From: a virus
Virus record (IMG/VR): IMGVR_UViG_3300023094_000026
Coordinates: 1-37,142 of that record
Direction: 5' to 3' (one strand)
DNA length: 37,142 nt
The position numbers were made by a program, and so were the translations under genes. Every line of letters begins with the position of its first letter. Positions within the stretch are counted from its first letter, which is position 1. The notes under the pieces are model-generated. The model was given only the letters and a program-made list of their open reading frames with translations, was not told the origin of the DNA and searched no databases. Shown here piece by piece: positions 1 through 37,142 of this stretch.

Positions 1-1
1 A

Positions 2-49
2 GCCACCTCCGTTAGTGGCATCCTGCACATCACCGAGGGGGGTGTTTAA
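2..49 (+). CDS. 3' end of an upstream gene (partial)
   Basis: The first 16 codons of the window stay open in one frame and end in TAA at 47-49, directly before the GTG start of the tail fibre gene. The readable tail ends HITEGGV. Only the C-terminus is present, so no function can be given. Its position before the fibre suggests another tail or internal virion protein. A chance open frame of this length is quite possible. Confidence 0.45.
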   Translation, partial: ATSVSGILHITEGGV

Positions 50-1858
50 GTGCTTGGGCGCGCGGGGAGCTGGATTAATGGCGGTGGGGGTGGTGGGTCC
101 GGGGGCCTGCTCACGTCTGCACGATTCTGGTACTATCAAGATTTCGCTGCGGGCGCTGGTCCGGCGCTAACCATTACCCAGAACGAGAACGGAACTGGCG
201 GGACTTGGGTCGTAGGTAACATCGTTAACGGATCTGCCGTTGTTACAACCCAGTCTGGCGAGCCCATCTACGACAACGCTGCGGCACTTCCGGTTGACCT
301 GGTTAAAGTGCAGTCCCATGTGGGCGATGCAGTAGTTTTAAATTCCACCCCTGCCGTGGGTCAAGGTCCGGTGCGGATTTGGTACCTATACGCAACGGCT
401 GCCGATCAGGCAGCAGAAGACATGGAGATCGCGCCACGGTTCGTGAAGGAGGAGCGCTCGGAGTTTCTCGACGCCCGATACCTTAACGATGCCTTAAACC
501 TGTCAGACTTGCCGGACGTAGACGCGGCCCTCACTAACCTGGGGTTCACTGACCAGGCTGCTGGAAACGTGCTTCTCGGGGATGGACTTAAGAACTTCAC
601 CTCGGACGCCGATCTATTCTTTGATATCTCCAACACCCGTCTTGGCGTAGGAACCAATACTCCCGGACAGACATTGGATGTAAGCTCTGATACCAATCCC
701 ACGATCTTGCTGCGGACTCAGTCTACGAGCATACCCGACCTTAGGTTCCAGGCGGCCCGTGCGGCTAACGCCAACCTGCAAAATGGCGATGACATTGGAC
801 AGCTCTCTTTCTTTGGTAGAAACGCTGGCGCGACGAACGAGATGGTTAACGTGTTTGCCGAATACACTGGAGACGGGACCACGCGCACGGCTGACTTTGT
901 CATTGAAGCCTCTAATGCTGGAGCACCCGCCGAGAGGCTTCGGTTGTCGGGCGCCGGATTATTGACGGTTGGTGCTGCGAGCGTAAGCCAGGCCGGTGTG
1001 GTTGATGCGGTCGGCGTGCACGTTTCATCTTACCTCGCAGTAACCGAGACCGGTGGCGGAACTGATACCGTTTCCATCCTTGGCCCTGCGGCGGTTACGT
1101 CCTCGTACTCTATCTACCTTCCAGGAACACAAGGCGCTGCGGGCACAACCCTGATAAACGATAGCGCCGGTAATCTTACTTGGGCCACGGCTGGCACTGG
1201 TGCGGTGGACCCAGGAACCGCAGGTCGGCTTGCGCTGTATCCGGCTACCGGAGACACGGTAGACGATATATACGTCCAGAACGCAAACAACATATCGGTT
1301 GTAATTGATGCGCATAGCTCTCTTGCTACGGCTCGGTCCTATACGATCCCCGATGCGGGAGACAGCGCATTCTTTATTATGGGGGAGGGAGACCAAAGCA
1401 TTAACGGCAGTAAGACCTTCTCTCTTGCTGCCATTTTTAACGGGGGTATTGCCCTTACGGAGACCGGTGGTGGCAGTGATACGGTTACGGTGAATGCCGC
1501 CGCCGCCAGCGCCGCCTACGCCATCGTTCTTCCTGATGCGCAAGGTGGCGCAGGAACTACCCTTATTAATAACGGCTCTGGGGCGCTCTCTTGGGGCCAA
1601 GGCATTACCTATAAAGCGGGTGATGTGAATCTGTCGGCCACGGCCCTCTCGGTAGCGGTTACTTTTGCTACGGCAATGGCTAGTGCTAACTACACTCCGA
1701 CGTGTTCTTTCCGCAACACCGTGGATGCAGACCCCGTGTACCAGCCCTATACGATCATTGCCCAGAGTACGGCTGGATTCACAGTGGAGTGGAACGACCC
1801 CATCCAGGGCTCAAACGTAGAACTTCTATGGCAGGTGGTATCGCATTATGATCCGTAA
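50..1858 (+). CDS. Tail fibre-like protein with two internal repeats
   Basis: A 602-residue protein rich in Gly, Ala, Thr and Ser with no membrane segment and no signal peptide. It starts at GTG after a GAGGGGGG purine stretch, right behind the upstream stop. A Gly-rich hinge (residues about 11-19) follows the N-terminus. A motif of the type TETGGG-DTV ... Y-I-LP--QG-AGTTLIN--SG-L-W occurs twice, at about residues 331-377 and 470-516; this pattern is common in phage tail fibres and fibre-like bacterial adhesins. The last ~90 residues look like a beta-rich receptor-binding tip. It contains a single cysteine, unlike the exported protein encoded next. Fibre role is inferred from repeats and context. 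Confidence 0.75.
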   Translation: MLGRAGSWINGGGGGGSGGLLTSARFWYYQDFAAGAGPALTITQNENGTGGTWVVGNIVNGSAVVTTQSGEPIYDNAAALPVDLVKVQSHVGDAVVLNSTPAVGQGPVRIWYLYATAADQAAEDMEIAPRFVKEERSEFLDARYLNDALNLSDLPDVDAALTNLGFTDQAAGNVLLGDGLKNFTSDADLFFDISNTRLGVGTNTPGQTLDVSSDTNPTILLRTQSTSIPDLRFQAARAANANLQNGDDIGQLSFFGRNAGATNEMVNVFAEYTGDGTTRTADFVIEASNAGAPAERLRLSGAGLLTVGAASVSQAGVVDAVGVHVSSYLAVTETGGGTDTVSILGPAAVTSSYSIYLPGTQGAAGTTLINDSAGNLTWATAGTGAVDPGTAGRLALYPATGDTVDDIYVQNANNISVVIDAHSSLATARSYTIPDAGDSAFFIMGEGDQSINGSKTFSLAAIFNGGIALTETGGGSDTVTVNAAAASAAYAIVLPDAQGGAGTTLINNGSGALSWGQGITYKAGDVNLSATALSVAVTFATAMASANYTPTCSFRNTVDADPVYQPYTIIAQSTAGFTVEWNDPIQGSNVELLWQVVSHYDP

Positions 1859-2723
1859 TCTTTTAGTCCTCTTACTTCTTATCCCATCGCTCGCCAACGC
1901 GGCAGCATTCCAGTACGGCGGCGTGCGGTTTGACGTAGCCAATACGGCCACGACAGCGGGAACAACCACCTTAACCAATGCCTCTAAGCAGGAGCAGCGC
2001 TTCACCGGTACGACAACGCAGACCGTGGTCCTACCTGATGCCACCACTCTGTCCACGGGGTACTGGTATACCATCTCTAATTCCTCGACGGGTTTGGTGT
2101 CGGTGCAGGCTAGTGGTGGCGGAGCGCTGGCTGGCGTCCCGGCTGGATCTTCCCTGTCGTTCGTTCTCTTCACGAACTCAACGGCAGCGGGTGTGTGGTT
2201 CCCTCAAGGAGAGCCCCCTTTATCGGTGGCCTCCCCGGACTCTGGTTATGTTAATGCACTAAACTCTTTAGAGACGGATGGGCTACAGACCCAGGTTCGT
2301 ATCTTGGTTGGGGACTCAGGATCTGGTGGCGTAGCGGGCGTGGCCCCGGCTCCATCCGCAGGAGACGGCGCGGCTGGAAAGTACTTGTCAGCCACTGGCG
2401 CATATCTTGTGCCTACCGGAACTGGGATTCGCGGCGCCTATGTTGAGTGCGATGGAAGCTCCCAGGTATTAGCGTCCACCACTCCTTCCTGGATTACTTC
2501 TGTCGGAAATATTTCTGGCGGACAGTGCATTGTTACGATCACTGGTGGCGTGTTTTCTGCTGCGCCATTTTGTATCGTCTCGGGAGCCGTTAACGCCACA
2601 AATGACGTGGCGAAGGTTTCTGATCCCACCACTTCAACCTATCTTAGAACTCGCGCCATGTCGGCGGCCTCTGGCTCTGACTCTACATCTTATAACTACT
2701 ACGTTATGTGTATGCCTCAGTAG
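1848..2723 (+). CDS. Exported fibre-like protein with Sec signal peptide
   Basis: A 291-residue protein whose ATG overlaps the end of the tail fibre gene by 11 nt. Residues 1-18 form a classical Sec signal peptide: basic MIRN, a Leu/Ile core, then SLANA with probable cleavage after Ala18. The mature part is Gly/Ser/Thr/Ala-rich like a fibre, with a Tyr-rich C-terminus ending VMCMPQ. It has four cysteines, all in the last third (about residues 198, 224, 242 and 289), compatible with two disulfides. A signal peptide on a tail-module protein is unexpected. It could be a secreted receptor-binding or surface-display protein. Function is not established by sequence. Confidence 0.7.
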   Translation: MIRNLLVLLLLIPSLANAAAFQYGGVRFDVANTATTAGTTTLTNASKQEQRFTGTTTQTVVLPDATTLSTGYWYTISNSSTGLVSVQASGGGALAGVPAGSSLSFVLFTNSTAAGVWFPQGEPPLSVASPDSGYVNALNSLETDGLQTQVRILVGDSGSGGVAGVAPAPSAGDGAAGKYLSATGAYLVPTGTGIRGAYVECDGSSQVLASTTPSWITSVGNISGGQCIVTITGGVFSAAPFCIVSGAVNATNDVAKVSDPTTSTYLRTRAMSAASGSDSTSYNYYVMCMPQ

Positions 2724-2731
2724 GAGGAAAA

Positions 2732-2956
2732 ATGAGCAAATGGTTTAAAGAGCTTCAAGACATAGTTTGGTTCGTCGGCATCACTGTCAGTGTGATCGTG
2801 TGGGCTTTCACTTATTTTTCCTCTAAGTCAGAAGCTAGGGAATATACGGACCTCAAGTTTGATGGCATTAAGGAGTCGATACTGGACCTTAAGGCATCAG
2901 TAGATAAGCTAGACGCTCGGTCTATTAAGTTCATTGAAGAGATGCGTCGTCGATAG
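2732..2956 (+). CDS. Small membrane protein with coiled coil (possible inner-membrane spanin or holin partner)
   Basis: A 74-residue protein. The ATG at 2732 follows a strong AGGAGG; an upstream in-frame start at 2708 lies inside the preceding gene. A single transmembrane segment spans about residues 9-29 (VWFVGITVSVIVWAFTYF), followed by a charged helical segment with heptad-like Leu/Ile spacing to the C-terminus (EMRRR). The architecture, TM first and then a periplasmic or cytoplasmic coil, resembles i-spanins and small holin-associated proteins. It opens a run of tiny membrane genes ending with a lipoprotein, hence the lysis-cassette proposal. Confidence 0.6.
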   Translation: MSKWFKELQDIVWFVGITVSVIVWAFTYFSSKSEAREYTDLKFDGIKESILDLKASVDKLDARSIKFIEEMRRR

Positions 2957-2992
2957 ATTATTAGTACACTACAAAAAACACGGAGGTTCACT

Positions 2993-3223
2993 ATGCTAGA
3001 AGGTAAAGAATTAGAAGGTAAGATCGGTTCCATCGGTAGCTACTCGGTGGACATTAGCGACACCGGAATGCTCGCCGCTTCCGTTGGCCTGAACATCGAT
3101 CTCTTGGCTGAGCTGGCTAAGCTTGCCAAGAAGACCGGCACCAAGATCGACGACACTGTGGTCCAAGCGCTCATGAAGCTCTTTGGCCGCACGGAAGCTG
3201 AGATCGTAGCCGCCTTCGCCTAA
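2993..3223 (+). CDS. Small conserved-looking helical protein, unknown
   Basis: A 76-residue protein with an ideal GGAGG eight bases before ATG. The N-terminus is Gly/Ser-rich (GKIGSIGSYSVDIS). The rest predicts two or three amphipathic helices and ends in AEIVAAFA. There is no convincing membrane segment. It sits between two small membrane-protein genes in the presumed lysis/envelope cassette. I do not recognise the family. Confidence 0.6.
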   Translation: MLEGKELEGKIGSIGSYSVDISDTGMLAASVGLNIDLLAELAKLAKKTGTKIDDTVVQALMKLFGRTEAEIVAAFA

Positions 3224-3346
3224 ATGGTATTCTTGCGGCCCATACTAACGTGGCTTTTAATGAAGTCCATTGGGTGGGCCGTTAGTCTCTCTATCCTTGC
3301 TTGGGACTTCTACTGTTTCATGAAGGAGCGCCGGTGGAAGAGGTAG
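3224..3346 (+). CDS. 40-residue single-pass membrane peptide
   Basis: ATG directly abuts the TAA of the preceding gene (TAAATG). The 40 codons run in frame to TAG at 3344. A hydrophobic stretch (about residues 3-27, with several Trp) is followed by a strongly basic tail (KERRWKR), giving an N-out/C-in-type tiny membrane protein. It overlaps the next gene's GTG start by 13 nt, which supports translation coupling. It is holin- or antiholin-like in size and topology only. Confidence 0.55.
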   Translation: MVFLRPILTWLLMKSIGWAVSLSILAWDFYCFMKERRWKR

Positions 3347-3711
3347 ATATCATCAAGGCCGAGAAGCGTAAGCTACTCCAGGCTGTTACCTACAAGTCCC
3401 TCGACTATCTAATTACCGGATTTCTCACCGTGAATGCCCCCTTCCTTGTAACGGGAATTGTCGGAAAAATTTTTTCCATCATTTTAGATAAGGCCGTTTT
3501 AGGTCCTCTCTCGGAGTGGGCCGCCAAGGCGGGGTATTACTTTGCGGTAGACTTAGCGACCGCCGCCAAGGTCTCTAGCATTAAAGGCGCCCTAGAAGAC
3601 CTGCGGGTTTTTGAGCGCAAGTATGACCCATCTAGGCCCATGACTCCGGAGGAGAAGGAGGCTAATGACAAAGCGAACAAAGATATTGATGATGCTATTG
3701 GCTTTGATTAG
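3334..3711 (+). CDS. Membrane protein of the presumed lysis cassette (holin candidate)
   Basis: 125 residues from GTG at 3334, chosen because AGGAG lies six bases upstream; the frame is open from 3301 without a better signal. After a charged N-terminus (VEEVDIIKAEKRK) two hydrophobic segments follow (about residues 24-50 and 52-68), then a polar, acidic C-terminus (PMTPEEKEANDKANKDIDD). Two hydrophobic segments with a charged tail fit a class II-like holin, but there is no diagnostic motif. It overlaps the downstream lipoprotein gene by 47 nt. Confidence 0.6.
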   Translation: MEEVDIIKAEKRKLLQAVTYKSLDYLITGFLTVNAPFLVTGIVGKIFSIILDKAVLGPLSEWAAKAGYYFAVDLATAAKVSSIKGALEDLRVFERKYDPSRPMTPEEKEANDKANKDIDDAIGFD

Positions 3712-4009
3712 CTCGTCCTGCACCACCGTGCGGCTACCCGATGACCCGATCTTTACCATCAAGGGCAAGTTCGGGGCCCGTGTCTCTTATATGCGCGAGG
3801 AGTCTAAGGCGAAGAACCACGACATCTCTCTCGACGAGTGGAGGGCCATTGAGTACGGTAAGGCCTGCGTCTCTACGGACACTATTATTGGGTTGGTGGG
3901 AGCCATTAAGAAGATGTGCTCGGAGAACGCTACGACGTGCTACTGGTTTCGTAAGGAAGTTAAGTTAGCCACGGACGTCTTGAACGAAGTGGCACCGGAG
4001 GAACAATGA
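3665..4009 (+). CDS. Lipoprotein (outer-membrane spanin candidate)
   Basis: 114 residues; GGAGG directly precedes ATG. The N-terminus is a lipoprotein signal: MTKRTK, a Leu/Met/Ile core, then ISSS-Cys19, so the mature protein would be acylated at Cys19. Three further Cys lie in the mature part. Embedding of its start in the preceding membrane-protein gene (47-nt overlap, different frame) resembles Rz/Rz1-type organisation. It is longer than many o-spanins and not Pro-rich, so an alternative is a surface lipoprotein that blocks superinfection. Confidence 0.65.
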   Translation: MTKRTKILMMLLALISSSCTTVRLPDDPIFTIKGKFGARVSYMREESKAKNHDISLDEWRAIEYGKACVSTDTIIGLVGAIKKMCSENATTCYWFRKEVKLATDVLNEVAPEEQ

Positions 4010-4695
4010 ATTACGCGCACCTTGCAAAGACCTATATGTTTGCCGACGTTATCGTTCACGACCGGACGTACGCCGGATTGCAATGGCTGGGGCCAGGGGA
4101 GAAGCCAAGCGAGGAACAGTTCCGCGCCTTCCAGGTAGAGGAAGACCGCCAGAACTTCGTAAAGAACAACCTGCCTAAGCAAAAGGAAGCCGACCTTATG
4201 AAGGAGCGGCAGCGCCAGGCTCGGGCTGCGGCAGAAGACATGGCTATCCCACTGGAGAAGAAGATAGAGGCCGAGTGGCAATCGATCTATAACGAGATCG
4301 CTGATCTGCGCAAGAAGGCCGCCGAGACCCGTGGGGTGGTAGCCGCTATGGGAAAGATGGGAGAGGCTTGGGCGGAGATCTCTAAGGCTCAAGAGTCTAT
4401 CAACGAGGAAGCCCAGAGGTACCTTGCTGAGACTGACTGGTACTATACTCGGGAGAGTGAGACCAAGATCCAGGTGCCAGAAGAGGTCAAGGTTAAGCGC
4501 CAGGAAGCCAGAGAACGTATCCAGCACGGAGAGATCGTCTACGCCTCGTGGCAGAAGCTACGGGCCGCCGAGCGCCCATCCCGTCAAGAGATCAGGGACG
4601 CCATCCGCGAGGGCGGAGAGGCATTAGACAGGATTCGTAAGCTTTGCGGCGACGCATCTTTGAAGTTTCCAAAGCCGAAGAGAAAGATATTTTGA
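4006..4695 (+). CDS. Coiled-coil protein with tail-fibre-assembly (DUF4376-like) motif
   Basis: 229 residues, overlapping the lipoprotein stop by 4 nt (ATGA). It is highly charged and helical throughout (residues about 45-125 and 170-215 as long helices). Around residues 140-165 it carries YLAETDWYYTRESETK-IQVPEEV, which matches the L-x-x-TDWY-x-R-x-x-E-T-x-x-x-IP-E-V signature seen near the C-terminus of many phage tail-fibre assembly or DUF4376-type proteins. Role as a fibre chaperone is inferred from that motif and from lying downstream of fibre genes. The motif recall needs an HMM check. Confidence 0.55.
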   Translation: MNYAHLAKTYMFADVIVHDRTYAGLQWLGPGEKPSEEQFRAFQVEEDRQNFVKNNLPKQKEADLMKERQRQARAAAEDMAIPLEKKIEAEWQSIYNEIADLRKKAAETRGVVAAMGKMGEAWAEISKAQESINEEAQRYLAETDWYYTRESETKIQVPEEVKVKRQEARERIQHGEIVYASWQKLRAAERPSRQEIRDAIREGGEALDRIRKLCGDASLKFPKPKRKIF

Positions 4696-4901
4696 AAACA
4701 TCAGAGCTTATCGGGTTCCTTGAGGAGATGTGCTCGGTTCATGGGGACCATGACGTATTCGTACCCGGTGTTGGCGAGGACGTGCCCGTGGAGGGCGTGG
4801 TGGCTGTCTTGGTTCAAGAGAGTGGGCGGCAGTACTACGTGATCGCCGATGCTATGACGATAGACGGCACCGAGGCCGACGAGAACCTGCCAATCAACTA
4901 G
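4692..4901 (+). CDS. Small acidic protein, unknown
   Basis: 69 residues from TTG at 4692, which overlaps the previous stop (TTGA), the coupling pattern used across this genome; a longer TTG start at 4644 is possible. Predicted mixed alpha/beta, acidic (many Asp/Glu; ends TEADENLPIN). It is the last gene of the rightward late transcript. Its TAG at 4899-4901 shares the palindrome CTAG with the stop of the convergent nuclease gene. Confidence 0.6.
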   Translation: MKTSELIGFLEEMCSVHGDHDVFVPGVGEDVPVEGVVAVLVQESGRQYYVIADAMTIDGTEADENLPIN

Positions 4902-5506
4902 TCTTTGTCAGGCAGCGCTAGGGTGATGTCCCGGTAGAGGGGGTCTTGCTTAAGTGCAGCATTCTTATGCACGGTCGCTGCATACTCTTCGGCATAGGCT
5001 TTCAGTTCATCGTCTGGTAAGAAGCAGTAGGTCCTCGGATGACGGGGGTAACGCTTAGGGTCTGCGGTCGCGATAGCGATGCAGTCAAGTTGGTTGAACG
5101 CCACGCCAGACCTACAGCCCGCGCGGTATGCGTCCAGGAGGAACTGCTTTTGACCATCAGTTATTTGGACCTTGAAAATGAGCTTCTTTCTAGCCTCAAG
5201 GCGTTGAACGCGCTTCACTTCGATGTAGACGGCCAGGCCCCCAAAGAGGTACCCGGTTATATCTGGGATGGAAACCAGCTCGGCATTTTTCCGGTAGATC
5301 TTTCGCACGGGATCAAAAGTTCCCATGTTCTTAACCCGGTAGAAGAAGCCAATCTTAAGACTGTTCAATAGTTTGACGTAGATCTTCTGATCGACGCTCT
5401 CTTGCTGTCGCTTGGAGGTCTTCCTCCTCGCAGGGTGAGCCGCGAGGAGGGCCTGGTATTCCTTAGAGGTCAGGGTTGTATCCCCATTTACCGCCAGCGG
5501 GAACAT
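4898..5506 (-). CDS. VRR-NUC/PD-(D/E)XK-type nuclease
   Basis: 202 residues. The core has the order of the VRR-NUC branch of PD-(D/E)XK nucleases: PD at 81-82 (SIPDITGYL), then the E-x-K at 96-98 (YIEVKR), then a Gln at 119 in a helix (ITDGQKQFLLDAYRAG), followed by a Gly-Val strand. Such proteins cleave structured DNA, and some act as Holliday-junction resolvases; here it would act in recombination or replication with the ERF, exonuclease and SSB genes upstream in the same operon. It overlaps the preceding 98-residue gene by 44 nt. It is the last gene of the leftward operon. Confidence 0.8.
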   Translation of the reverse strand: MFPLAVNGDTTLTSKEYQALLAAHPARRKTSKRQQESVDQKIYVKLLNSLKIGFFYRVKNMGTFDPVRKIYRKNAELVSIPDITGYLFGGLAVYIEVKRVQRLEARKKLIFKVQITDGQKQFLLDAYRAGCRSGVAFNQLDCIAIATADPKRYPRHPRTYCFLPDDELKAYAEEYAATVHKNAALKQDPLYRDITLALPDKD

Positions 5507-5759
5507 CAGAGAACATCACGCCTTGGCGTCCGCCGAGGAAGGTGCCGGGCTCGCCTAGGATCACGAGGTCTACGGCGCCGTCTTCTGGTTTGAAGTTGGA
5601 CACAGCGGATGCGAGCTGGGTGATGATGGCGGGGAAGGCTTGGAGCTTCTCGCCGACAGCCGAGCGCATGACCTTGTGGTAGAGGACGTGCTTACCCACG
5701 AAGATCTTGGGGGCGGCCTTTTCTTTCTTCTCGACTACTTCTTCTTTGATTTTTGCCAT
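5463..5759 (-). CDS. Conserved-looking phage protein, unknown
   Basis: 98 residues with a strong AAGGAG seven bases before ATG. A lysine/glutamate-rich N-terminus (MAKIKEEVVEKKEKAAPK) precedes a compact domain with GEPGTFLGGRQGVMFSDVPAGG near the C-terminus. I do not recognise the family. It follows the longest gap in this part of the operon, with a possible promoter of its own, and overlaps the downstream nuclease. Confidence 0.7.
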   Translation of the reverse strand: MAKIKEEVVEKKEKAAPKIFVGKHVLYHKVMRSAVGEKLQAFPAIITQLASAVSNFKPEDGAVDLVILGEPGTFLGGRQGVMFSDVPAGGKWGYNPDL

Positions 5760-5851
5760 TTGAATTCTCCTTGTTGGAGAACAGGCTAACGCGAATCCCC
5801 TATTGGGAAAACCCGAAAACTTTTTTTATCCAAAATGGCATAATACCGGAC
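5760..5851 (-). promoter_or_regulatory. Possible internal promoter and leader before the 98-residue gene
   Basis: On the minus strand a TATTAT hexamer (plus-strand 5840-5845) lies about 85 bases before the start codon, followed by an A-run/T-rich tract and a small TCCC-AATA-GGGGA hairpin. There is no good -35, so this is a weak call based on one strong -10-like box and the gap in an otherwise gapless operon. Confidence 0.3.
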
Positions 5852-5950
5852 TTAACGCATGCCGAGGAACATGAGGCAGAGGCTAAAGATAGCGGCAAGC
5901 GAGAAGGCTAGGTGGATGAGGTCAACGGTGCGGGATTTGGTTAGATTCAT
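5852..5950 (-). CDS. 32-residue single-pass membrane peptide
   Basis: ATG at 5950 overlaps the TGA of the 47-residue membrane protein gene (ATGA). The 32 codons give a short polar start (MNLTKSRTVD), a transmembrane helix (about residues 11-30, LAFSLAAIFSLCLMFLG) and end MR. It pairs with the preceding small TM gene; such tandem tiny membrane proteins in phage early operons often target host membrane enzymes, but nothing here identifies a target. Confidence 0.55.
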   Translation of the reverse strand: MNLTKSRTVDLIHLAFSLAAIFSLCLMFLGMR

Positions 5951-6090
5951 TTTTTTAACTCCAGGTATTGTAGTTCGTACTTGTCTTGAAACTCTATGTC
6001 GTAGGCGAGAAACTCAAACGCCGCGTAGCAGATGGCGATTAGGACGGCGCCCCAGAAGATAAACTCCCAGTCATCGTTACGGTGCGACAT
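5947..6090 (-). CDS. 47-residue membrane protein
   Basis: AGGAGAG lies eight bases before the ATG at 6090. A single transmembrane segment (about residues 8-27, with Trp/Phe at its start) is followed by an acidic and then mixed-charge tail (FQDKYELQYLELKK). It is coupled by ATGA to the 32-residue peptide downstream. Function unknown. The pair TM-plus-tail and TM-only recalls spanin or holin pairs, but the early-operon position argues against lysis. Confidence 0.55.
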   Translation of the reverse strand: MSHRNDDWEFIFWGAVLIAICYAAFEFLAYDIEFQDKYELQYLELKK

Positions 6091-6214
6091 TGACCAGCTC
6101 TCCTAAGAGGGTGCCATCGGTGGAATAGACGAAGATAACGGGTTTGGTGTCGTAGTCGGCGCCTGGGCCAATGTAGGCGGCGGGCTGGTTGGCCTTGACC
6201 ACGATCACTTGCAT
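6077..6214 (-). CDS. 45-residue small protein, unknown
   Basis: Open frame from ATG at 6214 (or GTG at 6223) to TAA at 6077-6079, just downstream of the SSB-like gene and overlapping the next start by 14 nt. It looks beta-rich (MQVIVVKANQ... VIFVYSTDGTLLGELVNV). The ribosome-binding site is weak, so the start is uncertain. It fills what would otherwise be a gap in the operon, with codon use like its neighbours. Confidence 0.5.
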   Translation of the reverse strand: MQVIVVKANQPAAYIGPGADYDTKPVIFVYSTDGTLLGELVNVAP

Positions 6215-6239
6215 AATCTTCACGGCGGTTACGGGCTTA

Positions 6240-6590
6240 TTAGTCGTCTTGTCCATCGTCTATCTCTCCTTGTGGGCCGCGAGACTTGTGGCTGGCGGCT
6301 GGTAGTAGAATATAAAAGTCCTTAGCGTTGAGCACTACGCGGGAGGTGGGGCCTTCTTTAGGGAAGACGACCATATCGCCCTCTACGATCACGCGGTCTC
6401 CGATCTCGATGTCACGCTCTAGGGCCTTGGCGACATTACCGAAGAAGGAGATAGAGAACCAGTGCTCCTGGCGCTCACGCTCTCCGGAGCGCTTATTAAG
6501 GAACTTGGTGTGGTGGCAGAGGCGAAGGAATACGATCTCACCCTTGCGGGTTACTTTGCCGACGCTGCCGTGTACTTTAAATTCGTTCAT
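6240..6590 (-). CDS. ssb: Single-stranded DNA-binding protein-like (OB fold)
   Basis: 116 residues. The pattern fits a phage SSB: an N-terminal strand (FKVHGSVGKV), REG-IVFLRL, an aromatic central strand (HWFSISFFGNVAKAL), then IGDRVIVEGDMVVF and a last strand before the tail. The C-terminus ends GEIDDGQDD, an acidic tail like the one by which SSBs recruit partner proteins, though the usual terminal DxxF hydrophobic residue is absent. It would coat ssDNA during replication and ERF-mediated annealing. AAGGATGTA precedes the ATG. Confidence 0.75.
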   Translation of the reverse strand: MNEFKVHGSVGKVTRKGEIVFLRLCHHTKFLNKRSGERERQEHWFSISFFGNVAKALERDIEIGDRVIVEGDMVVFPKEGPTSRVVLNAKDFYILLPAASHKSRGPQGEIDDGQDD

Positions 6591-6802
6591 TACATCCTTT
6601 TAGTTTGAGCCCCCGTCTGGTGGGGGCAAGGCCCTGGAGACTATCCCCCAAGTCACCGGCATTTTCACGCTATCCCGGTCATCGTACAAAGAAAGAGATT
6701 CTCGGTAGTGTTAAACTATCAGATTATTAACCGCCGAACCCATGAAGCCGGGATGAGTTATGGAGGACCGGCCCAGCCTCACGAGCAATCCCCTTCTTTA
6801 AA
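6591..6802 (-). promoter_or_regulatory. 212-nt leader/intergenic region before the SSB-like gene
   Basis: This is one of the largest gaps in the early operon. It contains a perfect GCCCCC/GGGGGC hairpin with a 7-nt loop (6609-6627) close to the SSB start, and an AT-rich imperfect palindrome TAGT-GTTAA-ACTA (6706-6718). No U-tract follows the hairpin on either strand, so an intrinsic terminator is unlikely; a transcript-stabilising stem or protein-binding site fits better. I see no convincing reading frame in it. Confidence 0.4.
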
Positions 6803-7684
6803 TCATTTACCAGACCAACGATAGGCGCCCCGGTTGTTTCTTTCGATTAGCTCGGTGCCAATGAATTTATTTACCGTGCGATAAGCCCAGGCGGATGCAG
6901 AGTTCCTGTTATGGCCCTTAAGCTTCATACCAATCTCGGTGGGTGTGAGCCACTTACCCTTATTCTTTTTCAAGAACTGGATAATGTCCCGGTCCTTCGG
7001 GGTGATCCTAACCTCAACACCGGAGCCATCCCTACCTATTACCGTCTCTCTTTCCCCAAAGTGGTTCCGGGGAAGCATTAAGGCCTGGGCGGCGCTCATT
7101 CCTCTTATTTTGTTTTTTGATGCTAGGCCATGGTCCGTGGGCTTGGACTCGGGATGGGTCTTTTTTATGGCCCCGACAATTATCTGCGCATAGAATAAAA
7201 CCTCTTCAAGAGTATTCTTTTCAATCGCATCAGCAGCATTCATGCGCGAAAAATTATACGCGGTGCTGCGTAGCGCGCCTATATACTTGCGCATTTTTAA
7301 GTCAACACTGCTTACGTTTACCAGGTCGTCATAAACCTTAAACACATGTGATCGCGGCGCGTCTGGCTTAACTCGGGCCGAGATAGCCGCCAATTGGGTG
7401 AATGTGGCGTTACTGGAAGCTTCCGGGGGGAGTTTTTCAAAAACAGCTCGGCGCACACCAACCCAATTAGATAGCGTCCTTGAACTAATTCCACACTCTT
7501 CCGCAAATCGCAGGAGTGTAAATTTATTAGTTTGCGGCGTGCCACCCCAAGATATCTCACAAACCTCCAATGCCACGCGGGCGATCTCCATTTGATTTTG
7601 ATGCCTGCTAGCATAGAGCAGCTTTGCTCTCTCTACGTTTTGCTGCCATAGCGTTTCAATATCAATCTTATTTTCGTTCTTCAT
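6803..7684 (-). CDS. HTH and winged-helix DNA-binding protein (regulator or replication initiator)
   Basis: 293 residues with GAGGACGAT before ATG. A helix-turn-helix is visible at about residues 55-78 (LLRFAEECGISSRTLSNWVGVRR), and a winged-helix-like domain closes the protein (about 225-290: TPKDRDIIQFLKKNKGKWL-TPTEIGMKL ... LIERNNRGAYRW). The middle is helical. Two DNA-binding units at opposite ends suggest a regulator or an origin-binding protein. It lies between the ERF and SSB genes, so a replication or recombination role is reasonable. The gene is visibly more AT-rich than its neighbours, suggesting separate acquisition. Confidence 0.7.
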   Translation of the reverse strand: MKNENKIDIETLWQQNVERAKLLYASRHQNQMEIARVALEVCEISWGGTPQTNKFTLLRFAEECGISSRTLSNWVGVRRAVFEKLPPEASSNATFTQLAAISARVKPDAPRSHVFKVYDDLVNVSSVDLKMRKYIGALRSTAYNFSRMNAADAIEKNTLEEVLFYAQIIVGAIKKTHPESKPTDHGLASKNKIRGMSAAQALMLPRNHFGERETVIGRDGSGVEVRITPKDRDIIQFLKKNKGKWLTPTEIGMKLKGHNRNSASAWAYRTVNKFIGTELIERNNRGAYRWSGK

Positions 7685-7713
7685 ATCGTCCTCATTTGAT
7701 TCAGTATTGTTGT

Positions 7714-8211
7714 TTATTTAACCGATGGACCAGGGAAGCCCCGACCCGCAGCTTGCGGAGGCCTGGTCGCGTTACCGAGCGGACCCGTGGGCTGCACTGG
7801 GCGCTGGGCCTGCGGTTTAACTTCCTTGCCCGAGGCGGAGTTACCGTCATCATCGGTCTGTACTACGCCACAGATGGCAGCTAGTCCGTACCTTCTGTTG
7901 TAAGTGGCAGCTGACCCCATCCCTTGAGCGGTCTGGTCCTTGGACAGCATGCGTTGGCGACCGGAGATCCACTGGCCAGAGGTGTGTAGGAGGGTGGTCT
8001 CTAGGAAGTCTACGTCGCCCTCGAACCCGAAGGACTGCACTACGGACAACCCGTTCTTCGTGAGCGGCTCACGGCAGGCGCTCCACACGCTCTCTAGGTC
8101 GGCGTAGGTGGATTTAAAGAAAGGGTTAGAGGAGTCCTTTAGGGCTCCCTTAATTTCCTTCTGGGCGGCGGCGAGGGCCTTAGCTAGTTCGTTAATATTT
8201 TCACTTCTCAT
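7714..8211 (-). CDS. erf: ERF-family single-strand annealing protein
   Basis: 165 residues from ATG at 8211, preceded by GAGGAG at eight bases; a longer start lies inside the exonuclease gene. It shows the ERF core: NELAKALAAAQKEIKGALKDS-NPFFKS-YADLESVW, then LTKNGLSVVQ, LLHTSGQW, and DQTAQGMGSAATYNRRYGL. The C-terminal tail is Pro/Gln-rich (PQAQRPVQPTGPLG). ERF proteins anneal complementary strands and work with a 5'-3' exonuclease; the exonuclease is the next gene upstream, five bases away. ERF family membership is strong from the motifs. Confidence 0.92.
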   Translation of the reverse strand: MRSENINELAKALAAAQKEIKGALKDSSNPFFKSTYADLESVWSACREPLTKNGLSVVQSFGFEGDVDFLETTLLHTSGQWISGRQRMLSKDQTAQGMGSAATYNRRYGLAAICGVVQTDDDGNSASGKEVKPQAQRPVQPTGPLGNATRPPQAAGRGFPGPSVK

Positions 8212-8215
8212 CGTC

Positions 8216-9097
8216 TTACTCCTCAAACCTAGCAAGGTAGCTAGGGATCACTAGGTCAACGGACTCTTGGTCGTCGTAGCTGGGCCATTCGTTAGTCATA
8301 GTGCAAACACGGTAGCGCCCAAGGAGGGCGGAGATATCGCGCCATCCGGCGGTTGCCACCTGGGGCGAGCAGCCACGGACCTTGACGCCATAGGGGGCAT
8401 CATCCTCGCAGAAGATCCAGCCGCAAGAGACTAGGTTCTCTTCAAAGATCTTAGCCAGGCCAAAGGCGTAGTAGCCCATCTGGACGTGGTACTTAGACTT
8501 ATAAGCATGAGCGCCCAGGAGCGTCTCGTCGTGCAGCGAGCCAAAGGACTTAAGGTCGTCCAAGTCAATGCCAGCATCACCAAATGTCACCGCATCGCAG
8601 CGAGCCTTGCATAGAACGGGGCCAGCCTCGGTCTCCTCTTCCCAGAAGATGGATAGCTCAGGGATAGAGTTTTTAAGCCTCTGGGCGGCTCGTGGGTGGG
8701 CGAGGATGGACTGGGCCATAGCTCGGGCCGTGTCGAACCCGTCCTTCTTTAAAACGATGTAGCCTTGCGCCTGGAGGGCCTCGACCTCATCCTTCAACGC
8801 ACCAGCCCAACGCCCATCCTTGACCACGATGCGGTTATGCTCTTCGGGCTCCAGCGTTAAGAGGTGGACGGCCTTATACATCTCACGCTTGGGGTCGGCC
8901 TCCCACTCACGCATGGAGTAGGCGTGTCCGTGGGCGGGGCTCTTGGCGAACTCCTTAGCGTAGGACTGAGAGAAGGCTTCGATGGAATGGTAGTAGGGAT
9001 CTGGCATGCCGATCCAGGCGCCGAGTAGGGATTTGCCTTGTTGGTCTTTGGTCCAGGGACGGATGAGGTGTTGAAAGCGAGGTGCGACGTAAGTCAT
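8216..9097 (-). CDS. PD-(D/E)XK exonuclease, RecE/DUF3799-like
   Basis: 293 residues from ATG at 9097 with GGAG six bases upstream. It follows the family order: YYHSIEAFSQSYAKEFAKSP, a conserved VHLLTLEP (about residues 77-84), a Glu cluster WEEE (152-155), then KARCD (Asp168), DDLKS (Asp181/Lys183) and a downstream helix with Q-x-x-Y. These are the acidic and Lys residues of the catalytic centre. Such enzymes resect dsDNA to give 3' tails for the ERF partner encoded immediately downstream. A shared upstream promoter-like element is described separately. Confidence 0.87.
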   Translation of the reverse strand: MTYVAPRFQHLIRPWTKDQQGKSLLGAWIGMPDPYYHSIEAFSQSYAKEFAKSPAHGHAYSMREWEADPKREMYKAVHLLTLEPEEHNRIVVKDGRWAGALKDEVEALQAQGYIVLKKDGFDTARAMAQSILAHPRAAQRLKNSIPELSIFWEEETEAGPVLCKARCDAVTFGDAGIDLDDLKSFGSLHDETLLGAHAYKSKYHVQMGYYAFGLAKIFEENLVSCGWIFCEDDAPYGVKVRGCSPQVATAGWRDISALLGRYRVCTMTNEWPSYDDQESVDLVIPSYLARFEE

Positions 9098-9133
9098 TCG
9101 AGTCTCCGATGAACAGTCCATTATCGAACTGCT

Positions 9134-9172
9134 GTATGGGGCGGTTGTATATCACTCCTGTTTAGGTTGCAA
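9134..9172 (-). promoter_or_regulatory. Promoter-like element shared with the 141-residue gene
   Basis: Reading the minus strand: TTGCA, 13 bases, TGATATA, then AAC and CCCATAC. The same spaced words recur upstream of the 141-residue gene (19077-19115). Both genes also share ATCGGAGACTC just before ATG. Treating TTGCA(A/T) as -35 and TATA(C/G)A as -10 gives a 15-bp spacer. The element overlaps the end of the 79-residue gene, so it would be an internal promoter for the exonuclease-ERF part of the operon. Confidence 0.5.
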
Positions 9173-9391
9173 GTGTAATCTATTTTTTATTCTCGAAGGC
9201 CTCTTGCGGTTCTTCCTATTCCTTCTAGGGCTATCGACGGGCCCCCCTAAAAGCACAGAGATCCCGGACGGCTTAGTCAGAACACACTTAAGGCAGTGCC
9301 ACCTCCGATCCCACGCGGAATAGGGCATTGCCATCTTCGACCACTCGCCACATACCTCGCACTGGTGATCGGGGAAGTCGTTAAGATCCAT
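9152..9391 (-). CDS. Small zinc-finger-like protein
   Basis: 79 residues. A Cys4 set near the N-terminus (CEVCGEW ... WHCLKC) forms a likely zinc ribbon; the C-terminal half is strongly basic (RRNRKNRKRPSRIKNR), suggesting nucleic-acid binding. The ATG overlaps the preceding stop region by 11 nt; no strong ribosome-binding site is visible, so translation may depend on coupling. No specific family recognised. Confidence 0.6.
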   Translation of the reverse strand: MDLNDFPDHQCEVCGEWSKMAMPYSAWDRRWHCLKCVLTKPSGISVLLGGPVDSPRRNRKNRKRPSRIKNRLHLQPKQE

Positions 9392-9656
9392 GGGGGTAAA
9401 TTACTTCCGCGCTCATAATTTGTTCACATAAATTTTTCTTAACCATTTCAACCATTACGGGAAGCTGCTCTGCGATCTGTTCTAAAGACAGGTGCTCGCT
9501 AAAGCAAATCCTATTACCTCCATGGACCCGACGCTTAAGGAAGGACACGCCATCCCGATTCTTCTCTTCTTGCTCGGAGAAGAGCATGACCGAGGAGGCA
9601 TACAGGTCTGCATTCACCTGCTGATATATAGGCCTTACTTTAAAATATAGCTTCAT
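9381..9656 (-). CDS. Small protein, unknown
   Basis: 91 residues; AGGTGA before ATG and a 4-nt ATGA overlap with the upstream gene. The sequence predicts a beta-rich first half (MKLYFKVRPIYQQVNADLYASSVMLF is one visible region, split here by several polar residues) and a long C-terminal helix (LEQIAEQLPVMVEMVKKNL). Family not recognised. Gene order places it among small early proteins upstream of the recombination pair. Confidence 0.6.
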   Translation of the reverse strand: MKLYFKVRPIYQQVNADLYASSVMLFSEQEEKNRDGVSFLKRRVHGGNRICFSEHLSLEQIAEQLPVMVEMVKKNLCEQIMSAEVIYPHGS

Positions 9657-9844
9657 CTCTTCACCTCGTAGTCTGGATATAAAGCAAGAAGCTCTTCAAT
9701 GGGCTGATTTTGAGGGTCAAGAATAACCTCATCCGGAAGACCATGCCACCTAAGCTGCTCGACCGCCTCCGCCCCTTCGTAGTTCCATGGGGCCAAGCGA
9801 GCTGTATTCGCTCCGATCTTTCTTAAAATTAAAGGCTTTCTCAT
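9653..9844 (-). CDS. Small protein, unknown
   Basis: 63 residues from ATG at 9844, chosen because the longer frame to 9901 would overlap the upstream gene by 53 nt, whereas 9844 sits four bases after that gene's TAG, behind GGCGGGG. The protein has a basic N-terminus (MRKPLILRKIG) and an acidic C-terminal half (DPQNQPIEELLALYPDYEVKR). No recognised domain. Confidence 0.6.
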   Translation of the reverse strand: MRKPLILRKIGANTARLAPWNYEGAEAVEQLRWHGLPDEVILDPQNQPIEELLALYPDYEVKR

Positions 9845-9848
9845 AAAT

Positions 9849-10502
9849 CTACCCCGCCAACGTAATAATCTGAGCCTCAACAGAATGAGCCGGGGCCACA
9901 CTCATCCCACGGTAGTCCACTAGGTTCTGCCTAGAGCGCTCACGCCGTCTAATCTCTTCTTGCACGGACCCTTGCGCCTTCATAACCATATCCAGAACCT
10001 CAGGGACCATTTCGCTAGTGATAACGATGTCCTTAACGGAGGGCTTGGCCACCTTGAAGAACTTGAAGCTTTTTAACGAAACGTCCTCGTACTCTTGGGG
10101 CCGCATATCCACCGGCTCCCACTCACTCTTCCAGGATACCCCTGCGCGCTCGGGCATTATTCGCACCATGCCGTTAGACCCTAAGAACTGAATATCAAAC
10201 CCCGTCTTAGCAATCGCCATCATCGTGGCCATGGGATCTCTACTAGAATCCCGCAGTCCATAGAGCTGCTCCATTCGGACCGTTGAGACCCGAGAGTAGG
10301 CAATGGTGTCACAGGCAGAATGCTTCATGGCGAGCTGGAGGGTAATATCGTCGTAGGCATACTCTTGGATCTGCCGCATGGTGAACTCCCAGCCAGCACG
10401 GGCCAAGCTCAAGGTATCTCCCACTAGCCCTAAGAAACGGACCTCAAAAGGCACCGTATAAAGCATCTTCTTTAGCTCATCCTCTGAGCGATGCTTGTAC
10501 AC
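9849..10502 (-). CDS. Phage protein, unknown (217 residues)
   Basis: GTG at 10502 overlaps the upstream TAG (TAGTG) with AAGGA eight bases before it. One of the larger early proteins. The sequence is mixed alpha/beta with a helical N-terminal half (DELKKMLYTVPFEVRFLGL; QIQEYAYDDITLQLAMKHS) and an Arg-rich stretch near the C-terminus (EEIRRRERSRQN). No motif or family recognised. Operon position next to the recombination genes suggests a DNA-metabolism role, but that is only context. Confidence 0.65.
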   Translation of the reverse strand: MYKHRSEDELKKMLYTVPFEVRFLGLVGDTLSLARAGWEFTMRQIQEYAYDDITLQLAMKHSACDTIAYSRVSTVRMEQLYGLRDSSRDPMATMMAIAKTGFDIQFLGSNGMVRIMPERAGVSWKSEWEPVDMRPQEYEDVSLKSFKFFKVAKPSVKDIVITSEMVPEVLDMVMKAQGSVQEEIRRRERSRQNLVDYRGMSVAPAHSVEAQIITLAG

Positions 10503-10684
10503 TAGATATTTCCTTCACCAATGGACTTGTAGGCATCTGCGATCTCTCTTTCGATATTCGCCAAAATAACCTTGGCCGACTCTTGCTTACGAAGAAGCTC
10601 TTTGATCTTCTCCTTAGCCTTCTTCGTCTTCTCTTCTCGTACTTCTTTCTCTGCCTCTTCTTTAACCTTAGTAATGTCTAACAT
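10502..10684 (-). CDS. Lys/Glu-rich coiled-coil protein (paralogue of the next gene upstream)
   Basis: 60 residues, GAAGGAG before ATG, start overlapping the upstream stop (TAATG). Nearly half the residues are Lys or Glu, predicting one continuous helix. Its start (MLDITKVKEEAEKEVREE) resembles that of the 56-residue protein upstream (MTIDDLSEIKKQAELEVREE), pointing to a tandem duplication. Function unknown. Confidence 0.6.
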   Translation of the reverse strand: MLDITKVKEEAEKEVREEKTKKAKEKIKELLRKQESAKVILANIEREIADAYKSIGEGNI

Positions 10685-10854
10685 TATGGTTTCTCCTTCT
10701 TAACGATGATTATTTTCCAAGGGAATACTCGATCCCACACGGTTCGTCTATTCCTAATCTTGGTCTTATACGCCTCTACTCTTTTTCTAAACAACTCTTC
10801 TCTAACCTCTAACTCAGCCTGCTTCTTAATTTCCGACAAGTCATCAATCGTCAT
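10684..10854 (-). CDS. Small coiled-coil protein, paralogue of the downstream 60-residue protein
   Basis: 56 residues from ATG at 10854 behind AAAGGAAAG; the frame is open to 10986 but the longer part has no start signal and overlaps another frame. The N-terminus aligns with the 60-residue neighbour, then it diverges into a basic region (TKIRNRRTVWDRVFPWKIIIVKKEKP) that could be a membrane-surface or nucleic-acid contact. Function unknown. Confidence 0.55.
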   Translation of the reverse strand: MTIDDLSEIKKQAELEVREELFRKRVEAYKTKIRNRRTVWDRVFPWKIIIVKKEKP

Positions 10855-11114
10855 AAACTTTCCTTTGGTGAATGTTTGAGGGTTCCAGGCAAAAGAACCC
10901 CCACCTGTGGAGATTCTCCTTGCTCTAAGCCTTTCCTTCGGAGCCATGTCCCGATGCCCAGGCAGCTTGGTTTCATTACTTTCCAAGCCAGTTCAAAGTT
11001 TGCAGATCGAAGTAATCTTCTGCCCACGCCAGACCTTAAAACCGCTGTTCCTGTAACCGGGTTCTTTTTTATCCCCGGCGAGGTCTCTTGCTTAGTCTCA
11101 CGACCAAGCGACAT
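10851..11114 (-). CDS. Possible basic protein, unknown
   Basis: 87 residues with GAGGT before ATG and a TGA that overlaps the next ATG (TTATGA), the coupling used throughout this operon. The composition is odd: rich in Gly, Arg, Lys and Ser with little predicted secondary structure (SGVGRRLLRSANFELAWKV). It may be genuine because of the coupling, or a chance frame over a structured leader. Confidence 0.4.
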   Translation of the reverse strand: MSLGRETKQETSPGIKKNPVTGTAVLRSGVGRRLLRSANFELAWKVMKPSCLGIGTWLRRKGLEQGESPQVGVLLPGTLKHSPKESL

Positions 11115-11241
11115 ATGACCTCAGGCCCATAGACGGCACAACCAACTGTTGGACTCTGCGTACGTAGTAGTCCCGTACAACCCCTTCGCTACCGGTGCGA
11201 ACTGTTCCAAAAGGGAGGGCGAAGCTATTAAAACGACAAGT
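11115..11241 (-). other. Structured 127-nt intergenic segment
   Basis: No reading frame seen. It contains a CTTCGC/GCGAAG stem (11184-11189 with 11219-11224) enclosing a second small GAAC-T-GTTC hairpin, and the palindrome TACGTA just upstream. There is no U-tract. It interrupts an otherwise gapless operon, so it may be a leader, processing site or binding site. Confidence 0.35.
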
Positions 11242-11445
11242 CTATGCGCTTGGCTGTTTTGGCTTGATCTGTTTTGTGGGGTTTGTTACCTTAAAGACAG
11301 ATCTAGTTTCGCAAGACAAGATTAAGTGATTAGCCTCCGGGACGCAAGTCTTTGGAGGCTTTTCTCTTTTCAGGCATTCCTCTTGCACCGCATCCTTCGG
11401 AAGTTCCAAGAATGTACGATCAGCGGGGAGTGGAATGTCGGACAA
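11242..11445 (-). CDS. Small protein, unknown
   Basis: 67 residues from TTG at 11445 with GGGAGGGA about ten bases upstream. Pro/Lys-rich; two Cys at about residues 24 and 34 (EECLKREKPPKTCVPEA) plus one at 45, with a basic C-terminus (KQIKPKQPSA). No family recognised. A 66-nt gap separates it from the gene upstream. Confidence 0.5.
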   Translation of the reverse strand: MSDIPLPADRTFLELPKDAVQEECLKREKPPKTCVPEANHLILSCETRSVFKVTNPTKQIKPKQPSA

Positions 11446-11511
11446 GGATCAGTTCCCTCCCCAAGATCACCTTTTAAGCCCCGCAGTGCCCTTATGGCGC
11501 GACTTCTCTGG

Positions 11512-11814
11512 CTACCGCTCGCTATCCGGCGGACCGTCGTCAATGTCTCGCACGTTAAGAATGAAGCTCACGCCGGGCTTGCCTTTGTGCGACATCGTAA
11601 AGCACATAAGCCTTCGCTCTGTCCACCCATTGAAATCGCACGTACACAGGACCTTCCCCGTTGAGATGGATATTGTCTGCGGCACACAGCCAACTACGCG
11701 GTAGTTTCCTGGTGGTGGCTTTACCTCCAGCTTATGAGATTGGTTGAACAACCAGGTCCCTCCGATGCCGCCGATCAAACACCCCAGAACTCCAGGTATA
11801 AAGTATGGACTCAC
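11512..11814 (-). CDS. Membrane-anchored small protein
   Basis: 100 residues; GTG start overlapping the upstream TGA (GTGA). An N-terminal Gly-rich transmembrane helix (about residues 4-22, FIPGVLGCLIGGIGGTWLF) is followed by a soluble, beta-rich domain of about 75 residues containing three Cys (VVGCVPQTI, VLCTCDF). Likely anchored in the inner membrane with the domain in the periplasm, or the reverse. Function unknown. Confidence 0.6.
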   Translation of the reverse strand: MSPYFIPGVLGCLIGGIGGTWLFNQSHKLEVKPPPGNYRVVGCVPQTISISTGKVLCTCDFNGWTERRLMCFTMSHKGKPGVSFILNVRDIDDGPPDSER

Positions 11815-12251
11815 GTCTCCTCCTTCGGTGTCCCAGGCTCTGTGCTGAGGGCTTCCAGTAGCTCAGTGAGTCTTATCTGGACCAGGTAGTGGTCGTGGTT
11901 CTTCAACCAGGTCAGGAACTCCATGCAGTGGCCGAGCTGGCGAGTGATAGCGGCAATCTCCGCTTCCAAATCAGAAAGGCGCTCGGATTTAACCTCCGGA
12001 TACAGGCACTTCTTGGGCTCGCAGCAGCCTATTTCCCCGCAGCTTCCGCACCACGGGCAGTCAACTGCACCGATCTCGCGAAGCTCTTTTATCTCCGCCC
12101 TAAGCCTCGCCACCTCTTCGTCGCGGGATGAATATCCGGCAACGAAATCGCGCTCTCCGGCCATCCAGTGCGGGGTGCCAGGGGCAATGCAAAATTGCGA
12201 AAGATGTTCCTCCGCCAGGCGGTCGCGCTTCTGCTCAGGGGTCTCGGTCAT
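11811..12251 (-). CDS. Coiled-coil protein with Cys cluster
   Basis: 146 residues, ATGA-coupled at both ends. Two helical coiled-coil segments (about 35-60 and 90-115) flank a Cys cluster CPWCGSCGEIGCCEPKKC (about 67-84), a plausible metal-binding knot. The beginning contains CIAPGTPHWMAGERDFVAGYSS. Proteins of this kind are common, uncharacterised members of phage early operons. Confidence 0.6.
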   Translation of the reverse strand: MTETPEQKRDRLAEEHLSQFCIAPGTPHWMAGERDFVAGYSSRDEEVARLRAEIKELREIGAVDCPWCGSCGEIGCCEPKKCLYPEVKSERLSDLEAEIAAITRQLGHCMEFLTWLKNHDHYLVQIRLTELLEALSTEPGTPKEET

Positions 12252-12493
12252 GAGTTAGGTATCCCTTCGTAATCGCTGAACTCACCGTCTTCTTCGTTCC
12301 AGTGGGCCTCAGTGGGGTCAAACAGAGACCGCACCTTCTCGGCAATAACGCTGGCATGAATGGCGCGGACGCGCTCATAGCGTTCGTTCTCCTCAAGGGC
12401 GTATTCTAATTTCTCCGTAATTCCGCAGCAGCTTAGTACGCCACGTACTGGCGCTACCTTCTGCTTGCACTTGCGGCAAACGAAGTTACTCAT
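12248..12493 (-). CDS. Zinc-ribbon small protein
   Basis: 81 residues. CRKC at residues 6-9 and CC at about 22-23 form a likely N-terminal zinc ribbon; a helix rich in Glu/Arg follows (LEYALEENERYERVRAI) and the tail is acidic (EEDGEFSDYEG). ATGA overlaps on both sides. Function unknown; small treble-clef or ribbon proteins often bind nucleic acid or host proteins. Confidence 0.6.
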   Translation of the reverse strand: MSNFVCRKCKQKVAPVRGVLSCCGITEKLEYALEENERYERVRAIHASVIAEKVRSLFDPTEAHWNEEDGEFSDYEGIPNS

Positions 12494-12852
12494 CTCTCCC
12501 CCGCCAGCTTCTCTAGGTCGGCTAGGGTCTTCTCAGCAACGAAGCCACAGTCCGGCCCCATGCCACGGTCATCCCATAGGGGTCCCGTTCCGTCCGCATA
12601 TTTCTCCAAAGCCCCCAGCGCCTTCTGCAAGGCTTCGAGAAGGAAGGGAATGTCGGCTCGGGCGTGGGCCGTGAACCTAGCGTCCACCTCGGCCATGCAG
12701 AGAAGGGGGCCGTCTCTACCGCAAACATAAACACGACTGCCGTTATCCCTTTGAATTACCATCAACCCATTTTCACGGAAGTACTTCCATCCGCCCGGCG
12801 TAGCCTTCTCCGCCCGCTCGCCTATCTCTTTGAGCCGCTGTTCTAGGGTCAT
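12490..12852 (-). CDS. Ead/Ea22-like protein
   Basis: 120 residues. It carries the hallmark of the widespread phage Ea22-like group: an early ATPGGW motif (about 17-22), central strands with DNGSRVYVCG, and FTAHARADIPFLLEALQKALGALE (about 60-83). The biochemical role of the family is not known. A second, shorter relative lies at 17667-17948. ATGA-coupled on both sides. Confidence 0.75.
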   Translation of the reverse strand: MTLEQRLKEIGERAEKATPGGWKYFRENGLMVIQRDNGSRVYVCGRDGPLLCMAEVDARFTAHARADIPFLLEALQKALGALEKYADGTGPLWDDRGMGPDCGFVAEKTLADLEKLAGER

Positions 12853-13145
12853 GAGAACTCCAAGCCGAGTATCTGAGCCGCCTTGTGGACGGCTTCGTCT
12901 AGCTTATCCATGTGGTAATGACCCATATCCATGTACACCGATTCATCCTCGCCCTCGCCTTCGGCCATGAGCGCGTTACCCTCTCTAGCCACCACTACTG
13001 CCTCTAAGAGCGCAAGGGCGGCTTGGGCAGCGTCGTCCAAGCTGCCGCTGAGGTCTACATAGTCGTCCCCCATAGCGTGATCATTTATGTGAGACCTCTG
13101 CCGGAGCTTCTCCAGCTCCGCTTTAATCTTCTCTGCTGTGGTCAT
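12849..13145 (-). CDS. Small acidic protein, unknown
   Basis: 98 residues, ATGA-coupled to its neighbours. Mostly helical (DAAQAALALLEAVVVAREGN) with an acidic, Met/His/Tyr-containing middle (EGEDESVYMDMGHYHMDKL) that could bind metal. No family recognised. Confidence 0.6.
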   Translation of the reverse strand: MTTAEKIKAELEKLRQRSHINDHAMGDDYVDLSGSLDDAAQAALALLEAVVVAREGNALMAEGEGEDESVYMDMGHYHMDKLDEAVHKAAQILGLEFS

Positions 13146-13309
13146 TCGTCATCCTCGTAATGGGTTGGGTCATAGTCTTTGCAAGCATCGCATCCATAAC
13201 ACTCATCCCTACAGCCGCATCCGCAATAACAATCTTCGTGACGGTTCCAGCAGTAAAGCGTGCCTGTGCCGTCGCAAAGCGTCTTCCACTCGCAAGTGCA
13301 CATGCTCAT
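13142..13309 (-). CDS. Cys-rich 55-residue protein
   Basis: A short gene between two coupled neighbours: ATG at 13309 behind AGGAGAAGG, overlapping the upstream TGA (ATGA), and ending in TGA that overlaps the next ATG (ATGA). It encodes 55 residues with eleven cysteines, including a run of alternating Cys (CYCGCGCRDECYGCDAC) and a acidic His-containing tail (PTHYEDDE). This density suggests a zinc cluster or metallothionein-like knot. Overlaps on both sides make it a confident gene. Confidence 0.7.
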   Translation of the reverse strand: MSMCTCEWKTLCDGTGTLYCWNRHEDCYCGCGCRDECYGCDACKDYDPTHYEDDE

Positions 13310-14040
13310 TCCTTCTCCTCTTTCTTGGCGGGGTAGAGTGCGAGGACTTCCCTGGCGATTGACGGGCAGTCTCCAGCAATCACTGGCTCACATGAGGCGA
13401 TTTGAGCAAGCGCCTCCCGCAACGCCTTAGCCTCCTCTCGGGCGGCGGTGAGCTGGGCCTTGAGAGCGTCTCGTTCGTAAATATAGGTCCTTAAAGGTGC
13501 GCCAACTTGGTATGACTCAGGATCGCAAGAGATACACTTCTTATTCGCCCACCACAGCGTTATGCGACCCGACTCGCAATTAGAGCATTCATCGGTTCCG
13601 TATACTTTGAACGCCTCGACAATAGCCCGCAGACGCTCATTCTCCTTCGCCAGACGCTCGGCAATCTTGGTGATGGCATCATTCCAGATGTTTTGAGCGC
13701 ACTCCGCGATCTCATCTGCGTCTACCCTCGCAACGCCACAGTGTATTAAGAACTCAAAGAGAGGCTTTATCGCTTCTTCCCGAATCTTCTCCCACTCCGC
13801 GCGGTCAGGGGTGGGCTTGTCGTCGGGGCATCCATCCATATTGCACGGCTTTAAGTCGGTACAGAGTCCGCATCTACGGGCCTTGCTGCGCTCGTGGAGG
13901 ATGCCTGCGAGGAAAGTCTTTTCAATAATCAAAGTAGTTTCTGCTCGCGAAAGAATGCGCGATTCAACATTCTGAGCATGGATCATCTCCATGTGCCTCT
14001 CCGCCGCTTGCCGATTCTGCTCGGTGATTTTATTTTCCAT
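13306..14040 (-). CDS. Protein with two Cys clusters and coiled coil
   Basis: 244 residues with AGGAG before ATG; it overlaps the upstream gene by 11 nt. It has Cys cluster 1 at about residues 57-71 (CGLCTDLKPCNMDGC), Cys cluster 2 at about 155-175 (CSNCESGRITLWW-NKKCISC) and a C-terminal helix (LKAQLTAAREEAKALREALAQI) of coiled-coil type. The second cluster is zinc-ribbon-like. Uncharacterised phage early protein. Confidence 0.6.
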   Translation of the reverse strand: MENKITEQNRQAAERHMEMIHAQNVESRILSRAETTLIIEKTFLAGILHERSKARRCGLCTDLKPCNMDGCPDDKPTPDRAEWEKIREEAIKPLFEFLIHCGVARVDADEIAECAQNIWNDAITKIAERLAKENERLRAIVEAFKVYGTDECSNCESGRITLWWANKKCISCDPESYQVGAPLRTYIYERDALKAQLTAAREEAKALREALAQIASCEPVIAGDCPSIAREVLALYPAKKEEKE

Positions 14041-14308
14041 CGGTGCTCCTATACCAAGCTGCTTCTTTACGAAATCTGTCTGCGAGAACGCTTGGTGTGT
14101 CTCTTTGCTCAGCCATCTTGGCGGCGATCTCGTACACTGCCGCCGTCATCCGGCGCAGAAGGGCCTCGGGAACGTACGGAGTCATGATGGCGCGGTTCAT
14201 TTCCGGTTCTGCCATCTTGTCCACTTGCTCATCGGTGTAGGTATCGAAAGTTCCGTGAGAGTCGTACACCCATAGTCGAGGAAACGCCGGCTTCGGTTCA
14301 GTGGTCAT
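14030..14308 (-). CDS. Small protein, unknown
   Basis: 92 residues. Begins MTTEPKPAFPRLWVYDSHGT, then mostly helical with a Lys/Arg/Asp mix. ATG overlaps the upstream TGA. No signal peptide, membrane segment or known motif visible. Confidence 0.55.
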   Translation of the reverse strand: MTTEPKPAFPRLWVYDSHGTFDTYTDEQVDKMAEPEMNRAIMTPYVPEALLRRMTAAVYEIAAKMAEQRDTPSVLADRFRKEAAWYRSTDGK

Positions 14309-14505
14309 GGGGCCTCCTCAATTTTTATTTGCCCTTTATCTGATGTGCGCGTGAACCAATTCATCAGCTCGTTTAGAACGTCTTGCAGAACTAGCCCGTG
14401 CTTATCGCACTCGGCTACGAAGGCTTTATACTGCTCGGGCTTGCTCCAGAAGCGCACCTGGTATTTATCCTCACGGCGCTTGATGAAAATAGGGGCGTCG
14501 CTCAT
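14305..14505 (-). CDS. Small protein with ribbon-helix-helix-like pattern
   Basis: 66 residues. A short basic start, one strand (KYQVRFWS) and two helices (EQYKAFVAECDKHG; VLQDVLNELMNWFTR) resemble the beta-alpha-alpha order of Arc/MetJ-type DNA-binding proteins, which act as dimers. Could be a small transcriptional regulator of the phage. The pattern match is by eye. Confidence 0.5.
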   Translation of the reverse strand: MSDAPIFIKRREDKYQVRFWSKPEQYKAFVAECDKHGLVLQDVLNELMNWFTRTSDKGQIKIEEAP

Positions 14506-14735
14506 TTTCCCTCCAAACAGTAATCACCCCGTTGGCGGATCTCGGCGATGGCGTCGCCGGCTATGCCACATTGATCCATGCAGAAACACTCCGGGTGCTT
14601 ATGCGCGACTAACTCAAGGGCTCTCAACGCAATGGCGAGGCTCTCTTTCGCGGAGTTTCTGCCCGACTCGTACATGCTCTTTTCTTTGAAATAGGCGGTC
14701 TGTTTCCTTGTGCTCTGGTCAAACGGCGTGGTCAT
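14502..14735 (-). CDS. Small protein, unknown
   Basis: 77 residues; ATGA-coupled on both sides. A helix ESLAIALRALELVAHKH is followed by ECFCMDQCGIAG, a small Cys cluster. The pattern LxIALRALExVA...C is frequent in uncharacterised small phage proteins. No function assigned. Confidence 0.5.
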   Translation of the reverse strand: MTTPFDQSTRKQTAYFKEKSMYESGRNSAKESLAIALRALELVAHKHPECFCMDQCGIAGDAIAEIRQRGDYCLEGK

Positions 14736-14908
14736 TTCTTGGCCGCCTTTCTCTCGCGCTTTTTCTTATTTTTTAGAACCTTAAACATTGCCCGCGCGCC
14801 ACCTAAAAAAATCTCATAACTCGTGGGCGGTGTTGATGAGTATGAAATTCTATGCTCGAAATGATTCCACTCTCTGAGCACTAATTCATTAATCGTTGCC
14901 TTACTCAT
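14732..14908 (-). CDS. Small basic protein, unknown
   Basis: 58 residues from ATG at 14908, behind GGAGGCAAG and overlapping the upstream stop by 8 nt; a longer frame to 14971 has no signal. The C-terminus is strongly basic (KVLKNKKKRERKAAKK), suggesting nucleic-acid binding. No family recognised. Confidence 0.5.
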   Translation of the reverse strand: MSKATINELVLREWNHFEHRISYSSTPPTSYEIFLGGARAMFKVLKNKKKRERKAAKK

Positions 14909-15194
14909 CCTTGCCTCCATCGAGCCAGCGGTGGAAGGCGGAGAGTTGATTGTCGATGAAAGTCTCGACATACCCGCGCATCGGCTTTGAGTTAAGATTC
15001 ATTTCCTTGACCCTCTCCAGCGCCCCCACCAGCGCCCCAACCTGGGCGTCTCTCTCGGAGGCTCCGGCGAGGTAGCCGCCCTCCCAGGCGTCGGCTTTAT
15101 AGGCAAAGAAATTCTCGTTAAACCCTTTATGGCTCCAGGCGTTGTCCGCATCCCTCTCCCTTCGCGATTCGAGGCGCTTTTTTAAATCACTCAT
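14901..15194 (-). CDS. Small helical protein, unknown
   Basis: 97 residues from ATG at 15194 behind GAGGAG; it overlaps the upstream gene by 8 nt. The start MSDLKKRLESRRERDADNAW is helical and charged, the middle has aromatic/Gly YKADAWEGGYLAG. Resembles many uncharacterised phage early proteins containing an AW-x-x-GY segment. No function assigned. Confidence 0.5.
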   Translation of the reverse strand: MSDLKKRLESRRERDADNAWSHKGFNENFFAYKADAWEGGYLAGASERDAQVGALVGALERVKEMNLNSKPMRGYVETFIDNQLSAFHRWLDGGKDE

Positions 15195-15369
15195 TGGACT
15201 CCTCAACTAATCCGAACCACTCTTTTGCGTTAGAGTACAGGTCGTCTTTGTGCACCTTGAGCATGTAATCGAAGAGGTCAGAGAAATCCAATGAGTCTAA
15301 GACTTCACGACACTCGATCTTGACGGGAACTTCGGCGGTATATTGGCGGCTATCTACTCTTGCTCTCAT
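15187..15369 (-). CDS. Small protein, unknown
   Basis: 60 residues from ATG at 15369 with GGAG upstream and ATGA overlap. Contains a strand region (AEVPVKIECREV) and an acidic helix (SLDFSDLFDYMLKVHKDD). A longer frame to 15402 lacks a start signal. Family not recognised. Confidence 0.5.
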   Translation of the reverse strand: MRARVDSRQYTAEVPVKIECREVLDSLDFSDLFDYMLKVHKDDLYSNAKEWFGLVEESNE

Positions 15370-15692
15370 TTCTTCTCCTTCGCTTCGACGACACGGATGC
15401 ATTCGAGGCGGTTAGAGCTAGCGGAAATGTCCGCCCTTTTTTTATTTGGATAAGCGAACCCCTCGCTTCCTGGGTAGATGTTTATATACCACTCCCTCCC
15501 ACGCTTCTTCTTCACCAGGCGACGGCATTGCTTAGGGTGGAGCGTTTCAGTGCCTAAGTTTTCGTTGTCCATTCTTACGGCTATTGCAGCATCCAATTTT
15601 TCGGACACCCAAGTGACGGTTCCAGGACTTCCACTGACCCGAAGGTGTGGCGCAAAGGCTAAAACTCTATCCCCCACAGAGAACTTGCTCAT
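15366..15692 (-). CDS. SH3-like small protein
   Basis: 108 residues from ATG at 15692 (ATGA overlap). The first half predicts an SH3/KOW-like barrel (VGDRVLAFAPHLRVSGSPGTVTWV ... AVRMDNENLGTETLHPKQCRRLV), the second a basic stretch (KKKRGREWYINIY) and helix. Similar small barrel proteins followed by a KKR-type stretch are common in phage early operons. Function unknown. Confidence 0.55.
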   Translation of the reverse strand: MSKFSVGDRVLAFAPHLRVSGSPGTVTWVSEKLDAAIAVRMDNENLGTETLHPKQCRRLVKKKRGREWYINIYPGSEGFAYPNKKRADISASSNRLECIRVVEAKEKK

Positions 15693-15883
15693 GCCAGCCT
15701 CCACATCATCGCCAGGAATTGCTCGGCGAGAGCGTCGGCTTGGTAGTATTCGGGATTAAAAAAATCCCTACTGCGACCGATATCCCCGGTGCTCACAGAA
15801 AACCCCGCCATAACAATCAAGGCATTGTCAGTTAGGTCTATCGCCCACCCCAGCTCTTCGAGTACTTCGTCTATGGTTTTCAT
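15689..15883 (-). CDS. Small protein, unknown
   Basis: 64 residues from ATG at 15883, which overlaps the upstream TGA (ATGA); the frame is open further upstream, but only over the DUF3307 gene. Helical N-terminus (MKTIDEVLEELGWAIDL), Cys-free, ends AMMWRLA. No recognised domain. Confidence 0.55.
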   Translation of the reverse strand: MKTIDEVLEELGWAIDLTDNALIVMAGFSVSTGDIGRSRDFFNPEYYQADALAEQFLAMMWRLA

Positions 15884-16209
15884 TGGAACCCCCAAAAGGT
15901 AATCAGTGGCATCGTGGCGACCAGAATGCTGAGGTGTATGGCCTGGTCCGCACCAATCACCACGAAGAAGTTGTGAGCGTCTCTCTTGGCCCACAAATAG
16001 GACGAGGCTCGGGACGAGAAGTAGTCGACGACAAAGTGCGTGGCGCCGTTTACCAGAGCGAACTGCCAGCCGAACAGCATGAGGGGCGCGGTATAGACTG
16101 CGATATGAATCGCCAGCCACTTATTGGATTTACTCTTGCCTCGCGCCATCTTGTCGGACTGGAGTACGAAGTCACAAAAGAAGTGAGCCCAGATAACTAG
16201 GAAAATCAT
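15880..16209 (-). CDS. DUF3307-family membrane protein
   Basis: 109 residues from ATG at 16209 with GAGGAGGGA upstream. The sequence matches the DUF3307 pattern: WAHFFCDFVLQSDKMA at residues 7-22, a His-containing helix (LAIHIAVYTAPLML), then a helix with ATHFVVDYFSSR and a C-terminal hydrophobic segment (IHLSILVATMPLITFWGF). Three to four transmembrane helices with conserved H/D/Q residues in membrane. The family occurs in phages and bacteria, with no established function. It lies within six genes of the YkuD-like enzyme and a 55-residue membrane protein, so a part in lysis or membrane modification is conceivable. Confidence 0.8.
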   Translation of the reverse strand: MIFLVIWAHFFCDFVLQSDKMARGKSKSNKWLAIHIAVYTAPLMLFGWQFALVNGATHFVVDYFSSRASSYLWAKRDAHNFFVVIGADQAIHLSILVATMPLITFWGFQ

Positions 16210-16343
16210 TGTCCCTCCTCGATCTCGATGCCGAGCTGTTTTGCTAGTTCGTCGATGAAGCGATCCATCCAACCGTCAAGGTCTCCGGCGCTTCCGATTG
16301 TCCACGCGCGCTTAATAAGGCGGCGGGTTAGCTTTTTCTTCAT
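16206..16343 (-). CDS. 45-residue small protein
   Basis: ATG at 16343 behind AGGAGACGAT; ends in TGA overlapping the DUF3307 ATG. Basic start (MKKKLTRRLIKRAW), acidic helical end (DELAKQLGIEIEEGQ): a charge-polar short helix pair. Likely translated by coupling with the membrane protein downstream. Function unknown. Confidence 0.55.
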   Translation of the reverse strand: MKKKLTRRLIKRAWTIGSAGDLDGWMDRFIDELAKQLGIEIEEGQ

Positions 16344-16435
16344 ATCGTCTCCTAAAGAATCGGCGGCGGCCGGAGGGAAGCTCATGTACTGACCACGCTC
16401 CGGATGAGATCGGAGTCCAGCCACCGCCGAAAGTG
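16344..16435 (-). other. Hairpin-rich spacer downstream of the YkuD-like gene
   Basis: On the minus strand, CGGCGGTGGC can pair with GGCCGCCGCCG at the other end of the spacer, enclosing a CTCCG-ATCTCATC-CGGAG hairpin. The two nested stems occupy nearly the whole gap. No U-tract follows, so transcription probably continues; an RNA stabiliser or processing site would fit. Confidence 0.4.
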
Positions 16436-16996
16436 TTAAGCTATAGATCCATCGTTCTCGACCAACAGATACGGGAACGTCGCGACCTTATGCCGGTCAA
16501 TCAGCATGTAGCCGTAAGCCTTGAACGCATCCCACTGGGCGGGAGGCAAGGTCTGGCACCCAGCCGAAGAAGTGGTACTGGCTCCGCCACGGTGAATGTT
16601 AATCGTGTCGCCGAGCGGCGTATCCTTGAACGTGTCGTCTTTCTGCCAGCGCTGAACCACGACGCCCTTAGCTTGGCGAAACGCAGCGTAGCCGCCTCCT
16701 GGCTTCGAAATGCCGTGCTTACCCTTCTTATAGGTCCATAGGCCTGTTTTAAGCGTAGCCACGTTCTTGTAGTAGCGAGACGGATCGGTATTGCCGTTGA
16801 AGGACGCCATGTCGGTCTCGTCGATCCATACGAAGCCGTCGTCAAACATGCCGATATCGTTTTTGCCCTTCTTACCCATGGTGTCGCGGTAGTAGCCCCG
16901 AATGCCGACGAGGCACACCTTGGCTTTTTTGAGGTCCACGCCATTAGCGGCAAGAATTTTTAGTACGCGGTCTCTAGTTATCATTGGTTTAGCCAT
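16436..16996 (-). CDS. YkuD-like (L,D-transpeptidase-fold) peptidoglycan enzyme, endolysin candidate
   Basis: 186 residues. The active-site signature of the YkuD fold is present: INIHRGG (His135) and TSSAGCQTLPPAQW (Cys147), i.e. H-x-G...S-x-G-C. Before it come RFNGNTDPSRY-like FNGNTDPSRY (66-75) and TYKKGKHG-ISKP (88-99), typical of a phage subgroup of this family. It lacks a signal peptide, so a holin or other export would be needed to reach the wall. Members are often annotated as endolysins or L,D-transpeptidase-like; whether it cuts or crosslinks peptidoglycan cannot be told. Located in the leftward operon, not with the rightward cassette. Confidence 0.8.
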   Translation of the reverse strand: MAKPMITRDRVLKILAANGVDLKKAKVCLVGIRGYYRDTMGKKGKNDIGMFDDGFVWIDETDMASFNGNTDPSRYYKNVATLKTGLWTYKKGKHGISKPGGGYAAFRQAKGVVVQRWQKDDTFKDTPLGDTINIHRGGASTTSSAGCQTLPPAQWDAFKAYGYMLIDRHKVATFPYLLVENDGSIA

Positions 16997-17064
16997 AAAT
17001 ACCTCTTGAATGCCGGGGCGGTAGAACCACCCTTAGCGTTATGCCTTGGGCCCGCCCCGGAAAT
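16997..17064 (-). promoter_or_regulatory. Leader with long-range stem before the YkuD-like gene
   Basis: The gap upstream of the enzyme contains CCGGGGC (17013-17019) and GCCCCGG (17054-17060), a 7-bp G+C stem around a 34-nt loop with an inner CCC/GGG pairing. There is no U-tract on the coding side. It may control translation or mark an RNA processing site; no promoter seen. Confidence 0.35.
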
Positions 17065-17232
17065 TTAAAACAGATCATTATCTCTCATCACCAAATAGAC
17101 AACGATGAAACTGCTGATGGAATAGATCAGCGCAAATAAAATAAGCCAACCAGTTAGCTCGTGCCGTCCGCTCACAAACGCCCAGAAAGAGGCGCACGCG
17201 GAAAACGTGCTTAATATCAGCGCGGTCCTCAC
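17065..17232 (-). CDS. 55-residue two-helix membrane protein (holin candidate)
   Basis: GTG at 17232 overlaps the upstream TGA (GTGA) and the frame runs to TAA at 17065. The 55 residues begin MRTALILSTFSACASFWAFV (first hydrophobic helix), have a short polar loop SGRHE, then a second hydrophobic segment (WLILFALIYSISSFIVVYL) and a short charged tail (MRDNDLF). Two TM helices, length and position immediately upstream of the YkuD-like enzyme fit a small class II holin. An alternative overlapping frame (17078-17347) lacks coupling and looks like a shadow. Confidence 0.6.
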   Translation of the reverse strand: MRTALILSTFSACASFWAFVSGRHELTGWLILFALIYSISSFIVVYLVMRDNDLF

Positions 17233-17564
17233 AGTATCTCCACCACGGTCTCGTGCCTGATTGTGAACTTGGTATAGAGGAGCGAGCAGGTATCATCCCA
17301 ATCATGGGGATCGTTCTCATTGCCCTTCCATGCGGCGTGTACGCCAAGGGAATACGTGCCGCTCTCTAGGTCTACGTTGCCCGCCTTGATCTCTTCTAGG
17401 GTGAGTAGATAAGATGAGGCCACCTCTTCGTATAGGTCGGACCCAAGCTTGGTTGTGGGCGTGAAGAAGTACTCCTTCTCCTGGCATAGCTCCTGGGTGC
17501 CCTGGATGTTAACCAGGCGAACACAGAAGCCGCTGGGCTCGGGTCTATCAAGGGGGTTTTCCAC
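17229..17564 (-). CDS. Phage protein, unknown (111 residues)
   Basis: Start set at GTG 17564 because AGGAG lies seven bases upstream; a TTG at 17582 is possible. Predicted beta-rich domain (GFCVRLVNIQGTQELC; GTYSLGVHAAWKG; LLYTKFTIRHETVV), acidic overall. Its end is coupled to the two-helix membrane protein. No family recognised. Confidence 0.55.
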   Translation of the reverse strand: MENPLDRPEPSGFCVRLVNIQGTQELCQEKEYFFTPTTKLGSDLYEEVASSYLLTLEEIKAGNVDLESGTYSLGVHAAWKGNENDPHDWDDTCSLLYTKFTIRHETVVEIL

Positions 17565-17604
17565 TGTTAACTCCTGTTTCAATTCGGTTCCAGTTAAGGG
17601 CGGG

Positions 17605-17667
17605 TTAGGTGAGAACCCACCAGAGCCATAGGCCCCCGAGTATAATCATGTAAGTTGGGACGAACAT
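17605..17667 (-). CDS. 20-residue hydrophobic peptide
   Basis: ATG at 17667 overlaps the TAA of the Ea22-like gene (TAATG). Twenty codons, nearly all hydrophobic (MFVPTYMIIL... LWLWWVL), make a single transmembrane helix with Gly-Gly in its middle. Too short for statistics; the coupling and membrane character are the only support. A 40-nt gap follows before the next gene. Confidence 0.35.
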   Translation of the reverse strand: MFVPTYMIILGGLWLWWVLT

Positions 17668-17948
17668 TACATGCCCTCCGCCTTAGCTATGGCAGTCCAA
17701 TTTAGTTCCATCTCTTCGCTAATAATTGCGCTTGGTGGCAAGTGCCCATCCCTAAGCGCAACGAGCAGTTGCGTTGCGGCCCACAGGCGCTCTAGTAAGA
17801 GCGGAGCAGCGGCGATTAGGTTGGCGTTGGCCTCTGGATCGTTTTCGGTGAAGTCGCCGCATACCCTTGCACGGTCAGCGTTTATTATGTAAGGCCTTCC
17901 CTCGAAATCTAGGACGATGTACCACGGGCCAGGCGTGTGCTTATTCAT
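17667..17948 (-). CDS. Ea22-like/HTPGPW protein
   Basis: 93 residues with the common phage pattern HTPGPWYIV at residues 4-12 and PEANANLIAAAPLLLERLW (about 39-57). Many phages carry one or several copies of this uncharacterised protein; here a longer relative is at 12490-12852. ATGA overlap with the 38-residue exported peptide upstream. Confidence 0.75.
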   Translation of the reverse strand: MNKHTPGPWYIVLDFEGRPYIINADRARVCGDFTENDPEANANLIAAAPLLLERLWAATQLLVALRDGHLPPSAIISEEMELNWTAIAKAEGM

Positions 17949-18061
17949 CTCACACCCCCAACACTCAAGACGCTGGGCCCATACGCATCTGGTGCATGGG
18001 CTTCAACGAAGGAGGAGAAGAGGGAGAATACTAGGGCGGTGAGGTAGAGGAGCTTAAGCAT
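17945..18061 (-). CDS. 38-residue protein with signal peptide
   Basis: ATG at 18061 behind GAGGT, overlapping the upstream gene by 8 nt; TGA overlaps the next ATG. Residues 1-23 look like a Sec signal (MLKLLYLTALVFSLFSSF-VEAHA, cleavage after Ala23 or Ala21), leaving a mature peptide of only about 15 residues (PDAYGPSVLSVGGVR). It might be a tiny periplasmic peptide or a membrane peptide. Coupled on both sides. Confidence 0.55.
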   Translation of the reverse strand: MLKLLYLTALVFSLFSSFVEAHAPDAYGPSVLSVGGVR

Positions 18062-18293
18062 TAGCCACCTCGGACGCAGAGACATCAAAACCACGCTCTT
18101 CTAGGAAGATTAAATAATCATCAAATCCGTTATTCATACCCATAAGGCGCCCCTGGCGCTTGCCGTCAAGGATCGCCGCAATCATTTGGGGTACCTCTCC
18201 CGTGGAGGGAAGAGCGTGGTTGAGTTGCACAATTTTAAAGGCACGGAGAGCCGCGACGAGCGGCGACATTGGTTGTCCTTGTGGCTTAAGCAT
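18054..18293 (-). CDS. Small protein, unknown
   Basis: 79 residues from ATG at 18293, preceded by GGGGGAG; the longer frame to 18389 runs over the zinc-finger gene. Helical N-terminal part (SPLVAALRAFKIVQLNHALP), then GEVPQMIAAILDG and an acidic-aromatic stretch (GFDDYLIFLEERGFD). It overlaps its neighbours by 8 nt at each end. Family not recognised. Confidence 0.5.
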   Translation of the reverse strand: MLKPQGQPMSPLVAALRAFKIVQLNHALPSTGEVPQMIAAILDGKRQGRLMGMNNGFDDYLIFLEERGFDVSASEVANA

Positions 18294-18429
18294 CGAGAAA
18301 CTCCCCCTCTTCGTTATTAACGTGAACCATGAATATAGCCTCACAACGAAGGCAAAAACGCTCGTTATCGCCCTCGTCTCCGAATTCAAAGGTCTTGCCG
18401 CAATCCTGGCAGGTACATTGCTTAGCCAT
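18286..18429 (-). CDS. 47-residue zinc-finger protein
   Basis: ATG at 18429 to TAA at 18286, overlapping the next gene's ATG by 8 nt. Four cysteines in a C-x-C-x2-C ... C-x2-C layout (QCTCQDCGK at residues 4-12 and FCLRCEA at about 26-32) define a small zinc finger of the type found in primary sigma-like or transcription-factor ribbons. The tail is acidic (VNNEEGEFLDA). Likely a small DNA- or protein-binding factor. Confidence 0.6.
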   Translation of the reverse strand: MAKQCTCQDCGKTFEFGDEGDNERFCLRCEAIFMVHVNNEEGEFLDA

Positions 18430-18613
18430 TGGCCACCTCGTCTAGCTTCTTAGAGAGTTGGTTGATGCAAAAAGACCAGCCCCTCCCCGAGTCAGCCGCT
18501 TGGTGTACGGCGTCCTCTAGGGCCGCAAAGGCCTCACAATTCCCGATACGGTCTTCGAGTTGTCCAAGAAGCTGGATGGCGCGTCTGTAATTCATGTTAT
18601 CTCTGGTTAACAT
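18422..18613 (-). CDS. Small helical protein, unknown
   Basis: 63 residues from ATG at 18613 (TAATG overlap with the upstream stop, GGAGG seven bases before). Helical throughout with two Cys (IGNCEAFAALEDAV; WSFCINQLSKKLDEV). Overlaps the zinc-finger gene's start by 8 nt. Confidence 0.55.
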   Translation of the reverse strand: MLTRDNMNYRRAIQLLGQLEDRIGNCEAFAALEDAVHQAADSGRGWSFCINQLSKKLDEVANG

Positions 18614-19038
18614 TAGAAGCCTCCGTAGATACGAGCGAGAGCGTTAGCGCCTTCGTACTCGGTAACGGTGGCCAATACGCGGGGCTTTAGGAAGTTAACA
18701 AAGGCACCGTACTTAGGCTCTAAACCGGCAGGGGTTTTGAAACACTCAAGACCGGCTTGGTGAGCAGAGGCCACGTCGTCCTGGTAGTACGTGAGAGAGA
18801 TAGTCTTAATGCCCTTAGAGGCCTTGCGGGTGTCGTCAACACTTGGGTTGTGAGCACGAACAGCGCGGCCCGAGAGGCGATATACTTCGTTGGATACGTC
18901 AATACCGTAGAGTTGACCAAGGTGGCCCTTAGCCTTGAGCTTAGCGAATTCCTTGGCGTCAATCTGGATGGTGACGTTGGTCTCTACCTTGTAGCCGGTG
19001 TTTGAGGATTGCATGAGGCATTGAGTGATGGTGAACAT
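18613..19038 (-). CDS. Phage early protein, unknown (141 residues)
   Basis: ATG at 19038 with GGAGACTCAA. Mixed alpha/beta; TNVTIQIDAKEFAKLKAKG near the N-terminus; several Tyr and a Pro near the end. First gene after its own promoter-like element, in which it shares both the spaced promoter words and the ATCGGAGACTC ribosome-binding-site context with the exonuclease gene. No family recognised. Its strong regulatory signals suggest it is a highly expressed early protein. Confidence 0.65.
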   Translation of the reverse strand: MFTITQCLMQSSNTGYKVETNVTIQIDAKEFAKLKAKGHLGQLYGIDVSNEVYRLSGRAVRAHNPSVDDTRKASKGIKTISLTYYQDDVASAHQAGLECFKTPAGLEPKYGAFVNFLKPRVLATVTEYEGANALARIYGGF

Positions 19039-19115
19039 TTGAGTCTCCGATTAACTGACCAATAAGCTGGTCAGCGGTATGGGCATGTTCTATATCAACC
19101 AATAGAGCAATGCAA
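19039..19115 (-). promoter_or_regulatory. Promoter-like element and leader hairpin of the 141-residue gene
   Basis: Minus strand: TTGCA, 13 bases, TGATATA, AAC, then CCCATAC (19077-19115), matching the element before the exonuclease gene word for word at these blocks. Between it and ATG is a perfect CTGACCA/TGGTCAG hairpin with a 6-nt loop. Nearby TTGTGT may extend a -35. Shared blocks in two places indicate a functional element, though only a phage-specific polymerase or host sigma factor could use it; which is unknown. Confidence 0.55.
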
Positions 19116-19149
19116 CACAATAAGAGCAATAATATGAGATTTATTTAGC

Positions 19150-19281
19150 TTAAGATTGTTCAGTGGGATTAACGAACGTGAATGTAGCGTTATCGTTATC
19201 CATCTCTTCCTGTATAAGCTCTTGAAGGCGGTTCTCCCACGTGCCTTTGGTTGAGCAAGCCTTCTTATATAGTCTAGCAAT
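19150..19281 (-). other. Open frame continuing after the stop of the DUF4177 gene
   Basis: Directly behind the TGA of the DUF4177 gene, the same frame stays open for 43 more codons, to TAA at 19150. The translation looks protein-like (ACSTKGTWENRLQELIQEEM, then DNDNATFTFVNP). It has no ATG, GTG or TTG with a ribosome-binding site at its start, only a distal ATG. It may be a readthrough extension, a gene whose start is decayed, or chance. Confidence 0.35.
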
Positions 19282-19488
19282 TCAATCGAAGTCTGGGTTG
19301 GTTGGCAGTCTCTCCCTCTTGAAGGTGAAGGAACTGGCGCCCCATGCCGTCTCTTGAGAAACTAACTCCCAACCCTCAAGGCCGCGCATGTTCAGGTGAT
19401 CAATGCGGGCTCGATGATTATAGGCGGCATAGGTTATTGGATCTGGATCAAATTCGATAGTCTCTATGAGGTATTCCCACTGCTTCAT
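19282..19488 (-). CDS. DUF4177-family small protein
   Basis: 68 residues from ATG at 19488 (GAGG six bases upstream); the longer frame to 19524 has no signal. It matches the DUF4177 layout: MKQWEYLIETI at the start, LNMRGLEGWELVSQ in the middle (about 39-52) and SFTFKRERL at the end. Family function is unknown. It is the first gene of the leftward operon, about 200 nt behind the candidate early promoter. Confidence 0.75.
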   Translation of the reverse strand: MKQWEYLIETIEFDPDPITYAAYNHRARIDHLNMRGLEGWELVSQETAWGASSFTFKRERLPTNPDFD

Positions 19489-19694
19489 GCCAACCTCAAT
19501 ACCAACAGAAGAAGCAGAAGGCAATCACCCCATGAGGATAACTCTTAGGACCTATTAGCCGGAAGGGTTGTGGGGAAGCAGGGGATTGGTTGGGTTGGTG
19601 TTGCAGATTGCAGCAGTGTAGCAGCATGCATCAGGAAGGCTAGGGGTAGCATGAAAGGCCTATTTGTTAGCACCCTCTCCCTCTCCCCTCATCC

Positions 19695-19727
19695 ACCCCA
19701 TACTACCGTAGCTTACGCATTGGTCAA
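19695..19727 (-). promoter_or_regulatory. Candidate leftward early promoter
   Basis: On the minus strand TTGACC (plus 19722-19727) and TAGTAT (plus 19700-19705) are separated by 16 bp, a near-consensus sigma70-type promoter firing toward the DUF4177 gene and the whole early operon. No other similarly good pair is seen in that direction. Transcription start would be near 19692. Confidence 0.5.
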
Positions 19728-19757
19728 GCGCTAAGCGCAAGGGGATTGAAGCAGCTT

Positions 19758-19803
19758 GGATCGGGCGGGAAGGTAGGGGGGGTGGCACACCGGATCGGGC
19801 GGG
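19758..19803 (+). repeat. Two direct copies of GGATCGGGCGGG
   Basis: Exact 12-bp copies at 19758-19769 and 19792-19803, 34 bp apart start to start (about three helical turns), embedded in a G-rich tract on the plus strand. Same-face spacing suits cooperative protein binding, for example by the small terminase or an initiator. Confidence 0.5.
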
Positions 19804-19863
19804 GGAAGAGGGGTTCCAGTACCGTCCCACAATTGTTACTAGTTTGCAGTGTTGCCGTATAAA

Positions 19864-19901
19864 CAAGAACAAGAATACAGAAGCATTAGGCATTGTTCTT
19901 G
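19864..19901. repeat. 9-bp inverted repeat
   Basis: CAAGAACAA (19864-19872) and TTGTTCTTG (19893-19901) are perfect inverted copies around 20 bases. Together with the following hairpin this gives two adjacent stem-loops. Confidence 0.55.
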
Positions 19902-19902
19902 C

Positions 19903-19935
19903 GATCCCTCATCTTTAAGGGGATCTTTGTTATTT
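19903..19935 (+). terminator. Possible intrinsic terminator
   Basis: GATCCC pairs with GGGATC (19920-19925) around an 11-nt loop, followed by TTTGTTATTT. The stem is short (6-7 bp) and the T-run is interrupted, so efficiency would be modest. It could isolate the late promoter from upstream rightward transcription. Confidence 0.35.
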
Positions 19936-20227
19936 GAAAGTATCGAGGATTCTAGAAGACGAATTTCTCCCACTACAGGGAGTTCATTCTTGATGGATCT
20001 AGAGGTTTCTTCCTTCCTCTTAAGATCTGATCCATCCGGAGTAGTAGGCTTAAGGGTGTAGTCCTTCTTGGTCTACCTACCCTCTGGGAGAATCCCCTCG
20101 GTGTCTAATAGGACAGCGGTCTTGCCCTAGAAGCTCTGCCTTGTGCCTTGCGCTTAACCCACTACTCCAGACACCCCGCCTTGATTTGTGAAACTATTAC
20201 GGCGTGCCTGTATTTCTATGTTGAGGC

Positions 20228-20256
20228 TTTACACGGAAGTTTAGCAAGGGTAGAAC
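20228..20256 (+). promoter_or_regulatory. Candidate rightward late promoter
   Basis: TTTACA (20228-20233), 17 bp, TAGAAC (20251-20256), 34 bases before the first ATG of the packaging operon. Five of six and four of six matches to the sigma70 boxes with ideal spacing. Confidence 0.45.
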
Positions 20257-20289
20257 GCTCTTGGGATCTAATCCAAGCTGAGGATTGAA

Positions 20290-20598
20290 ATGACTGAGAT
20301 GTGTAGTCCAGTTCCGGAAGGCGATAGTGGCGGTCAAGATCCCTTTACTCTGTCTGTTATGGGTGCGCCAGGTAAGCCCGGATGTCCCAAGAGGAAGCGA
20401 GCCTATTACAGGGCCGCTAAGGCTGGCCGGGATCTTCCCGGATTAGCCTCGTTCCGTATGGCGCAGATGATCGATAGTATGGCAAAGGCCTGGCACAAGG
20501 CTTTTTGGGAAACGATAACCACGCCAAACCCTTTCCTTAAAATATCCGGAGATTATAAAGTAGAGGTGGTGGATGGCCGTCTTAAACCAGGACCTTGA
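20290..20598 (+). CDS. First gene of the packaging operon, unknown
   Basis: 102 residues with GAGG six bases before ATG. N-terminus polar with MGAPGKPGCPKRKRAYYRAA (basic patch), then a helix (FRMAQMIDSMAKAWHKAF) and a C-terminus overlapping the next start by 26 nt. The basic PGCPKRKRA region could contact DNA. No family recognised. Confidence 0.6.
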   Translation: MTEMCSPVPEGDSGGQDPFTLSVMGAPGKPGCPKRKRAYYRAAKAGRDLPGLASFRMAQMIDSMAKAWHKAFWETITTPNPFLKISGDYKVEVVDGRLKPGP

Positions 20599-20938
20599 AG
20601 ACGAGCTGGCTGAGCGCCTAAGAGACATCTTCATACCCGGCACCGAGTGTAAGACTAACCCTGAGCTTCTCGAAGAGAACCGGATGCTACGCACTACTAT
20701 TGCCCAGGCTCAGACGCTCCTTTGGCGCGACTCCGTTAAGACGGGCATTGGCCTGACTGGATTAGCCAGGTTCGTTTTAGAGAGAGCCCTTGGCATTTGT
20801 CCCCGCTTGCCTGATCCTATACCTAATGAGAAGACGAGTAACGAGAGACAATACCAGAGAGATTTTAGTCCCCTCGCGGAGCCCCGTGACGGTGAAGACG
20901 CCCCAGTCCCTACGTGGAGTGAAGAGCGGAGCCCTTAA
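20573..20938 (+). CDS. Small protein upstream of terminase, unknown
   Basis: 121 residues; AGAGG upstream of ATG, starting inside the preceding gene. N-terminal part helical (LEDELAERLRDIF; NPELLEENRMLRTTIAQAQTLL), C-terminal third polar and low in structure. Overlaps the next frame by 113 nt, which is unusually long. Function unknown; position suggests involvement in packaging. Confidence 0.6.
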   Translation: MAVLNQDLEDELAERLRDIFIPGTECKTNPELLEENRMLRTTIAQAQTLLWRDSVKTGIGLTGLARFVLERALGICPRLPDPIPNEKTSNERQYQRDFSPLAEPRDGEDAPVPTWSEERSP

Positions 20939-21041
20939 GAAGGAAGAGGACCTGAGGAACGCCCTTGGCCCCTCGTCCGTGTCAGAGCGCTGGTATCCCG
21001 TTTCCGTCAAGAGCCTGCCGTGGCCGCCGGAGGATGCGTGA
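20826..21041 (+). CDS. Small basic protein upstream of TerS, unknown
   Basis: 71 residues from ATG at 20826 (a TTG at 20790 would add 12). Strongly basic N-terminus (MRRRVTRDNTREILVPSRSP), then a mixed stretch ending WPPEDA. Its TGA overlaps the GTG of the small terminase (GTGA), which argues it is translated. The start lacks a good ribosome-binding site. It shares 113 nt with the preceding frame. Confidence 0.45.
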   Translation: MRRRVTRDNTREILVPSRSPVTVKTPQSLRGVKSGALKKEEDLRNALGPSSVSERWYPVSVKSLPWPPEDA

Positions 21042-21682
21042 AGCCCGTCCTAGAGCGGGTCTTGGATAAAAACGGTGAGGAGTCGGTCCATTTCCACCCC
21101 ACCGCTCGCATGCAGCTCTTCGCTATTAAGAAGTCCGAGTCCCCTGGCCTTGGGGACGGTGATATTGCCAAGGAAATGAACATCGATCCCCAGCTCCCTC
21201 GTAGGTGGGCCGAGCGCTATGGCCGTCACTACCTCGAATGGCTAGAGGAGTACGTTGAGTCTAACGTCACCGGTAACGAGGCCTTGGTCCTAGAGCGTGT
21301 AGGTATGGTGCAGGCTGTTCAGCGGAATAACTACAGTTTCTGGCGCGACATGGCCAAGAAGCACGGCGTGATTAAGGAAGAGGTTAAGGACACAACGCAC
21401 ATAACCATCAATACCGATTTTAGCCATATTTTCGTAGGAGCAGATTTTAATGATGCAAGAAGGAAGATCCTGGACGCCTACAGAGGCCTGGGCAACAAAA
21501 CAGGACCTGGAGTGGTTGATGTTGCTCATGAGCGACTCCAAATATGCGAAGGACGCGAGGATTCAGGAGTTGGCAGTATGCAAGATGGACCCGTGGAGGT
21601 GGTTAACCCACTGGGTGAAGACCGAGGACACGCAGAACAAGGAGAACCCGTTCCAGCCGTTCCCAGGAAAAGTACACCTTGA
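21038..21682 (+). CDS. terS: Small terminase subunit
   Basis: 214 residues from GTG at 21038 (GGAGG four bases upstream, GTGA overlap). An HTH-like unit is visible (GDGDIAKEMNIDPQLPRRWAERYG, about residues 40-65 here split by loops), followed by helices LEEYVESNVTGNEALVLERVG and KKHGVIKEEVKD, a common TerS region. TerS binds the packaging site and feeds DNA to TerL. Its frame runs on 233 nt inside the TerL gene (C-terminal ~75 residues are unusual in composition), so the true end may be functionally dispensable. Confidence 0.72.
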   Translation: MKPVLERVLDKNGEESVHFHPTARMQLFAIKKSESPGLGDGDIAKEMNIDPQLPRRWAERYGRHYLEWLEEYVESNVTGNEALVLERVGMVQAVQRNNYSFWRDMAKKHGVIKEEVKDTTHITINTDFSHIFVGADFNDARRKILDAYRGLGNKTGPGVVDVAHERLQICEGREDSGVGSMQDGPVEVVNPLGEDRGHAEQGEPVPAVPRKSTP

Positions 21683-22163
21683 GGTCCTAACCCGCTACTG
21701 GCAGCAAGAGCAGTACCTTCTTGTGCCTAAAACCCGGCAGGTAACCGCCACGTGGCTCTTTGTTGCCCTCTACTTACACGACTCCATGTTCTACCCCTCA
21801 AGATCGACCATTTTTCAGTGTAAGATTGAAGACGACTCCGACGCTAACCTGAGGCGCGCCGTGATGATTCATGAGAACCTCCCCGATTGGCAGCGTACCT
21901 GGCAGCCGATGCACTACACTTTCTGTAACGCGGAGTTTCCGCGCTCAAGATCCACCATTTTGGCGGTGGCCGCAGGGGCTAAGCACTTCCGGCAGCGCAC
22001 GCTCTCCGGGGCCATGATCGATGAAGCTGCGTTTTGCGAGGAATTGGACGAGGTGCTTGCTGCCGCTAAGCCCGCCCTCGGCAAGATCGGTAGATTTACG
22101 GCCCTAAGCTCGGCCACGCCCAGCATCTTCGGCTCTCTCGTACACGACCTCGTGGGCGCATAG
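21450..22163 (+). CDS. terL: Large terminase, N-terminal ATPase part (split gene)
   Basis: 237 residues. CKMDPWRWLTHWVKTED at 44-60 is the usual TerL entry motif. An adenine/Walker A-like element PKTRQVTATWLF (93-104) is a deviant form lacking the usual Gly-Lys; Walker B is AMIDEAAF (188-195), and the coupling motif SSATPS (220-225) follows. The frame then stops at residue 237, where intact terminases continue into the nuclease domain. AGGAG lies nine bases before ATG; a later start at 21519 is possible. The nuclease half is encoded 1.15 kb downstream. Confidence 0.87.
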   Translation: MMQEGRSWTPTEAWATKQDLEWLMLLMSDSKYAKDARIQELAVCKMDPWRWLTHWVKTEDTQNKENPFQPFPGKVHLEVLTRYWQQEQYLLVPKTRQVTATWLFVALYLHDSMFYPSRSTIFQCKIEDDSDANLRRAVMIHENLPDWQRTWQPMHYTFCNAEFPRSRSTILAVAAGAKHFRQRTLSGAMIDEAAFCEELDEVLAAAKPALGKIGRFTALSSATPSIFGSLVHDLVGA

Positions 22164-22362
22164 AAAAAACTGGTAGAATCGCTCCTCCGCCCTCAGAATA
22201 AAAGGTGGCATTACGCCTCTTGCCACCGCAGGGGATAGTGCTGGACCCCCTTAGGTTTTGAGGTGCGCGATTAACTCCCGCTCACTAGGTTAACTGTTCC
22301 AGTCCTACCGACCCAAGGCGTGAAGGGGCGCACTTCGGTCATCTAACACTTTAGGAGTGCCC
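22164..22362 (+). other. Structured 199-nt spacer inside the split terminase
   Basis: No reading frame. Several stems can form: GGTGGC/GCCACC around 12 nt (22204 region), GGGG/CCCC (22231 region), TGGA/TCCA across ~60 nt, and GACC/GGTC near its end. The density of pairing is above that of neighbouring DNA and recalls self-splicing or regulatory RNA, but I could not place the conserved core of a group I or group II intron. Confidence 0.4.
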
Positions 22363-23316
22363 ATGGACGGTATTGACGACGTAGCGAAGAAGACGCTGGC
22401 TGATCGGGTTTCCGAGTTGCCTGGGAAGGCTGACCGTGAATCGCGTTTAGCGAAAAATAAGCGCTCACAGTTAAGCGGGCCGCCCACAAATGACCTTAAT
22501 GACTTTGATTACGAGAGGCAGCGCTGGCTTACCCCAGAAGAAAGCATGGCAAGAAAAAAAGAGACCCTTAAGAAAATTCGCGGTTTTGATGAAGATGTGG
22601 TCGCCCCTCATGGCAGCGCACTAAAGAACGCCGATAGCACGGCCCCCGCGTACAAGAAGGTCAAGAAGCCTGCCGTAAAAGATGCTGCTGAGAGTAGTTT
22701 GTCCATGACGCGTGGTGTAACAGATTCTAACCCCTTTGCCAAGCTAGAAAATGACTTGCCGCGTGGTGGTCGTGCAATGCGCGTAGCCGCCGAAGAGGGT
22801 CTGGAGCAAGAGGGCAAGCAGGTAGCTAAAAAGGGCCTGGGTAAGCTTGGTCGGATGGCGACCGCAGGTCTGGCTGGTGGCGCCGTGGGTCTTGGGGTCA
22901 ATGCCCTTATGGAGGGCCTAGACGCCGAAGAGACCGGCTCCGAGGAAGAAGACATGGATGTGGCCTCCCAGCGCCAGTTCGAGAAGTCTAGCGCCAAGAT
23001 CAAGGCCAATAAGCCCGCATTGAAGGCCGCCGTAGAGGATGCCGATGAGCCAGACGGTGAGGCCGGTGTTCAAGGCCGCAAGCTCCCATCTACCCTAAAA
23101 GCATCGACCAAGAAGAACTACCAGAACGTGAAGCCTGGAAAAGTTATGGCTGGCCCAAAAGTTAAGCCGGACAGCGATATTGAGAAAGAGTTCCACGTGG
23201 AACTGGCCCGTAACTACGGTGAGCCCGCCGATGAGGCCAACCCCTTCGATAAAGTCGTGGGCCGCGTTATGAAGGATGAGTTTGGGAAGGCCGCTAAGCG
23301 AGTCAATAAGCGCTAG
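22363..23316 (+). CDS. Unknown protein inserted between the two terminase parts
   Basis: 317 residues from ATG at 22363 with AGGAG five bases upstream (GTG at 22357 is also in frame). Strongly charged, Lys/Glu/Asp-rich and probably disordered in places, with one Gly/Ala-rich hydrophobic segment at about residues 165-190 (MATAGLAGGAVGLGVNALM) like those in phage ejection proteins. It is not an HNH, GIY-YIG or LAGLIDADG endonuclease by eye. Its TAG is immediately followed by the ATG of the nuclease part, in the same frame. Structural or ejection protein is one possibility. Confidence 0.6.
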   Translation: MDGIDDVAKKTLADRVSELPGKADRESRLAKNKRSQLSGPPTNDLNDFDYERQRWLTPEESMARKKETLKKIRGFDEDVVAPHGSALKNADSTAPAYKKVKKPAVKDAAESSLSMTRGVTDSNPFAKLENDLPRGGRAMRVAAEEGLEQEGKQVAKKGLGKLGRMATAGLAGGAVGLGVNALMEGLDAEETGSEEEDMDVASQRQFEKSSAKIKANKPALKAAVEDADEPDGEAGVQGRKLPSTLKASTKKNYQNVKPGKVMAGPKVKPDSDIEKEFHVELARNYGEPADEANPFDKVVGRVMKDEFGKAAKRVNKR

Positions 23317-24375
23317 ATGAGCGTAGTAGCCGAGGCCATGCGTAAGTGGCGAGATATCGCTATAGACGCACCGGAAGACGCCTTAGAGGCTCCGATCCCC
23401 GTCCCTGAGGGCATGCGGGCCTGGAAGAACGCTAAGAACGAGTTTGTGGTGGTGGCCTGCCACTACTCAGCCGACCCAGAAAAACGCAATGACGAGTGGT
23501 ACAAGGGCGCCTGCAAGGGTCTTAGGCCCGACCAGATCGAACGCGAGCTAGAGCTTAACTTTGACTCCAAGGCCGGAACTAAGGCGTTCCCCTTCCTGGA
23601 GCGCAACGAGAACCTCTACCGCCTAGATCCCCCCATGCCCATCCCCCATAACTGGAAGATCGTGGTGGGCCTAGACTACGGAGCCCGGAACCCCACCTCC
23701 GTGCACTGGTACGCCATTGACCCTAACCGTAGGTTCTGGTGCTTTGATGAGTTTTATAAGCCCCTAAACGAGCTAAAGGGTGGCTTACCGGCCCTGGCTG
23801 AGTATCTACTCAAACACCCTTACTACGCCCGCATCCGGCACATCGTGGCCGACCCCTCGATCTTCAATAAGGGCCAGAACGTGATCACGACGAAGGAGAC
23901 GAGCGGCAAGTCCTGGGGCACACTCATGTCTATTGCGGAGCTGCTGCAAAAAGAGGGGATTCATAAGCTCCAGCGAGCCAATAACGACCGGATGGCCGGG
24001 ATGGCTCGGGTCCACCAGATGTTCAACTACCGGGGCGAGAAGGATACCAAGCCCTACGCCTTTATCGGTCGCAAGTGTCATAAGGCCTGGTGGGAGTTAA
24101 GCAACCTCATCTACAAGCTGGACGACAAGGAGAACAAAAACGCGGACGAGGACGTGGTTAAGCGAAATGACCACTTCTTTGATGAGTTTAAGTATGCTCT
24201 CCTCTCCGAAGACATCCCGGCGGAAGCCGCCGTGGACCAGACGCACACCGGCATAACGATGGAATCTCTGGAACAAGAGATCGATGATCGTTATGCTAAT
24301 GAGAATCAGGACCCCTTTGCTTGTTCCTTCGCTGAGCTAGATGGCTCCGGCGATTACTTCATGGATGGATTTTAA
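23317..24375 (+). CDS. terL: Large terminase, C-terminal nuclease part (split gene)
   Basis: 352 residues. After a short leader it enters the TerL linker (MRAWKNAKNEFVVVACHYSADPEK, about 33-56) and then the RNase H-like nuclease: GLDYG with Asp120, HIVADPS with Asp179, and DHFFDEFKYAL with Asp285/289, the metal ligands that cut concatemeric DNA. It starts directly after the TAG of the inserted gene. There is no Walker motif in it. It must act with the separate ATPase part, or be joined to it at the RNA or protein level. Confidence 0.87.
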   Translation: MSVVAEAMRKWRDIAIDAPEDALEAPIPVPEGMRAWKNAKNEFVVVACHYSADPEKRNDEWYKGACKGLRPDQIERELELNFDSKAGTKAFPFLERNENLYRLDPPMPIPHNWKIVVGLDYGARNPTSVHWYAIDPNRRFWCFDEFYKPLNELKGGLPALAEYLLKHPYYARIRHIVADPSIFNKGQNVITTKETSGKSWGTLMSIAELLQKEGIHKLQRANNDRMAGMARVHQMFNYRGEKDTKPYAFIGRKCHKAWWELSNLIYKLDDKENKNADEDVVKRNDHFFDEFKYALLSEDIPAEAAVDQTHTGITMESLEQEIDDRYANENQDPFACSFAELDGSGDYFMDGF

Positions 24376-26538
24376 ATGGCAAAAAAACGGCGCGGCGAGC
24401 AGCTACCTAAGAAGCCTAAGGGCGCAAAAACGATCCTCGACGATGGCGCAGGCCTCATGGAGGTCGCCCTTAAAGAGTCCGGGATGGACCGTCAAAAAGC
24501 TGCCACCTTTCGGGAAGAGGCCAAGAAGAAGGTCAAACCCGTCCCCTCTCCCAATGCCAAAAAGTGGCTAGATAAGATCAACCGCTCCAAGAAGGTGAGA
24601 AAAGACTTCCTGGACGAGGCCGAAAACTTCTGGCGCATGTACCAGGGCGACTACTCTAGCCGCCGCCGCCGCCGTAACTCTTATAACTGGGATGTGATCT
24701 CGGTCAACTTCGTTTACTCCCACGTAGAGACGATTACCCCTTCCGTCTTCTCTGGCCCCCCCTGCATCCGCGTGCGCCCCAAGCCCAAAGTGGGCGAATC
24801 CCTAAAAGAAGCCGAAGTGCGTGCCCGCAGCATGGAGCTGGTGCTTAACTATTGGGCTAAAGAGTTAGGGCTGGATGCCGAACTAAAGGATGTCTTCCTT
24901 GACACCTTCTTTGGCGCCGCCACCACGGAGATGGGCTGGGAGACTCAGATCGATGAGCACAAGCCCACGGCTGAGGTGCCCGATGAAAGCTCTAGCGATG
25001 AGGGTAACGGCACCACGACCGACGAGGTAATCGACGAGCCGGAAGTGACCATCATTAAGGACCGCCCCTTCATTAAGCGGGTGGAGCTAAAGCACCTGTA
25101 CCTTGACCCGGACGCCACGCGCCGCCGGGACTGCTCCTTTATCGGCATCGAAGAGATCCTGCGCTGGAACGACTTCATTGCCTCCCCTAAGTTTACGGAA
25201 AAGGCCAAGAAGTTCCTAAAACCCCAGTACTACCCCAAAGAGCAAGAAGAGCGGGAGCGCGATGGTGAACGGGAGTGGATGGGCCGCGAGCCCAACTCTT
25301 CGGATAAGGAATGGATCAAGATCGTCACGATCTGGGACAAGGAAAACCGCAAAAAGTACGTGGTGACCCAAGGCTATAGCTACTTCCTCAATACCGACGA
25401 CGAGGACGGCGAAGACTGGCCATACGAGATCGATTACAAGGAAGATCCGTTCCCGATCTGCATCCACGACGCTAAGACTGATTTTTGCTCCCCTTATACG
25501 TGGTCGGAGTTCAAGGCGGGAGAGCCCCAGATCAGAGAGATGAACCGAATCCGTGCTGCCATCCAGGTGCACGTGAAGCGCTCGCTTCCTAAGTACGTAT
25601 ACACGGGAGCGGCGGGCTCCAGGTCCAAGATCAATAAGCTCATGATGGCCCGAAGCGACGAGGCGACCGAGCTAGATAACATCGACGCCATTAAGGCGTT
25701 TGAAACGGCTCCGATCCCGCCCCAGCTCTTCGAGTTCAATAGCATGTCCCGAGATGACCTAACCAACGTCATGGGGACATCTGAATATCAGAACAACTCT
25801 ATTGCTGATACCGCGACCGAAGCTCAGATCATGGAAGGCCGAGGACAAGCCCGTAAGTCCCAGCGCTCGCGCCAGTGGGAGCAGTACGTCGTTGAGATCT
25901 TCGCCAAGCTTGCCCAGCTCTGCCAGCAGAACATGTCCGAGGAGCTGGCTGTCCAGATTGCAGGCCCCAACGGGATCGAGTGGATGACGGTGACGCCCGA
26001 AGAGATTCAAGGCGAGTTCTACTACGATATTGAGCCAGGGATCATGGAGTACAAGAACGAGGCGCTGAGGAAATCCCAGCTCTTGAAGTTCTTGGAGCTG
26101 ACCAACGGGGACCCACACGCCAACCGCCGAGCCCTGATCATGAAGGTGGCCCAGGAGTTTGACCTAGATCCTACGGAAGTCGTAACTCCCGAAGAGGAGA
26201 TGCCTCAAGGCGAGCCCGCTAAGCCCAACCTCAAGTTCGATAACATCGACCCCGCGACGATCCAGGACGCAACGGTCTTGAATGCGCTCATTATCGCGGC
26301 TCTCACCCAGAACGGCGTGCAGATTAGCCCTGAGCTTGCCGCTGCCGCTCAAGGGATGCCGCCTCCCCCTCCGCAGCCCGGAGAGCCACAGGCCGACCTT
26401 GGCGGGGCTCCTCCCACGCCGGGAGATATGCAAGCAGCATCCGGCAAGGATATCGCCGGTAACGGAATGAGCCCGAACGGCAATGAGGGTATGCCCCCCG
26501 TGCAAGGTAACATCATGGATGGGATGGGACAGGTATGA
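24376..26538 (+). CDS. Portal protein
   Basis: 720 residues, ATG abutting the TerL stop (TAAATG). Portal features: WRMYQGDYSSRRRRRNSYNWDVISVNFVYSHVET-like region (about 77-117), then GPPCIRVRPKP, YWAKELGLDAELKDVFLDTFFG and a long helical core. The C-terminus is Pro/Gly/Met-rich low complexity (PPPPPQPGEP; GMSPNGNEGM). Forms the dodecameric ring through which DNA enters and tail attaches. Length and style match podo/siphoviral portals near SU10-type adaptors. Confidence 0.88.
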   Translation: MAKKRRGEQLPKKPKGAKTILDDGAGLMEVALKESGMDRQKAATFREEAKKKVKPVPSPNAKKWLDKINRSKKVRKDFLDEAENFWRMYQGDYSSRRRRRNSYNWDVISVNFVYSHVETITPSVFSGPPCIRVRPKPKVGESLKEAEVRARSMELVLNYWAKELGLDAELKDVFLDTFFGAATTEMGWETQIDEHKPTAEVPDESSSDEGNGTTTDEVIDEPEVTIIKDRPFIKRVELKHLYLDPDATRRRDCSFIGIEEILRWNDFIASPKFTEKAKKFLKPQYYPKEQEERERDGEREWMGREPNSSDKEWIKIVTIWDKENRKKYVVTQGYSYFLNTDDEDGEDWPYEIDYKEDPFPICIHDAKTDFCSPYTWSEFKAGEPQIREMNRIRAAIQVHVKRSLPKYVYTGAAGSRSKINKLMMARSDEATELDNIDAIKAFETAPIPPQLFEFNSMSRDDLTNVMGTSEYQNNSIADTATEAQIMEGRGQARKSQRSRQWEQYVVEIFAKLAQLCQQNMSEELAVQIAGPNGIEWMTVTPEEIQGEFYYDIEPGIMEYKNEALRKSQLLKFLELTNGDPHANRRALIMKVAQEFDLDPTEVVTPEEEMPQGEPAKPNLKFDNIDPATIQDATVLNALIIAALTQNGVQISPELAAAAQGMPPPPPQPGEPQADLGGAPPTPGDMQAASGKDIAGNGMSPNGNEGMPPVQGNIMDGMGQV

Positions 26539-26822
26539 GAATTCACATCTATAAGACCTGCGAAAACCCCGAGTGCGCTTCAAAGGCCAATGGCGAATTA
26601 GAAGGAATTAATCTCTACGGAGATACGCTCCACCACGTGGAACTAGACGAGGACAAGCGCAAGTACACGGAGTGCTCTATCTGCGGAGAAGTTAAGGGAT
26701 ACCGTGACCCCGACGCTTACAACACGCGCTACCCTTACTACTCTGGCTCTGCCGGGGTGGAGTTTCAATCTAAGGAGCACGAGCGGTCTTACGTGCGGAA
26801 GCACAAGTTAGTCGGCGTTTAG
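26535..26822 (+). CDS. Small zinc-finger-like protein
   Basis: 95 residues, ATGA overlap with the portal stop. C-x4-C (KTCENPECAS, residues 8-14) and C-x2-C (ECSICGE, about 45-51) likely bind zinc. Tyr-rich second half. Similar small Cys4 proteins often follow portal genes; role unknown. Its 3' end overlaps the convergent HNH gene by 15 nt. Confidence 0.6.
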   Translation: MRIHIYKTCENPECASKANGELEGINLYGDTLHHVELDEDKRKYTECSICGEVKGYRDPDAYNTRYPYYSGSAGVEFQSKEHERSYVRKHKLVGV

Positions 26823-27311
26823 GCTTCTTTTCTGCCTAGGGCGAACTATGTATGGGTTGACCACTGAATGTGCGGCCCCATGATGTGCATAACACAGAGG
26901 GACTACGGCGAGTGGGTCATCATAGTCGACGTGGTGTAAGTGGTCGTACTCTTGTTGGCAATTCAACACCGCGCACTTGTAGGAGTTTTTAGCATAAGCC
27001 CTTGTAGAAACGGCCCTTGCTCGATTTTTCTTTTTATCTGTCTCTCTGCGCCGCCTGGCGTGGATAATTGCTATGGTTCTAGCGTTTGATGTCCGCATGT
27101 ATATTTTTCGGCATTCTCGGCAGGCATTATTTAGCCCGTCTTTGGCGTTCCCGTTTTTTGTAAAAAATGGCTTCCACCCAAGAATGGGGTCTGGAGAGAG
27201 CGTAAGACGACATCGCGAACACGTTTTTTCTAGTTTTTGGGTCTGTTTGTTAAATCTGGCAAGCATGGTGAAGTGGGTGATAAAATATATGACCGTATTT
27301 TGCAAGTTCAT
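26808..27311 (-). CDS. HNH homing-type endonuclease
   Basis: 167 residues on the strand opposite to the late operon. An N-terminal zinc finger has Cys31, Cys34, Cys64 and Cys67 (TCSRCRL ... GLNNACRECRK), then basic residues (RRRRETDKKK), and a C-terminal HNH unit: CAVLNC, HLHHVDYDDP (His126/127) and LCYAHHGAAH (His143/144). Free-standing HNH genes spread as homing elements into phage genomes. The gene is AT-richer than its neighbours and sits between portal/zinc-finger and scaffold genes. Start may alternatively be ATG 27266. Confidence 0.85.
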   Translation of the reverse strand: MNLQNTVIYFITHFTMLARFNKQTQKLEKTCSRCRLTLSPDPILGWKPFFTKNGNAKDGLNNACRECRKIYMRTSNARTIAIIHARRRRETDKKKNRARAVSTRAYAKNSYKCAVLNCQQEYDHLHHVDYDDPLAVVPLCYAHHGAAHSVVNPYIVRPRQKRSLNAD

Positions 27312-27492
27312 CGTCTCGTGGGCGTTTAAACGCTTTCGCGTAAATGATGCTTGCCATCATGATCCCTTTGCGTTTCAATCTTCACAGAGTAAAATAAAAT
27401 TAACCGACTCACCGTATTGGCCCGCCCTATGGGGAGTGGTTTCATGGACGACGTGGATGCTTAACCGCCCACCAGACCAAAAGGAATGATGC
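27312..27492. other. Spacer around the HNH insertion
   Basis: 181 nt, AT-rich in the middle (GAGTAAAATAAAATTAACC), containing the short TTTAAACG and GCTTGCCATCATGATCC words. No gene seen. Probably part of the HNH insertion unit and the leader of the scaffold gene. Confidence 0.3.
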
Positions 27493-28455
27493 ATGAACTT
27501 TGGCAGAGAAGATGGTGATACTACCGAAGAAGACGTACTTGCCCTCATGAGAGAAAGAGATGGCGAGTCGGAAGAGTCCGAAGAGGACGAGCCTGAGGAA
27601 GAACCAGAAGCTGCCGAGGAAGAGGAAGACGAGCCCGAGGAAGAGCAAGAGACAGACGACGAAGAGGAAGAGCCGGAAGGCGATGAGGACTCTGAGATCG
27701 ACTGGGATTCTGTCCCTCCCCGCGTGAAACAGGCCTATGAGCAAATCCAGTCCGAAGCCCAGAAATGGAAGAAGGACTATGGAAAGATCCAAGGCCAGTG
27801 GACGAAAGCTAGTCAGACTCAAAAGGAATTTGAAAGCACCCGGTCGACGTTAGAGCAAAGGAATGATCTTCTAACGCAGTTTGAGGAGTTGCTGGAAAAT
27901 AACCCTAAGATCGTCGAGTTCATTCAGAAGGAAACTGCACGGAAGCATGATCCTTTTAATGGAGACGACGACGTACCGGATTACCTGAAACAGGACCCCG
28001 CGTATAAACACCTGGAGAGCCGCTACAAGCCGCTCATCTCAAGCATGCAGAGGGAGCTTAACTCGCTTAAGCAAAAAACCTCACGCTTTGACGAGATGGA
28101 CAAGCAAGAAGCGCAAGCTAAGTCGAAGCAGCAGCTAGACACTCAGCTTGATGCCGCTCGGGGAAGAATCAAGTCCATCTTTGGCAGGGATGCCTCTGAG
28201 GGCGAGGTTACGCAGGTTCTAGAGTACATGGTCGACAAGAAGTTCTACGGGGACGGCTCTCTAGCTGCTCTTGCGGTCTTCGGCGACAAGTACGAAAAGG
28301 CAATCCTGTCGAAGCATCAGACCAAGCTTAAAGAGAAGGCGAAGAAATTCGGCTCTCGGAACCGCTCGGTTTCTTCTTCGGGGGCAGACAAATCCAGCGA
28401 CAAAATGAGCACGTCAGAAGCCATCGCCCGCGCACTAGCCGATCAGGGTTACTAA
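27493..28455 (+). CDS. Scaffolding protein
   Basis: 320 residues with AAAAGGA upstream of ATG. The first 70 residues are extremely acidic (runs of Glu/Asp), then a helical, coiled-coil middle (about 75-240) and a Ser/Lys-rich C-terminus (RNRSVSSSGADKSSDK) ending in a helix. This shape and its place directly before the capsid gene are typical of scaffolds that guide procapsid assembly; the basic C-terminus would contact capsid. Confidence 0.82.
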   Translation: MNFGREDGDTTEEDVLALMRERDGESEESEEDEPEEEPEAAEEEEDEPEEEQETDDEEEEPEGDEDSEIDWDSVPPRVKQAYEQIQSEAQKWKKDYGKIQGQWTKASQTQKEFESTRSTLEQRNDLLTQFEELLENNPKIVEFIQKETARKHDPFNGDDDVPDYLKQDPAYKHLESRYKPLISSMQRELNSLKQKTSRFDEMDKQEAQAKSKQQLDTQLDAARGRIKSIFGRDASEGEVTQVLEYMVDKKFYGDGSLAALAVFGDKYEKAILSKHQTKLKEKAKKFGSRNRSVSSSGADKSSDKMSTSEAIARALADQGY

Positions 28456-28509
28456 ACCCGCTCGGTGATTAACATTTAGTCACGGGGCATTTTCTCAAGG
28501 AGAAGAGAA
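28456..28509 (+). other. Spacer with hairpin before the capsid gene
   Basis: CCCG...GTGA pairs with TCAC..GGGG around ~11 nt (28457-28489), followed by CATTTTCTC and then the AGGAG of the capsid gene. May attenuate readthrough or stabilise the capsid mRNA. Weak call. Confidence 0.35.
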
Positions 28510-29583
28510 ATGGCTCTGAATTACAATTCGCTATTAGCGTCTACAATCAAGTATTACAAAAAAGGGTTCGTAGACAACATCATCAAGGACTTTATCCTCC
28601 TCGCCGCTCTCGGTGACAAGGATTTGGCTCCTTCTGTGTTCAAGATGCGTAAGCCCGAAGGCGATTTCGCCGAAGGCATTAAGCTCGTAGACGGTGGTGA
28701 GAAGATCTTCTGTCCTCTGATGTACGCTGAGAACATGACTGTTCAAGGTTACGCCGGATACGACACCCTGGACATCACTCCTACCGACCCTTTCACGGCT
28801 GCTGAGTACGACTGGCGTCGTATTGCCGGTTCCGTGAACATGGACAACGACCGCCTGGATAAAAACAGAGGCTCGGCTGTAAAGCTATTCGACCTCATGG
28901 ACGGCATGCTGAAAAACTTGAAAGTTTCGATGCAGCAAAAAGTGAACGATATGCTCTTGAAGCCTAAGCTTCTTGGCACCAAAGAGCCCCTTGGTTTGAT
29001 GGACATCGTAAAAGATGACCCTTCGACCAACCCAGCTTCCGGCGCCTTGGGTGGTATCGACGCTGTTGCTAACGCCTGGTGGAGAAACCAAGCCATTGAC
29101 TTGGCTGCGGCCTCCTTCGGTACGGATCAAACGGGCGCAGGCCCTAAGGCTCTCCGTAAGTTGATCCGCAACACCACGTTCGGCGCAGAAGAAACCCCCA
29201 ACCTCATCATCGGCGGCGACAGCGCGTTTGAGAGCCTGGAAGATACCATGCTCAACCAGACCCGCTACATCTCCGAAGGTATGGCGCAACAACTCCTGGG
29301 TAAGAGCGGCTTCGACGCCCTCATGTTCAAGGGTATTCCAGTTGTGCGTGAAAAGCGTATCGAGCCGCTTCGCTTGGAAGCCGGTCTCTCGGGAGACGCC
29401 TTCTACGTACTCAACACCAAGTACCTCAAACTCTGGGGTATGAAGCACCGTTGGTTCGAGCCTTCCAGCGTAAAAGAGCCTGTGAACATGGACACCCAAG
29501 TACAGTCCATCATCACGGCTTGCCAGTTCGTGACCGACAACCGTCGTACCAACGGCGTATTGTTCAACATCGCGGCTGTATAA
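28510..29583 (+). CDS. Major capsid protein
   Basis: 357 residues with AAGGAGAAGAG before ATG. Placed between scaffold and decoration genes. It has an N-terminal helix, and a patterned core with DGGEKIFCPLMYAENMTVQGY (about 60-80), a helical stretch with DNDRLDKNRGSAVKLFDLMDGML, and WWRNQAID...LRKLIRNTTFG; ends NGVLFNIAAV. Consistent with an HK97-fold capsid of podoviruses. Codon use is the most biased in the window, as expected for the most abundant protein. Confidence 0.88.
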   Translation: MALNYNSLLASTIKYYKKGFVDNIIKDFILLAALGDKDLAPSVFKMRKPEGDFAEGIKLVDGGEKIFCPLMYAENMTVQGYAGYDTLDITPTDPFTAAEYDWRRIAGSVNMDNDRLDKNRGSAVKLFDLMDGMLKNLKVSMQQKVNDMLLKPKLLGTKEPLGLMDIVKDDPSTNPASGALGGIDAVANAWWRNQAIDLAAASFGTDQTGAGPKALRKLIRNTTFGAEETPNLIIGGDSAFESLEDTMLNQTRYISEGMAQQLLGKSGFDALMFKGIPVVREKRIEPLRLEAGLSGDAFYVLNTKYLKLWGMKHRWFEPSSVKEPVNMDTQVQSIITACQFVTDNRRTNGVLFNIAAV

Positions 29584-29590
29584 TTGAAGC

Positions 29591-29617
29591 GGGGGGCCTT
29601 GCCAGCAGGGCTCCCCC
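29591..29617 (+). terminator. Possible attenuator downstream of the capsid gene
   Basis: GGGGGGCC pairs with GG-CTCCCCC around a short loop, eight bases after the capsid stop, followed by TCTAATAACG. Strong stem, weak T-run: may reduce but not end transcription, keeping capsid mRNA in excess. Confidence 0.4.
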
Positions 29618-29656
29618 TCTAATAACGTCTTAAAAACAAATTTGAAGGAGACTTTT

Positions 29657-30178
29657 ATGAAACTGATTCTAGCTCTAGCGTTGAGCCTGTGCCTCGGCAC
29701 TCCTGCTCACGCCTATCTCTCGGCCTCTGGCAACGACCCCTCCAGCGGATCTTACGACACCGAAACCAAGGTGGCCGTAAAGTCCGAAGTGGCGCTCTAT
29801 TCGGACGCTATCGCTGTAGGACAGGGCCTCTACTACTCTGAAACTGAGCTGACCGGCCTTTACAAGGTAAGCCGTTTCTACTCGGGTACCGGCTTTGACG
29901 CCGCTTCCGCTAAGCAGGTAGCCTGCATCGCGGCTCGCGCGGTGGCAACGGGTGACACGGCTGGATTTCCTTGCGTGACCCGTGGTTACGTAGCGAATGC
30001 CATCTATGATGCTGCGGCCCCTATCTTGGTAGGTAACTACCTCTGCGTGGGCACTGCCGCCTCCGTTAAGGGTAAGCTCATCTCCTGCGGAGCCTCGGTT
30101 GTAAGCCCCTTTGTGGCGCTTGAAGCTAAGGCATCCGGCTCTGGTACGGACCTTGAGGTCTCGGTAGAGAGCAAGTAG
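29657..30178 (+). CDS. Exported decoration-like protein with signal peptide
   Basis: 173 residues from ATG at 29657, AAGGAG upstream. Residues 1-19 are a clear Sec signal (MKLILALALSLCLGTPAHA|YLSAS). The mature protein is small, beta-rich, with VTRGYVAN, VGNYLCVGT and ASGSGTDLEVSVESK-like ends that resemble capsid decoration proteins with SH3-like folds, and it sits in the usual decoration position behind the capsid gene. The mature chain has four cysteines (QVACIAARA, FPCVTRG, NYLCVGT, LISCGAS). A signal peptide would direct it to the periplasm, contrary to a cytoplasmic capsid role. Confidence 0.72.
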   Translation: MKLILALALSLCLGTPAHAYLSASGNDPSSGSYDTETKVAVKSEVALYSDAIAVGQGLYYSETELTGLYKVSRFYSGTGFDAASAKQVACIAARAVATGDTAGFPCVTRGYVANAIYDAAAPILVGNYLCVGTAASVKGKLISCGASVVSPFVALEAKASGSGTDLEVSVESK

Positions 30179-31320
30179 TGCGATTTGCAAAGTACGGGGT
30201 TGGGGGAATGTTCTTCCTCCTACCCCTCTTTTTTCTTCTCCCTCCGCTAGCTAACTCCTTTGAGGCACAGATCCAAGGGGCCAAGCTCATGCTCGTCTTC
30301 GGGCTGGGGAACCTGTTCTTTGCCGTGTACCTAGGCAAGAAGATCCATCCCTCCTTCTTTTTGATTCATGCCGCGTTTACTGTGGGCGCCCTCTTTACGG
30401 GCTTTGGGGCTATGCAGCTCTACCCCTTCGTATACTGGTCAGCCGCCGCAGGTCTTACCCTTCTCTTTTTGACTCTGGAAGAGGAGACGCAGGTCCTTCT
30501 CCTTCGCTGCGTGGTCTGGGGGGGTGTGGCTTCCTCTATGCTCGCTTTTCTACAGGTCTTAGACCTTGACCCTATCCTTACCTATGCGCCCGGAATATCG
30601 GACGCTGACCGGGTATTACCGGTGGGGCTTATGGGTCAGACGACTAAGTTTGGGGCGCTGCTGGCGATCCTGATCGGCGTAGCCTTCGGACTTAAGGACT
30701 ATTCGGCGGCATTACTTATGACGGTCGCAGCGGTCGCCACGAATAGCTCATTCACCTACCTGGCGGTATTTGGAGCGCTTATAGTGAACGCTCGCTACCT
30801 GCTGGGCCGTTTTGTGACTGTCGCAATTTGCATCAGCTTCTTTTTTACTGCCGCAATCCTCTGGGCCTTCTCGCCCGGATCGGCGCTGCTCTTAGATAAC
30901 GGGCGCTACCTCGTGTGGTGGACGACGCTAGAGGCCTGGTGGAATGGGCCTAAGCTCTTGGGGTTTGGTCCCGGCTCCTTTGCTTATCTATACGCGGAGA
31001 ACTTTCAGCCCAAGTCCCTGGTCTACGGGTCTTTCCTCCAGGCGCATAACGATTACATCCAGGCCCTGTTTGAGTTTGGCCTCATGGGCGCAGCCGTGAT
31101 GGCGGCATTGCTCTTCTTTATTGGGCGACACTTCTGCCTGTACTGGTGGGGCTCACGCTACCAGGAGAAGGCCCCTCTAGTGATCGCTGCCGAGGGCGGA
31201 CTGATTGCTATCGTGCTTAACGGGATGGGGAATTTTCCTTTCCAGTTAGCCCCGCACTTTTTGCTCGCGACCATTTGTTTTGCTATCATAGTCACATACC
31301 AACCACGGAAGGACTGGTGA
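30178..31320 (+). CDS. O-antigen ligase/polymerase-like membrane protein (Wzy_C type)
   Basis: 380 residues, GTG overlapping the upstream TAG (TAGTG). Ten or more hydrophobic segments. The characteristic large periplasmic loop is at about 232-298: NGRYLVWW (Arg243), LLGFGPGSFAYLY (261-272), QAHNDYIQALFEFGLMG (288-304, with His290). In O-antigen ligase and Wzy proteins these GR-x-x-x-W, G-x-GPG and H-N-x-(Y/F)-x-x-x-L-x-E-x-G motifs mark the active loop. Likely modifies or extends surface polysaccharide of the host. In phages Wzy-like genes cause seroconversion, usually in lysogeny modules; here the gene is inside the virion operon. Confidence 0.85.
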   Translation: MRFAKYGVGGMFFLLPLFFLLPPLANSFEAQIQGAKLMLVFGLGNLFFAVYLGKKIHPSFFLIHAAFTVGALFTGFGAMQLYPFVYWSAAAGLTLLFLTLEEETQVLLLRCVVWGGVASSMLAFLQVLDLDPILTYAPGISDADRVLPVGLMGQTTKFGALLAILIGVAFGLKDYSAALLMTVAAVATNSSFTYLAVFGALIVNARYLLGRFVTVAICISFFFTAAILWAFSPGSALLLDNGRYLVWWTTLEAWWNGPKLLGFGPGSFAYLYAENFQPKSLVYGSFLQAHNDYIQALFEFGLMGAAVMAALLFFIGRHFCLYWWGSRYQEKAPLVIAAEGGLIAIVLNGMGNFPFQLAPHFLLATICFAIIVTYQPRKDW

Positions 31321-31323
31321 GCC

Positions 31324-32037
31324 ATGGCAGCCAATGACCTTTTTTCGTTAGCGGACCTCAGTAACGAGGTGTGCCTTAACATCGGTTCCGTTGATGATTT
31401 AACTCAGCTCCAGGCACGCAAGTGGATTAACCGTGCGCTGATTATGTTTGAGGAGATGGGCTACTGGCCCTGGCAGTACGTATACCAGCAGCCGCTCGCT
31501 ACGGTCGCCAATCAACAGACCTTGGACGTTCCTGACATCATCAAGATCAACTCGCTTTTTATGACGAGCCCGATTCAGCGGAACCTTGTTCTCGTGGAAG
31601 ACCGACAGTTCCGCGCGATGTACCCGAATGACACCTTCACCGGCACCCCCTACTTTTACCGCATGAATGGGATGTCCAAGACCGTGATCAACACCACGAT
31701 TATTGGTCTTTACCCCATTCCTAACGCCGCCTACGACCTACTTTACGACGGCGTGCGCCCCATTACTCTTCTCGTAAACGACGAGGACGATATTCGACAG
31801 GTTACGGGCATGCCGTCCAATCTCGTGGCTCTCGTCGTGGAGATGGCGACGGCCATTGGCTACAAGCAAGAGGACGACGTTAAGGCGAGGGAGCAGCTAG
31901 AGGAAGCCGTGGGGCGATTAAAGAAGGCCTACGAGGACGCCACCACTCAGATTAATGATCGATTGATCATGGTCTCTAGCGAGTACGACGATTACACGGC
32001 GTATCAAGATCCCCTTTTTCCTCCGCAGTATAGCTGA
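31324..32037 (+). CDS. SU10-type adaptor (head-tail connector)
   Basis: 237 residues, immediately after the ligase-like gene with GGTGAGCC before ATG. N-terminal pattern (DLSNEVCLNIGSVDDLTQLQARKWINRALIMF) with W-x-x-x-A, then WPWQYVYQQPLATVANQQTLDVP, a structure of helix bundle and small barrel, and a C-terminal helix (REQLEEAVGRLKKAYEDATTQI). This is the arrangement of podoviral SU10/DUF-type adaptor proteins between portal and nozzle. Position just before the nozzle supports it. Confidence 0.75.
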   Translation: MAANDLFSLADLSNEVCLNIGSVDDLTQLQARKWINRALIMFEEMGYWPWQYVYQQPLATVANQQTLDVPDIIKINSLFMTSPIQRNLVLVEDRQFRAMYPNDTFTGTPYFYRMNGMSKTVINTTIIGLYPIPNAAYDLLYDGVRPITLLVNDEDDIRQVTGMPSNLVALVVEMATAIGYKQEDDVKAREQLEEAVGRLKKAYEDATTQINDRLIMVSSEYDDYTAYQDPLFPPQYS

Positions 32038-32067
32038 TATTTCAATTACTTAGCAAAGGATTGCTAA

Positions 32068-34251
32068 TTGTTAGACCAGAGAACTAAAGTCGTAGTAAAA
32101 TTGTTTAAGGGCCAGCAATCAGGCATGCCCATAGAGTCTTATGGCTTTGATTCGGCCTATGCCGTAAGTAACTTCGTCCTCAAAGAGGGCGCGTTGGCTC
32201 GCGTAAACGGCGGCACGATCTTCGCTAACGTACTAGAAGATCAATTCGGCGGAGTTACCTCCCTTCACCGCTTCAAAAATCTATGGATGGCTCAGAGAGG
32301 GACTTCGATTGCGTCCGAGACCTCCGAGGGTAACGCTACGTTCGTTGATGTATTCACCGGACTAGAGAGCACTGAGAAGATGATGTCTTCTCAGTGGCGA
32401 GACCGCATTACGCTCGTTAACGGGGTAGAGGCCAAGTTCCTGCTTAACCGCAAGATGGACTCCCTCGACGCTAATTATCGTACCGGGAACTTAGGCATGG
32501 ACCCACCGGACTATGATGGGTGGAATGCGCTTACGTGGAACGAAACGTCGGGAGAGATCGCTAACGGCACGTACTACTATGTCATCACGGTGTTTGACGG
32601 AGAGACCAACTCGGAGAGCCCTGGCTGCGGATCAGCGGTTTCGGTGGATGGCCTATTCGAGCTGTCCATGAACGCGGGCGAGCTTAACGGCACAAACTTT
32701 GGCGTGCTCGGTAAAGAAGTGGTGGTCGACTCGGCCCCAAGCTCAATTACTTTTGACCGAGACCCACTCATTGCTTACCTGCAATCCCTCCAGGCGACGA
32801 ACCCGCGAGTTACAGACTTTAGGGTATACCGCTGCCAAAAGGACCTGGACACGCAGCTCTATACAACCCTCTTTGCTGTGCCGAACGCCCAAGAGACTAC
32901 GAAGCCTACGATCATTAACATCGCGGAGTTTATCTCTACCACTGCGCCATACACTTTTATCGATAACACCGCTACGGCAGACCTTCCTGCGATCTCTCCT
33001 CCGGACAATAACTCGCCCCCTCCCACTATGGAGCGCTTGCGCGTGGCCCGTGAGAAGATGCAGGTGGGCGTGGACTCTGTGGTGGCCCCATTTGAGCCGT
33101 CGGAAAACTCTGGGTTCCTGCACACCAAGTTCTTCCGTGACCAGTTGTTTGGCATCGGCGCCAGGTCTTCTGGCTGGGATCGCACCAGCGTAGACTTTCC
33201 CGTGTATAACGAGGTGGGGCGCAATAACTTTAGCGACATCCTTATGGGCTCCGAGGTCTATCAGCCCGACTACTACCCCTACATCTGGGAGATCGCACGC
33301 GGCGATGGCCAGATCTCTACCGCTCTGGGCGTTCTGGGAGATACGGCCCTTCTCGTTTTTAAAGAGAAGAGCACTTACTACCTAACGGGATCGTCCCCCT
33401 CCGATTACATCTTGCGGGTGCTGGACACTAACAAGGGATGCGTGAACGCCTCTACCGTGCAGGAGACGCCGATTGGGGTTATATGCCTAGACCGTTCTGG
33501 GTTCGTGCTCTTCAATAAGATCGGACAGGGCGAGCGCATTTCTGTCCAAGTGCAGGACGTGATCGATAGCATCATCTTCCCAAGGTCCGAGACGTTTTAC
33601 TCCTTCTATGACCCAAAAAATCAGCGCTACTACTGCTCAGTAGTGGTCCCTGGGTCTGAGACCCCAAACCTTACGTGTTGCCTGGACCTAGACTCCATGG
33701 AATGGACGTTTTCGGAAGGGATGGAAGGGCTTTCCCGCTTAGCGGACACTGACTCCAACGCTGAATATGTGGAGCTGCTTGGCTCTAAGGGAACGGGGCG
33801 CCTGGTTGACCTGGCAGACCCAGAGATTATCAGCTTTGTGGGCGAGCCCATTTACTCGTCTTGGACCTCTGGCCCCATCGACTTTGGTGATGACCAGCAC
33901 AAGAAGAAAATCAGGTGGCTGTATTTAAGGGCTAAGGCCAATTCCAACTGGACGGTCACGATTGAGATCATTCCCGACTACGACGAGTCAAGGAAGTATG
34001 TGGTCGAAAATTTCAACGTCCTCTCCTCCCAGAGCCTTTGGTATTCCTCGGACTTAGCGTCGGATGGCACCCTTATTTGGGATGAGGGTAATTGGGCGTT
34101 CGCAGGGTTAGAGCGCAAGATCGTCAAGATCCCTGTCGTATCCAAGGGCTACACGTTTCAGGTTAGGATCATTAACCAGGACGTGATCGAGAACCGTTGG
34201 GGCTTTGTGATTGAGGGCATCTCGGCGGAAGCCGATATGTTAGGCAAATAA
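32068..34251 (+). CDS. Tail nozzle/tubular protein (beta-propeller)
   Basis: 727 residues from TTG at 32068 (AAGGA eight bases upstream). Beta-rich throughout with repeated blade-like strands; Ig-like region (TYYYVITVFDGETNSESPG, about 170-190), FRVYRCQKD, then FKEKSTYYLTG and a Y-S-F-Y-D-x-x-x-x-x-Y blade and a C-terminal KIRWLYLRAKANSNWTV unit. Nozzle proteins form the distal tube of short tails and carry fibres. The TTG start is unusual for a virion protein made in large amounts. Confidence 0.82.
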   Translation: MLDQRTKVVVKLFKGQQSGMPIESYGFDSAYAVSNFVLKEGALARVNGGTIFANVLEDQFGGVTSLHRFKNLWMAQRGTSIASETSEGNATFVDVFTGLESTEKMMSSQWRDRITLVNGVEAKFLLNRKMDSLDANYRTGNLGMDPPDYDGWNALTWNETSGEIANGTYYYVITVFDGETNSESPGCGSAVSVDGLFELSMNAGELNGTNFGVLGKEVVVDSAPSSITFDRDPLIAYLQSLQATNPRVTDFRVYRCQKDLDTQLYTTLFAVPNAQETTKPTIINIAEFISTTAPYTFIDNTATADLPAISPPDNNSPPPTMERLRVAREKMQVGVDSVVAPFEPSENSGFLHTKFFRDQLFGIGARSSGWDRTSVDFPVYNEVGRNNFSDILMGSEVYQPDYYPYIWEIARGDGQISTALGVLGDTALLVFKEKSTYYLTGSSPSDYILRVLDTNKGCVNASTVQETPIGVICLDRSGFVLFNKIGQGERISVQVQDVIDSIIFPRSETFYSFYDPKNQRYYCSVVVPGSETPNLTCCLDLDSMEWTFSEGMEGLSRLADTDSNAEYVELLGSKGTGRLVDLADPEIISFVGEPIYSSWTSGPIDFGDDQHKKKIRWLYLRAKANSNWTVTIEIIPDYDESRKYVVENFNVLSSQSLWYSSDLASDGTLIWDEGNWAFAGLERKIVKIPVVSKGYTFQVRIINQDVIENRWGFVIEGISAEADMLGK

Positions 34252-34529
34252 TGGCCAAGGGAGTGATTGAAGTCGCCCGGAACGCCATTGTCCAGCCGAA
34301 CCGCTCAACCAGCCGAAAGTCCCAGAAGCGGCAGGGCTTAAAGGAAGAGTACGACGGCGCGCTGGTGAACAACGAACTGGACTACGTTCACGAGCGGATT
34401 AACCTCGTGGTGGTCGAAGTGGCCGCCGTCGCGGACCTTGACCCGGCGGCCAGTACAGCAGAGATCGTAGCCCGGATAAATTACTTAACGGAAACAATGA
34501 GGAGCGCAGGTTTACTAAAGCGGGAGTAG
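34251..34529 (+). CDS. Small virion-module protein, unknown
   Basis: 92 residues, ATG overlapping the nozzle stop (TAATG). Basic start (MAKGVIEVARNAIVQPNRSTSRKSQKRQGL), then helices (YDGALVNNELDYVHERINL; AEIVARINYLTETMRSAGLL). Family not recognised; small helix-rich proteins here could link nozzle and fibres or be a tail-fibre adaptor. Confidence 0.6.
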   Translation: MAKGVIEVARNAIVQPNRSTSRKSQKRQGLKEEYDGALVNNELDYVHERINLVVVEVAAVADLDPAASTAEIVARINYLTETMRSAGLLKRE

Positions 34530-34547
34530 CCCATAGAATATAAGACA

Positions 34548-35258
34548 ATGAAAAACTTTATCAAAAACAACGCTATCTCGGTGTTCGTGTCGCTTCTAGC
34601 GCTTGGCGGACTATCTTACGCCGACGTGATCGTGCGCCCCTATGGACCAACCGACTATGCTGGTGGTGCCAAGGCCGTGGGCTCCAAGGTGAATGCGGAG
34701 TTTCAGAACATTGTCTCGTGGCTAAACGGCGGTAACATTTCGTCGAATAACATCTCAGCTTTTGGCGTGGCGAGCAGCAATATTGCCGACAACGCCGTGA
34801 TTACTTCCAAGATCGCTAACAACGCGGTGACCAAGGCTAAGCTTTCCGGAAACTACACTCAAACGGGATTTAGTGGATATCTATCCATCACCGACACGAG
34901 CACGACGGCGCTTCTGGTGACAAATAACTCTACAACCGTTACGACCTCTGGCCGTCCAGTGCTGGTGACTTTTGGGGGGTCGGCCCTTACCTTCGGATGC
35001 CCAGCTCCCATCATTGGTAGCTATATTGGATCTAACGGTGATGATGACAACCAGGGATATTTGCAGATTAGGCGCAATGGATCTGCCTCGGCGTTGTTCA
35101 ACTTACAGCCGGGGTACTCCCCCTGCTCTAATTATTCTTACGTCGATTTTCCAGCCGCCGGTACCTACACGTACCAGGCCTCTTTACGGGTTGATTATAC
35201 GTCCGGAGGATACACCGCCAGCGTGTGTAGCTGTAACATGATTGTGCAGGAGCTATGA
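34548..35258 (+). CDS. Exported fibre-like protein 1 (signal peptide)
   Basis: 236 residues. Signal peptide MKNFIKNNAISVFVSLLALGGLSYA with cleavage after about Ala25. The mature part begins DVIVRPYGPTDYAGG and contains KVNAEFQNIVSWLNGGNISSNNIS, the helical start motif of many phage fibres (N-A-E-F-N-x-I), then ITSKIANNAVTKAKL. The C-terminal domain (TTSGRPVLV ... YVDFPAAGTYTYQ) resembles a jelly-roll (C1q/TNF-like) tip. The mature chain has four Cys (FGC, SPC, VCSC). Strong paralogue of the next gene. Contrast the cytoplasmic-type tail fibre at 50-1858. Confidence 0.72.
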   Translation: MKNFIKNNAISVFVSLLALGGLSYADVIVRPYGPTDYAGGAKAVGSKVNAEFQNIVSWLNGGNISSNNISAFGVASSNIADNAVITSKIANNAVTKAKLSGNYTQTGFSGYLSITDTSTTALLVTNNSTTVTTSGRPVLVTFGGSALTFGCPAPIIGSYIGSNGDDDNQGYLQIRRNGSASALFNLQPGYSPCSNYSYVDFPAAGTYTYQASLRVDYTSGGYTASVCSCNMIVQEL

Positions 35259-35986
35259 AGGGCACCTTCTGGGTTATTATTGCTTCGGTCTTAACGCTTT
35301 CGTCGTTGTCGGTGGCGAGCGTGATCGTGCGTCCTTACGGACCCGTGGACTATGCAGCCGGAACGCTAGCGGTAGGGCCAAAGGTAAATGCCGAATTCGA
35401 GAACATCACCTCGTGGCTTAATGGTCAAAATATTGGCAGCGATAATATCGCGACCGGTGGCGTGGCTTCGGTAAACTTTAAAGCAAGCTCCCTCATCACT
35501 AGAACCTTCGCAGCAGAGTCCGTGCCTAAGACGAAAACCCCAAGTAACCACTCTCAGAGCACCGGCTCCGGTGATTTTGTGATTGTCAGCACGGGAACAA
35601 CTACGGTGCCCGGCCTCAGCGCTTCTATTACGACCTCTGGACGCCCTGTTTTGGTTTCGCTCCAAGGCGGAGACGCAACGGTGGTTTGTCAACTTGGGTT
35701 CATTGATTATGGAAACGTACAGAGCCAGTTTGGCAACAGCACCGACGATAAGATTGCGCTAGGAGTGGTTAGGGACGGAGTGACCATCAGTAACTCTCGC
35801 ATTGGCCGTATTGAGGACCTGGTGGTTGATTCAATCCAGCGCTTCCCGTGTGGGTCGTTTCGTTTTGTGGACTTCCCATCAGCCGGAACCCATACGTATT
35901 CTATTATTGCGCAGGCGTCTAAGGCCGGGTCCAGCGATCCAGCGATGAGAATTTGTAACTGCACCACCGTTTTACAGGAGCTTTGA
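35255..35986 (+). CDS. Exported fibre-like protein 2 (paralogue of the preceding gene)
   Basis: 243 residues, ATGA-coupled to its paralogue. Signal peptide MKGTFWVIIASVLTLSSLSVA, cleavage after about Ala21. Mature part begins SVIVRPYGPVDYAAG and KVNAEFENITSWLNGQNI, clearly duplicated from the neighbour, while the middle (about 90-150) diverges. C-terminal tip again TTSGRPVLV ... FVDFPSAGTHTYS. Four Cys (VVC, FPC, ICNC) at matching places. Diversified paralogues with conserved ends suggest variation of receptor or partner binding. Confidence 0.72.
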   Translation: MKGTFWVIIASVLTLSSLSVASVIVRPYGPVDYAAGTLAVGPKVNAEFENITSWLNGQNIGSDNIATGGVASVNFKASSLITRTFAAESVPKTKTPSNHSQSTGSGDFVIVSTGTTTVPGLSASITTSGRPVLVSLQGGDATVVCQLGFIDYGNVQSQFGNSTDDKIALGVVRDGVTISNSRIGRIEDLVVDSIQRFPCGSFRFVDFPSAGTHTYSIIAQASKAGSSDPAMRICNCTTVLQEL

Positions 35987-35987
35987 T

Positions 35988-36608
35988 ATGGGATTTTTTA
36001 AAGACTTAAGTAACTCCCTAGGGTTCACCAAGGCGGACGCGGAGACGGTAGACCCAGAAGCGTATTCGGATCTCTACCAGAAGGCCCTGGCCGAGCTAGA
36101 GGGTGTGGGCCGTAATACGGCATCGTCCACCAACAAAGACCTAATCAATAGCACCCTCCAGGGACAGCTAGAGAACTTGGATAATAACGCCGCTGGCCGC
36201 AAGATGAACTACATGGAGGATATGTCGAGGGGACATGCTTCCGAGGTTAATAATATCGCGCGGGCTACGGGCGGAACGGGCACCTTAAAGCAAGCGCTTC
36301 GCACTGGCGGCGGCGCGGCTAATGACCAGTACCAGCGCAACACCTCTCGCGGGCTGAATGACCTCTACTCCCAGGCCACCAAGGATTTGAGCAGCCTGCA
36401 AGGCGTGCAGGGTAACATGTTCAATCAAGACCTCAATAAGGCCAATAGCGTAGCAAATATCTACCAAACCGAACTTAACTCTCGTCGTGGACAGGCCAAT
36501 ACGAACTCTGATAACCGGAACAACGTAGCCCAGAACCAGGGTAACCTTTTGGCCGGAACCATCGGAGCTGGCGCCCAGATGTTTGGCGCGAAGAAAGCGA
36601 AGGCGTAA
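35988..36608 (+). CDS. Ejection/internal virion protein
   Basis: 206 residues, ATG one base after the previous stop. Helical and Asn/Gln/Ala-rich with GTGTLKQALRTGGGAANDQYQRNTSRGLNDL (about 95-125, split here by many Gly), ending NLLAGTIGAGAQMFGAKKAKA, the short hydrophobic Gly-rich tail plus Lys seen in T7 gp14-like ejection proteins. Likely packaged inside the capsid and injected to help form the DNA channel. Confidence 0.72.
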   Translation: MGFFKDLSNSLGFTKADAETVDPEAYSDLYQKALAELEGVGRNTASSTNKDLINSTLQGQLENLDNNAAGRKMNYMEDMSRGHASEVNNIARATGGTGTLKQALRTGGGAANDQYQRNTSRGLNDLYSQATKDLSSLQGVQGNMFNQDLNKANSVANIYQTELNSRRGQANTNSDNRNNVAQNQGNLLAGTIGAGAQMFGAKKAKA

Positions 36609-36611
36609 GGC

Positions 36612-37142
36612 ATGGCTAGAATTTATCAGTCAAAATCTCCTCTCGCCTCTCTGGTGGAGGGGTACTTTACGGGGAAGAAGTACTCCGATGAGCGTGGCGA
36701 CCGCGATGAGGACGTGCGCTTTCGTAATACCGAGCAGCGTCGATCAGCCGAAGAGAAGGGCTGGGACAGCTTCCGTAAGCCCACACTAGATGGCGAAGGC
36801 CGTTTTTCCGGTTACGAAGAAGATGCTCTTAATAAGGCGAAGGCCACCGCGTATGCTCGGCGTAACTTGCCGTCTCTCCAGAAGAAGCGCTCTCCCGTTG
36901 AGGCGGCGATGTCCTCTCGCGCGGACTTGTCTCTCGGCGAGCCCTCGATTGGCCTAAACTCTGCCGAAGAGGCACAGAAGAATATGGCGGCCCGTCTTGC
37001 GCCCCCCCCCGCGCCCCCAACGCCTCCTCCCGTTAAGCCATTGATCTCGTCTCCCGCTGACCAGAAGGCAGCCGAGGCTGTGATTACCAAGGCGACCGAG
37101 ACGCCTGAGGCCCCAGCCCCAAGCGAGGCTGGAAAGCTCGCG
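36612..37142 (+). CDS. Internal virion protein, N-terminal part (runs off the window)
   Basis: At least 177 codons from ATG at 36612, open to the window end. Charged helical start (SPLASLVEGYFTGKKYSDERGDRDED), then Pro-rich low complexity (APPPAPPTPPPVKPL) and an Ala/Glu-rich stretch. Following an ejection-type gene it is probably a large internal virion protein such as T7 gp15/gp16 analogues. Incomplete at the 3' end. Confidence 0.6.
   Translation, partial: MARIYQSKSPLASLVEGYFTGKKYSDERGDRDEDVRFRNTEQRRSAEEKGWDSFRKPTLDGEGRFSGYEEDALNKAKATAYARRNLPSLQKKRSPVEAAMSSRADLSLGEPSIGLNSAEEAQKNMAARLAPPPAPPTPPPVKPLISSPADQKAAEAVITKATETPEAPAPSEAGKLA

Follow-up and report, generated by a model that had tools for sequence, protein, structure and literature searches.

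The window analysed here, a stretch of 37,142 bases, is the IMG/VR virus record IMGVR_UViG_3300023094_000026. Its large terminase subunit (TerL) is encoded by two separate open reading frames (ORFs) on the + strand, as the initial annotation had claimed, and both match families annotated as terminase large subunit in the PHROG profiles. The N-terminal piece (21450..22163, 237 aa) corresponds to the ATPase core and matches phrog_2 (E 6e-7); it is preceded by a ribosome-binding-like GGAG and ends with the stop codon TAG. The C-terminal piece (23317..24375, 352 aa, with an alternative start ATG at 23338) carries the lid and an RNase H-like nuclease and matches phrog_5653 (5e-8) and phrog_10250 (6e-8). 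These coordinates agree with the ORF table, as does the reported gap of 1,153 bp (22164-23316) containing a 317-codon ORF. The gap begins with a non-coding spacer of 199 bp (22164..22362, + strand) that runs up to the likely ATG of the intervening gene at 22363. The intervening gene (22363..23316, + strand), for which a GTG at 22357 is a possible start, ends in a TAG (23314-23316) immediately followed by the start codon ATG of the nuclease. Directly 3' of the nuclease lies an SU10-like portal protein gene (24376..26538, + strand). Upstream of the ATPase piece, the ORF at 21020..21682 (+ strand) has no family match in Pfam or PHROG; from its position and an HTH-like stretch we take it to be a candidate small-terminase gene.

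The ATPase piece was placed in the ATPase core by a Walker B motif (MIDEAAF), a coupling motif (SSATP) and a profile comparison in which its residues 31-223 align with residues 1-188 of the RM378 TerL (E 1.5e-17). Its Walker A-like motif reads KTRQVTAT, with Thr99 at the position where five of the six related ATPases examined (RM378, Mel-JY01, immuto, L008 and L009) have Gly; the sixth, I1_18, had no match to the search pattern. A canonical Walker A motif with the P-loop glycine was thus not found in the window ATPase. The view that all key catalytic residues are kept is therefore inexact. Because the P-loop carries Thr for Gly, ATP hydrolysis is not assured, and the proposal that the enzyme is probably functional is weaker than it was put. 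The structure model of this piece is of low confidence (mean pLDDT 43.9). A 67-residue block compared with the distant relative L109 gave a pN/pS of 0.47, at saturated synonymous sites.

The nuclease piece is the better defined in structure models (mean pLDDT 72.3). Residues 83-301 of the model (23563..24219, + strand) superpose on the nuclease of the D6E TerL (5oe8) with a Z of 19.7 and an rmsd of 2.4 over 181 residues, and the fold also matches the P22, SPP1 and T4-like nucleases. It has the acidic metal site of an RNase H-like nuclease: D120, D179, H286 and Y293 are invariant in 25 aligned sequences, and D289 is conserved in at least 90%. Between the window and L090, a closer relative, pN/pS was 0.27 for the nuclease, similar to the major capsid protein (MCP, 0.25) and the portal (0.36), with synonymous sites saturated in nuclease and portal. 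These ratios show that purifying selection acts on the free-standing nuclease much as on MCP and portal.

At its N-terminus the nuclease polypeptide has also gained about 30 residues (codons 8-36, 23338..23424, + strand), which are kept as protein in L090. For codons 9-36, pN/pS between the window and L090 was 0.19 in the reading frame of the nuclease, the other two frames giving 1.9 and 2.5, and similarity upstream of the nuclease start was not beyond chance. The stretch conserved as protein thus opens at the start of the nuclease ORF itself, a pattern that a gene in its own right would give and an exon behind an intron would not. No clear ribosome-binding site was seen in the bases upstream of 23317. 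Since the start codon there abuts a stop codon, and nearly does so in L090, translation of the nuclease is probably coupled to termination of the preceding gene.

Where does the break lie relative to an intact enzyme? On the RM378 TerL, which was compared within a six-sequence alignment, nuclease residues 37-139 map to 202-295 (E 4.1e-5), leaving only 13 residues between the two mapped parts; plain BLAST yields the same order. On phrog_2, a single-chain TerL profile, the window ATPase covers columns 256-400 and the L090 nuclease columns 422-603. The alignment with intact TerLs that had been suggested as a check for missing linker residues shows the halves to be collinear, with nothing essential absent between them. 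Together with the superposition of residues 83-301 on D6E, this mapping indicates that nuclease residues 37-82 (23425..23562, + strand), which match the RM378 TerL from residue 202 and are modelled here at low confidence, belong to the ATPase domain, to its portion C-terminal to the coupling motif. This portion is usually called the lid. By these alignments, the cut in terL divides the ATPase domain itself: the coupling motif stays on the ATPase side, and the lid goes with the nuclease. The break had been located in the linker between ATPase and nuclease; this does not hold, as nuclease residues 37-80 match the lid part. The ATPase ORF does stop near SSATP, but 14 codons after it and not right after it as first described.

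The spacer had been described as structured. Its fold is ordinary (z -0.66, with equally good folds in 53 of 200 shuffles), and neither a sigma-70 promoter nor a + strand terminator pattern was found in 22164..22362. Two statements about the intervening gene were borne out: it has its own AGGAG-type ribosome-binding site, and it does not resemble a homing endonuclease, with nothing matched in Pfam or PHROG at E<=1. Its GC3 is 0.60, as against 0.72-0.73 for the ATPase, nuclease and portal genes. Residues 15-79 match an internal virion protein of Cyanophage NATL2A-133 weakly (E 0.03), and this match was not used. Homology to the ORF that precedes the nuclease in L090 was considered and rejected (E 0.20, no tblastx match).

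Two further IMG/VR contigs carry a stand-alone nuclease. L090 was found through an MCP search (MCP 74% and nuclease 62-63% identical to the window). Its nuclease is an ORF of its own, behind an upstream ORF of at least 126 codons that is followed by TAA, three nucleotides and GTG; the contig starts inside this upstream ORF, so that no ATPase is seen on it. L109, found by a nuclease-motif scan, is far more distant (nuclease 30-34% identical; ATPase 46% over 67 aa). Here both halves are present and the break falls at the same point, the ATPase ending 17 residues after SSANP where that of the window ends 14 after SSATP. Both halves are therefore seen only in the window and L109, and L090 shows the nuclease alone. 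The L109 gap holds four ORFs: in order, a cytidylyltransferase-like ORF, one with a tape-measure/endolysin PHROG match, a small ORF and an FkbM methyltransferase. The nuclease of L109 is followed by a portal-like ORF, called from position and length.

A census of 167 records placed these cases against other phages. The nuclease was matched in 157 records and its ORF was complete in 132, of which 128 have it fused to the ATPase and three (the window, L090 and L109) have an ORF that starts at the lid. These counts are a contrast and not a frequency, given many near-copy records and sampling by nuclease motifs. The remaining record, L044, has a single in-frame nonsense codon and was rejected as a split TerL. 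Six of the 128 fused ORFs were flagged by the length cut-off and are short intact TerLs (427-488 aa). The named phages with intact TerLs (L169-L172) stand outside these counts. The window ATPase had no match in records L111-L168, whose TerLs are mostly HMO-like, and single-protein scans with nuclease and portal, PDB sequence searches and a plasmid search gave no lead. In a nuclease tree of 42 rows, the window, L090 and L109 form one side of a branch with support 97/90, with L109 on a long branch (1.9). At the level of sequence, then, two collinear ORFs, the recurrence of the break in a distant relative and a single clade of split nucleases are shown. Intact close relatives may exist among unsampled phages.

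How the halves become one enzyme can be explained in several ways. The inserted gene could sit in a self-splicing intron that has gone unrecognised and that joins them in the mRNA. This has precedent, as terL genes split by group I introns have been published with splicing reads (PMC12363816, PMC5618024, PMC11878797), and the small group I introns of Jug phages are reported to average about 206 nt (PMC12363816), near the 193-199 nt of the spacer. An intron search had been proposed as a check. At gathering scores, the Rfam search returned no group I or II intron anywhere in the window; it gave none at E<=10 in 21900-23600 and none at E<=1 in L090 and L109, results that favour two subunits. Conservation of nuclease coding sets in right at the start of the ORF, which leaves no non-coding stretch before it to hold the 3' half of an intron, the gap of L109 contains four other ORFs, and the spacer fold is unremarkable. 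A very divergent intron could have escaped Rfam, and an intron is on the whole rated improbable. Protein splicing finds no counterpart in the sequence either: no intein family was detected in either ORF (Pfam, E<=1), that is, no intein parts flank the break, and the 14 residues after SSATP are too few for the N-terminal part of an intein. Recoding of TAG, or read-through of it, was also rejected. TAG ends 5 of 16 checked genes and so is an ordinary stop, the frame past the ATPase TAG meets further TAG and TAA codons, and L090 has TAA before its nuclease.

The altered Walker A glycine and the lower GC3 of the inserted ORF (0.60 against 0.72 in its neighbours) could instead point to a degenerate or recently broken terminase in a phage that is defective or uses another terminase. 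This is judged still less probable than an intron: purifying selection acts on the nuclease as it does on MCP and portal, the same break in the distant L109 is impossible for a fresh lesion, and only one site in 37 kb encodes the TerL nuclease described here. Least credible of all is an assembly chimera of two phages. The window is an IMG/VR virus record with no curated genome behind it, but free-standing nucleases occur in two more contigs from other metagenomes, and the stop codon of the insert abuts the nuclease start codon.

The initial annotation had preferred two subunits over an excised RNA. That preference is supported by the recurrence of a stand-alone nuclease in L090 and L109, where very different genes precede it, by the lack of an Rfam intron and by conserved coding that begins at the nuclease's own start. 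The best explanation, which we consider probable, is an inherited, unspliced TerL of two non-covalently associated subunits, split once in an ancestor, with a gap that acts as a cargo slot and whose unrelated genes change. The ancestor of the phage lineage would have undergone the split, with coupling motif and lid falling on either side of a break in the ATPase domain, and the gap would since have been occupied by different, unrelated genes. The mRNA would remain unspliced, splicing being presumably absent in vivo, and the nuclease subunit would be translated from its own start. The two polypeptides, made from one operon, would then assemble non-covalently into each subunit of a working motor. 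A bolder and rather unlikely extension is that the terminase is obligately two-subunit, which would let the phage dose the nuclease, exchange it or release it between translocation and cutting. The gap would then be a lasting cargo slot in which translation of the cargo sets the dose of nuclease.

A two-subunit TerL would resemble the genes-in-pieces enzymes of phages. Aeh1 NrdA and the phage 25 polymerase 43A/43B are described as split enzymes that work as two pieces, and in T4 topoisomerase mobA is inserted at gene 60 (PMC2988022). As in the window, the Aeh1 nrdA-a/b, T4 topoisomerase and 43A/43B examples are one enzyme made of two polypeptides from collinear ORFs with neither intron nor intein. 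The pieces form a working enzyme in the studied cases. The described enzymes are metabolic or replicative and mostly split by homing endonucleases; here a packaging motor is affected, the gap has no recognised homing endonuclease (Pfam and PHROG, E<=1) and its contents differ between relatives. According to the same source, a homing endonuclease is frequent but not required, the 43A/43B split of phage 44RR being made by untranslated sequence (PMC2988022).

Other interrupted terminases differ more. In Jug phages, the Staphylococcus phage fRuSau02 and Bastillevirinae, terL is likewise interrupted by an ORF-bearing stretch, but RNA splicing is described as restoring one protein (PMC12363816, PMC5618024, PMC11878797), whereas here Rfam detected no group I or II intron in the gap and the second half comes with a start of its own. 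In herpesvirus UL15, two terL parts also lie apart with unrelated genes between them, in a set that differs by subfamily. UL15 is reported to belong to a eukaryotic virus in which spliceosomal splicing yields one mRNA, and its gap genes are mostly on the opposite strand (PMC3079670). Single-chain TerLs (RM378 and the D6E, HMO-2011 and T4 types) have the same domains in the same order as the window halves but in one polypeptide, and RM378 runs uninterrupted through residues 188-202. A search of literature largely outside the subscription journals found no account of a two-polypeptide TerL that goes unspliced. Short TerL nuclease families of 199, 228 and 145 columns exist in PHROG and show that nuclease-only TerL genes are on record there, perhaps as exons.

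TerL, the enzyme that drives DNA into the capsid, is normally one protein and ranks with the best conserved machines that tailed phages have; here, in an uncultured bacterial virus, it is encoded as two, with an unrelated gene between. How is ATP hydrolysis in the core passed to the lid, and from there to DNA movement and cutting? This is an open question in TerL, and a cut that nature has placed precisely at the boundary of coupling motif and lid would allow the parts to be made, mixed and timed separately. Marker-gene surveys that demand a full-length TerL would miss or misjudge such phages.

Downstream, an HNH-endonuclease-like gene (26808-27311, minus strand) was observed. Any link between this gene and the split in terL is speculation. 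It lies in a 670-bp stretch whose L090 counterpart is about 177 bp, so HNH-type elements of this kind may move in the lineage.

The gene inserted between the two terL halves of the window (22363-23316) has a GC content at third codon positions of 0.60, compared with 0.72-0.73 in its neighbours. Its glycine-rich stretch gives the impression of a membrane or virion protein. In L109, a distant IMG/VR relative with terL broken at the same place, the cargo separating the halves was found to include cytidylyltransferase-like and FkbM-methyltransferase genes (253-2231 of the reverse complement), whose products could modify host surface sugars. The HMO-2011-like terL of another record, L044, is broken in its ATPase region by a lone in-frame stop codon (2042-2044).

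The ATPase ORF of the window (21450-22163) shares 233 bp, in a different frame, with a candidate small-terminase ORF (21020-21682), an overlap unusually long for such pairs. In its Walker A motif, KTRQVTAT (21729-21752; ATPase residues 94-101), the P-loop glycine is replaced by threonine.

Two morphogenesis genes of the window flank a 670-bp stretch that holds an HNH-endonuclease-like gene (26808-27311, minus strand; phrog_2340 'endonuclease', 6e-11). The counterpart of this stretch in the relative L090 is about 177 bp long, leaving no room for such a gene. Both genomes encode an O-antigen-ligase-like membrane protein (window 30178-31320; L090 6544-7704) between the major capsid protein gene and the tail genes; its Wzy_C match (7e-7) narrowly misses the Pfam cut-off. 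The same is true of a weak ferric uptake regulator family match (2.4e-4) in a minus-strand ORF at 6803-7684 of the window.

Follow-up and report, generated by a model that had tools for sequence, protein, structure and literature searches.

A little-known tailed phage appears to send several fibre- or coat-type proteins out of the cytoplasm and encodes a sugar-chain membrane enzyme in the same block, which together suggest that completion of some of the particle, or of a separate surface product, takes place outside that compartment. The usual view is that tailed phages fold and assemble their fibre and coat proteins in the reducing cytoplasm. The stretch of DNA analysed here, referred to as the window, is the virus record IMGVR_UViG_3300023094_000026 (37,142 bases, GC 53.5%), in which no exact terminal repeat was found. 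Its late module contains four genes, P0001 to P0004 (Table 1), whose products begin with signal-type N-termini. With a probability of about 0.4, these products are disulfide-bonded fibre or coat proteins that fold in the periplasm and join the virions around lysis. The main rival to this reading is a secreted or envelope product that never forms part of the particle.

Late module, signal peptides and cysteines

The major capsid protein of the window is distantly related (about 19-30%) to those of Mx8, Mx9, BUCT555, a Bradyrhizobium phage and uncultured podoviruses. Viral contigs were scanned with P0002, P0003/P0004, the Wzy_C protein, the capsid protein and the C-terminal part of the terminase, and the sole close relative to emerge was the 10.7 kb contig L003, with a capsid protein 74% identical to that of the window. 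Scans of genome contigs revealed no prophage or host carrying P0002 or the capsid protein. Homologue searches with P0001 to P0004 in phage records returned repeat matches and nothing else, and P0001, P0002 and P0004 have no homologues among these records.

Table 1. Late-module features of the window (a slash marks the predicted cleavage site)
Feature	Position	Strand	Remarks
Putative tail fibre, contrast case	50..1858	+	no signal peptide, one Cys
P0001, exported 4-Cys protein, next to the ordinary fibre (candidate)	1848..2723	+	signal peptide MIRNLLVLLLLIPSLANA/AAF
Terminase, two pieces	21450-22163, 23317-24375	late strand	
Portal	from 24376	late strand	
Scaffold-like gene	from 27493	late strand	
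Major capsid protein	28510..29583	+	phrog_9953, E 6e-44
P0002, exported 4-Cys protein (candidate)	29657..30178	+	signal peptide 1-19 MKLILALALSLCLGTPAHA/YLS; homologue in L003
Wzy_C (O-antigen ligase/polymerase superfamily) membrane protein	30178..31320	+	start overlaps P0002 stop (TAGTG)
Tail protein	from 31324	late strand	
Head-tail stabilisation/internal virion protein	32068..34251	+	upstream of P0003/P0004
P0003, exported fibre-type protein (candidate)	34548..35258	+	signal peptide MKNFIKNNAISVFVSLLALGGLSYA/DVI, site SYA/DV
P0004, tandem paralogue of P0003 (candidate)	35255..35986	+	signal peptide MKGTFWVIIASVLTLSSLSVA/SVI, site SVA/SV; same four Cys
Probable ejection/internal virion protein	35988..36608	+	assigned by position and composition against L009:12029 and L021; no significant family match; downstream of P0003/P0004

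Signal peptides were identified by a rule test requiring a positive n-region, an uncharged hydrophobic core and the -3/-1 rule, which was applied to annotated genes because a weight-matrix predictor had proved noisy in a false-positive check over all frames. Calibration with 28 known E. coli signal peptides as control sequences gave 26 passes. P0001 to P0004 all pass the test, each with a -3/-1 cleavage site, predicted at SLANA/AA, TPAHA/YL, GLSYA/DV and LSVA/SV, respectively. Their weight-matrix scores are 15.5 (the top score), 10.1, 8.6 and 4.5 in the same order, so P0004 is the weakest case. The four open reading frames described in an earlier note on this DNA lie at the coordinates it gives, and their Sec-type starts were recovered, as was its contrast with the adjoining ordinary fibre. 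In the virion module of the window, 5 of 17 genes pass, comprising the four candidates and the first transmembrane segment of Wzy_C, versus none of 96 virion-module genes from six related podophages (Fisher p 4e-5, Wzy_C counted as the fifth). Within this comparison, a virion module with signal peptides is seen in the present phage only. Among the genes tested, the only further match in the window is a lipoprotein-like gene of the lysis region (3665-4009).

The start of P0002 is an ATG behind a good Shine-Dalgarno sequence (AAGGAG), that of P0004 overlaps the preceding stop (ATGA), and that of P0001 lies within the ordinary fibre gene with an overlap of 11 nt. P0003 starts 18 nt past the previous stop with a weak Shine-Dalgarno sequence.

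Counting the cysteines of the predicted mature chains gave exactly four for each of the four proteins, in agreement with the earlier note; that the number is the same throughout is partly coincidence. In total, the exported set holds 16 cysteines in 860 residues versus 16 in 3261 for the other virion proteins (p 2e-4), so that the cysteine density of the mature chains is about four-fold higher. P0002, with mature cysteines at positions 90, 106, 130 and 144, is 59% identical to its homologue at L003:6038-6559, sharing 6 of 19 residues in the signal region and 96 of 154 in the mature chain; all four mature cysteines are kept, while the cysteine of the signal peptide is not. Despite the divergence in letters, both proteins have basic residues at the start, followed by a hydrophobic core and an A-x-A site. 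P0003 and P0004 are 43% identical with all four cysteines kept, and share 8 of 21 residues before the cleavage site and 36 of 50 just after it. A step in conservation at the cleavage site is a hallmark of functional signal peptides, and such a step is present in both pairs, that is, in one comparison with a close relative and one between paralogues. AlphaFold models of P0002 and P0003 were poor, with mean pLDDT of 32 and 42.

These observations bear on the suspicion that the starts were mis-called or that the N-termini are hydrophobic by chance. The low matrix score of P0004 and the weak Shine-Dalgarno sequence of P0003 would suit such an artefact, which is nevertheless very improbable given the pass rates of 4/17 genes here and 0/96 in relatives, the retention of the signal peptide in L003 and the conservation step in both pairs. 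At the level of sequence there is good support for the proposal of the earlier note that the late operon encodes a set of exported proteins, probably with disulfide bonds, but the four genes amount to three independent families only, because P0003 and P0004 are tandem paralogues, a relationship the earlier note had missed. No common ancestry was detected among the three families.

The fibre slot and its ordinary occupants

P0003 features an N-terminal VNAEFxxIxxWLN motif, NIAxxAVxxxKI repeats that match tail-fibre PHROGs, and a C-terminal beta domain containing the four cysteines. Phage tail fibres, including lambda-type gpJ and a cyanophage short fibre, were the top Foldseek matches of its weak model, and were given little weight because the rmsd was at least 20 A and the TM-score below 0.35.

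In two capsid relatives, the gene after the stabilisation protein encodes a fibre with the same motif, starting MAANATVPNSFSNG in podovirus ct52p938 (L009, MW202803.1) and MATASIPNSFTNN in IMGVR_UViG_3300035682_000090 (L021). The fibre gene of L009 (L009:10241-11209) lies between the genes for the stabilisation protein and an ejection-like protein. A DNA-pattern scan of viral contigs for the fibre motif yielded two more intact fibres, one of which is that of L021; although found by DNA pattern alone, L021 proved to encode relatives of the capsid, portal and stabilisation proteins, with its fibre in the same slot. The first residues of the L009 fibre, PNSFSNGAATDAPAMNANFAAVLAWLN, align with those of mature P0003, PTDYAGGAKAVGSKVNAEFQNIVSWLN, with a Z-score of 6.6 and none of 500 shuffles as high; the L021 fibre gave a Z-score of 6.5, again with no shuffle as high, and the whole-protein comparison of P0003 with the L009 fibre gave 8.2. 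The alignment is in register, running from residue 9 of mature P0003 against residues 7-8 of the two fibres.

The fibres of L009 and L021 share with P0003 and P0004 the slot after the stabilisation protein and the PNxFxN...NANFxxxxxWLN motif, and that of L009 also shares IAxxAVTxxKI repeats with P0003. In contrast, they bear no signal peptide and begin, within one or two positions, where mature P0003 begins. Slot and motif thus support P0003 and P0004 as equivalents of ordinary fibres with a predicted signal peptide placed in front. The label of decoration or fibre type that the earlier note had attached to all four proteins is accordingly upheld for this pair through slot, motif and repeats; it fares less well for P0002, where gene order is what points to it, and for P0001, which has no homologue or detectable relative and whose fibre role finds no support by homology.

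The match between N-termini also concerns a reading in which the signal-type starts are uncleaved membrane tethers, gathering capsid, fibre and Wzy_C products at the inner membrane for membrane-associated assembly or for lipid-carrying particles. The hydrophobic cores are clear enough for such a role. The conserved even numbers of cysteines, suited to an oxidising compartment, together with the cleavage sites in all four proteins and the match of the mature P0003 N-terminus to the actual start of the ordinary fibre proteins, make it a rather improbable one.

The motif itself is found beyond phages. Two tandem genes on plasmid pMtWR-220 of Meiothermus taiwanensis (L028:506-1402 and 1420-1992) encode hypothetical proteins in which a signal-type start precedes an FxxGTxxxxxEVNANFxxL motif; the match has a BLAST E-value of only 1, and one of the two genes failed the strict rule test owing to an early Glu. 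These proteins resemble P0003 and P0004 in their hydrophobic signal-type start, motif and tandem arrangement, and differ from them as bacterial plasmid genes with different C-terminal parts and no adjoining virion genes in the 3 kb read. Since exported proteins of Meiothermus carry the motif behind their signal peptides too, it is no proof of a virion anchor. This bacterial occurrence is likewise absent from the earlier note.

The Wzy_C gene and possible fates of the predicted exported proteins

The P0002 gene comes immediately behind that of the major capsid protein and is coupled to a gene for a Wzy_C-type protein, which the earlier note did not mention. Members of the Wzy_C superfamily include O-antigen ligases, O-antigen polymerases and O-linked oligosaccharyltransferases. 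The protein is polytopic, with about 8-9 hydrophobic segments in a simple scan, and matches PF04932 over nearly the full length of the profile at 29.6 bits (E 7e-7), under the curated cut-off of 31.7; its L003 homologue (38% identity, same place) covers the profile to a similar extent at 27.9 bits (E 2e-6), likewise just under that cut-off. In L003, P0002 and Wzy_C are kept in order and show amino-acid constraint. Neither gene has a counterpart in L021, where the gap between capsid and tail genes is small, so the two behave as an added unit.

By eye, P0002 had given the impression of an Mx8 p49-like protein. This was rejected, since hhalign gave an E-value of 0.39, the shuffle Z-score against Mx8 p49 was about 0 and no family match to phrog_29386 was obtained. 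Like P0002, the virion structural protein p49 of Mx8 and Mx9 (phrog_29386) is of similar size and encoded right after the capsid gene, a place where L005 also encodes phrog_29386; unlike P0002, it has no signal peptide, and the two share no significant sequence similarity.

If the exported proteins are late additions to the virion, P0001 to P0004 would be made from the late operon of a podophage and exported by Sec across the inner membrane, with removal of their signal peptides and disulfide formation in the oxidising periplasm. P0003 and P0004 would emerge from cleavage with the N-terminus of the ordinary cytoplasmic fibres of related phages. Once lysis mixes the compartments, the exported proteins would be added as fibres, spikes or coat proteins to virions that are complete in all other respects. 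The coupled Wzy_C would act on their side of the membrane and would either glycosylate them or alter the surface glycan. Late addition is favoured because of the signal-type starts, the kept cysteines and the slot, motif and repeats of P0003 and P0004, while the occurrence of the motif behind signal-type starts in Meiothermus and the dissimilarity of P0002 to the Mx8-type slot protein count against it. To our knowledge, tailed phages have not been established to assemble fibres after lysis. There is also a fuller scheme of split assembly, in which the cytoplasm is the site of head and tail construction only. Fibres with disulfide bonds and possibly glycans, and with them an outer head protein, would leave through Sec, mature in the periplasm with the help of the Wzy_C-type transferase and be added at lysis; as a whole, this scheme is unlikely.

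The same genes could instead supply late envelope or secreted products that are not parts of the virion, such as receptor blockers, factors for superinfection exclusion or free binding proteins, which would coat the dying cell or its debris and so keep progeny from adhering, with Wzy_C altering the surface glycan alongside. Changes in surface polysaccharide caused by Wzy proteins of phages are known (for example, PMC9241936), and the coupling of Wzy_C to P0002, conserved in L003, the absence of both from L021, as of an added unit, and the existence of exported bacterial proteins with a signal peptide and the same N-terminal motif would all agree with such a product. The genes lie within the virion operon, not in a separate moron, and P0003 and P0004 occupy the ordinary-fibre slot of two relatives, which leaves the secreted product a possible though doubtful reading. 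The Wzy_C gene fits virion addition and secretion alike, through protein glycosylation or through a change in the glycan bound by progeny or rivals.

A further proposal is a recent capture of host genes for exported proteins, which would owe their place in the late operon to chance and would not yet be integrated into the biology of the phage. The combination of signal peptide and FxxGTxxxxxEVNANF motif in the tandem Meiothermus plasmid genes and the lack of phage-record homologues for P0001, P0002 and P0004 speak for such a capture; its chance is slight, as the order and amino-acid constraint of P0002 and Wzy_C are kept in L003 and P0003 and P0004 replace the fibre in its own slot.

Comparison with known systems

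In open-access papers, no natural virion protein of a tailed phage was found described as Sec-exported, nor was a tailed-phage system with several exported fibre- or coat-type proteins in the virion operon, in agreement with the earlier note, which knew of none described. The window would represent a lineage in which genes of the fibre slot, beside a periplasm-facing glycan enzyme, have gained signal peptides and sets of cysteines. If so, either some components of a tailed virion complete their maturation beyond the cytoplasm, or the product of a late operon is a binding protein made specifically for secretion; each outcome would change the annotation of such genes and could offer disulfide-stabilised binding proteins made in the periplasm.

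The nearest known cases are the engineered T7::PhoE (PMC5157022) and the prophage Wzy genes (PMC9241936). T7::PhoE likewise has a signal peptide on a structural protein of a tailed phage, but it is artificial, the signal sits on the major capsid protein, and no disulfides or export were shown. Phage-encoded Wzy polymerases, such as that of an A. baumannii prophage, are, as here, Wzy-type membrane glycan enzymes carried by a phage, whereas the Wzy_C gene of the window is part of the head-tail operon, where it is coupled to the gene of a putatively exported four-cysteine protein. Since signal peptide, fibre and Wzy_C are each of a known type, the novelty lies in their combination and place.

An apparently divided large terminase

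The large terminase appears to be divided over two genes (21450-24375), its ATPase-like and nuclease-like pieces being separated by an unrelated gene of 319 aa, which has no cysteine. In L003, the sole close relative found, the nuclease piece likewise starts as its own gene, and the gene preceding it differs from that of the window. Rfam gave no intron match here.

Positions of the features in the window
Feature	Positions
Lipoprotein-like protein	3665-4009
Gene downstream of the lysis region	4006-4695
Early-strand gene	16436-16996
ATPase-like terminase piece	21450-22163
Gene between the terminase pieces	22357-23316
Nuclease-like terminase piece	23317-24375
Terminal open reading frame	36612-37142

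Lysis region and early strand

The lipoprotein-like protein (MTKRTKILMMLLALISSSC...), which adjoins lysis-type genes and bears three further Cys, is possibly an outer spanin. The product of the gene downstream of the lysis region matches both phrog_27919 (annotated as unknown function, E 8e-12) and phrog_4912 (annotated as tail fibre assembly, E 4e-7). The early-strand protein, matching phrog_3000 (unknown function, E 4e-13), may be a peptidoglycan hydrolase, as judged by eye only.

Record end and Meiothermus plasmid genes

The terminal reading frame (MARIYQSKSPLASLVEGYFTGKK...) continues past the record end, and therefore the record is circular or else cut within a late gene. Two tandem genes (506-1992) of L028, a Meiothermus taiwanensis plasmid, have a signal-type start together with FxxGTxxxxxEVNANFxxL, the N-terminal motif of the fibres, hinting at a module common to phage fibres and exported bacterial proteins.
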